A stretch of 51,936 nt of DNA. It comes from Phellopilus nigrolimitatus (Eukaryota; Basidiomycota; Agaricomycetes; Hymenochaetales; Hymenochaetaceae). Within the stretch, counting starts at the first letter, position 1, and each line of letters opens with the position of its first letter. This document shows, one piece after another, positions 1 to 51,936 of this stretch. Under the pieces are notes generated by a model. That model was not told the DNA's origin, did not search any database, and saw only the letters and a list, made by a program, of their open reading frames with translations. The translations under genes and the position numbers were made by a program. The DNA lies in contig JAJOHG010000178.1 in NCBI GenBank assembly GCA_021029095.1, positions 1-51,936 on the forward strand. The letters are read 5' to 3'.

Positions 1-12
1 TTGAGAACACTA
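1..12. mobile_element. Terminal-inverted-repeat end of a hAT-like element, running off the window
   Basis: The first 12 bases, TTGAGAACACTA, equal the right-hand terminus of the complete 687-bp element at 8122-8808. This looks like the end of a second copy whose body lies left of the window. The match is short, so chance is not excluded. Confidence 0.4.
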
Positions 13-317
13 CATTGACCAGTGAATCACTGTGAACTTTTTACTTTTTCAAGCTCTTTATAGGAGTACTTCTTCTTTCTAATTGTTTTCGCAATACGGT
101 CCTTATTGACAGCATGAGAGAAGGGTCGAAAGTGGATCGATGTACATGTTTCGATATGGTTAGTACACAGGATGGCAGTTCGTAGTTGATCGGTAAAATA
201 CAACATATCACAGCATATTAAGCCGACCCACCCGCTGCACTGGAATCGAATCTCACTTTCGTCAAGATATTGATTTCCTGCTTTTCCATTATACGAAGTT
301 CGGGAGTTATGTCCAAC

Positions 318-2028
318 TCATACTACGGTACCGGACGTCTCTTCTAATACAGAAGAATCCTGGGCCATTTTCTTCCCAAATGTCTCCAGCTGTTCTTTGA
401 TCGAAAGCGCCTCCTCAATCAGTGTCTGCAGTCCTGACTCTGCGCTTGACTTGGGCACCTCAATCGGCTGCCGAGCAGCCAGTTCCCCCACCGCCTTCTG
501 TACAACCGCTCTCCACGTCGTCCCCTCGAGTGCGAGCGCGTCCGCGAGCTCGTCCTTGATGCGCCGGCACGCTCCGACACCATCGTACCCGAAGCCCGTG
601 TACAGCTGCACGGCCGACGCGCCTGCGCGCGCATAGTCGAGCGCGTCAGCGCCTGTGGAGATGCCCCCACAGCCTATGAGGGGCAGAGACTCCGGGAGGT
701 GCGCGCGAAGAGTGCGCAGAGCTCGGAGAGTAAGGGGTTTGAGAGGTGAGCCGGAGAGGCCGCCCGTCTCCGTTTTGCGGGCTGCAATGAGGATTGAGCG
801 GGAGTAAATCAAACGGCATGTAAAATATCTCACAGTCTGTGAGTCCCAGAGGACGCTGTACGGTCGTGTTGCTCACAATCACGCCGTCAACTCCTGAAGA
901 CGCCTTGACTGCCTCTGCAACGTCCTTCAACTCAATTTCGGACAGGTCGGGCGCGATTTTCAGTACGATACGTGGTCTGCGCGCCGTCAGTGTCTGAGCC
1001 GACAGCGGGAGCGCTTCCCGCTCAGCCGTTATCCCCGCGAGCAGCTCCTCTAACAGCCCGCGGGTCTGCAGCCCCCGGAGGCCCGGCGTGTTCGGACTCG
1101 ACACGTTTACGACAAGTACGTCTGCGTACGGACCGAATGTCTTGATTCCGTTGAGGAAGTCGGTGATTGCGTCCGGGGCGGATGCCTTGTTCTTTCCTAA
1201 ATTTATCGCGAGGAGCGCGTGCGGGCGCAGAGAGGCGTGAGCCTCAGGTTCAGGTGCGGGGCGGTCGGCAAAGATTTTGGGCAGGCGCGCACGCAGACGA
1301 GAAAGGACCGACGTAGCGCCTTCAGACGGGAATCCATAGCGGTTGATCATAGCTGAGTCGTCAGGAAGGTGGAAGACACGGGGAGTTGGGTTTCCTGGCT
1401 ACGAGTCCGTTTAGCGACGTGCTCTAGAAGGGAAACGAGACGGGAGCCTTGCCTGAGGCTTCGGCGTAACGCTGCCAATTTCAACCCATCCAAACCCAAG
1501 ATTGAATAATCCTGCAATAAGCTTACGGGTCGATATATATTACGTGCACACATGAAGAAGCACGCACCGTCAATGGCTTCGCCGTTCTTGTCAAACCCTG
1601 CTGCGAGTCCGATTGGGTTCGAAAGCGTTTCGCCCCATAACTGCGACCCCAGGTTATATATAAATATAAGCCGTTTCTCATGCCGAACATTCACTGCATA
1701 CCTCTGTGCTCAACCGCCCGTCGTCTACGCCCATGTCCTTCGGCGCCAGCCCACTTCTCAAAACTTTCACAGCAACCTTGTGCGACAACTCCGGATCCAA
1801 AGCATACCGCATGAGCGGAGTGAAGAAGTAGCGATGAATTGCAGACCGCGAGTCGAAGTAGTACACGGCAAACAGAGTACCAGACACCAGGATGGCAGTC
1901 GTCCCCACCGCACGCCGCAGCGTGTTCACAGATCGATTAGATGATGAAGAGAGCGGGCGGGTATGCCCGGGTAGACGAGCCTGCGCGAGCTGTCGCGCCG
2001 CTTGACGCGATGCCGCGCGAGAGAACAT
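318..2028 (-). CDS. DHODH: Dihydroorotate dehydrogenase, class 2, mitochondrial
   Basis: Oxidises dihydroorotate to orotate with quinone as acceptor, the fourth step of pyrimidine synthesis, on the mitochondrial inner membrane. Five exons read through to 495 aa: 1702-2028, 1568-1640, 1453-1511, 834-1398 and 318-781. The N-terminus is Arg/Ser-rich (presequence), followed by a hydrophobic segment (GTTAILVSGTLFAVYYF), as in membrane-bound class 2 enzymes. Family signatures in order: NPIGLAAGFDKNGEAIDG, GWVEIGSVTPKPQPGNP, INRYGFPSEG, VVNVSSPNTPGLRGLQ (catalytic Ser region), SNTT, ETGGLSG and LIGCGGIS (FMN phosphate). The ATG at 2028 begins the Arg-rich presequence; the frame is open 28 codons further up, but that stretch looks like 5' leader. 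Intron 3 (1399-1452) starts with GC instead of GT; only that splice restores PKPQPGNP. The gene looks intact and is transcribed away from the S10 copy. Confidence 0.95.
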
Positions 2029-2495
2029 TGCGCGCTCTTTCCGTTGAATGTGCACGACGTCAAAAGGCGTTCCGGGAACTTTTGCCGAACTGCCTATTCT
2101 GGATTCGTACAACCTTCCTTTTCTTCATCTCTCTTTTGCTTTTCCCGTGGAAAAGAATAATCAATCTGCTACATGTAATGCTGCACAATGGGCTGGATGG
2201 CTTCAAAGGCCGCATACCACCAACGAGACGATATCACCGACCGATGACAAATTGGCTTCGTAAATACATTGGAGAACACATGGTGTAGTCTGGGCGCTCA
2301 AGGAACCGCAGCTTATACTTAGAACCGCATGCCTTCGGAGTCATCAATTGTCCTGAGTCCCCTTGTATAACTTACAAGGTCAGTTCAATTCAATTCAGTT
2401 CGCTGCGATAAGCTTGCTGTCCGCATTGCTCAACATCACCAACGACTCGGACAGCTTTACAGCAAAAGACCTATCACTGGCACGTTCAGGGCGCA
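2029..2495. promoter_or_regulatory. Divergent intergenic region between DHODH and the S10 copy
   Basis: 467 bp between two start codons on opposite strands, so it should hold both promoters. No clear TATA box was found. From about 2390 rightward it becomes alignable with the inverse copy near 28630, so the left edge of the duplication lies inside this spacer. Confidence 0.4.
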
Positions 2496-4657
2496 ATGAA
2501 GTTTCTCTACTCCTTGTGTTCGCTTGTCTTGCTTGCTGGTGTCGCAAGAACTCTCGTCGATTCGCCTGGACAGAGTGTATTCTCAACCAGCAGGCACGGG
2601 TGTGTGAAGCACCACCACTACACGGAATCGACTAACTATCTGATGTCTGGCATACCAGGTCTCTGGAACTTACGACCGTCTCGTCCGACCATTTTACGAC
2701 TTTCTCTCATCCTGCGTTCCCCGGCAGAAGTGCTCGAATTAAGAAATCCAACTTCTGCGACGGCAACGTCGCGTTCGTGTTGTTTCCGCCCTCGTCAAAT
2801 GCAGAATTCACCAATAATCTTCATCCTCGACAGCTCGTACACCGGATACATCGACGTTGGAGCCAAGCACCTTTTCTTTTATTTCTTCGAGAGCAGAAAC
2901 GACCCGGATAATGATGACGTCCTTCTGTGGACCAATGGCGGTATGTCTTCCACGTGCGTTTTGAGTTTTATTCATTTAATTCTTTCTGAAGGACCTGGCG
3001 GTTCGTCCTCAATGGGCCTCTTCTTAGAGCTAGGTCATTTCTCTAGATTTTTACGGTACTTGATGAAGGAAGCTAATGTCAAAATACAGGACCATGCAAT
3101 ATCGTTTCGCCAAACAGCACAGAATATAACCCATACTCATGGAATTCAAATGCGAACATATTCTTCATTGACCAACCTACTGGTACCGGATTTTCCTATC
3201 ACGAGTTCGGTGACATACCCGTACGCGACTTCCATCTGCTTACGCTCCTATTGAGCAGTCTACAACTGAGGAAGCCGGGAACGATATAGCACGATTCATT
3301 GCTGCTTTCTTTGAAACGTTCCCCAAGTTCAAGGGCCGCAACTTCCATCTGACCGGCGAATCTTACGCAGTACGTCCAATGTCCTAATTGAAGCCCGTTT
3401 AATATGATCTCGAATATCTCTAATCGACCTAGGGACGTTTCCTCCCCGTTTATGCCGCTGCTGTTTATGACCATAATGAAGTCCTCGTTTCAAATGGATT
3501 TACCCCGGTGAACTTAAAATCCGTCATGATCGGTAAGTATATTCTTGTAAATTGTTAAGTCAGGTTATCAACAGACGCCCATATAGGAAATGGGGCGACA
3601 GATTTCTTCTAGTGCGTTGACATTAAACGAATTATTTCCTCGTCTAAGGTCTATCTAGCCTCGTGCGTTCGTACTACGATATGCAATGCACGGCGGCATC
3701 GGTTGCGCCTGTTCAAACAATCAGGTACTTAATTTCAAACTTTTCAGAAGTACAGAATCCCGCTGATGGTAAATAGTGCGTGTGTCCGCATGAAGCAAAT
3801 CGTGAGTCCTTTCTCATTCATTGGAAGGCAAGTATGCATATCTGAAGCATTCCCTGAATATGTGCTTAAAGTTACCTCGCTGCGAGAGGTGGTCCAAGAA
3901 AGCTTGCATAGACCATTTCGACCTTATCGATTGTAACGCAGCGTTCAAATTCTGCTCCGAAGAGATGATGCCATATCTCGAACTTGGTACTCAACCCACC
4001 GCTCCTGTGAAGGAAGACCAGCGCTCATCGAAATTCAGGCTACAGCTACTACGACATGTCGAAGAAATGCGATACTAACACAGACTGCTACCCAGGACAA
4101 TTGTAGGTCATTCCGTTTTCTTGAATGATCTTACAGGACTAAATTTGAGTGGCAGTGATATTGTAGCCTACCTCGATTCGCCCGAGGTACGAAAGATGCT
4201 CGGGGTGGACCACGCATTCGGCAATTTTACCAATATCGCCATGGATGTGTACAACCGCTTCTGGGCAAGCGGCGACCCGCTGCACCAAACTCAATTGTAC
4301 ATCCCAGAGCTTCTTGCGCGCGGCGTGAAGGTGCTTATCTACGCAGGCACCTACGACTTCATCGCAAACTGGGTTGGAAACGAGCGGTGGACGCTAGACA
4401 TGGACTGGGCGAATAAAGAAGCATTCGCAGGCTCGCCGTTGACGGAGTGGTTCGTGAATGGGGAGCCGGCAGGGAAGACGAGGGCATATGGGAACTTTAC
4501 GTTCACGACAATTTATGGCGCGGGCCATTTGGTCTGTCTTTTGTGTTTATTCTTTTTTGATGGAATAGCTGATTACCTGCATTCGCAGGTTCCGCATGAT
4601 AAGCCTGTCGAGTCTTTGGAGATGCTAAAACGTTGGCTCGCAGAAAAGCCCATGTAA
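2496..4657 (+). pseudogene. Serine carboxypeptidase (peptidase S10), copy A, probably frameshifted
   Basis: Secreted or vacuolar carboxypeptidase family. The start encodes a signal peptide ([20 protein letters not shown]). About ten exons can be spliced and give family motifs in order: [68 protein letters not shown] followed after an intron by GRFLPVYAAAVYDHNE, CVRMKQI, and near the end GTYDFIANW and GAGHLVPHDKP. The catalytic Ser, Asp and His positions are therefore kept. The usual GGPGCSS has Gly in place of Cys. Compared with copy B there are indels at about 2605-2665; the last is a net one-base loss near 2655-2660 that puts the signal peptide out of frame with the body. Unless an unseen micro-intron repairs this, the gene is dead. 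Intron 4 has also shrunk to about 38 nt. Confidence 0.75.
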
Positions 4658-5999
4658 ATGTTTGCCTTCCGAGATTTTCGACTCTTCTGTTTGGCCAAAT
4701 CAAAGCTCCCTAACTCGAAGAAATATATGTACAACTACGCTATGCAACGTCTATCTACGCCGTTTGATCTCGAAGGGACTGTTCTTTGTCGAGTTCAGAA
4801 TTGGCCTGCAGCTATGTCCTATTTTGTCCTACCTGAGAGCTTCAAGGGCCGGAGAAAATGCGTATGCTTATGAGTCTTTTTTTCTTTCGAAGACCAGTCA
4901 ATCCGCGTAAAACCGATCGCATCGGTGTTTCGTCTTTTGAGAGCAAAAGTACCTCGAGGGATTGCGCAAGCCATGTCGCATATAGCGCAGCCGCCACGGT
5001 GTGTTGGATCTTTTTCACGAAGACGATGTCCCAATCGATATACTGGGTTTTCGAAGGGTCAAAGTCCTCACTTACATCCGGTTGCGGTAGCGGGCAAGCA
5101 CGAATAGGTTTGGCTAGCATTCGATCATTCAGCATCCCTCTTTGAATTTTCCTCGACTAACCAAGTCCCAAACCAGACCACTGTTCTCGCAGTAAAATCA
5201 TGTGCACCTATGTTGCATGTTGCAGGAAAGACCAACAAATGTTCTTCGATTCCTCTTTCTGTGTCATGCCGGTTGCGTACATCATCATGCTTTGACAACT
5301 CCCTCCTAAACTTTGTCTATTTTTGTAATCTAGGTATTCAGGAAGTGTTTTCTACTCGGGTCGTGCAACTCTCAGTGAGCCTGGTGTTCTGATTACCAAT
5401 GCACCAGTAACTGGCTCTACAGTCATAACCGTTGGGCATACTTTTGTGTCCTTGAGGATGTCTGCATGTATTGAAAGCTTATTTGCCGGTTGCGTGCCCG
5501 AGCAGAAGAGCTGGTAGCACAGAACAAAGCCATCATGCAGCATGAACATGTGCCCTGTATGTGACCAAGTGGCGAGGCAAAGTTGCAAACAGTAGTGATA
5601 ACTTTGTAACCATTGAGTAGCAATGTCACTGTATTGCCAACTGTTGATCTGATTATTTGCAATGCACATAATGATTATCATGCCACAAAGTTCCAGAGTG
5701 TAGCATAGAACAAACGTTATTCTCTGTTCTTTAACCCTAATTTTACAATTAAACTTTGAAGAATCCAGATAGGGGTAAAGGTAAAACAAAAATAGGAATT
5801 GGATCGCTGTGTAACATGTCACACTCACACTATGCATTCCAGCACGCAAAGGATGTGCGTTAGGACTTCCAGTTCGTTTGGTGCAGTGTGTACTATTTAA
5901 TGGGGGTGGACGGGTTTCTGGTACAATTTGTACTATCTCCTTCCTTTCTGTCTCCTCTCCTTTCACTCGTTTCACTGGCACGTTCCAATTCACTCGTTT
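4658..5999. other. Intergenic region between S10 and F-box genes, arm A
   Basis: Apart from the small antisense ORF at 4842-5135 nothing convincing was seen. The whole stretch aligns with 24924-26368 of arm B with indels and substitutions, as expected of non-coding DNA that diverged after duplication. Confidence 0.5.
4842..5135 (-). other. Small ORF antisense to the S10 3' flank, shared with arm B
   Basis: 97 codons open on the strand opposite the S10 gene, just downstream of it. The part EDFDPSK-QYIDWDIVFVKKIQH-VAAALYATWLAQSLEV is kept in frame in the other arm (25783-26124), and a third, more eroded DNA copy lies at 8885-9030. Differences between the arms include several amino-acid changes, so purifying selection is not obvious. 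It may be a relic exon of a gene once next to the S10 locus. No family was recognised. Confidence 0.25.
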
Positions 6000-7696
6000 A
6001 TGGAACATCGCCAATTAACATCGCCGACGCGTCTACCCAATCTTCCTGTTGAATTGATTGTTCACATCTTCTCGTTTTGCAGCTTTGATGATGTCAGGAA
6101 TCTAGGTCGTGTAAGTCTTCCCTTCCGTCATCTGCTTTGAGTAGTTTAACACGATATACATCCCTAGACCTGCAGATATTTACGCAATCTACACAACGCA
6201 CGCCCAGTCTGGATCTCGTTGCTTCGAAATCTGGACATTGATCAAGCACCTGCGATTCCCCCATACTTGCGACTCGATTCTCTCTCGACTAAGGAACTAA
6301 AAAAGACTGTCATCAAAGCCATACGCACTTCTGACACCTGGCACTCTCACGAGACTCTCCGTGTGTCTCGAATTATGGAGCTGCGCATTAATAATACTGC
6401 TGACCCTGCCAACTTGGACGATATTGATCCTCGACTTCTTCCTGGAGGTCAGCATGTTCTTCTTAAACGTCGCGGACGGCTGGAACTGTGGTCGACCAAC
6501 TCTAGCGAGCTTGTCTGGACTGTCCCTGCAGATAGAGCTAATCTCGGTTGCATTTCATTTGATTTTGAGCTGGTTGAAGACGGCAAAACACTAATGGTCG
6601 CAGGCGTGTTTCGCGACAAAGGCTCTTTGACAAATTCGACGACAATGTAAGTGTTCATTTTGTCGGTGTTTGATAGTGACAATTGAACAGACATTTTGAA
6701 TATATCAGCAGTTACGCTCGTGTTTTCTCTTATGACTTTGAGAGGAAAGAAGAAGAGAGGCTCGTAATTGAGCGTGTACTTCCTGCAACGGAGCTCTCCC
6801 GTTTGATGATCCGAGGGGACTTCCTTCTCGTTCATAGTACGCATAAATTCCATGTCCTCCTTGTGAACTGGAAGACACAATCGTCTGTGATATTGAGTTA
6901 CTCAGACCAGAGCGTAAGCTGCTCCCGTCTTTAGCGTCTTGTCTTTCACAACTCACATTGCTGCTAATAGGGACGGGTAGTAAATGCACCCACGGCTCTC
7001 GTTGGAGACCAGCACATCGTCGTCGCTCTCGACATCAACCCCCTCTCGCTCGTCGCACTGCCGCTCTCCTCGCTCGCCGGCCGCTGGTCGCAGAGCGAGC
7101 ACCATGCCGAATGGGAGGTCATCACGATCGTTCCCGAGGCGCTGTGCAAACAGCGAGGTGGCGGCGCTGTTCTCCAGCTGGTGCCGTCCGGGGTGTATGC
7201 CGTCGGTGCTGGGCCGTCGGTGCTCGCGCTCCATGCTTTTTCGCCCTCCTGGCGCGGTGCCGACGCGCCCATGGAAATCCATATTGTTGCGTATGAACAC
7301 ATACTGAGCGACCAGCGGACAAAGCGCCTCCATTCGTACCGCGTCCAGCTGTCGCGCGTCGCGGAGGCCGCGCGGGGCAACGCTCCTTGCTGTCAGCCGG
7401 CGGACAGCGCGGTGTCAGACGGGCAGTGGCGGCTCGCGCTCATCGCCCAGCGCACCACGATCACGAACTACGTGCCGTCAAATTCACACTGCATTATGAA
7501 CTCAGGACGCATGCTCTCTGTGCTGGAAAAGCTTGTTTGCTTCTCACTCTTCCCGGGCGCGCTGTTGCCGGTCAAGATTTTAAACCTAGGCATGAATACC
7601 CGGCCGGAGGAAGAATCGACGTCTGCCTCCGTTGAGCCATGGAGCGGTGCACTTACCATTGGGACACCGGGGCTAGTGAGGATAGTCCATTTTTGA
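6000..7696 (+). CDS. F-box protein, copy A
   Basis: Four exons (6000-6110, 6168-6646, 6691-6913, 6971-7696) give a 512-aa protein. The N-terminal F-box reads LPNLPVELIVHIFSFCSFDD at about residues 13-31, followed by TCRYLRNLHNARPVWISLLR, the usual continuation in basidiomycete F-box proteins. The rest, including PRLLPGGQHVLLKRRGRLELWS, looks like the degenerate beta-propeller-type C-terminal region seen in these expanded families, where it should bind the target of an SCF ubiquitin ligase; no target can be read from sequence. All splice sites are canonical and no lesion is visible. The copy at 23230-24923 (-) is very similar and also open throughout. Confidence 0.85.
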
Positions 7697-8011
7697 GCAT
7701 CTGGACGTATAAACACTGTACATTATATACCGTGGAAAATGATGAGATATCTCTTGAATTTGTAGGATCTGATGAATGCTTAAGCTTGCTAACGAAGCCG
7801 CAGAAAATATTTACGGCACGTATCTCGTAGACCGCTTTTCAGAGATCTCGCGAGTTTTTATTGTGGCTTTCTTGCGAATGTCGAAAAGAAGATACGAGTG
7901 GTAAGAAAACGCTATCATCGGGCTCTCAGCCAAATGATCTCTGGGGATGTGCTGCACAGCACGTCCGTGATCATGAACTCTTTCAGCATTTTATAGCTTT
8001 CGAGCTCGAGT

Positions 8012-8090
8012 AGCTTTACGCTGAACACTGGCGAATGCGTCCAATTTCGTCAAGCGTTATCCGTTGAACCACGCCACACGTTTTGGTTGA
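8012..8090 (+). pseudogene. Relic of the 5' end of a ustY-like gene
   Basis: The sequence after AGCTTTACGCTGAACAC is alignable, at roughly two thirds identity, with the promoter and first 15-20 codons of the UstY-like gene that starts at 22889 on the minus strand. No open frame remains and the rest of the gene is absent; the hAT-like element follows at 8122. The duplicated segment therefore seems to have included the start of the ustY gene. Confidence 0.4.
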
Positions 8091-8121
8091 GCCCTCAGTC
8101 GATGTACCGGATTGCGGGCGA

Positions 8122-8808
8122 TAGTGTTCTCAAAGGTCAGGTCGGGCCAGGTCAGAACACTTTTCCACCCGACCCTGACCTGGCCAGGTCGGGATTTTCT
8201 GAGTTTTAGCTGACCTTGACCTGACCCGCTGTGACCCGCAGCTGACCTGACCCAGCAGGTCAGGTCAGGGTCGACCCGGGGCCGGCCACCGACCTGCAAG
8301 TAAACATATTTTTTTCACAAAATGTTCACCAAAAAATATTTTATAGATGCCATTTTCACTTTATAAGACACTCATCACAATAAAATGCTAATACAAAAGT
8401 TCCCTTTTCTTGAGGAAGCTAGAAAGCCATATTCAACTTGGTGCAGCCTTAGCTTTGTAAGCAGTGACACAAAACTGCAAGTACCATATGCAGTATATTT
8501 GTCACAAAAGAACTTAAATTTATGCCTGGTTTAGGATAGTACATATCCGAGTGGACTTGGGTCGGAAAGTTCTCAAGCTTTCACAGCTTACAATATGCTC
8601 TTGTCTACCTCTCAAGTACTTCCGGGTCACGGGTCAGGTCAAGGTCGGTCGGGGGTCGAGGCGGGTCGGGAAATTCTGGCGGATGCTGACCTTGACCCGG
8701 CCCAGCAACGGCCCAGCTTGACCTGACCCGCTAGTGACCTGACCCGCGGGTCAGGTCAGTGGTCGACCCCGGGTCAGCACGGGTCTGACCCGGCCTTTGA
8801 GAACACTA
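8122..8808. mobile_element. Non-autonomous hAT-like element with 8-bp target duplication
   Basis: The termini are inverted repeats, TAGTGTTCTCAAAGG at the left and CCTTTGAGAACACTA at the right. The element is flanked by perfect 8-bp direct repeats GCGGGCGA at 8114-8121 and 8809-8816. An 8-bp duplication and short TIRs are typical of the hAT superfamily. Subterminal zones (about 8135-8290 and 8625-8790) are packed with GGTCAGGT / GACCTGACC motifs in both orientations, and the core is AT-rich. No transposase ORF is present, so it depends on an enzyme made elsewhere. Confidence 0.85.
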
Positions 8809-8884
8809 GCGGGCGAGCCGAGACGAATGTCGCTGTCATAGACTTATTTGTACCGGAGGCAATGGCGTTGCTCGCCTGAATCAT

Positions 8885-9030
8885 GTTCAAAGATCATATC
8901 CCGGTCGCGGCAGTGGGAAAGCACAAATAGGTTCGGTAGCATTCAGTACTCGGTGTACTTCTTTTTCAGCCCAACCCAGCACTAGACTAGACCGCTGTTC
9001 TGGTACACATACCTTCGGTATCCCACAGAA
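8885..9030 (+). repeat. Eroded third copy of the S10 downstream flank
   Basis: Blocks such as CGGTCGCGGCAGTGGG AAGCACAAATAGGTT and GGTAGCATTC, then AGACTAGACCGCTGTTCT, follow the same order as 5080-5200 in arm A. The copy lies in the same orientation as arm A and carries none of the coding exons. Confidence 0.4.
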
Positions 9031-9634
9031 AGCGGTTAGTCTTTTTCGGTTCCTCGAGGAGTAGCGCTATGCAGCAGGCGCACATCTTCGTGTAAAAAGT
9101 CTCTCGCCATGTCGCACCAAAGTATACAATTTAGGACTAGTGTCCGTTTTACGAATAAGCCGTCAGGAGTGTATTGAGTCCCCTTGCGAGATTAGACGCC
9201 GTCCAGGAGGAAAATTGTAGCCATAGTCCTGGCGGGAGAAAAGAATATTGAATTAAGGATTTATAGGATGCACACGTCTACTTTTACCGGTGCAAATATC
9301 ACTACGAGCTAGAAGTGTTGGTGAACATTGGATGGCACGGTTGGGGTGGCAATGGCGCCCGCGCTCTCATGCTGGGCATGTTACATGTCGTACTGACACA
9401 TGTGGATAAGTCGACGACAAAGATCAACCGCGCATCGAGCGTCGAGCCAAAGAGCACGGAAAGTCGTCGAGCGAGTGGCGACGGAAAAAACGGCTGTGAA
9501 GAGCAGCATCACGGAGAGAAGGAGTGAATCATCATGCGAGTAAGTAGGTACGGCGAGTGAAGCAAAGTGCGCCAGTGGCGACGACCGCAGTGTAAATTAG
9601 TGTAATTGGGGGGGGGGCTATAGTTGTCGATGTT

Positions 9635-9750
9635 CGGGTCAGGTTTGGGTCAGGCTGACCCCGGACCCCGAACCGGACCAGTTCTGACATTTTGGCCGAC
9701 CCTTGACCCGAACTTGTCATGATCGGTTCGGTTCGAGGGTCGATCCCTCT
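9635..9750. repeat. Possible fragment of another TIR element
   Basis: Dense alternation of GGTCAGG-type and GACCC-type motifs resembles the subterminal repeats of the element at 8122-8808. No terminal repeat or target duplication could be found. Confidence 0.3.
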
Positions 9751-10792
9751 GAATCTGGAAATTCTATATAAACTTAAAATATTGCACTATAATCGTGCAC
9801 GTGACGTTTATTCGGATTTACATAAACAAGAATTCAAAATTACTGCAGGCCACACAACTCCTTCAAACTTTCGATATCAAAAATTCTGACGATGATTTGG
9901 ATTTGTTATAATAGTGCAGGAAGGCTGCTCTAATAACTGCATAAGAAGCGGTAGTCTGCTTGTCTGCCTATTCAAGTGGAAGATTTGATACTTGTTTACC
10001 TACGCATTTCCTACCATATATTTTAGATTCCCTTTATGATCTCCTTTTCCTGACTCGTAGTTATTGTCATCGTCAATCTCTGGATCTCCGAGGCCGATCG
10101 AGATCCTAGAACTAAACACATCACATGAAACTTGTGCACCAGCCACAACCGCCGAAACAGAAACGCTCGCTCTCATCGCTTGACAGCCTGGGATCGCCGG
10201 CACCCCGCATTGATATTCACAGGTACAGCATATATAGTATCTGCATTCATTCTGAATACACTCGGCTAGTTGTCAATTCATGTTTACATCTAAGAGCCTA
10301 CAGACAGCCTGATGGTGTCCTGACTTTTGATCCTGCAGGCTGCCTCTCAGTCGGACCGTAAAATTCACCGACCAGCCGCTATTCAGTCCCCGCGCCCAGT
10401 AATGCGCGCCCATCTATATCATAAACGTTTCGCAAACACGATGTCATGGTATCTTTATGGTTATACATTTAGTACAGCGTCCGAAAGAGTGTAGGACAGA
10501 TGAAGGAGTGGATGGTGGGGAAGTCGAGAAGTAAGTGCATGACCAAGATACGGAGATGACTACAGACAACAGTAGGTCTTTTGGAATACATAGACGCACA
10601 GAGTGAACATTCGGAGGGGAAACGGAGTAAAAGGAAGAGCGTGCCAGGCTTCCAAGACCATAAAAACACATAATGTTAGGTAGTCCGCGTCAATTGATTC
10701 GACAAGAGAACAAGGATAGACAGGAAAATTATAAATATTATACAGCGTGGCCGGTCTCAATGATTCTCGACACTTTAATCTGCGATGCAATG

Positions 10793-12328
10793 TTAGCGCA
10801 AAGCCACCGTGTCTGTAAACTTGCTTACAGAGTCGGACATCTCGTGGAGCTCGCTACCTTCCTTGTCCTCCGCGATCTCGTCCTCAAACGGGTGATACTT
10901 CCAGCCTCCATCCTCAGACCTCGGTTCGTAGTATCTCGCTGCCGACCCCGCAGAGAAAGAGCTTTCTGTTTGGTCGATGCTCCCTGTCGTCTCCATCTGC
11001 GAGATCGTCACTGTCACGGGCCGCGGCGGACGTGGGTAGTTGCGGTGGAGCGGGTTTTTCACGTTCGCCGTTGATGAATTTCGGTGCTGGCGGTCATGAC
11101 CACTGCCTTGACCGGCAGCAGCGAATGTAGATAGCATGGCGTCAGAGCTGTAGGTCACAGCATCTGTGGAGAGACCGAGGCCAACGCGGACTATGATCAG
11201 AGAGAACACAACGCCCTATACAGGGGTTAGAAACGTAAAAAAACACGTTCCAAAAGAAAAGGGGCTTACTATGACTTGAGTGACCCCATCAAGAACGATG
11301 TACTGTGCGAAGCTGCCACTCAGATAGAGCGAAAGCAATATGATGAGACAAGCAGAATAGGCGGAGCCGGACTCGATGATGATCATCGCCGCTGGGAAAA
11401 CGCTCGGTCCGGCTCTCACGGCGCCCTGCAGCCTCCTATGAATCCAGAAGATGCGCGCAGCGATAAGAACTATGTAAACGAGGCCATAATTAGTCAACAT
11501 TTCTGGGGTCGGACGGGAGAGGACTAACGGGTGCAGGAAAAGTTCGTGAAAAGCGTAAGTGAAAAGAATGAGACGATCCAGTCCTGAAGCTCGCTGATGA
11601 ATACTGGGGCGGTCGGGGAGGCCCGAGCGAAGCCTTGTAGCGCCCCAATGCCGACACCTTGGCACATCAGTCAATTCGAGAAAGTAAGAAGGCGAGAAAT
11701 GACCGACTCACCTATACTTGCGATGAAACAGATGAGAATTGGTCCGTATATACGCTTGTCTCCCGAGTAAATCAGGTATAAGCGATAAAGCTAACAAGCC
11801 CGCGTCAGCAAGTAATTCAAACTTGAAGTGAAAAGAGGGTGGTAGAAAAAGATACGCACCATGAACCCATCCCCAACCAGAGTCTGCATGCAGTACGCCG
11901 TGCTTTTGAGTGCATATATGGGCGTGTTGACCATAGACAAATATTTCACTGTGTTTTCTTCGTCCAAATATGCGGTGAGCACTCTTCGGAGATCTGCCGC
12001 AACGTGCTGGCAATAGTTAGGGAAAAAGTCTTGGTAAGAGCCGGGATTAAACGTGGATGGTTTTAGCGTGGACGCACCACGGTAGCGAGGATGAACATGA
12101 CGATCGAGACGATCAACATGGGCCTGTTGACGTGCTCATTCTTGCCCTTCTTTTTGAATAGCAGGACATAGACTGATAATGAGAACAAGAACGTGAAGAA
12201 CCCTACTCGTCCGAATCAAATGTGAGCTTTGCAAAAATATAGTTAACGGTTGCTGAATCCTGCTCACCATATAACACACACTCTACGAAGATGGAAACGA
12301 GCGTCACCTCGTCGATGCCGATGGCCAT
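10793..12328 (-). CDS. Seven-helix membrane protein, basidiomycete orphan family
   Basis: About six to seven exons starting MAIGIDEVTLVSIFVECVLYG. Spliced segments give about seven hydrophobic helices, including FFTFLFSLSVYVLLF, MLIVSIVMFILATV, LYRLYLIYSGDKRIYGPILI, MLTNYGLVYIVLIAARIFWI, SAYSACLIILLSLYLSG and GVVFSLIIVRVGLGLS. A hydrophilic C-terminal tail of about 110 residues follows. The YRLYLIY element after helix 3 and the RIFW element after helix 5 are typical of a large, functionally unassigned family in Agaricomycetes with receptor-like topology. It sits on the left edge of the candidate peptide cluster, transcribed in the same direction as the MFS and precursor genes; membership in the cluster is unproven. 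Confidence 0.75.
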
Positions 12329-13677
12329 GGCCGCTAAATAGAATCGAAGGAAGGGGAAGGAGGAAGAGAAGGTTAAAAAAAAGGTGTGAATACGGTGCTA
12401 CTTTTTAAGAAACCGCTGCAGCGCCTTCAAGCGCGGTTCCTTTGATAGTGCGATCGTCTTCTTCCGACCGCTTGTGACGGCAAACAACCCCAATGTCAGT
12501 TATATCCGCGGTTTACATGAGGCGCTTGGAGACGGTTGCGTAAGCCGTGTCCGCCATATCGGAGGAAAATCACAAGATGGCATCACAGCATCAAGATATA
12601 AACGCTGAATCATGCATGCACGTATGTGAGATCGATTTGAGCGCTGCTTGAACAGTGAACATTTGAATGTGCTTCTTGTCGCTGCTTTTCCCGCCATATA
12701 CATGCGTTCGCTTTGTCAGGGACGAGCGGAAGCAAATCTGTGTCGTTTCATCTTCTCTCTTTCTGACCGAAAGGGAAGAGGAGACAAGAAGATTCTGTAC
12801 AGTAGTATACGGCTTTCCTCCGCCGAGAGAGAAGGAAACGGGCATTGATCCTCTTTGGTCTCGGTGGAATCAAACGGAGACACTACCGCCACGATGATTA
12901 GCCTTACTTTCCTTATCACTTCTCTATCAAAGGATGATCTTCTGTCCGTGGCTAGGCTTTTCCACGTGCCTCGGAGTCCCGGAAAGTGGGAAGTCGTAAA
13001 TTCCGTAAGCCTGAAAGACAGGCCACTCAGATTTCTCGCTTGCGACCCTTTGCTGTAGATTATGTAGTTCAAATACTGAAATGAAGGGACGTTACGAGCA
13101 GTCATGAGCAGGGTTGAAGGTAGATCAGGGGCTAAAGAGCATAAAAGTCTAACTTTCGCGCTCTCAGTCTTGCGTGTCGAACCGTGTCAAGCTTTGCTCG
13201 CTCGATCATGACGTTGATCGTTCCCGCGACCTTCAAAACAGTTCCCATCCGAATTCGTTCAAGGTTACTTGCTCAGAATCCGGGTTGAAACATCTTCATT
13301 GTTGGGAACAAGACCTTGGCCTTCTTTGACACAGGCTTCCACAAAGCAGGTAGCCAAAGTGGGTCCGGACACGAAAAGAAAACACCCTAGGCTCTGAACG
13401 ATAATGCATTCAGATAGGCTTCCGTCTTGCTGGTACCTGCAGAGATCGCATCGAACGGCCATTCCCATGGCTGTCTTCCATCAAACAAGTTCTCCCATGA
13501 AGACTCCCCCTTGTCTCCGCCCATGAAAATTATCGGGATACATTTGTAAATACACATATACATACAGATTCTACGGGCTTGCCAGAAATGAGCATCGGAT
13601 AACGAGAGCAATTTGCATGTGAAATTTGTAGACTCATTATCTTGTCCAATAGCTTACTGATGTCTATCGCACTGCGC
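12329..13677. other. Intergenic region, nothing recognised
   Basis: 1.35 kb between the seven-helix gene start and the MFS gene stop, both on the minus strand. It should contain the promoter of the former. Open frames here are short, overlap each other on both strands and match nothing known. Confidence 0.4.
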
Positions 13678-15838
13678 TCACCGTCCCTCAGGCTTGGCAT
13701 CTTCTTTATGCCGCGAGGAGAGCCACCCCGCGACCCCTAGTGCAAACGCGCCCGCACACATGCACACCTATTGAATGTGAGAATATCGTGTGTTCAATGA
13801 GATATCCCGAACGCTCGAGTGGTTGCATCAAAAAGACAGAAGAAAAGGCACGCACTCCACAGAAAACAGCAGGCCTGACCCAGAGGTTCTGCGATGTCAA
13901 AAGCGCTCCTGTGATTGGCGGGCCTACAGAACGAACAAGGTGCATTGTTAGAGTTACCCTCATCAAGAGAAGAGAAGAGCATGAAAAAACGATAGGTTGA
14001 TCCAAGAGCATACCTATCAAACTTCCAATTCCTAAACAATCCGATCCGAAAAGAACGCGACAGTGAGTATACCTCCGTGGAAAGGGCCCGGAGAATCACG
14101 CACCGCCAATACCGAAGCACACGCCAATGCGTGCTCTACATCAAAAAAGAGGGGGAGAAACGACGGAGGTTGGTTGAGTATCGCGCAATTATCAATCTTC
14201 AACTCACCCTACTTCCGATACATTTTTCGAGAGGTTGGCAAGCATGGGCCCGAGGAGCGAGATGCCTATATACCCGAGAACAAATTCGGAAGTGAGCTCC
14301 TCTCGTTTGGATACACAACGCGAAGGAGGATATAATCGGCACGCACATGCTCCGGAGAAAAACCCATATAGGACGGCCATGACTACGCTGCCTGCCGCAT
14401 CGGTGACGGCGACCATGGAGAAAATGAGCACACCACACGCGAGCGTGCATGGCACGATGAGATTAAAGACGCCCGTTCGGTCGACGATGATCGTCGGTAG
14501 AACCCGACCGAACGCGCTCGAACCGTTGAGGATTGCAAGCTACAAGCTCAGTGAGTTCAGCGCATTCTGTAACCAAAAGCCAGGTCCACCGACCGTGTAG
14601 AACGCGAGGGTTTGGTCTACGCCGTGATCGACCGCATCGAGTTGGAGGTAGAAGATGGGAAAGAATACGGCGGTGATGAGGAGGAACGTGCCGGCCGCCG
14701 CGACGACGTATGTCCGGTCCTTGAAGAACACACGCCAGTACGCGATCTGGTGCGACAGCTTCTTGCTCTGCGGGGGCAAGCGCGTCGTCATGAGCGCGTT
14801 CGCGACGGCGAGTAGCGCGAGATTAAGGAACGCGCTACAGCGCACGCCCCAGGCGAAGCCGAGGCTGCCGTGGATGAGCTTGTTGAGCATGATTGGGTGG
14901 ACGACGCCCCCAAGCGAGGATGCGGAGGCGACGACGCCCATCACGAGCGAGCGCCGCCGCTTGAAGTGGTGGGCGACGACGCCCAGAGCCGGGACGTATG
15001 TCGATCCGATGGCGATTCCGAGTCCGATGCCTTGAGCAAGGAAGAGCTGGTATAATGCAGTTAGGACGCGCATTAATTTGGCTTCGCAGGACTAAAATAT
15101 ATAACTGACCTGGTACCATTTCTGTGGTTGCGAGATAGAAATCATGAAGAGACAGAAGACAAACAATACTGATCCCGCGAACATGACTTGACGACTGGAA
15201 TGAAATAACCAGTTCTACGGATATAATGCAAGGATTGGTTTTCACTGACAAGTAGCCGACATCCATGGCATATCCAGAAAATATTCCAATGCTGAATAGA
15301 CAGAAAGTCTGTGCACTTCCGATCCAGCTTGATATCTTTCTTAGTATTGAACCATTCATCAAACACGAGAGGAGCTACCTAATCGCTGAGGATGATGAAT
15401 GGTTGAGGTATTCGCGGACATAAAAGTCTAGTCGTTTCAAAGTTAGTCTCTGAATGATTCGGAATTCTGCTGAGCAGCACGCACCTTCGTAGACACCGAA
15501 ACTATTCACATAGCTATATTTCGTGCTAGTCAGCGCCCGATGCTCCCATGCTCTCCAAAACGTCAGCACTTGCCCAGATGTACAGAACACGACTAGATAT
15601 CTGCGGATGAGCCAGGGTCAGTCATTCCTCAGGATAAGTGTGCGTCCGTGACTACTCACGCGCCCACCAGCGTCGACCAGGCCTGCCACCCGCCGTCAGG
15701 TATCACGACCTCCGCTGCTGAAGGATGTGGACGTTTCGCCTCCATGTCGTCAGCAGATTTTTCGTCCAACCCTTCAGCGCCCCTCTCAAGCTCTCGAGCG
15801 CTAAGGGTATCGACCGAATCGCGTGGTGAGGAATCCAT
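13678..15838 (-). CDS. MFS transporter, monocarboxylate-transporter (MCT) type
   Basis: About nine exons splice to an uninterrupted MCT-type permease. The N-terminal tail is acidic, and PDGGWQAWSTLVGA marks the first helix, the hallmark of fungal MCT-like proteins. Then come YVNSFGVYE, SSAISWIGSAQTFCLFSIGIFSGYAMD, GLGIAIGSTYVPALGVVAHHFKRRRSLVMGV, VRCSAFLNLALLAVANALM, GRVLPTIIVDRTGVFNLIVP, SLLGPMLANLSKNVSEVGARIGVCFGIGGIGSLIGPPITGALL and a final helix before SSRHKEDAKPEGR. The start at 15838 is the first ATG before the acidic tail. Members of this family are often found as exporters or importers in fungal secondary-metabolite loci. Here it lies immediately downstream of the repeat precursor on the same strand, so an export role for the mature peptide is a fair inference. 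Confidence 0.88.
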
Positions 15839-16325
15839 GGTCGTCGTCGGCAGCGTCTTGCAGTCACCTAGCGCAGGATGTAAAAACCGCAATCAGCATG
15901 GAGTGTCAGGGTTTTATACCGGTTCCCCCATTGCTGTGATCTGTGCTTCGTAAATTAGGCGTGCTTGGACATCAACTAAATGCGATCGGAATCTTCTGAT
16001 AAGTACGGCGCTAGCGGCCCCTTGAAGGTATCATGTTCAGAGTACAAAACATCAATTCAAGCACATGTATGCATGTACCGGCCCTAAACAGCGGCCGCTA
16101 CTCGAATTTCGAAAACATAGTATTCTCTACGCAAATACTTCGCTTTCTTCCCGGGAACCATCAGGATCCCAGCCTAGAGCTACAGAGAATACATACCCGC
16201 TTGGGAAAACATTCCAGACACGAATAAAATTACAGAACAAAGGCATGATCATCCGATCCAATGTTAGCCATTTTCCGAGCTGGACGGCCGCGCTCCTGAG
16301 AAAACACTTCTTGCACTGAACCGGC
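15839..16325. other. Intergenic region between MFS and precursor
   Basis: 487 bp that must contain the MFS promoter and the precursor 3' end. No coding potential was recognised. Confidence 0.4.
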
Positions 16326-17326
16326 TCATGCCCTGAAGTCCTTCTCCAGCTGTGAAGGCTCACGCTTGAAGTCCTTCTCGAGGTCTGAGCTCAGCATCAG
16401 TACAGCGCCTCGCAGAAGATGAACCGTAAAGGATGCTCACCATTCCTCTTGAAGGACTTCTCGAGCTGGGCAGGTTCGCGCTTGAAGTCCTTCTCCAACT
16501 CTCCACGCTTGAAACTCTTCTCGAGCTGGGACGCCTCGCGCTTGAAGTCCTTCTCTAACTCTGAACATATCGTTAGGGCGTAGCTCTCATCGAGAAACAA
16601 AGGCGACTTACCGTTCCTCTTGAACGATTTCTCGAGTTGCGTGGGTTCGCGCTTGAAGTCCTTCTCAAGCTCGTTGCGCTTGAAGCTCTTCTCAAGCTGA
16701 GTCGGCTCGCGCTTGAAATCCTTTTCCAACTCTAGAGAACCATCAGTACGGAACTCTTATTGGATAGCGAAGACAACTTACCATTCCTCTTGAAGTCCTT
16801 CTCGAGTTCTGAGCGCTTGAAGTCCTTCTCGAGGTCTCCGCGCTTGAAATCCTTCTCGAGTTCTGGATTACGTCAATATACAGCTTTCAAAAGGTGGCGG
16901 AGACGTGGCGACTCACCATTCCTCTTGAACGATTTCTCAAGCTGCGTAGGTTGACGCTTGAAGTCCTTCTCGAGCTCCGAGCGCTTGAAACTCTTCTCCA
17001 GTTGGGAAGGTTCGCGCCTGAAGTCCTTCTCGAGCTGAGAAGGCTCGCGTTTGAAGTCTTTCTCGAGCTCGGAGCGCTTGAAATAATCCTCGAGTTTGGA
17101 AGGCTCGCGCCTGAAGTCCTTTTCGAGCTCAGAGCGCTTGTACCCGTATTCGATGGATTCTGCATTTCCGCTCAGTTCGATACAATATACGCGATCGAAA
17201 AAGACGATGCATACCGGAACGCTTGAAGCTCTTCTCGAGCTGCAGACCGTTAGCCTCGGGCACCGGGCTCGCGAGGACGGTGGTCGCGAGGAAGAGCGCG
17301 GCGGCTAGGAACTTGAGGTACTGCAT
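16326..17326 (-). CDS. Kexin-processed repetitive precursor peptide (candidate RiPP precursor)
   Basis: Six exons (17215-17326, 16917-17159, 16782-16862, 16612-16731, 16441-16560, 16326-16384) splice to 244 aa. A signal peptide (MQYLKFLAAALFLATTVLAS) is followed by PVPEANGLQLEKSF-KR. The remainder is cassettes ending in an aromatic residue and a dibasic kexin site (21 sites): class I, 11 copies of (S/N/G)(E/D)LEKDF; class II, 9 copies of (E/Q)(P/A)(S/T/A)(Q/K)LE(K/D)(S/D/Y)F; and a single SESIEYGY next to the leader. KR is used throughout except for two RR, and the last cassette ends in RA before the stop. All five introns are phase 1, and internal exons are 243, 81, 120 and 120 nt, so each can duplicate without shifting the frame. 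Secretion, kexin cleavage and carboxypeptidase trimming are inferred. An unmodified secreted repeat peptide (repellent-like) is the alternative; the adjacent ustY genes favour a modified peptide. Confidence 0.88.
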
Positions 17327-18550
17327 GTTGAAAGAGGAACGCGCGGGAAAGTGTCGAGAGGCGAGTGGGCTGAAGGATGGGAAGGACCTTGTCCTTTACT
17401 CTTTGGCTTCCGGATCGCCTGACCTTTTAAGCAAACACGCTCAAAGACATCGATCGCCAATTTCCTGGCTGATAGCTCGCATATGCTATTACCTATTCAC
17501 GTGGCGACCGTATCGTCGCGTATATGTGCAGGCGCTACCGGCTCCGTAGCGCTTGCTCGTCCGTGATCATCTTTGCAGAGGCTACAGCTAGTCCTTACTT
17601 TTCGGAGGTAACGATCCATCAGAGCACGCCTTTCTCTGCTGATATCTCATTGTTGTTTTCGAAGATGAGAGCAGTTCTACACCTCGTGCGCGCGCGCACC
17701 GCCACTCATGGCTGTGAATGAATTGTAATAGCGCTCAGCGCACATAGAAGTCGGGAAAGAGCGGTGCGGAGGCATTCTGGACTACGTGCAAATTCTTTCC
17801 ATCAGATCCAAGAGAAGAGGATAATTGGCTGAAGGCTTGCTTGCCTACTTGGCATGAGCTGGATTATCAAAACTGCAATATCAAAATGGTTTGAAGAACG
17901 AATAAGCGAAAAGAGGAGCAGGCTCAGCAGAGAGCGGGCGAGTCGCCGATGTGTGATTTACGTGCTGCATTTCCTTTCTGGGCCGCCGACGTGCCGATCC
18001 TCCGTTATCATATCTACCTTACGTAGATCTAGCGTTACACGTTCCGCAAGGCTGTGTAGCGATCGTGGACAGGTTGACAGCTGAACTTAACGTCTATCTG
18101 CCCTCGTGGCGTCGTTTGTGGCTGCAGAGCGATTGCTTGACAAGACCAGTATCCTGTTCATATCCAGTCAAACATTGCTTTGATTTGACGAAAGCATGCA
18201 AGCATGGCGAGTAAAGGCGAGTTCACGAACTGCGATGATATCGCGCAACCGATGGGGGAACAACCCCAACGTTGCTGCGTATTTTAGCCTGTGTCTGATC
18301 TTGGTCGGCCGATTGATGCAGCTGTTCGCATAAACGATGTACGTACATGTACATATTAAATTGTCCATGGACCACGCGCCGCGCTGCTTAACCCGCCCCG
18401 CGTAAACCACTTGGACAACGGTCCGAGATCACTCTCACCTACCGACGAAATGCTTCGAGGGTCTGCATTCACAATCTAGATCGTGAAGTTGCAGAAACCA
18501 GCTTTTCCCCAGCTCTGCGACTAGAACTGTCCTCCCCGTTCGAGCCCGCT
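17327..18550. promoter_or_regulatory. Divergent control region between precursor and ustYa-like gene
   Basis: 1.2 kb between the two ATG codons on opposite strands, so the precursor and its presumed modifying enzyme could share control. No gene was seen in it. Confidence 0.5.
17423..17430 (-). promoter_or_regulatory. TATA-like box of the precursor gene
   Basis: TTAAAAGG on the minus strand, about 97 bp upstream of the precursor ATG, at a plausible distance. Assigned by position and sequence only. Confidence 0.35.
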
Positions 18551-19324
18551 ATGCTCGTGAAGCGCGACACTTTCTGCGAGGTGCTCATCGTGCTCTGCGC
18601 GGTGGTCAACGCATACCTCTTTGCGGGCCGCATCTGGCGCTCATACTCCTACGCGTCTCTCAAGCACACAGAGTCGGACGCCTATAGTAAGCACCACTTT
18701 TCGTCTTACCCGCGCGCTGGTCTCACAGATGCCCTCGTCGCCTCAGCATACGCCGGCGACGACTACCCGGAGCACCTCCCGCTCCCGCAGCCCGCACGGC
18801 CCGCAGCGCCCATCTCCTTCTCGCTCGCGCCCGACGCGTTCCCGATCTCAGGCCCCGGCGCCGCCGCACAGTGGGCGTCCATCTACCCGCCGGGGTACGG
18901 CTTCGTGCGCATGGGACGCGCCGCGCGCCTGCTGTGCGTCGCGCAGTTCCACCAGCTGCACTGCGTCGAGAAGATGCGCATCTACCTCGACGACCCGCTC
19001 GGCGCGGGCGCGCACCTCGGCTTCGCGCACCAGCAGCACTGTATGAACTACCTGCGCCAGCTTTTCCTGTGCGCCGCGGACCGCACGCTCGAGCCGCTCG
19101 CGCCGCGCGACGTCGTGCTCGCCGTGGGCCCGGACGGCGGCGTGGACCTCGACGAGAAGCACGATCTGGCGACGCGCAGCGGGCCGGGCGTTACGCATAT
19201 GTGCGGCGACTCGAAAGCGCTGTACGAATTCGTGGGCGATAACTATGTGAATTGGAAGGCGGCGTGGAATATCAGCTCGCCGTTCGACGCCGAAGGCGAT
19301 GAACACGCAGGCCATATCCATTAG
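18551..19324 (+). CDS. UstYa-like oxidase (DUF3328 family)
   Basis: Up to 257 aa. A hydrophobic segment near the N-terminus (VLIVLCAVVNAYLFAG) anchors the protein in the membrane. The DUF3328 signature is complete: HQLHC at residues 134-138 and HQQHC at 160-164, followed by MNYLRQLFLCAADRTLE, and later THMCGDSKALYEFVGDNY. In ascomycetes UstY proteins carry out oxidative cyclisation of kexin-released RiPP cores, with the two HxxHC motifs essential (family knowledge). The gene diverges from the precursor across 1.2 kb. A 42-nt stretch at 18687-18728 starts GTAAGC and ends CACAG; it may be a very short intron, whose removal keeps the frame and joins SDAYN to ALVASAYAGDDYPEHLPL. Its GC-rich codon use is stronger than in most neighbours. 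Substrate is inferred from location. Confidence 0.88.
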   Translation: MLVKRDTFCEVLIVLCAVVNAYLFAGRIWRSYSYASLKHTESDAYSKHHFSSYPRAGLTDALVASAYAGDDYPEHLPLPQPARPAAPISFSLAPDAFPISGPGAAAQWASIYPPGYGFVRMGRAARLLCVAQFHQLHCVEKMRIYLDDPLGAGAHLGFAHQQHCMNYLRQLFLCAADRTLEPLAPRDVVLAVGPDGGVDLDEKHDLATRSGPGVTHMCGDSKALYEFVGDNYVNWKAAWNISSPFDAEGDEHAGHIH

Positions 19325-19522
19325 AAGCTTTTTATGTATATGTATGTGTAAAGACGAAGCGAGGTACCATAGCTCATCTTCGATGACTTCGATTTTTGCG
19401 TACTAGGATCTGATGAATTAGTTGACAGGCATGAGAGGAATTGAATGAATTGATATAGCGATTCCTCGGAGACAAGTACAGCGAGCAGGCAGTCGTTAAT
19501 ACTAAGATACACTATACCCTAT

Positions 19523-20682
19523 TCATATCGAGGGCTTCTGCACAATCGTAATGGCTTGGGGGAAAAAAAGACAGTCAGATCACACCCGAAGAAACCCGCC
19601 AGGGAAAAACGCCGACTCACCCATCCGCGGCGTCGTCTCGGGCTGCTCCTGCCAGAACTCGACGGCGCACTCGTCGGCGGCCTCCGTGGGGCACGCGAGC
19701 TCGAACATACGCAGCGTGCCCGTGCGCCCGCACGCGAACTCTGCGCTGTGCGCGCGGTGGGCCTGCTGCACGACGAGGTTCGAGAGCAGCGCCGTGCGCG
19801 CGGGGCGCGTCGCCCACGCGAGCCGTCGCGTGTCGAGCTCGCCCGCGGACGCATCGAGCTCCCACACCTCGAGGTTCACGAGCTCACGCGCGAGGGACAG
19901 CGTGCGGTTCTGCGCGTGCAGCAAGGCAGGATCGGGCATGGCGCTCGCAAGGGAGCAGCGCCCGAGATTGTAATCTTGCACGCGGACCTGCATGATCATC
20001 GATACCTGTGGTTCGCGAATCCAGCGCCGGCGCACATGCCAATTTAGAAGCCAGTAATCAAGCCAGAAGAATGTCAGAGCATGAGAAAGCCATTCGCTGG
20101 GGAGCGGAAGAAGGAAGCGCGGGCTCACGTCTTTGTTGATGATCACATGCGGCTCGCCAGGGGAAACGAGCCCGTTGAATGTGATGCGTGCGCGCCCGTC
20201 GCTGGGGAAGACACGCTCGGGCTCCGCGCGGCTGACGGGCGCGAACACGTGTGGGAAGATGTGGAGTGCCTCCGGGAGCGCGTCCCGCGCTGTGTCCCGG
20301 TCGACGCGGTCGAGCCCGATGTACATGTTAGGCCGATACAGCGTGTTGGCGCGCGCGAGGCGTTCAGCGCGTGTGGGGACATGGGGGGAGGGTGCGAAGG
20401 CGCTTGAGGGGACGAGGTGCGGGAAGACGATGTTGAGCACGGCGAGGAAGAGCGCCGCGGCCGAGCAGATTTGGACCCATAGGGGAGCGGGCTTTGAGGA
20501 CTTGGTCGTAGCTGGACAAACAGTAGTAAGTATGGTAAGGCACAAGGCGCGGGTGCTCTAGACTCACCTGCATCATACGAGTCGGGGTCGTCGATGAAGA
20601 CCTCCCCGTCGCCATCGAGTGACTTGCGCTCGTGCGCAGCGTCGTGAGTCGGCAGCAGCGAGTATTGCTCGTCCGTCGACAT
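19523..20682 (-). CDS. Single-pass membrane protein of unknown family
   Basis: Four exons give roughly 310 aa. An acidic cytoplasmic tail (MSTDEQYSLLPTHDAAHERK) is followed by one membrane helix (VQICSAAALFLAVLNIVF), then a long luminal part with RPNMYIGLDRVDRD, ITFNGLVSPGEPHVIINKD, VSMIMQVRVQDYNLGRCSLASAMP, a Trp/Glu-rich middle and CAVEFWQEQPETTPRM. The ending was taken as ITIVQKPSI with a stop at 19523; another acceptor would change only the last residues. Proteins of this layout occur in Agaricomycetes without an assigned function. The single-anchor topology is the same as for UstY proteins, and the gene lies between ustYa and ridA, so a role in the same secretory-pathway step is possible but unproven. 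An alternative start lies 9 nt upstream. Confidence 0.75.
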
Positions 20683-20691
20683 TGGTATCAA

Positions 20692-21385
20692 TCCAGCTTT
20701 AGCAGAGAGGAAATTAGATTGATACCATCCTCAGTGCTCACAGCTCAATCCCCCAAATGGGACGCATGTAAGTAGATCATAGCATCTGATGATGGCAGGC
20801 TGGTCGCATCTGGTTCTTCGGGTGATCGGAGGCAGAATGATGGTAACGATGTGCACGCTTAGACAGTCGAGCCGGGATGTACGGCCTCAACGATGCGGTA
20901 CGCACGGCGCGGCTTGTGGAAGAAATTATGAAGCCGCCACCGCTACCATAGACCCATTCGGACTACGCCTGCGTGCTTCATATGGTATACCGTCAGCTAT
21001 ATGTAATCATTCAATATGTCAAACGTGTACCATAAAGCACTCAATCATCTCGTTTTTCACCCGCAGTAGAAATTCGCAAATGTGACGAACATGGAAAGGA
21101 CATGCATTGCAAAGTCAATGCAAAGCTTACCTTGAATTACACCTGATAATTGCCTTGTCAAGCATTAGCGAATTCCAGTATAGCTAGGCTCGCCGCCACT
21201 TCGAAAGCGCTCGGACAGTGGCGGACGGTGGCGGCGGTCGGACTCACGGCAATTCCCCTTGTAGACTTTCCTAGCTATATAACACCAGTGCTGAAAGAAA
21301 TTCCTTCTCATTACCCCGCCCAAAGTCCTTGCTCACGAGCCTATAGTGTAGCTCCTAGCTTATCATTCTCTAAGTACTGCACAAA
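20692..21385. promoter_or_regulatory. Divergent intergenic region
   Basis: About 0.7 kb between the start codons of the membrane-protein gene (-) and the RidA gene (+). No additional gene or clear core promoter element was recognised. Confidence 0.35.
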
Positions 21386-21898
21386 ATGCCGGAATTTGTC
21401 TACACCAAGGACGCGATCCAGCCCATGGCTGTCTTTTCGCAGGCGGCGATATCAGGCAAGCATGTCTTCGTATCTGGAAACATCGGCTGCAAGAAGGACC
21501 TCAGTGGCCTTGTGTCGGGGGACGTGAAGGAGCAGACGGTGCGCGCGATACGCGATTCTACCTTAGCTCTCTAATGACACCCATCTAATCCTGATTATAC
21601 AGAGAGCGGCGTTGAAAAACATAGAGGTCGTCTTGAAAGCGTCTGGATCCGGGCTGGAGCACATCGTCAAGGCGAACTGCTACCTGAAGAATATGGACAG
21701 GGACTTTAAACCTATGAACGAAGTTTATATAGACGTGCGTAATATTCTTCCCGTCGTCTTCGTGGCTTGCTGAGACCTGATGGCCATCTCGTGCAGTTCT
21801 TTGAAAAGGGCAAGATGCCCGCTCGTACGTGTGTCGGCGTCGCGAGTCTGCCATTGGGCGCTTCTGTTGAGATCGAGTGCATCGCAGAGATCCCTTAG
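21386..21898 (+). CDS. RidA / YjgF-YER057c-UK114 family protein
   Basis: Three exons give about 130 aa, the normal size of this trimeric family. It begins MPEFVYTKDAIQPMAVFSQA and contains HVFVSGNIG, EQT joined to RAALKNIEVVLKASGSGLEHIVKANCYLKNM, and RTCVGVASLPLGASVEIECIAEIP at the end. The Arg of RTCV matches the conserved Arg that contacts the substrate carboxylate in RidA proteins. Classical members hydrolyse reactive enamines and imines. In the cluster it could remove or act on an imine formed during oxidative peptide modification; equally it may be a housekeeping gene caught between cluster genes. Confidence 0.9.
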
Positions 21899-22201
21899 CA
21901 GCTTTTAAGTCGCCAATGAAGTCTGTAGATCCGTTGTAAAACAGCTTGTTGTAAACTAACTGCGACGGCGAGACGAGACGAAAGAATGAATGATTTGACC
22001 AACGTCTGCAAAACTGAAGCTGTAATCCGTTGCTTTCTCCATTTCCCAGACCGTCAGAGCTACATTTTCTGTACACCCGACCTACATATTAACATTTACA
22101 CATTTTTCACGGAGCTCAAGACGACCTGCCATATCTCGCGGGTTTCGATCAATAATAAATCCAATGTCGAGACCTGTCGGCCAGTTTGAAGTCGTTCAGT
22201 A

Positions 22202-22889
22202 TCAGACCAGCATCTCGGGCCGCGCGTCCAGCTCCTCCCGCGCCCACTTGTCGAAGTTTTCCTCCGCCGCGCCCCACACCTGCTCCCAGTCCGCGCAGTC
22301 CGTGCGCGTCGTGTACGGCAGCACCGCGCGCCCGCCGTACTCGCTGCGCACCATCTCGAGGTGCGCGTCCGCGGCGCACACGATCGACTCGCGCAGGTAG
22401 TTCAGGCAGAAGTGCGCGCGCGCGCCCGGCGGCGTCGCCGGGTCGTGTGCGCGCGCCATCACCTCCGCGCGCACGACGCCGAGGCACTCGAGCTGGTGAA
22501 ACATCGCGAGGCGGAAGGGCCGCCCGTCGACGTGCACGACGCCCCGCCCGCGCGGCAGCGCGGACGCCCACTCCGCCGCGCCCGCGGCCGTCTCGAGGCG
22601 GTAGTGCACGCTCTCTTCGGGTGTCAACGCTGCGTTGCGCAGGCCCTCGACCGGCCAGACCTCAGGAATACCACCCTCTTCTGTGTATAAATATAAGAAT
22701 GACAGACGAGCGCAATATTGCGCGAAAACACTCACGTTGTGCGTTGGCTTGTCTGCGGTGGAATCGCGACAAGACCGATGCAGTATCTGCGTCCGAGAGG
22801 AGGTTGAAGAGGGTGAAGAGAGCGACCACCGCAGCGAGCACGGCACGGTTCTGCGAATGGCGTTTGATGAAGGCGGACGTGTTCACCAT
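22202..22889 (-). CDS. UstY-like protein (DUF3328 family) with altered metal-binding motifs
   Basis: Two exons give about 210 aa: a membrane anchor (VLAAVVALFTLFNLL), then EVWPVEGLRNAALTPEESVHYRL, a typical UstY entry segment, and FRLAMF leading to the motif region. The first motif reads HQLEC (residues 113-117) rather than HxxHC, and the second reads RAHFC (139-143) before LNYLRESIVCAADAHLE. Key His residues are therefore missing from both, while the surrounding fold signature is kept. It may be a UstYb-type partner or a paralogue of altered function. The start codon lies at the edge of inverted-repeat arm B, and a decayed version of the same start is visible at 8012-8090. Confidence 0.85.
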
Positions 22890-23229
22890 GGTGTTCAGCG
22901 TAAAGCTACTCGAGAGTTACAAAGTGCTGAGGAAGAGATCATGATCACGGACAAGCTATGCAGCACATCCCGCAAGAGATCATTCGGCTGTGAGCCCAGT
23001 GATAGCGTTTATGACCCTGATCTTCTCTTTAACAACGGGGTTCATCATTCACAAGAAAGCCACAGAACAAATCGCAAGATAAATGAAATGTGGTGTACGA
23101 GATACTTCTCAGATTCGAGCTCGCAGACTTTGTAAGAATTTCTGCGATTTTGTGGCAAGTTTAAGCTTTATAAATTCGAGAGATACCTGGTCACTGTTTT
23201 TCGCAGTATATACATCCAAATATTCTTCA
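22890..23229. other. Promoter of the ustY-like gene overlapping the F-box 3' flank
   Basis: 340 bp between two diverging gene ends on the minus strand. It aligns with 7697-8020 of arm A throughout, so the ustY promoter has a second, orphaned copy there. Confidence 0.4.
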
Positions 23230-24923
23230 TCAAAAATGGACTATCCTCACTAGCCCCGGTGTCCCAATGGTAAGTGCACCGCTCCATGGCTCAACGGAGG
23301 CTGACGTCGACTCCTCCTCCAACCGGATACCCATGCCTAGCTCTATAATCTTGACCGGCTGCGGCTCACTCGGGAAGAGCGAGAAGCAAACGAGTCTTTT
23401 CCACACAGAGAGCATGCGTCCAGAGTTCATAATGCAGTGTAAATTTGACGGCACGTAGTTCGTGATCGTGGTGCGCTGGGCGATGAGCGCGAGCCGCCAC
23501 TGCCCGTCTGACACCGCGCTGTCCGCCGGCTGACAGCAAGGAGCGTTGCCCCGCGCGGGCTCCGCGACGCGCGACAGCTGGACGCGGTACGAATGGAGGC
23601 GCTTTGTCCGCTGGTCGCTCAGTATGTGTTCATACGCAACAATATGGATTTCCATGGGCGCGTCGGCACCGCGCCAGGAGGGCGAAAAAGCATGGAGCGC
23701 GAGCACCGATGGCCCAGTGCCGGCGGCCCGTCCCTCGGACGGCGCCAGCTGGAGAACGGCTCCGCCACCTCGCTGTTTGCACAGCGCCTCGGGAACAATC
23801 GTAATGACCTCCCATTCGAAATGGTACGCGCTCTGCGACCAGCGGCCGGCGAGCGAGGAGAGCGGCAGTGCGACGAGCGAGAGGGGGTTGACGTCGAGGG
23901 CGACGACGATGTGCTGGTCTCCAACGAGAGCCGTGGGTGCATTTAATACCCGTCCCTATTAGCAGCAATGTGAGTTGTGAAAGACAAGACGCTAATGACG
24001 AAAGCAGCTTACGCTCTGGTCTGAGTAACTCAATATCACAGACGATTGTGTCTTCCAGTTCACAAGGAGGACATGGAATTTATGCGTACTATGAACGAGA
24101 AGGAAGTCCCCTCGGATCATCAAACGGGAGAGCTCCGTTGCAGGAAGTACACGTTCAATTATGGGCCTGGGTTCTTTCCTCTCAAAGTCATAGGAGAAAA
24201 CGCGAGCGTAGCTGCTGATAGATGCAAAATGTCTGTTCAATTCTCCTTATCAAATACCAATAAAATGAGCACTCACATTATCGTCGAATTTGTCGAAGAG
24301 CCTTTGTCGCGAAACACGCCTGCGACCATTAGTGTTTTGCCGTCTTCAACCAGCTCAAAATCAAATGAAATGCAACCGTGATTTTCACTATCTGCAGGGG
24401 CAGTCCAGACAAGCTCGCTAGAGTTGGTCGACCACAGTTCCAGCCGTCCGCGACGTTTAAGAAGAACATGCTGACCTCCAGGAACAAGTCGAGGATCAAT
24501 ATCGTCCAAGTTGGCACGGTCAGCAGTATTATTAATGCGCAGCTCCATAATTCGAGACACACGGAGAGTCTCATGAGAGTGCCAGGTGTCAGAAGTGCGT
24601 ATGGCTTTGATGACAGTCTTTTTTAGTTCCTTAGTCGAGAGAGACTCGAGCCGCAAGTATGGGGGAATCGCAGGTGCTTGATCAATGTCTAGATTTCGAA
24701 GCAACGAGATCCAGACTGGGCGTGCGTTGCGTAGATTGTGTAAATATCTGCAGGTCTAGGGATGTATATCGTGTTAAACTACTCAAAGCAGATGACGGAA
24801 GGGAAGACTTACACGACCTAGATTCCTGACATCATCAAAGCTGCAAAACGAGAAGATGTGAACAATCAATTCAACAGGAAGATTGGGTAGACGCGTCGGC
24901 GATGTTAATTGGCGATGTTCCAT
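23230..24923 (-). CDS. F-box protein, copy B
   Basis: Same four-exon structure as copy A, with ATG at 24923 giving MEHRQLTSPTRLPNLPVELI, and an open frame to the stop at 23230. Sequence between residues 40 and 200 is almost identical to copy A (for example PRLVPGGQHVLLKRRGRLELWS). More changes occur in the third exon (RHFASISSYARVFSYD) and near the C-terminus (FPSEPQPVKIIELGMGIRL). Splice sites remain canonical. Both copies appear usable as SCF substrate adaptors, in contrast to the neighbouring S10 copies. Confidence 0.85.
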
Positions 24924-26368
24924 AAACGAGTGAATTGGAACGTGCCAGTGAAACGAGTGAAAGGAGAGGAGACAGAAAGGAAGAAGATAATATAAATCGT
25001 ACCAGAAGCCCGCCCACCCCCACTTAATAGTGCATGCTGCACCAAACGAACTGGAAGTCCTGACGCACATCACGCAAAGGTGCGAGCTGGAATGCATAGT
25101 GTGAGTGTGACATGTTTCAGAGTCATCCAGTCCCTATTTTTGTTTTGTCTTTGCCCCTGTCTGGATATTTCGAAAATTAATTGTAAAATTAGGGTAAAGG
25201 AACAGAGAATAATGTTTGTTCTATGCTACACTCTGGCATGATAATCATTATGTGCGTTGCAAATAATCAGATCAATAGTTGGCAATACAATGACATTGCT
25301 ACCTCATGAACTGTCAGCTCAGTGGTTACAAAGTTATCACTACTGTTTGCAACTACTGTTTGCAACTTTGCCTTACCACTTGGTCACATACAGGGCACAT
25401 GTTCATGCTGCATGATGGCTTTGTTCTGTGCTGCCAGCTCTTCTGCTCGGGCACGCAACCGGCAAATAAGCTTTCAATACATGCAGACATCCTCACGGAC
25501 ACAAACGTATGCCCAACGGTTATGATTGTAGAGCCAGTTACTGGTCCATTGGTAATCAGGCACCAGGCTCACTGAGATTTGCACAACCCAAGTAGAAAAC
25601 ACTTCCTGAATACCTAGATTACAAAAATAGACAAAGTTTAGGAGGGAGTTGTCAAAGCATGATGATGTACGCGGCCGGCATGACACAGAAAGAGGAATCG
25701 AAGAGAATTTGTCGGTCTTTCCTGCAACATGCTACGTAGGTGCACATGATTTTACAGCGAGAACAATGGTCCGGTTTGGGACTTGGTTAGGTGGGGAAAT
25801 TTTCGAAGAGGGATGCCGAATGATCAAATGCTAGCCGAACCTATTCGTGTTTGCCCGCAACCGCAACCGGATGCAAATGAGGACTTTGACCCTTCCAAAA
25901 TCCAGTATATCGATTGGGACATCGTCTTCGTGAAAAAGATCCAACACATCGTGGCGGCTGCGCTATACGCGACATGGCTTGCGCAATCCCTCGAGGTACT
26001 TTCGCTCCGCGAAAATTACCTGTGGTGTCCTTCGCGCCCCAACGTATGTCCGTGGTGCGAAGACTTGCCAGAAGATTGCTCTCAAAACACGAAACACCGA
26101 TGCGATCGGTTTTACGCGGGTTGACTGGTCTTCGAAAGAAATAAAGACTCGTAAGCATACGCGATTTCTTCGACTTCTTGGAACTCTAGGGTCGAGCGAA
26201 ATAGGATAAAGTAGTTGCTGGCTGATTCTGAAGGCGAACTGAAGAACAGTCCTTCGAGTTCAAACGGCGTAGATAGACGTTGCATAGCGTAGTTGCACAT
26301 ATATTTCTTCGAGTTAGGGAGCTTTGATTTGGCCAAACAGAAGAGTCGAAATCTCGGAAGGCAAACAT
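24924..26368. other. Intergenic region between F-box and S10 genes, arm B
   Basis: Counterpart of 4658-5999. It contains the small ORF at 25783-26124 and an extra stretch near 26015-26085 absent from arm A; otherwise nothing was recognised. Confidence 0.45.
25783..26124 (+). other. Small ORF antisense to the S10 3' flank, arm B copy
   Basis: Counterpart of 4842-5135, with the same frame open over EDFDPSKIQYIDWDIVFVKK and IQHIVAAALYATWLAQSLEV. It then diverges because of an insertion of about 70 bp. No family was recognised. Confidence 0.25.
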
Positions 26369-28538
26369 TTACATGGGCTTGTCTGCGAGCCAACGTTTTA
26401 GCATCTCCAAAGACTCGACAGGTTTATCATGCGGAAGCTGCGAATGCAGGTAATCAGCTATTCTATCAAAAAAGAATAAACACAAAAGACAGACCAAATG
26501 GCCCGCGCCATAAATTGTCGTGAACGTAAAGTTCCCAAATGCCCTCGTCTTCCCTGCCGGCTCCCCATTCACGAACCACTCCGTCAGCGGCGAGCCTGCG
26601 AATGCTTCTTTACTCGCCCAGTCCATGTTTAGCGCCCACCGCTCATTTCCAACCAGTTTGCGATGAAATCGTAGGTACCTGAGTAGATAAGCACCTTCAC
26701 GCCGCGCGCAAGAAGCTCTGGGATGTACAGTTGTGTTTGGTGCAGCGGGTCGCCGCTCGCCCAGAAGCGGTCGAACACATCCATGGTCATATTGGTAAAA
26801 CTGCCGAACGCATGGTCCACCCCGAGCATATTTCGTACCTCGGGCAAATTGAGGTAGGCTACGATATCACTGTCATTCGATTCTAAATCCTGTAAAAACA
26901 TTCCAGAGATCAAAATCACCTACAATTCTAGTGGGAGCAGTCTTTGTCTGTGTTGCATTTCTTCGACAGGTCGTAATAGTTGTAACCTATATTTCGATGA
27001 GCGCTGGCCTTTCCTAGCAGATGAGTGAGTCGAAGTACCAAGACTGATATATGGCATCATGAGCTTTTCATTGCAGAAGTCGAACGCTGCTCTACAGTCG
27101 ATCTGATCGAAATGGTCTATACAGGATTTCTTGGACCACCTCTCGCAGCGAGGTAACTGCAGGTATAAGAAACGCTTGAGATACGCGTAATCAATCTCAA
27201 AGGAGCGAAAGGCAACTAACAATTTGTTTCATGAGGACACACGTACTAAAGGTCATCAGCGAAAAGTTAGAGTCGTCCTGGTTTATTAAGGAGATACCTA
27301 ATTTGCTGAATAGGAGCAATCGATACTGCCGTGCATTGTATATCATAGTAAGAGCGTAGGAGGCTAGATGGATGTAAGATAAGGATTTATTTCGTTGAAT
27401 GGCAACGCACTAGATCTGTCGCCCCATTTCCTACCTCGGCATCAGTTGCCAACTTGGTTCAACATTTATAACGTACATATTCTCACCTATCATGATTGAT
27501 TTCAAGTTCACTGGACTAAACCCCTTCGAAACGAGCATTTCGTTCTGGTCATGAACAGCAGCGGCGTAGACGGTGAGGTATCGTCCCTAGATTAAAGATC
27601 TCAATGTCCAAGATCACTTTCAGTTGATAAGTGGGACGTACTGCGTAAGACTCGCCAGTCAGATGTAAGTTCCGACCCTTGAACTTGGGGAACGTCTCAA
27701 AGAAAGCAGCAATGAATCGCGCGATATCATCTCCGGCTTCCTCAGTTGTAGACTGCTCAATAGGAGCGTAAGTAGACGCCATGAATTATAATCAGGTCAT
27801 GTACGGGTATGTCACCAAATTCGTGATAAGAGAATCCGACACCGATAGGCTGGTCGATGAAGAATATGTTCGCATTTGAATTCCATGAGTATGGGTTATG
27901 TTCTGTGCTGTTCGGCGAAACGATATTGCATGGTCCTGTACTTTGACATTAGCTTCCTTCATCAAATATTGCAAAATGGTATTTGAAGAAAAAAAAAACC
28001 CCTAGTTCTAAGAAGAAGCCCATTGACGACGAACCACCGGGTCCTTCAGAAAGACTTTAACGAGTAAAACCTAAAACACGTATGGAAAACATACCGCCAT
28101 TGGTACACAGAAGGACGTCATCATTATCCGGATCACTTTTGCTCTCGAAGAAATAAAAGAAAAAGTGCTTGGCTCCAACGTCCATGTATCCGGTGTACGA
28201 GCTGTCGAGGATGAAGCTATATTGGTGAATTCTGCGTCTGAGGAGGGCAGAAACAACACGAACGCGACATTGCCATCACAGAAGTTGGATTTCTTTATCC
28301 GAGCATTTCTACCGGGGAACGCAGGATGGGAGAAAGTCGTAAAATGGTCGGACGAGACGGTCGTAATTTCCAGAGACCTGATATTGTCAGAAGTCAGATA
28401 GTTGTCGATTCCGTGTAGGCGGTGCTTCACACACCCATGCCCGCTGGTCGTGAACACGTTCTGTTCAAGTGAGCCGACAAATGCTCTTGCGACGCCAGCA
28501 AGGAAGACGAGCGAGTGCAGAGTGTAGAAAAAGTTCAT
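26369..28538 (-). pseudogene. Serine carboxypeptidase (peptidase S10), copy B, damaged
   Basis: Signal peptide MNFFYTLHSLVFLAGVARAF, then an open first exon through [11 protein letters not shown] with no equivalent of the copy A frameshift. GGPGG, SSMGFFLELG, GTYDFIANWLE and GAGHLV are still visible. Lesions differ from copy A: the donor after FFLELG, GTCATT in copy A, is replaced by GGGTTTT with a T-run (about 27990-28006), and 5 bp are lost in the short exon near 27414, after GNGATD, changing the splice phase. Copy B is thus probably also non-functional. Confidence 0.7.
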
Positions 28539-29460
28539 TGCAACCACAAAGACGTCAAAGACAGTTGCCTGCTGCAGGACCGTCGACGTTGAACAATGTA
28601 GAGAACAAGCTCAGCGCACCGAATTCGCAAGTCATAGATGTCGATTTTGGATAAACAATGACTCCGAGTTCTCAGCTGCGGTTCCTTGTGCGCGATGGGC
28701 GCCCAGACTGAACATGTGCTCTCCAATGTACATGTACACAACAGAAAGTCTCCGTGGTCGACATGGACATCCGAAAAAGGAAATAAACTGTAAAACTTGC
28801 ACATGTACGCACCTCTGTCCTACTGTACATGATACAAGATCAAGCCGCTTGTACTTAATCCTAATACAGTGTGTTTAAGCACTACAATTTGTGCAGATTT
28901 TGAAGTAGAGGGAGTCGTTTCCGAGGCCCTGTTTCCTTTTTCGGATGTTCAGGTCGTTGCATATTATTATTATCGAGGAAAAAGTACTCGCTGGATGCCC
29001 CGCGTCGTACTGTAAATGGACGCAGAGTGTTTACTTCAGAAAGTCGTGGTCTCCCTTGCGGGTCTGTCATCAACTATTCATGTAGCTGCTCGAATAGAAA
29101 GATTTGTTTCCCCCCACAAACCCTTCTCAGCTTCTATGCGAATAATCTTCTCGAGAACCGTCAACTCTGAATATCAGAATACATCCCAATTCGATCCGAA
29201 CTATAAACATGTAGTACATCATTTTAAATTCAGAAGAGTACGAAACGACAGCCTCTCCGGAATTGTGCACCTTCTGTTTTACGAGAAATCAGAAAATCAG
29301 ATCAGGAGAACCATAGATAACTGGAAGTAATGCGAACCTCTAAAGTCACTGGATTTTAGAATAATATCACCGAGATCGTTGGTAGTCAAATATGCATGCC
29401 AACTAGAGGACGAAACAGATTAGGGTGATGTCGATCTCGTATTTGAAGAGGTCTATATGC
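28539..29460. other. Intergenic region, nothing recognised
   Basis: About 0.9 kb between the S10 copy B start and the ClpB-like stop, both minus strand. Short ORFs on both strands (for example 28882-29073) show no family features. Confidence 0.4.
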
Positions 29461-32335
29461 TCACTTCTTCGTAATGCGCCCTTGGATCTGCGCGTCTGCA
29501 ATTAGCTGGACCGCAATCCGCTGTACTTCATTGGCTACGGAACGAACGCCGTAGTTCACGTCATACGCGGTCGCAAGCTTCTGTACAACTAATTAAACAA
29601 AACAGTCAGTTCGCATTTTTTTTGCGAAAACAGAAAGGCAGTTCAACGCGCACCTTCATTCGCCCAACTTAGTTTGATTGCATGCTTCTCCTGTGCACGC
29701 CTCCTCCAGATATCCAGCTCGCCCTTGATGACGGTGCCGATCTCTTCCTGGCTGAGCGGCAGGAACACGACGATCTGGTTGATGCGTCCGAGGAATTCGT
29801 CGCGCTTCAGCTCGCGTTTGAGGATAGGGTGGATTGAGCGATTAAACTGTCCGACAATACGCATGTACTCCTCCGGGCGGCCCTGGGCCTCCGTCTCCGC
29901 GACGAGCGCACGCAGGAAGGGCGCTTTCTTCTTAATTTCGTCCGATGCAAGGTTCGAGGTCATGATGAAGACTGCGTCTTTGCAGTAAATCACGCCGCGC
30001 TGTGAAGAAATGTAAGAAGCGGTCAAACTTGCGACATGCATAAAGGCGGACCTTCGAGTCGGTAATACGCCCGTCGTCGAAGACTTGCAGAAAGACGGTG
30101 AGAACATCCGGATGCGCCTTTTCGATCTCGTCAAGAAGCACAATGGCTTTGGGGTTCTTCCTCAGACGCCTGGTCAGGAATCCCTCATCATCGTAACCCT
30201 GAAGACTCAATTAAGCCAAAAATCAAATTGTCGAGTGCAATAGTGTACGAACCACGTAACCCTTCGGTGAGCCTTAAGAAGATCATCATACACCTTTCAT
30301 TACCATTATTTCCAGAAGAACGTTGATGTGCTACTCACCTGTGAGGTTCGCAACCGTATGCTTCTGCTGGAACTCGCTCATATCGATTCGCACGAACCCG
30401 AACGACTGTTCGATCTCATTGACCGTCTTACCCTTATCCGTCGCGAGACCGTCCTTGCCATGGAGGTGCAGCGCCACCTGCTTAGCGAGCTCTGTCTTGC
30501 CGACACCGGAGCTCCCAAGGAAAAGCATGACGAGCGGGCGATCTGGATCGACCCATCCGTTCTCACGCAGTCGAATTGCGTTCGCGACAGAGCGGATAGG
30601 CCCGCGTTGCCCAATGAGCTTCTCGCCCAAGACGACTTCGAGAGGACCTTTGAAGTTTTTTTAAGAGATGTAAGGGTGTAAGAGGGAGAACGTCACATAC
30701 GAGGCTTGGGGGGCTCCTTCTCCGGCTGTTTTTCTTCCTCGTCGGGCTCTGACTCGCTTTCTTCCTCGTCTTCGTTAGAGTTACCTGACTTCGTCGAATC
30801 ATCCTCCACCTTTGTCTCGTCCGGTTTTTCGTTGCCTTCGTCGTTTTTCTTAGCTGCATCCGCCTCTGCCTTCTTCCTCCTCTCGTCCTCCTCGCACTGG
30901 CGTTTGTGCTCGGCTGCGTCCGCTTCTGCCTTCTTCCTCTTCTCATCCTCCTCGTCGCGCAAGCGTCTGAACTCAGTTTTGACGTAATTGCCGTTCTCTC
31001 CACGCTCGTAAATAAGCTCTTCTGGGGTCCGGCCTTTAAAATCCTTACTCTCCCAGACCGCACCGGCTTTGAACAGGAGCTCGATGATTTCCACGTTCCC
31101 CGTGAGGCACGCGTAGTGCAGCGGCGTCGCGACCTTAACGTACTGGTGCGGGAACCTCGGCGGCGCGAAGGCATTGTGCGAAGCCTCGCCTGTGTAGTCG
31201 TCGCGCCCGTCGCGCTTGTTGAGCGTCGAGGGCGCCGTGGAGATGAGCAGCGCAACGAAGCGGGGGAGTTGCCGGATGACGGCTAGATGGAGGAGCGTGT
31301 AATTGTGGCTCGTGAATTTCGATGCGAGTTCAGGCTTTTTCTGCAAAGCGCTGCAATACGTCTGTCAACAGCATACAGCTAGAATGCTTGAGAGGCACTC
31401 AACGTTTCGAAGCGTTCAAATTTATTTTCTCTAATCATATCAGCAAGGCTGCCAACCGTGTTGGAGTCTGAAATAAGATACAGAGGTTTTATGCATTAGA
31501 AGAAAGCAATACATAGCAGGACATTTATCAGTTACCAGCATAATGCTCCTTGCGCTCACGCCACTGCTCAAACAGCTCATGGTATGCAGCCAAGACATCC
31601 ACATGGAGGCGCACATCGAAGTAGTCCACCGGCGCCCGACCTTTGTCGTCCACGGCGTAAAAAGCCGCGTCGCGCTCCAGGAGCTCCTTGATAATATCGA
31701 TATTTCCGACCATGCACGCGTAATGCAGGGGTGTGGCACCCTTCGTGGTAGCTCCGGTGCAGATGCCAAGCTCCTCTTCGCGCACAAGTTTGTTACAAGT
31801 GTCAGATGTAGATTTATCAACCACGCAGACGTCGATGCCTGGCTGAGCGAGCACGAGCTTGACGATGTCCACATTTCCGGATAGGACTGCAGCGTGTAGA
31901 GGATACCACAGCGCGTCGTGACGCGTTTTCGCCAGGCAAGGCGCGGCATTCAGTGCACTTCAAGAGGTTCGTGAGCGTGAGATGGTCTAACTCCTTGCGC
32001 ATAACTTACCGAGACACAAGCTCGACATCGCGTTTAACGATCGCTCTGCACAAACCGCTTATAGCACTGACCCAGGGCTCTTCAGGCTTTTCAGAGTGAG
32101 CTTGCTCCGAGTTTTGGGTGAGAGGGTTGTCTTTCTCATCTCTATCCTTCGACACGTCGACTTGCCTCTGAACGGATGCCTCACGAAGTCGAGCTTGCGC
32201 CTGTTCGAGGCTGGTCTTGCCAATCAAGAGCGAGTACACGAGGAGTATCAAATCGTTGAGAACAGCAAAGACGAGAACAGCGCGCTTGGACACGGCATGG
32301 TGCATTCGCTCGCTGGCGGCAGTAGGTGAGCTCAT
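29461..32335 (-). CDS. Ankyrin-repeat AAA+ disaggregase, SKD3/CLPB type
   Basis: About nine exons. The N-terminus has a hydrophobic segment ([20 protein letters not shown]), probably a membrane or organelle-targeting part. Two ankyrin blocks follow ([39 protein letters not shown]), then a highly charged Glu/Lys linker ([20 protein letters not shown]). One AAA+ domain of ClpB class comes next: Walker [14 protein letters not shown] (about 30478-30516), [32 protein letters not shown], Walker [15 protein letters not shown] (about 30110-30150), [12 protein letters not shown] with sensor 1, and the C-terminal small domain ending GRITKK. Ankyrin repeats plus one AAA+ module is the layout of animal SKD3/CLPB, the mitochondrial intermembrane-space disaggregase. 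Location in this fungus is not shown by sequence. All motifs for ATP use are present. Confidence 0.9.
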
Positions 32336-32834
32336 GGTTGAGTGCAAGAGTTGTGTTGACGCTGGAGTGCTTTCTCAACTAGATTATATATGCTGGGAAG
32401 CACGGTGGCTGGTGGCTTGAGGAACGTGGCATTTGAGGTAATAGCTGTGCTCGAGTCAGCCACAAAGACGTGGTGACTAGGATAATAGAAGATTGAAAAC
32501 GCGTGCCAGGGTAAAGTCCACTGGGTAACTGGTTTGTATTGTTCTCGTCGTGATCATGAGTCATGTCCGAATGGTCCATGCATTATACTGTAACGATTTT
32601 CAAGCAAGTTGAGAAAACCTGGCCTGTAGCTTGTCGCAGACTCAGACATACGGGAGCCAAAAAGACTCAGAACTTGAACATGAGGCAGAAAGAACTTCAT
32701 ATGTCTACCCGATAAGTACTAGTATAACCTATAAATGGTATATTGAGGTATACATATTGTAACCCCATATACCCACAAGCAGACAACTAGTAAGACTTGA
32801 CCACATCTAACGCAACCACCGCAAGGATTTGACG
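32336..32834. promoter_or_regulatory. Divergent promoter region, ClpB-like / coatomer epsilon
   Basis: About 0.5 kb between opposed start codons. A TATA-like box TATAAATGG at 32730-32738 lies about 97 bp upstream of the coatomer gene ATG. Confidence 0.45.
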
Positions 32835-33942
32835 ATGGACTCATCAGATCTCTATCATGTCAAACAGCAATTCACGTTAGGCATGTCTATTCGTCTTCGT
32901 GAATAGGAAGAAAAAGTGCTCAATTTTCTTGTTTGTACTTCAGGCGCGTACAAATCGCTCGCCGACCTCGCACTTCCCGACGCGTCTGCACCGGATCACA
33001 CCTCCTTTGTGCTCTACAAGGCGCGCGCACTCATCGCGCTCGGCCAGGCCAAGGCAGCAGAGGCGCTCATTCCAGAAGACACAGAAGCATTTCCGCTCAA
33101 GGCCGCGCGCGCGCTCGCTGCAGCCGTCGATGGCGATGGGGACTCGGACGCCGCGCTAGAGACTCTGCGTGACCTCTGCGTGGAGATCGACGGCGAGGAT
33201 CTCAGCGTGGCGGAGAAATGGTACGTACGCGTGCTGGCTGGAACCGCGTTTGCCCGTGCAGGCGAGGTCGAGGAGGCGCTGGAGACGCTTGGCGTGGGTT
33301 CAAATAAAGAGAGCCTCGAAGCGTGCGTGCACTACCCTTAACTATTCTTACTTAATATTTATTCGTGAGCGGATAGAGTGTCGCTCGTTGTGCAGATCTA
33401 CCTTTCGCTCGCACGCGCAGACCTTGCCAGGCGGGAGTACCAGCGTGCGCTCGCATGGGCGGAGGACGACCTCCTGCTGCAGTCCATCGAGGCTGCCCTC
33501 GGGCTGGCCACCGGGGCAGACGCCTACGCAAACAGCGCGTCGTACTATACCGAGCAGCTCGGAAACCCCGCTCTGTCATCTTCGCATCTGCTCACTTCGC
33601 GCGGGGTCGCGCGGCTGCTACGTGGTGAAGTGCATGAGGCGCGGTCAGATCTCGAAGAGGTGCTGAAGGGTGCGGACACGGACGATGAAGAGGCTCTAGG
33701 AGCGAGCGTGGTGGTTGCTGGGCTGGGCGCTAACAAGAAAGGGGAGGCTGATGAGCTGTTCAGGTAAGCCAGGATCGAGATTTAAATTTGCTCTCATTAA
33801 CGATGTTGCATTTTGTAGCCAATTGTCCACAAAATACCCTACAAACCCGCTAGTTCTCGAAGCGCAGGAGAAGAGCGCGCTCTTCGACGAGTGTGCTGCA
33901 AAGTTCGAGATCCCGCCTCTTGCTGTGCCGATTCATGCTTAG
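32835..33942 (+). CDS. SEC28: Coatomer subunit epsilon
   Basis: COPI coat subunit acting in retrograde Golgi-to-ER vesicles. Four exons (32835-32880, 32944-33322, 33377-33763, 33819-33942) give about 311 aa, normal for the family, built of TPR-like helical repeats. Recognisable parts are LYHVKQQFTLGAYKSLADLA, DHTSFVLYKARALIALGQ, VQIYLSLARADLARREYQ, DDLLLQSIEAALGLATGADAY, SASYYTEQL and NPLVLEAQEKSALFDECAAK. Intron 1 (32881-32943) begins GCATGT after TTAG, a GC-AG intron; only this splice joins QFTL to GAYKS in frame. The gene symbol follows the yeast orthologue. Confidence 0.93.
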
Positions 33943-34401
33943 CATCCCTCTCCGTTGTTTTGTTTTGGTTGATACAACTGTTTATATTGCACAGGAATAA
34001 GAATCGTAATTCAGACAAGCGAAGGCCAGATGCTGCAATAGGCCTCAGACCCCCTCCTCCAACCCGCCAAGTGTGATTCTGGCCGACATCAATGATCAGA
34101 GTAGTCTGACGACGGCAATTGCTTCGGCTTCCATAAAGCAAGACGTAGATGCCGTCTTGTGCATGACATGATTCCATATAGATCGGGCAACTGAAGCGAA
34201 TACCATGTCTTCCAAAACAATGAAGGCGGAACTGCTGAGGCGGGACGAGAGCGGGCGGCAGAAGCAGTTGCGCACAGCGATATTCGAAGACCCTACCTTA
34301 TCTTGGCACTAAGTAATTTTTGTAATGAGGTCAGAGTGAGATGGGAGTTACTGAATAAACAAATAGAGCAAACACTCCAAATCAATTATTATGTGTGCAC
34401 C
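33943..34401. terminator. Convergent 3' region of coatomer epsilon and GMC genes
   Basis: 459 bp between two stop codons facing each other. It must hold both poly(A) regions; no signal stands out and no gene is present. Confidence 0.35.
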
Positions 34402-36477
34402 TCAATGACCTCCATTCAGCAGCTCCGCGCACTTCTCTCCCACCATGACAGAAGGAGCTTGGAGGTGCGTAGCAAGAATCTGAGGGAAAATGCTACTGTC
34501 TGCAACACGGAGGCTCCGTACTCCATGGACACGAAGGTCGTCGTCGACGACCCCAGGAGCGGGATCGTTCTCAGGTGCCATCCTACAGGAAGAAGAGTAA
34601 TGGAACGTCGTCCTGGCCCATTTCTTGATGTATGCATCAAGATCGGCATCCGAATCGCTCGCAGGAACACGATAATCCGTCATCGGATACCCGTCCTTGC
34701 GCATCTGCTTGGCGAGCGCCAGCGAGAGACGCAAGGACGCCCGGAGCACCTTCCAATCTTCGGGAGCCGCCAGCGTGCCAAGCTCACACTGGAGAGGATC
34801 ATTTGGGTTGCTCGAAGCAAGGCGGATTGTCCCAGTTGACTGGGGTCGGAGGAGTACGTTGAGGAAACCGAAAACACCGTGGCTCTTGTCGAACGGCACT
34901 CCTGTGCCATCGTACGCGATCTGGATAGCAAATTATTTGTGTCTGAGAGGATGTTCGAGGCATATTTAAATTAGCTTACGGGAATGATCTCAATGTCAGG
35001 TATGTTTGCTGGGTCTCGCGCATTGAGTTGTAACGCGCTTGCGTGTAGGTTCGACTCTGCATCCAGCAAGTCGGATTTTACAAAAATGCCTGATTCGAGG
35101 ACGGGCGAAAGGAGAAGTCCGGTTCCGCGAGTCATGTACTTCACGAATTCTCGCATAAAAGTGAAGAACCGCTTCTCGATACTGAGAAGCGAGTCTTCCA
35201 TTGGGACCTGGAAGACAATCGGCACGGCAAGATGATCTTGCTAAGGGAGACGATGAGGATCTTGTAATTGCTCAAGTGATATCCGATGATACGTACAAAA
35301 TGCGATCCTACACCTGGAAGATCCTTCATGACCGGGATACCAAGAGATTTTAGATGGTCTTGCGGGCCTACACCACTTTACATGTTCCATATGAATATCA
35401 AAAATTTATCATAAAAAGAAGTACGAACGAACCTCAACTGGAGAAGTTGCGGATTGCCGAAGGGCCCGCTGCAAAGAATGACCTCTCGCTTCACAGATAC
35501 GTACGACGTCCGCGAGTTAGAAAATGCAGACTGAAGATAAACACCCTTAGCGCGCGGTATGCCCTCCGAGTCGGATCCAGGCGCGATGTCGATTTTAGTT
35601 GCGATCGTCCCGGTACATATCGCCAGACGAGACTTGCGCGAAAGAACCAATTTAAGTGGGAGAAACGCGGCGAATGACGAATTCCTATAGCCATTTTGAT
35701 TGATCGTAAATTGCGCTTTTCCGAATCCCAATGCCGGACTACTGGACGAATTCATGTCACCGATAGACGGTAGGCCGAGCTTTTTCCCAGCTTCGAAAAC
35801 ACTTATAATAGGATGAGCAGGCAGTCTAATGCACTAAGAAATAAATTCTACCGAGTTGTAGTCGGAAAATACGTTATGTCGTGACTGCGCGTCGTCCATT
35901 CACCTGCGCAAATAAAAAATTAATTGATCAGTCATCTGAACAAGTAGTGAGTACTTACCATCACGGCCTCGCTCTGGGCCAGCAGCGTTATCCAAATTAC
36001 GCTCGCCTTTCTTAAACAAAGGTAGCACATCGTCGTAGCTCCACCCTTTTCTGCCCGCAGCACTCCAGGCGTTGTACTCCGCAGCAATACCGCGCGTGTA
36101 CAGCATGGAATTAATTCTTGAGGTGCCACCCAGCACCTTCCCGCTATACAGCTGCTGCGTCCGTCCGTCAACGAACTTCTGTGGCAGACTGTCTCGCTTA
36201 TACGTTCGCGATCCGTCGGAGGCGAAGTCCGTGGAAAACAGGGGGACTCGAGACGCCCAGGTATCGGCGGCTAGGCCTCTCTCGACCAGAAGAACTGAAA
36301 CGGATGGGTCGCTGCTCAAGCGATTGGCAAGCGCGCAGCCAGCGGTTCCTCCGCCTAAGACGGTCAGTTGTTTTCTTTGCCAACACTAATGGAGAGCCCA
36401 CCGATTATGATATAATCATATTCTTCCGCCAGAGACTGGCATGTAAGTTCAGGATACGATGAGGAGAAAGGCCACAT
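34402..36477 (-). CDS. GMC oxidoreductase, aryl-alcohol-oxidase-like
   Basis: FAD-dependent alcohol oxidase or dehydrogenase family. The protein starts MWPFSSSYPELTCQSLAEEY without a clear signal peptide; YDYIIIG followed after an intron by GGTAGCALANRL is the dinucleotide-binding fold, then GKVLGGTSRINSMLYTRG (GMC signature 1) and REVILCSGPFGNPQLLQLRG (signature 2). The C-terminal domain carries ARTTFHYSSSCRMAPENDPA and ATHLQAPSVMVGEKCAELL, supplying the two conserved catalytic-site His positions. Six or more introns splice without a lesion; one includes GTATTTTC to ATTAG near 35825-35872. Substrate is not determinable. It could be an intracellular or unconventional alcohol oxidase of the AAO group used in lignocellulose or secondary metabolism. 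Confidence 0.9.
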
Positions 36478-37707
36478 AGCGCTGCGATTTTGTACAACGT
36501 GAGACGTGGACGTGGATAAAATGCGTACTTTCGTTCGTGCTTATAATCAGTTTTAATAAGGTCGAAAGTTTGGTGGCCGGCGTCCTCCTGCTAAATATAC
36601 CCGAGCCTTCTTGATAAATGCAGACGAACGAACTATCTTATAAGAGATGGTAGGCTTATAGTAGAATTCATCTCGAAATAAGGCGAGAAGCCTGTTCGGA
36701 GTGAAGTTTGCATCCGAAGTTCACTTCCGATGCTGATATTTTCGTATGATTTGATCGCAAGTTGTTACCAACAAATGTTACATGTAAACAAATTCGTTCA
36801 TCACCAACAATGGAAGAAAGATTGTCAAATATTACAAAGTTACGGACCTCCAAAGCTTCGTTCAAATGGCGAATCTGCGCATGGTGGGCTGTCTTGATGA
36901 TCTTCACGCATTTGGCAGGCTCGGATTTAACCGTTCTATTTTGATCTCCGCATCAAATGATAGATAACCTTGCGGTGCGGTCTGGATTCGGCGCTGAGAG
37001 AAACAGTGCCAAAACAAATGCCAAGTACAGAGAATCCAGCGCGCTTTGATCTTTGATGTCAGAACGTGAAGCAGTGTAAGTACTTCGGCTACACTACATA
37101 ATCATGCTTCGTCATTGGTCCGCTTTTTTCTGTCTTACCTAGGCCCTTCAACAAAGGACACGCTCTGGGCGATATTTGATGCCGAGCTTGACGAATAATC
37201 TTAGGTCTCAGGTTCTCAGGCCCGCTATTCGTGCACAATTGATCTTGTTTTGTCTTGTCGTGTTTCACTTTGTGTGTGAAAAACTCAGATTGCCATCATA
37301 TGGCGATTTTCAGGCTATACCGACTAACGCCACATTCCCAAACTGCGCCTTAGCTGTCTAATGGATACTCTACACTGGCTCGTTTGATCGGAACAATGCG
37401 GCCGTTCATTTTGCTTGATAGGAAAGTAGGTTTAGAGGCGGTTCCCAGCCACTGCCCGGTCGTTCGACCCCCTGACTCCACCCTTCTTGACGAGGGTTGA
37501 GAAGCACTGATGAACTCAGTCCTCCAGAAGACAACCCATCGCTAGCGAACCTATGACTAGCGGCGTCCCCTCTGTCTGCCTATACTTAGTGTGAGCATTC
37601 TATTAATTATGATCAACTATGAAAGTGAAGTTTTATAAAGTATGCGCTAATCTTTGCCATTTGGCGCTTGCCCAGCCTAAACGTCTACAACCCTGCAGCC
37701 TACGGAT
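36478..37707. promoter_or_regulatory. Divergent intergenic region, no gene recognised
   Basis: 1.23 kb between the starts of the GMC (-) and seven-helix (+) genes. No other coding signal was seen. Confidence 0.4.
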
Positions 37708-38964
37708 ATGTCTGCTGCAGCGAGTCTTCCTCCGCCTCCGCCTCCGGGCCTGAATTATACTGCGGCGATTAAACCATCCCTGACTTTCATCCTCGTTATG
37801 ACACCTTTGGGATCCATGATAGTGCCGATCATCATCCTACTCTTTTTCTTTTCTAGCCCAGTGTCTCGCTCTCTCCCTATATTCTACCTAAACATCTTTG
37901 CATGCCTCATCGGATTGCTCGAGGCATTTCTTAATGGGGCCCTCGAAGTAAAACAAATTCTTTACCCGACAGAAACTATCCCGCAAGCTCTTTTCCTTGC
38001 AACGATCGCTAGCGTGGTCCTGTCTCCCGTCATTATCGACTCGATTCTTCTCATACGAGTCCTCGCCTTCTACCCAGCTCGTACGTCGCCATTACGAGAC
38101 CGGATCAAAGTGCTCGTCTTCCCCGTCCTTGTGAAATGCGGCAGATTCATCGTTGTCGTTTTGTACCTTCACAGCTTTACTGTGGAGTCTAAAAACGTTG
38201 GGAGTGTTCTCTTAGTCGGGACGGTATCTTGGTTTAGGAATCCCTACATCTTGACAGAGTGGGTCCTTCAGATGGTGGATAACTCGTACGCCTTATTTTG
38301 TTTCCTGAACGACGAAATTTATTCATTTGAATCCAGATATTCGTCACTCTTCTTTTTATACAAGTTACGCTTATTTGACAAGTTTGGTAGAGCAGGATGG
38401 GTTGACCGACACCGTGTGTGCTCACGATTCTCGTATATAAATGGTGTATTGACGTTCCTGTCCTCAGCTACTGTGCTCACTCGCATCCGCGGGCTCTTCT
38501 ACATTGCACTAGGGAATTTCGTCTTTCCCGTCATCCTAAACATCGCACAGATTGTGCTCATTTCCTCTGACCGATCGTTTCTCGACGGGACGTATGTTCT
38601 GGTGGTTAACAACTTCGTAACAATCATTGGTGTCGTCTTTGCGACAATCTGGACCTCTGGACAGTCGTGGAATCGCTCGACCTTTGGCAGCACGGGCTCG
38701 ACTTGGAACCAACAGGAGAGCGACAAATTGAGCACCCTTCAGCATTCTGGGGCGTCGCGACAGGCGCGTATCAGGCTTCCCAACGCACGGCCTATCGCAT
38801 CGAGTCCTCGCATCTCCTCGAAGCCGCGCGCAAATGCCGGCGGGTATGATGATGGTTCCAGCATTGAAATGAATGAGACTCGACTTGGGGATTATGATGG
38901 GTCAAGAAACTCTCTGAACAAAGGAGAAAGAAGCCTGATAATGGAAGGTCGCTCGCCAGTGTGA
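37708..38964 (+). CDS. Seven-helix membrane protein, second orphan
   Basis: The frame is open over 418 codons, starting MSAAASLPPPPPPGLNYTAA. Hydrophobic helices include MIVPIIILLFFFS, FYLNIFACLIGLLEAFL, LFLATIASVVLSPVIIDSIL, GLFYIALGNFVFPVILNIAQ and VLVVNNFVTIIGVVFATIW; the tail is Ser-rich and hydrophilic. An in-frame, stop-free intron is likely at 38286-38336 (GTACGC to CCAG, 51 nt): removing it joins MVDNS to YSSLFFLYKLR, the usual form in basidiomycete relatives. A second one may lie at 38387-38467 (81 nt). The true protein is then about 370-400 aa. Receptor-like topology; ligand and function unknown. Confidence 0.75.
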   Translation: MSAAASLPPPPPPGLNYTAAIKPSLTFILVMTPLGSMIVPIIILLFFFSSPVSRSLPIFYLNIFACLIGLLEAFLNGALEVKQILYPTETIPQALFLATIASVVLSPVIIDSILLIRVLAFYPARTSPLRDRIKVLVFPVLVKCGRFIVVVLYLHSFTVESKNVGSVLLVGTVSWFRNPYILTEWVLQMVDNSYALFCFLNDEIYSFESRYSSLFFLYKLRLFDKFGRAGWVDRHRVCSRFSYINGVLTFLSSATVLTRIRGLFYIALGNFVFPVILNIAQIVLISSDRSFLDGTYVLVVNNFVTIIGVVFATIWTSGQSWNRSTFGSTGSTWNQQESDKLSTLQHSGASRQARIRLPNARPIASSPRISSKPRANAGGYDDGSSIEMNETRLGDYDGSRNSLNKGERSLIMEGRSPV

Positions 38965-39519
38965 AGGAGATTTTCAGATACTCTCCTATGCCGCATGGTT
39001 TTCTCTCGTCATCTTCTCTGATTATTTTTCGTGCTTGTGCAAGTGAATTTTCCAGAATCACGTATACGCATATTTTTATTCCTCTCTTTCTCTCTTTCCA
39101 ACATGGCTTGCCTGGCTTCCGATGATCGTTGTACAGGCGTATATTCATCACGTAAAACGTACGGTCGTCCAAATGTATCCAAGATACTTAGTACGTGTAT
39201 CTGAGCCGTTTAGTCCACTGTATTAACCAAGCCGTTTTGGCTCGCTTTGCGAAGTCGAGAACAGTCTCCTAGTGAGTGGACCGGGTCCACACCTAAGGAG
39301 GATGACTTTCATTCTAGATACCATGAGAATTTACGGTCTGGAAAATAAGGTGCCGGTTGAAAATGGCTGCTGAGCGTATCAATCTTTTGTGCAGATTGAG
39401 GGGAAAAGCATATAGCTGGCTGGAGTGATGTGCACGCTCATGAAGTCATTCGCTCGGCAATCAGCAGACGCACGTGGCAGAGGATTACCGCGAATTTGCA
39501 AACTGCGCGTCCTGACCGG
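38965..39519. other. Intergenic region, nothing recognised
   Basis: About 0.55 kb of 3' flank of the seven-helix gene; no coding or repeat signal was identified. Confidence 0.35.
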
Positions 39520-39960
39520 TGCTCGAGCAGCCATACTTGTTTATTTCGTACATCTGCTGCTGCACGGCAAGGTGCACGATGTGCAGATTGATCTCAGGGG
39601 AGAGGAGATTTCGAAGCCGGATCTTTCAGTGGACGACCACGGAGAAGCGCAAAGTGCGACCAGAGCGTGGTACCGCTGGGCAGTCCTGGTGAGTCATGAT
39701 TCAGGAACTAGTTGTATATCAACTTCTTAATAGTTCTCGTGCTTTCTTGGGAGAATCACACTCGAAATACCTGCGAATTCGCTTGTCCTCGAAGCGCAGG
39801 AGAAGAGCGCCCCTCCAAAGAAAGCGCTCGAAACTCAAAATTCTGCCTTTGGCCGTTTCTAGTTAATACAGCTTGTCTACAATGCACAGGAACAATACTG
39901 ACTCGTTTATCGGTGCACAACTCGATACAGACCGAGACGAGGCAAGACATATTAACAAGT
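39520..39960 (+). pseudogene. Degenerate fragment of coatomer epsilon (3' part)
   Basis: Segments such as CTCGAAGCGCAGGAGAAGAG CGC near 39785-39812, a region around 39590-39690 resembling the exon 3 end, and TTGCACAGGAA-like 3' flank follow the order of 33600-34000 in the intact gene. An intron-like GTGAGT to ATAG remains between the two parts, so this is a DNA-level copy and not a retrocopy. Frame is lost. Confidence 0.55.
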
Positions 39961-41431
39961 TAGTTAAGAAAAGAAAAAGGTAGGAAATCAAAGCCGGGAG
40001 AGACAACTTCGGAGGCTTGGTTAAGGTTGATAACAATGTCAGGTACAATCAATTTTGCCTTTTCCCATGAACAAGTCATTTCGCTAATTACTCCTGTGAT
40101 AACGTGTCTTAGTATGCCGGGTTTATAACGCACTTCTATCACAGAATGAACGTAGGGTCTATCTAAGAGATCAGACCTCAAAGACGCCGTCTCACGTTCT
40201 AATTTAACGGTATCCTGAATGCGACGCAAGCATGTTCACTGCGTCCATTATGATATCTGCAACAGTCCGGGTATCTTCTGTCTCCTGCTGGAACGGAGCT
40301 TCGAAGGTCCATACTTCTATGTGATACCGTGGAACCATTTTTTTGATTGTTGGTGATGATCGAACTTCCTAGTTAAGTGGCGACGCTGCAAATCTGCGGT
40401 CAAATCATACAAAACTTCACGGAAGCGATAAACTATTGAAATACAACCTCAATCTCCCCTCAAGCGAATTCTATGTGATGGCCGCGGAAAACTCCTAATG
40501 GAATTCGGCTTATGCACACTTGGGTAGGAGAACATGTCGATCATTAAACTCTGATTTCATGCTTTGGAAACGCCAACGAAAGTGCTCAACGTTGCAGCTG
40601 TAATGCCAAGCTTAGCTGGCATGTCCTTCTTTTTTCAGCTTTGATGATCAACGAGCGCGAAATCTGAAAAGCAGGACGTGAGAATACCCAGTAAAAAAGG
40701 CGCTGATGCTGAACATCCTGATTTTCAGTAGTCCAGCATCCTAATGAAACGTCCAACGAAGTTCGCACAGTCGCAAGATATACGTTATCTAGGTTTCGCA
40801 AAATGCCATCTTTCGGGTGCTGTCTGCGTTTTTTATTCTGGTTACCGGCGGTCTTAGAAGCCGTAATGCTAGCCTACGGCCCAATGGCTACGATTTACCT
40901 CTGCATTTCATAACGATATGTTATATGTATGTGCTGCCACTGGAAGCATCTAATTCACTTGCCCAGATGGTGTATGTTGCTCGACATTGTCCGTGTTCAG
41001 GCCGCTGATTTTATAGAACTTAGCGTCAAGAAGCCCACCGTCGTATTCGGGCTTGTCCTAGTTCATGTGGGTACTTATATCCACCGACCGGGGACGGTGG
41101 GCATCGGGGACGGTGGGTACAGCGAGAAGCGAATTTCCTGTTAGCTTAATCTTACCATTATAATAGGTTTACGAACACGCATGATAATCTCACTTTGGGA
41201 TTGCGCACTGCCGTTCACAGCTCAGTTCGTTTAGCCCGAGAGCTTCGCAAAACAAGACCATCACGTACCGCCATGATCGCATGCGTTCGAATCGATCTTT
41301 TATTCTCGTTGCGCCCAAATGACTTCAGTCCGTTTGCTGAAGTATAAATACACATCATGATGTTGTCTGTATCGGCATGACTCCCATAAAACTCAGCATT
41401 AGTTGTGCACTATCGCTAGCAGCATAGGAGA
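39961..41431. other. Intergenic region, nothing recognised
   Basis: About 1.5 kb with only short overlapping ORFs. It includes GGGGACGGTGGG repeated twice near 41091-41116. It precedes the P450 gene and should hold its promoter. Confidence 0.35.
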
Positions 41432-43646
41432 ATGTTCGACCCTTTGAGCCACGGTTCTTTACAGCTTGCGCTGCCAGTGCTTGCCTTGACCTTATTGGCA
41501 CAAAAACTAATGGTTTGCATCATATCTCGTGCCCGAACCTATAGCCCTAACACACTCTGCGAACATACAGAAGCATCGACGAACCGACAAGACATCTTGT
41601 CCCCCAGTCGTCCAGATTTCTGTACTTTTTTCCGAATATCGTTTGACCTTCCCCTTGTTAATTTAAACTAAATCCTAGGCAGAAGAGATTTTCCTTAACC
41701 CACGAGCGGCCTATGAAAATGCTCTCAAGGATTTCGGGCATATCGTTGCTGTTCAACGGAAGGGAAGGGTGAGTGATCCTAACAGCACTCAATGGGGCCC
41801 GTGTATTGCGGAGACTTTGTATCTGATTTCATCGAATTCCAGCTTGAATACATCGTTGATGATACACTAACACATGAGGTTTTGACATCGAATTCAGCCT
41901 TTAGCTTCGAGGAGGGCACTGCTACCGTACGTAGACGCAATACATATCCCGCATTGCTACTAAAAATAAAATAAAATCTAGATCCTCAACCTGCATTACT
42001 TTTATAGGCTTTCTGGATCCTTTTTCGAGGATCTCGACGACCTCGTGCGCAACGGGATCGTTGCGCGAATGTCATTGATTGTAGAACAAGGTGAGTTTAT
42101 CTTCGAGAATGCAAAATGTTTACGAAGCTCATGATCGCGCCTTCAGTGTTTCCGATTTTCTTGAGGCACACTAGTGGACTTATGGGATCAACGCACAATA
42201 AAACGAGCTCCGATAGTCCTGCTCTACCTGTGGATATCTTTGACCTTGCGCATAAGAGCATCTCTGAGGCTATGACTCTTACAATTCTGGGACCCGTGCG
42301 TCATTTACTAATTTTACTGATAGTGAGGCTTGATAATGTTTCTCTAAGAAATTCGTCACTGAAAGGAATCTCGCCATCGTCGAGAAAGTCGCTAAAGAGA
42401 TCGCCGAACTCACCGGCTTGTACCAGAACAGGTCCTTGTGGGCGCGTTCATTCCCCGGCGTGTGGAAACTAGTTACATGGTAAGTCAGTGTGCAAGCACT
42501 CGCAAGACATTAATCTGATTACTCGCAGGACGCGTGTGATAGTCACATCAATTGTCCCCTTCTTCTTTGCAATAGGTCCTCAAGTATGGGAAGAACTACA
42601 TCCGAACACGGATTACCAGACTGAATTCGATGATGAGGACGTGGAAGTGAGTAATTAAAATATTCATTGGATGGGACTAGTCTAAGCTATGAGTTGTAGG
42701 GGAGTGTTTTGGAGTATCTTTCTCGGAAGAATCTGAGGCAGCCATCGGTCAAAGGTCGCATGTCCATGATAACAACATTTTTACGCGTCATGAGTCTTAT
42801 CTTAGGGTTGGTGCTCGCAGTTTATTCTCGATATGTTATATTAAATTTCTTCCCCCCTTTTTCCAAGAATTGTCTTTGCTTCTGTGCACCAGACGTGAGT
42901 TGAGATTCAGGTGTTTGACGATCGTACTTCATTAAAAATATTGCAGGGCGTCGGTTGTTGTGTGGATTGTTTTCGAGATCGCCGCCCGTCCAGAGTACAT
43001 TCCAGCCCTGAGAGACGAGATGATCTCTAGTGCAGCTGTCGATCCAATAACGAAGCATCCCGCCGCTAGTTATGAGGCTCTCCAAAACGCAGAGTATCTC
43101 GATTCTTTCGTACGAGAAGTCATGCGCACAAAAGGAGATACTCTGAGTACATGCAGAAAGACCACGCAAGACGTTACGATCGGGGAATATAAAATACCGA
43201 AAGGTATGTCTAGCATTTTAAGAGTACTGGTTTAAGTGTACGACTTCGCCTGAACAAAACAAACAGGCTTTCTAGTCATTCCAATGGCGACTCTTTCACA
43301 TTCGAGTACGAAGTATCACGGCGCGGACGCTGCGGAATTCAACGGCGAACGATGGGTCTCTACCGGAAAACAGGCGGTCAAGCTTAGCACCTCGTACTTC
43401 CCGTTCGGTCTGGGTCGCTGGGCGTGCCCTGGGAGAGTACTCGCGGTTGCAGGCATGTTTCCATTTTTCCTATTTCTCGTAAGCATTCAACTGACTACCG
43501 GCACAGAGATCAAAATGATTGTATGGGCAATACTTTGCCAAGCGACTCCTATTCTCGAGGGAAACTCTTATCGCATCGTCGACCCTCTCAACACCACCTC
43601 AGTGCCTCCTGAGGGCAATCTAATGCTTCTTCCGCTAGATGGATAA
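41432..43646 (+). CDS. Cytochrome P450 monooxygenase
   Basis: About ten small exons. The first encodes a hydrophobic stretch (LQLALPVLALTLLAQKLM), consistent with an ER anchor. Further on are LEYIVDDTLTHEVLTSNSAF, LHYFYRLSGSFFEDLDDLV, LTGLYQNRSLWARSFPGVWK, VVWIVFEIAARPEYIPALRDE, K-helix SFVREVMR (ExxR), DVTIGEYKIPKG, and the haem loop FPFGLGRWACPGRVLA with the Cys thiolate codon at 43425-43427. The I-helix region is atypical: no clear AGxxT was found around 42790-42960, perhaps because of an unplaced intron. Substrate unknown. The first exon boundaries are the least certain part; the catalytic half looks intact. Confidence 0.82.
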
Positions 43647-44208
43647 GTTCATTAGCTACCTTTACTTGTTTTGTATTCTTCGATAATTCCACATGTATTA
43701 TATTATCTCTAACCAATGTGGATTTGCTCTAAAAGTTCTGTTCTATATCCCGACATCCCGCCACCTTCCCTCCGCAAAACATAATAAATGGAGTAAAGAG
43801 AAGAACGAGGTTGAGAGAGACGAAGGGCCGAAATGCAATTTTGAAGAGTTATAGTATATGCGCCCAAGGAGGACCAATTTGGATTTAGCCTCCTAGTTTA
43901 TTCTCTAATAATGTATAAATCTCTTGTCTGAAGTGGGAACCGACTTCATGCGCCACGGCAATTTCGACTTCGCACTAATGATCAATAGGCAAAGCAGACT
44001 ACCGACCTAATAATCTTCCCTGTCGATTCCGACTAGTTCATACAGCTGTGTGTATTTGTTCAGGACTAATAATACACTGTTTATACACACATACATCGGT
44101 GTGGAATTGGACAAAGCCAGAGACGGTCACAAATCAATGAATGAAAAAAAGGAAAATCGAAAAAAGTAGGAATCCAGCTCAAAGTAAAGCAAACCAATTG
44201 CTGAGCAT
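43647..44208. terminator. Convergent 3' region, no gene recognised
   Basis: 562 bp between facing stop codons of the P450 (+) and the small membrane protein (-). AT-rich, with no coding signal. Confidence 0.35.
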
Positions 44209-44879
44209 TCAATCTATCTCGAGCATGATGGCGAGGAAGAGCAAGGCGAGAACAAGGCTGGTGACTACGATGTAAATGGTAAAGATGACAAAGCCGCAAA
44301 CATGGACGCCCACCGCTGCGAAGGCCACGAGCGCATCGCGCGCATTGATTAAGCATTCGCTCGCCTGTATTGAATCTGAAAGTTCCCGAAGAACGGAGAG
44401 GAATAAGACAGATGAACATGCACTTCCTGTTCCTTGACGCACGCACCATTTTTTAGTGCCCTAATCACCGCTGAGACTGGATAGGAGTTGCAAGAAAGGA
44501 AATGCACCACTAGATGCACTACGGACTTAGTAGAGCCGGTAGCAAGAACAGGGTCTCCGTCAATCCTGGTATTCTTGGCGGGTGCATGGTCTGTCTCTTT
44601 GTGTTCATCCAGGTTGATCGCACAAGATGGCAATGGCACACAACCAGCCGCAACAAAGCCGATGTCGATACGAGGCACTTCGACAGGCTCATGTGTGTCA
44701 ATGGTAATCTGCGGTCCATCCTGGGGGGTCTCCGATTCACGTGGCCGGGAGGACGCGGCGGTAAAATCCTGAATACCCTCCTGAGCGGCCTCCACAGACT
44801 CATCCATCACCTTTTCGCGTCTATGCAATGCCCGAGGTGACGGAAGCGCGTCGTAAAATACCCTAGGACCATCTGGCAT
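44209..44879 (-). CDS. Small C-terminally anchored protein, unknown
   Basis: Two exons joined by a GTGCGT to TTTCAG intron. The hydrophilic body (MPDGPRVFYDALPSPRALHR onward) ends in VHVCGFVIFTIYIVVTSLVLALLFLAIMLEID, one or two closely packed helices at the very C-terminus. The frame is open upstream of 44879 to an AG acceptor-like site at about 44978, so the true start could lie further up or this could be the last part of a longer gene. No family recognised. Confidence 0.45.
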
Positions 44880-44995
44880 GCTTGTCACCGACAAGGCAGT
44901 AGGACTCCCATTGCCCGTATCAGAACCTATTTCCTTCGGTTTTGCTTGGACGTCAGAGCTGTTACTCGGCGTTACTGTAAATGCGGATGGAACGG

Positions 44996-47453
44996 TTAGA
45001 AGACGGCCGCGTTGCCATCGTTTAGTGCTAACGATAGTTTCGACGCACCGATAAGCGTGTCGTCTCCTTCCGCGTTCAAGTCCAAATCAGAATCGGCAGG
45101 GTTTGGATATTGGCGTCCGACGAGGGTGTTCAGATGATTGCTCGTATCCCTCAGCAGAAACACGTTCTCGACGACATCATCCTTCGCATCCTCAATCTTG
45201 GTTCCTTTTTTGGAGCTCAGCATATATGTTTCTTTGCATACATTGATGCCATCGCCATCGCCATCGCCAGGAAGCCCACATACAGCGAGCACGGCGGCAT
45301 CGAGTCGCGCAATAAGGTTCTTCGTGAAGGGCCCAGCCATCCAAGGAGAGTTTGCTGGGCCCGTCAGAGCGCCCATATGGTCGAGCACGCGGTCGATGTT
45401 ATCCTGAGCGGTCTCTAGCGGGCGGGCGTCTACGCCACGAGCGGGAATGCGGAACGACTTAGGAACGGATTCGCAACTGGCAGTAGTCTGAAACCATTCA
45501 TACACGCTGGACCGCTGGCTAAAAATGTGCGGCCTCAATGAGTTGAAATAATCGATGTGGACGAGCATGGCTTCCCCGCAATGACGTTCTGATTGTTGAT
45601 TAATAGTGTGCTGATTGTCGAGCCACGAGCGCTCTGTCAGGACAAGACGGCGCCAGTCGAACATGCTGATCACTGGTGGGACGATAGACAAATTGACATA
45701 GACTCCCAATTTATCGATGGACTTTCCCGGACAGAGCATGCCCAGAACGCTCCGTAATCCAGGTAGGTGGCGATATATATTACACTTCGCAAGAAAGACG
45801 ATGAATCTTAGGACTCGTCCGTCCATTCTATGACCTACTGCTATTCAGGATTGCGGTTAAAACTGGGGTGACTAAAGCACATACCTTTGTCAAGATCAGC
45901 CTTCTGTGCACATTCCTCTCGATGACCGTTAGACTTCCAGGCATCGACATGACATTCCCTTGAGCAGTACGTTGCGAAGCTGCACCCAGCACACCTTTTG
46001 AGATATGACAGGTTCATTTCCTTTTGGCACTAAACCATCGTTCGTCAACAAGTGCGTAGAAACGAGGAAGTAACATGCGAACATTATTGCAGACCGACAC
46101 TCTTCCGACAAGATCAAAGACACGTTTGAACACCAGTCTTTCGGCCGCGAGACTTTCGAACCGGAGCCAGGAATCCCGCAATTTACTGTGCATCATCTTC
46201 TCCTGAAGCACTTCACAGCTAAGTCTTGCTAAGGCCTCAGCAGTGGCCTCGATGACAGACGGATAAATAAGCAAACGTGAAAGAGATGTTAAGAGCAGAG
46301 AAAGCTGGTCATGCAGATCGCAAGCCATGGGAAAAGAGTCAATCTCCGCGCTTAGGTCTACGATGGCCTCTAGAAGGTTATGTCGCAGCATCCGAGAGAT
46401 CTGGTGATCGCCATCCGGCGAACGCGCAATAACGCCAAAAAATGAGATACACCTGTTAATTGCGTAGTCCCGGTCCATCGAAGCGAAACGCGTATACAAG
46501 CTGCAATATTCGGTCGGCTTCACAAGGCCTTCAGATGTTGATGAGAGTTTGGAGAATGCCTTAGCAATGGTCGACACGCCTTTCTCTGACAAGACAGAAG
46601 ATCCAACAGCGTGCTGAGTACCCAGACCAAACAACGCAGCTGCGTTCGTGTAAATAGCTAACTTGATTTGATGTTCAGTTGGGACCTTGTATTCCGACTT
46701 TACGCGACCGAGTACCAGTTTTGCAACGTTATCAGAGTAGCCTTCGTTGTGTTTAGTCACATATTCCAGAAAGACATAGTAGCGCTCGGGAGTATTGCAC
46801 AAAGTATCACCAAGGAGTTTGAGAACTAGATTTGTTGCAGAACATCGGCTGTATTTTGAAGCATACCCTTCATGAGACCAGAGAATCGACAGTGTCTCTA
46901 GAATATCGTCGTTACCGAGCATTTCTCTGGTATTAGCAGCGATATCCAGACTGCAAGACTGTAACGTGCCAAGTACCATTGTAAGTTTTCCGATATATTT
47001 CCTTATAGAAGCACAATTCTTCGGAAGCGTCGTAAGAGCTACTGAGGATGTCTTTAAGCCGGCGATTATTGTGTTCCAGTGTGCGTCCACTTTAGACTTG
47101 TACTCGGATGGCTGCTCGGCAAAGAGATGGGGCAGCAACTTTCCGATGACCGATAAGATCAAGACGAGAAAAGACAGATTATCAAGCTGCAAATTAACGA
47201 TGTGCTTTTCGAGAAGAAGACAGAAAGTATTGAGGGCGTCGAAGATCACGCCAGGCGGAAGTAAGCCCGGATTGAAGAATGCGGCGTCAGTATTGGCAAT
47301 TGTTCTTCGCGGTCGAGACTAGACAGCATTGAATAAAATTCTAAATTTCAAAGGTGAAGTGGATATGCGCACCTTTTCGGGGACATAATTCGCCAACACG
47401 GACATAGACTTGGAGGACGCAATTGTGCTATCGCAATCGGATGTAGACGCCAT
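44996..47453 (-). CDS. MYND-type zinc-finger protein
   Basis: The first exon starts MASTSDCDSTIASSKSMSVL. After an intron (GTGCGC to TCTAG) comes a helical domain of about 400 residues without catalytic motifs (VIFDALNTFCLLLEKHIVNL onward). Then KRCAGCSFATYCSRECHVDA and WKSNGHREEC (about 45905-45990) give most of a MYND finger; the first Cys pair could not be placed because the intron just before it is uncertain. The C-terminal 270 residues (DGRVLRFIVFLAKCNIYRHL onward) have no recognised domain. Such proteins are numerous in Agaricomycetes, and MYND fingers usually bind proline-rich peptides. The total is about 750 aa. Confidence 0.78.
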
Positions 47454-48019
47454 GTCAAAGATGAAATGAGCACAGGAGACAGTTTTGGTATTGCAGAGTT
47501 CGAATAAACAAGAAAGTTGAATGAAAGTGAACTGAAAGAGTAGTAACAGTGTGTGTGGCAGGAAGAGAACGACCACCAAAGTAATATCGCGTGGCAGCAC
47601 AACGCTCATTACATAACAGTTTATAATGCACGTAATTCCCAAATTTGGATAGCGGTGCACTTCGGTCCTTCTCGCTAGCCGCTCTCACCCACGCATAAAC
47701 CTGCTCATGCATGCCTCTTAATCCTCTCACGAGAATGACTGTTAGTCATCTGGCTTTCGCGGCTCCCCCGCGGATTTATGTGCGCGACTTCGTATGCATC
47801 AAAGTCCGGTTTACAACGTAAGTTCATCTAATTGTTTTCTCGCGGTGGGTTTATAAAGGATACTTACCTTCAAGCGGGTTTTAGTGCAGCTTTTTATCTC
47901 GAATCCTTGACTGCGTTGACTAGCGATCTTTTAAAAATCATTCTGACTTTGTAAGAGTGCCCTCTACATTTCTGATTATGCTTATGTGATCTTGCCTCAC
48001 AGTGACCTCTTGCTTCAAG
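47454..48019. promoter_or_regulatory. Divergent promoter region, MYND / acetyltransferase-like
   Basis: 566 bp between opposed start codons. No core element stands out; no gene present. Confidence 0.35.
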
Positions 48020-49452
48020 ATGTCTAGCGACGACATATTTAGGCCTGCGGGTGAGAGCGCATTGCTTCGACTCCTTGGACTTCTTTCGGCCTTCTAATCC
48101 GTGTTTTCTGGCTCTCAGGCTTACTGGAGCGGTACCACATGACCCGCCAATACCTAAGATTAGACTCCTGTGTTGTTGTCGCGGGGCAATTCATCGGCTC
48201 CTCTGACGAACGTTTGACACCAGATGCTGTCTACGCTGCGCTCGTTCACGCTATCCACGCGCACGCTGCGCTCTCCGTAAGGATCATGAATGAAGCCGGC
48301 CCGGCGCCTGCGTTCTGTCGCATGCCCGCTATCGATCTGGAAAGAGTCGTGCGTTTTTTGGACACCGACGCGGGGGACATGAACATGATTGCCGAGGGCG
48401 AGTTCATGAACCCCATCGACCCGTCCAAGGATCTCCCGCTTTGGCGACTTACTGTTACTAACGATAACGTGGTCGTATTTGCGTGGCACCATACCATCGG
48501 CGATGGCCAAAGTGGCCTTGCAGTCCTCCGCACTATACTGAGCGGCTTGAACACCAAGGACGCGTCCTGCTCCCGACAAGATTTCCGAGCAGTCAAGGCC
48601 CCGGCAGAGCTGAAACTGACAGCTCCTCTCGAAGAGTTGACGGACTTATCCATCTCATTTATGACATTTGTACATGCACTCTGGGGCCTTATAATTCCGC
48701 CGTCTTTGAGATTCAGGAGTGTCTGGACAGGAAACAAAACTTTGACAACGGTTCCTGCGACGCGCAAGACAAATGCTCGTTTTATCTTCATCTCCGCAGT
48801 TTCGGCTTCGTGCCTTCTCTCATCTGCGAGAGCCCACAATACGACACTAACCGCAGTCTTATACATCCTCGGTGTCTCGGCCCTCTCGAAGTTGATATCC
48901 AAGCAGCCGGGAAACGAAAGGTTTAAGCGCATATCGACGTTCGTCGCCGTTTCCTTCCGCTCGCTTGTGAAGGTGCCCATCACGGCCATGTGCGAGCTCG
49001 TCTCCGCGTACCACACTGAGGAGCCGCTCCTCAAAGGATTCTCGTGGGAGAAGGCGGCAGCGTATTCCAAAAGGTTGCACAAGGCCGTCCCAAACACGCG
49101 CGAAACTATTGGTTTAATAAAACTCCTAAACGGAGATTACGAGGGATTCTTCAAAAGCAAGCTCGGCAAGAAGCGAGGGATTAGTATGGAGTTTTCGAAC
49201 CTCGGTCTATTCAAAACCGACGTCGACGGGACGAACAGCTCCACCGAGAAGGCCTGGCGGATTGGAGGCGCATACTTCGCGCAGGACGACGGAGTTGTTG
49301 GTGGAACCTTGAAGATGAATATGGTCGGCAGTCCGAATGGTGAAGTCAACATCTCCGTCACATGGGGCGACGGAACGGTGGACGATGCGTTTGCGGAGGC
49401 ATTCGTGAAGGATCTAGGAATCGCTATTGAGGAGTTGTCGAACAAGAGTTAG
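48020..49452 (+). CDS. Alcohol O-acetyltransferase-like protein (condensation-domain fold)
   Basis: Two exons: a short first exon (MSSDDIFRPA) and, after GTGAGA to CTCAG, a long one starting GLLERYHMTRQYL, the usual N-terminus of fungal acetyltransferase-like proteins. About 455 aa. The acyl-transfer motif HHxxxDG is present as HHTIGDG at about residues 134-140. The family is chloramphenicol-acetyltransferase-like and includes yeast alcohol acetyltransferases. C-terminal GISMEFSNLGLF and later VNISVTWGDGTVDDAFAEAF are typical. The acceptor is unknown; volatile esters or a terpenoid or peptide hydroxyl are possible. Confidence 0.85.
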
Positions 49453-49861
49453 GTTAATACTCCAGTTCGATCATCAAGACCTTCTGCACTTTGGGTAGGC
49501 TAAGTCGCAGGCTTGGACTTGCTTAAAATATTGTTCATCTGCTGTGTACTTCAGCTATAACGGGTCCAAAAAGGCGAATCTTTTAGTTTAATTTCCTTAT
49601 TTTGATAAATGTTATCGCGGTTCGGAGAATAATGTCACGTCGCCACACGTGCCATAGCAATAGCATTACATGAACAGCACGGTTTATCAAACAGGTATAT
49701 TTTTGTGCAAGCACAATGCATACACATAGGACAAGAGCCACGTATTTGAGCGCTCCTCCTACACATACGAGTGCCTTCATGATTAACGGTAAACATGGTT
49801 GAACATACTGATTAAGAGAACGAAAGTGTCAGGCATCAAGACCGAATCGCCGAGGAACTAC
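49453..49861. terminator. Convergent 3' region
   Basis: 409 bp between facing stop codons; no gene recognised. Confidence 0.35.
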
Positions 49862-51936
49862 CTATGCGTCGTACTTAACAAAGGAACCACATCAGCCTTG
49901 GTTTATCCAAAAAAGAAAAAAAAAACCCCCAACAGAAACCCACCTGAAGGATTAAGGACGTCGCCCAAGGCACGGGGTCCATGTTCTTGTCGAGATATTG
50001 ATAGTACTCCGTGCCATTGATGTTGTAGGGGAACCTACCCGAAAGCGTCAAAAAATGGCGGAAAGGGAGACTTAGTTTCCGTAGTGCTCACCTCTTGAGT
50101 TTCCCAGACATCCCGGGCGAGCGGCGCAAGTTCGGCAGGGCGAAGACAGTCTGCAGTACAGAGCCCATCACCTTTTTTGCCAGTCATGGTCATTGTCAGT
50201 CACCAGAATAAGGAGAAAGACAAAGCAGGGGACGAACAGAGTAGACGAAGGTGTTCCCAAATGACCTGAAGTATGTTTATTTAGCGTAAGAAATGCAGAA
50301 GTCTAAAGCGACCCGTACCTGCTGATGCCGTCGCCAGTCAGATACAGGTCGGCGTGGCGAGATGTATCAATCTTAGTGGGATTTGGGAAGACCTCGGGCT
50401 AGACAAGATGTATTTGTTACATGCTTGAACCAAACAATCTTGGGGCACTCACATTGAGGTTGGCTTTGGCGATACTTAGGAACAGCCGCTCGTTCACTTC
50501 CACGGAGAACTCGCCGATTTGCTTGTCAGAACGCGCATTCCCTAGAGAAGGTCAGCAGACCGTTTAAGAAAGAAGGGTGTTAGGGACGCACTGTATACAC
50601 CAGCAAAGGGTGGATCGATTCCTGTAAACGAGATAAGCCCTGGAAGGAAATTTTAAAGCCTAGATCAAACGAACTCAATGCTTCGCGAGCGAGGAGTGAG
50701 CTTTCGAGTCAATATTCTGAATCTCAGAGCGATGAGGTGCGTCAAGATACAGGTTGACCATGTTGATCATAGCTGGAGTGATACTCGTGTCAATAAAACA
50801 TGTGCAGGCAAGTAACGAAGCTTAAATCTGACCCTGAGAGAGCTCCACCGTAGCGACGACGGCAATCGAGAGAATACTGTTCGCGAGTTCCTCGATGGGC
50901 TTGCCTGTCGCGACTAGTTTCTCTATGAACTCCTGACTCGTCTTCTTCTGGTTAGAGAACATGGAGCCGAGGATTCCGACTAACGATAGCTGAAATATTC
51001 AAAGAAGTTAGGAACAGTTGTGTCAGCTTGATTTACAAAATGCTATTAAGATGAGGAAGGAGATGCTCACGCGTCCGCCGCTGACAGTGCGCAAGTTCGA
51101 TTTGATAACGCGCAGTATGTCCTCTGCGTTCTTGCGCGCACGGTCCTCAGTGTTCAGTTCCTTCGCAGGGTCGGACTCGAGGAAGATAAACCTGACGTGC
51201 TGGTCAAAATGGGAGACGCAAAACGAGAGAACGGGCCGACATACTCGTAGATATCCCCGAGGATAGTGAAGAGCTCCTTGTCCGTCCACTCTCCATCTGG
51301 GTTCTCGGCAGACCTGAGAGAGATTCCACACTACCGAAAAAGTTCAGTATTCATCAAAGCAAAAGACACCACAAGATGGATTAAAAAAAGCCCTACAATC
51401 TCGGATGCCACCCAGTGAATTGGAATCATTTTTAGCACCGCAGAAATATCGATGTTCTTCGTCTTGTTGCCAGAAAGGAAGTACGATCGCGCGCGATGAC
51501 GTGCTCTGCGGCCTGCTGGAAGCGCCGCACAACCTTCTCAAGCGAGCCTTGCTGGCCAATGAGAATGTCCAGCACGGCCTTCTGGTCAGTGAGTCCCTCG
51601 TCTGTCTGGTCGTACGCGATGAAGAAGCTGCGGAAACAATAAGCACCCGAGGGACAAAAGAAAGTAGAGTTGCTAAAACAGACCCATGGCCTTTCACAAC
51701 CGCGCCCACGCGATTCGCATACGGCGGGCGGAACGCTGCCGTGTCCTTCAGCATGCCCGCCACGAGCGGGTACTCAGAAACAACATGCGTTACCGGTGCA
51801 GCCGTCGGGCGGTCGAAATTATACCTTTCGCGCACACCCAGCTTGTCCGTGTACCCGGTCATCGCGTCAGGCGTCATAAGCGGGAACCACGTGTACGTGG
51901 AGTCGCTCGTGTACTCGCCCGGAAGCGTGCGGAGGA
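49862..51936 (-). CDS. Psi-factor-producing oxygenase / linoleate diol synthase-like, 3' part
   Basis: C-terminal P450-like half of a Ppo-type fatty-acid oxygenase; the N-terminal haem peroxidase-like dioxygenase half lies beyond the right edge. About ten exons read from GEYTSDSTYTWFPLMTPDAM through YPLVAGMLKDTAAFRPPYAN, FFIAYDQTDEGLTDQKAVLD, IDISAVLKMIPIHWVASEI, LFTILGDIYEFIFLESDPAK, ELANSILSIAVVATVELSQ, PEVFPNPTKIDTSRHADLYL and VLQTVFALPNLRRSPGMSGK to WATSLILQYDA. The residue at the haem-thiolate position is Ser (TCA, 50262-50264, in GISRSFGN), not Cys, so the P450 half should lack normal isomerase activity. The other spliced segments are in frame, so this is not general decay. The family makes oxylipins that signal in development. 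Confidence 0.88.

What the first reader, a model, noticed from the sequence alone, without database searches (positions are those of the whole stretch)
13678..22889. Basidiomycete UstY-type RiPP cluster with an unrelated repeat precursor
Seen: a signal-peptide precursor of about twenty kexin cassettes next to two DUF3328/UstY proteins, an MCT-type MFS transporter, a single-pass membrane protein and a RidA protein. Known: precursor plus UstYa/UstYb defines dikaritin pathways such as ustiloxin, phomopsin and asperipin, all from ascomycetes. Inferred: the block makes modified short acidic peptides ending in Phe. The cores (S/N/G)(E/D)LEKDF and (E/Q)(P/A)(S/T/A)QLEKSF resemble none of the known dikaritin cores I can recall.
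Basis: partly seen in the sequence, partly recalled or inferred. Interest (0 to 1): 0.95.

Follow-up and report, generated by a model that had tools for sequence, protein, structure and literature searches.

The report
Modified-peptide cluster with built-in receptor
A wood-decay fungus carries a gene cluster encoding a secreted protein of about twenty repeated short peptides, enzymes predicted to modify them, and a membrane protein predicted to fold like yeast's peptide-pheromone receptor that would likely sense them, which gives a testable peptide-and-receptor pair.

Summary
The window (Phellopilus nigrolimitatus, Hymenochaetales, inferred from protein names and contig lengths) has a 244-aa, six-exon precursor with 19 Kex2-bounded cassettes, two UstY genes, an MCT-type transporter, a single-pass membrane protein and a RidA protein. 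KEP-UstY pairs in basidiomycetes are already in print, so that part is not new. New here: (1) 8 of 8 nine-residue cassettes begin XP/XA (an alpha-factor-type STE13 signature) and 0 of 11 seven-residue ones do, so trimming would give one heptapeptide family x(E/Q/D)LEK(D/S)F; (2) the cluster reaches left to a seven-helix membrane-protein gene (10793-12328) whose predicted structure ranks Ste2, the alpha-factor receptor, first in two structure comparisons, though tied with other GPCRs; (3) that gene, precursor, transporter, UstYa and RidA recur, reshuffled, elsewhere in the genome; relatives of the gene sit at 3 of 3 KEP+UstY loci (two independent) and on 3 of 6 UstYa contigs over 10 kb from other fungi. 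Best reading: a UstY-modified, alpha-factor-like peptide with its own candidate receptor. No expression, product or binding data. Modification about 0.8, receptor about 0.4.

The parts
10793..12328 (-). gene X: seven-exon, 387-aa membrane protein with seven predicted helices and a predicted GPCR-like fold; candidate receptor
   Evidence: exons join to one clean ORF; NCBI protein P0014 99% identical; AlphaFold core residues 1-260 with block pLDDT 79-98, 7 helices; Ste2 ranked first in Foldseek and VIA; co-duplicated
13715..15838 (-). MCT-type MFS transporter (approximate ends)
   Evidence: PF07690 54.5 bits; 8 of 8 PDB hits are MCTs; duplicated at C555/C109, 79% nt identity
16326..17326 (-). 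KEP precursor: signal peptide, 19 dibasic-bounded cassettes plus one terminal, 6 exons
   Evidence: allele intact; paralogue at C555/C109
18551..19324 (+). UstYa (a-type), N-terminal TM, HQLHC and HQQHC motifs, intron 18687-18746
   Evidence: PF11807 39.5 bits; motifs; NCBI homologues; dN/dS 0.19 against its paralogue, exon 2
19580..20682 (-). single-pass membrane protein, weakly But2-like (307 aa, 3 exons)
   Evidence: PF09792 22.7 bits, below cut-off 24.2; one TM; 3 of 3 non-allelic copies found in the genome lie beside a UstYa/UstYb pair
21386..21898 (+). RidA/YjgF-family protein (128 aa, 3 exons)
   Evidence: PF01042 121.9 bits; paralogue beside UstYa at C555/C109
22202..22889 (-). UstYb (b-type), N-terminal TM, HQLEC and RAHFC in place of HXXHC, intron 22735-22681
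   Evidence: PF11807 49.9 bits; motifs; b-type clade of three loci, support 98/97, long branches

Best explanation
The block encodes a secreted alpha-factor-like repeat precursor, UstY oxidases predicted to modify its peptides, a transporter, and a membrane protein predicted to have seven helices that is likely the peptides' own receptor. Proposed order of events. Shown by sequence: signal-peptide-like start, dibasic sites, XP/XA dipeptides on the nine-residue cassettes only. Inferred: Kex2 cuts after KR/RR, a Kex1-type carboxypeptidase removes KR, and a Ste13-type dipeptidyl peptidase removes EP/EA/QP, so both cassette types converge on heptapeptides x(E/Q/D)LEK(D/S)F. Inferred: UstYa, perhaps with UstYb and the single-pass protein as partners, oxidises the heptapeptide in the secretory pathway; the favoured site is a link from the invariant C-terminal Phe7 to the invariant Leu3, by analogy with victorin. 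Inferred: RidA clears or uses an imine/enamine intermediate and the MCT-type carrier handles product or precursor. Inferred: gene X, whose predicted fold is nearest to Ste2, senses the secreted peptide. My odds: Kex2 processing 0.95, dipeptide trimming 0.7, UstY modification 0.8, receptor role of gene X 0.4.
Confidence: 0.5

Rival explanations
1. An ordinary basidiomycete dikaritin-like toxin or defence-peptide cluster: UstY-modified product, exported; gene X is a bystander or a self-protection/transport protein and no sensing takes place.
For: KEP plus UstY plus MFS is the known dikaritin layout; known dikaritins are toxins; gene X family is large; the cluster has an MFS carrier.
Against: Gene X relatives occur at 3 of 3 KEP+UstY loci and 0 of 4 other UstY loci fetched, and share a contig with UstYa in three other genera; the predicted fold ranks receptors first; the STE13 signature is typical of alpha-pheromone-type, not of known dikaritin precursors.
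Confidence: 0.35
2. A linear alpha-pheromone-like secreted peptide; the UstY genes act on something else or are neighbours by chance.
For: STE13 signature; mushroom KEP peptides detected so far are linear or minimally modified (PMC9769878); almost no Tyr in the cores.
Against: UstYa stays with the precursor after duplication and reshuffling and an unrelated KEP also sits beside UstY genes; purifying selection on UstYa.
Confidence: 0.12
3. The second locus is only a segmental duplication, so the grouping says nothing about function.
For: Both copies are in one genome and share five genes.
Against: Order and orientation changed while the five stayed within about 11 kb, dS 0.64; an unrelated third cluster has much of the same cast; shared contigs in other genera.
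Confidence: 0.08

Closest known systems
Dikaritins (ustiloxin, phomopsin, asperipin-2a, victorin)
   Same: Signal-peptide precursor with Kex2-bounded repeated cores next to UstY/DUF3328 genes and a transporter; victorin is also linked through a C-terminal Phe and an internal Leu (PMC9233826, passage).
   Different: Basidiomycete; STE13 dipeptides on 8 of 19 cassettes; Tyr in only 1 of 19; UstYb without HXXHC; no tyrosinase or methyltransferase among the 25 window proteins or ORFs scanned; extra single-pass protein, RidA and seven-helix gene.
Basidiomycete KEPs with STE13 signature (PMC6339444, PMC9769878)
   Same: Same precursor design; peptides of this type were detected in Pleurotus.
   Different: Those detected are linear or minimally modified; in the passages seen, one paper only speculates about receptors and the other does not use the word. 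Here the precursor has UstY genes and a candidate receptor beside it. PMC7329392 found DUF3328 near 17 of 76 KEPs of the basidiomycete pheromone type.
Yeast alpha-factor and Ste2
   Same: Repeat precursor with Kex2 and Ste13 sites; the cluster's seven-helix protein has Ste2 as first-ranked structural match.
   Different: No match to STE2 or STE3 profiles (0 of 60 family members at E<=0.01); ligand and candidate receptor genes are clustered here; peptides predicted to be oxidised.

Membership tests
Kex2-processed repeat protein (KEP) | signal peptide plus tandem repeats bounded by KR/RR | tested here: met
   (hydropathy only for the signal peptide)
Dikaritin cluster | KEP-type precursor next to at least one DUF3328 protein with two HXXHC motifs | tested here: met
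   UstYa HQLHC and HQQHC
Dikaritin cluster | second UstY also with two HXXHC motifs | tested here: not met
   UstYb HQLEC and RAHFC; the other b-types read HALEC/RQHFC and HQLQC/LTDHC
Dikaritin, ustiloxin/phomopsin subgroup | conserved Tyr in the core | tested here: not met
   1 of 19 bounded cassettes has Tyr; victorin, counted as a dikaritin, is linked through Phe
Dikaritin cluster (first definition) | tyrosinase and methyltransferase nearby | tested here: inconclusive
   none among the 25 window proteins or ORFs scanned with Pfam; 136 stop-to-stop ORFs of at least 100 aa were listed
Dikaritin | oxidised or cyclised product | not testable with these tools
   needs mass spectrometry
alpha-pheromone-type precursor | STE13 signature XP/XA after the Kex2 site | tested here: met
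   8 of 8 nine-residue cassettes, 0 of 11 seven-residue ones
Class D GPCR (Ste2) | seven transmembrane helices, GPCR-like fold | tested here: met
   predicted model only
Class D GPCR (Ste2) | match to the STE2 profile | tested here: not met
   0 of 60 members at E<=0.01; genome-wide PF02116 search found nothing but no control rang
Class D GPCR (Ste2) | binds a secreted peptide and couples to a G protein | not testable with these tools
   needs experiment
But2 C-terminal domain protein | score over the PF09792 cut-off | tested here: not met
   22.7 bits against 24.2

The most novel reading that the evidence does not exclude
A self-contained peptide-signalling module of mushroom-forming fungi: an alpha-factor-type precursor gives oxidatively modified (probably Phe-Leu linked) heptapeptides that are read by a co-clustered, Ste2-fold receptor of a family without any Pfam name, and the module recurs with unrelated peptides at other loci and in other genera, each with its own receptor.
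Probability: 0.33. Interest if true: 0.92.

Novelty: new variant of a known kind. Interest (0 to 1): 0.76.

Why it matters
Alpha-factor-like precursors in basidiomycetes are a recorded puzzle: these fungi mate with a-type pheromones, and the authors who found the precursors asked which GPCRs could sense them (PMC6339444, PMC9769878, passages). This cluster offers one named precursor, one named candidate receptor and the enzymes between them in 12 kb, plus a second unrelated cluster with much of the same cast as a specificity control. If true, a large unannotated family of membrane proteins of mushroom-forming fungi would include peptide receptors, and UstY chemistry, known mainly from toxins, would also serve signalling.

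Tried and rejected
Considered and rejected or set aside. (1) Pfam hit CtsR on the precursor: no stretch passes alone; taken as a repeat artefact. (2) UstYa structure: AlphaFold with 13 rows gave pLDDT 48.8, pTM 0.26; not used. (3) Precursor homologues in the protein collection: none at E<=1 among the 7994 candidates scored; the query is repetitive and the species' own protein was not found either, so this says only that the gene seems unannotated there. (4) UstYa relatives in viral contigs: none. (5) Kex2 repeats at the C334:1.41M, C334:437k, C334:504k and C101 UstY loci: none accepted within the stretches fetched; the scan flagged low-complexity stretches in L016 (near 960, TQKTS/KQKTS before RR) and L011 (Arg-rich), which I set aside by eye without further test. 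(6) Tyr-centred linking: set aside because 18 of 19 bounded cassettes lack Tyr. (7) Wzy_C_2 and similar weak Pfam hits on gene X: below cut-off or in single members, ignored. (8) A transporter or other role for gene X is not excluded by the fold list; adiponectin receptor and rhodopsins also match. (9) Paper searches: UstY+basidiomycete+kexin, DUF3328+Basidiomycota+RiPP, Kex2/STE13 set, UstYa+HXXHC+copper (30, none), UstYa+mushroom, Phellopilus nigrolimitatus, victorin set, dikaritin+basidiomycet, But2+UstY, KEX2+GPCR+Agaricomycetes (106, none). In the listings and passages seen there, no KEP-UstY-seven-helix cluster was described; only open-licence papers are held, and of the seven opened (PMC7329392, PMC9769878, PMC6339444, PMC8893723, PMC10410303, PMC12048977, PMC9233826) I read passages only.
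Full report
WHAT IS THERE. The window lies in a 56.4-Mb, 635-contig genome. UstYa and gene X return NCBI proteins of Phellopilus nigrolimitatus on contigs of 221,050 and 1,255,752 bases, the lengths of C457 and C555 (99% identity for gene X, 89% for UstYa with the query still holding its intron), and a table row for this species lists 56.7 and 344,575 (column headings not seen), the latter being the length of contig C279 (PMC10410303, passage). It is a saprophytic, wood-decay basidiomycete of the Hymenochaetales. C457 carries the allele of the window, 97-98% identical.

THE PRECURSOR. Six exons join to 244 aa with a signal-peptide-like start. Splitting at KR/RR gives a leader, one odd segment (SESIEYGY), 19 bounded cassettes and a last one ending in RA-stop. 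Eleven cassettes have seven residues and eight have nine. All eight nine-residue ones begin EP, EA or QP; none of the seven-residue ones has P or A at position 2. Taking the last seven residues, Leu3, Glu4 and Phe7 are invariant in 19 of 19, Lys5 in 18. XP/XA after the Kex2 site is the STE13 signature of alpha-type pheromones (PMC6339444, PMC9769878, passages). The simplest reading is that both cassette types are trimmed to one heptapeptide family. Between the alleles the precursor differs at three residues (pN/pS 0.32), one being S to D inside a cassette, a variant already present in others.

THE ENZYMES. UstYa is an intact a-type with HQLHC and HQQHC. UstYb is over the PF11807 cut-off but reads HQLEC and RAHFC; the b-types at C334:1.41M and C401 also depart from HXXHC, and the three b-types form a clade (98/97), with a warning about long branches. 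The single-pass protein (weak But2 match, under the cut-off) has three non-allelic copies found in the genome and all three lie beside a UstYa/UstYb pair; conversely all three a/b pairs have it. RidA and an MCT-type carrier complete the block. Allelic pN/pS: UstYa 0.22, UstYb 0.20, single-pass 0.08, RidA 0 on one difference.

THE CLUSTER IS LARGER THAN DESCRIBED. BLASTN of the whole window against the C555/C109 stretches finds matches for five genes: 10697-12368, 13715-15865, 16436-17434, 18550-19329 and 21386-21898 (two short matches at 8122-8294 and 8611-8808 besides, probably repeats). In C555 the order is precursor(-), gene X(+), MFS(+), UstYa(-), RidA(+), in the window gene X(-), MFS(-), precursor(-), UstYa(+), RidA(+). 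They have stayed together through rearrangement; UstYa exon 2 has dS 0.64, dN/dS 0.19. The copy lacks UstYb and the single-pass gene in the roughly 40 kb fetched, and its precursor has lost some Kex2 sites, differently in its two alleles, so it may be decaying or changing.

DOES GENE X BELONG? In this genome there are seven non-allelic UstY loci (17 matches, grouped by me). Three hold a KEP: the window, its duplicate, and C401/C169, where an unrelated KEP (four cassettes ending DLKKLMDF) sits with UstYa, UstYb, the single-pass gene, an alpha/beta-hydrolase and a seven-helix relative. A profile of the gene X family hits only these three among 5890 ORFs of the loci fetched by then; no hit at the four UstY loci without KEP (8 to 20 kb seen at each) or at the KEP without UstY (C97/C279). 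The window and its duplicate are one event, so this is two independent cases. Against it, C401 has a second gene X relative at 58.8k with no UstY or KEP of its own. About a dozen family places were seen in the genome (lower bound); with 8 to 40 in about 28 Mb, a random 20-kb stretch would hold one with probability 0.006 to 0.028. Whether those loci hold a KEP could not be tested, because no fungal genome other than this one was open to search.

MECHANISM. Shown: gene content, cassette pattern, conservation, linkage. Predicted: gene X fold. Inferred: Kex2 and Kex1 release, Ste13-type trimming (kexin-like and DPPIV-like genes exist), UstY oxidation, receptor role. The chemistry guess, a link from Phe7 to Leu3, rests on invariance of these two residues and on victorin, described as cyclised between its C-terminal Phe and an internal Leu (PMC9233826, passage). 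Caution: the KEP without UstY (DAAPLSDTF) also has Leu and Phe. RidA proteins act on imines and enamines (general knowledge; PDB names), which would fit an oxidised intermediate.

WHAT IS KNOWN. Umemura's survey found DUF3328 genes near 103 of 1680 basidiomycete KEPs and near 17 of 76 KEPs of the basidiomycete pheromone type (PMC7329392, passages). Pleurotus has 16 UstYa-like genes, 6 of them developmentally expressed (PMC8893723, passage). So KEP+UstY in a mushroom is a new member of a known in-silico kind. Le Marquer and colleagues state that STE13 is not predicted to process ustiloxin/phomopsin-type precursors and speculate that GPCRs for STE13-type KEPs exist (PMC6339444, passages). In the ten paper searches listed under Tried and rejected I saw no report of the combination found here. 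Hence 'new variant of a known kind', with a bolder reading if gene X proves to be the receptor.

LIMITS. Gene models are by splice-site reading, checked against NCBI proteins for UstYa and gene X only. The signal peptide was judged by hydropathy. Counts of family members in the genome are lower bounds. No expression or product data were available.

Noticed in passing
window 2832-4537 (+) and 26489-28203 (-): Two serine carboxypeptidase (S10) genes flank the cluster on either side, also in the C457 allele; Kex1 is of this family (recalled), so either might trim the peptides, but they are not among the duplicated genes.
   Followed up: partly
L012 (C401:41000-50999) and allele L013 (C169): Second, unrelated KEP+UstY cluster: four cassettes such as EEDEDLKKLMDF, an alpha/beta-hydrolase, UstYb, single-pass protein, UstYa and a seven-helix relative of gene X.
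   Followed up: partly
L034 (C401:56001-60900): Further copies of the hydrolase (56462) and of the gene X relative (58799) about 10-12 kb from the C401 UstY genes, without a UstY or KEP of their own found.
   Followed up: partly
L016 (C334:1407500-1417400): UstYa, UstYb and the single-pass gene as a tight triad; no KEP accepted and no gene X relative in about 20 kb.
   Followed up: partly
L027 about 4600-5050 (C97) and L028 (C279): A KEP with cassettes DAAPLSDTF (STE13-type DA) and no UstY or gene X found nearby; useful as a control.
   Followed up: partly
C401:43251, C401:56462, C101:264924: The alpha/beta-hydrolase of the C401 cluster has three non-allelic copies found, two of them within about 2 kb of a UstY match and the third about 10 kb away.
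   Followed up: no
L019 4755-5087 (C334:504k) and L020 (C252): A b-type UstY-like fragment with an in-frame TAG in both alleles, probably a relic.
   Followed up: no
window 21386-21898: In the RidA protein the Tyr of the GPYSQA stretch seen in the best PDB match reads Phe (AVFSQA), so its activity may be altered.
   Followed up: no
window 35900-36385 (-) and 48055-49452 (+): A GMC-oxidoreductase exon and an alcohol-acetyltransferase-like ORF further right in the window.
   Followed up: no
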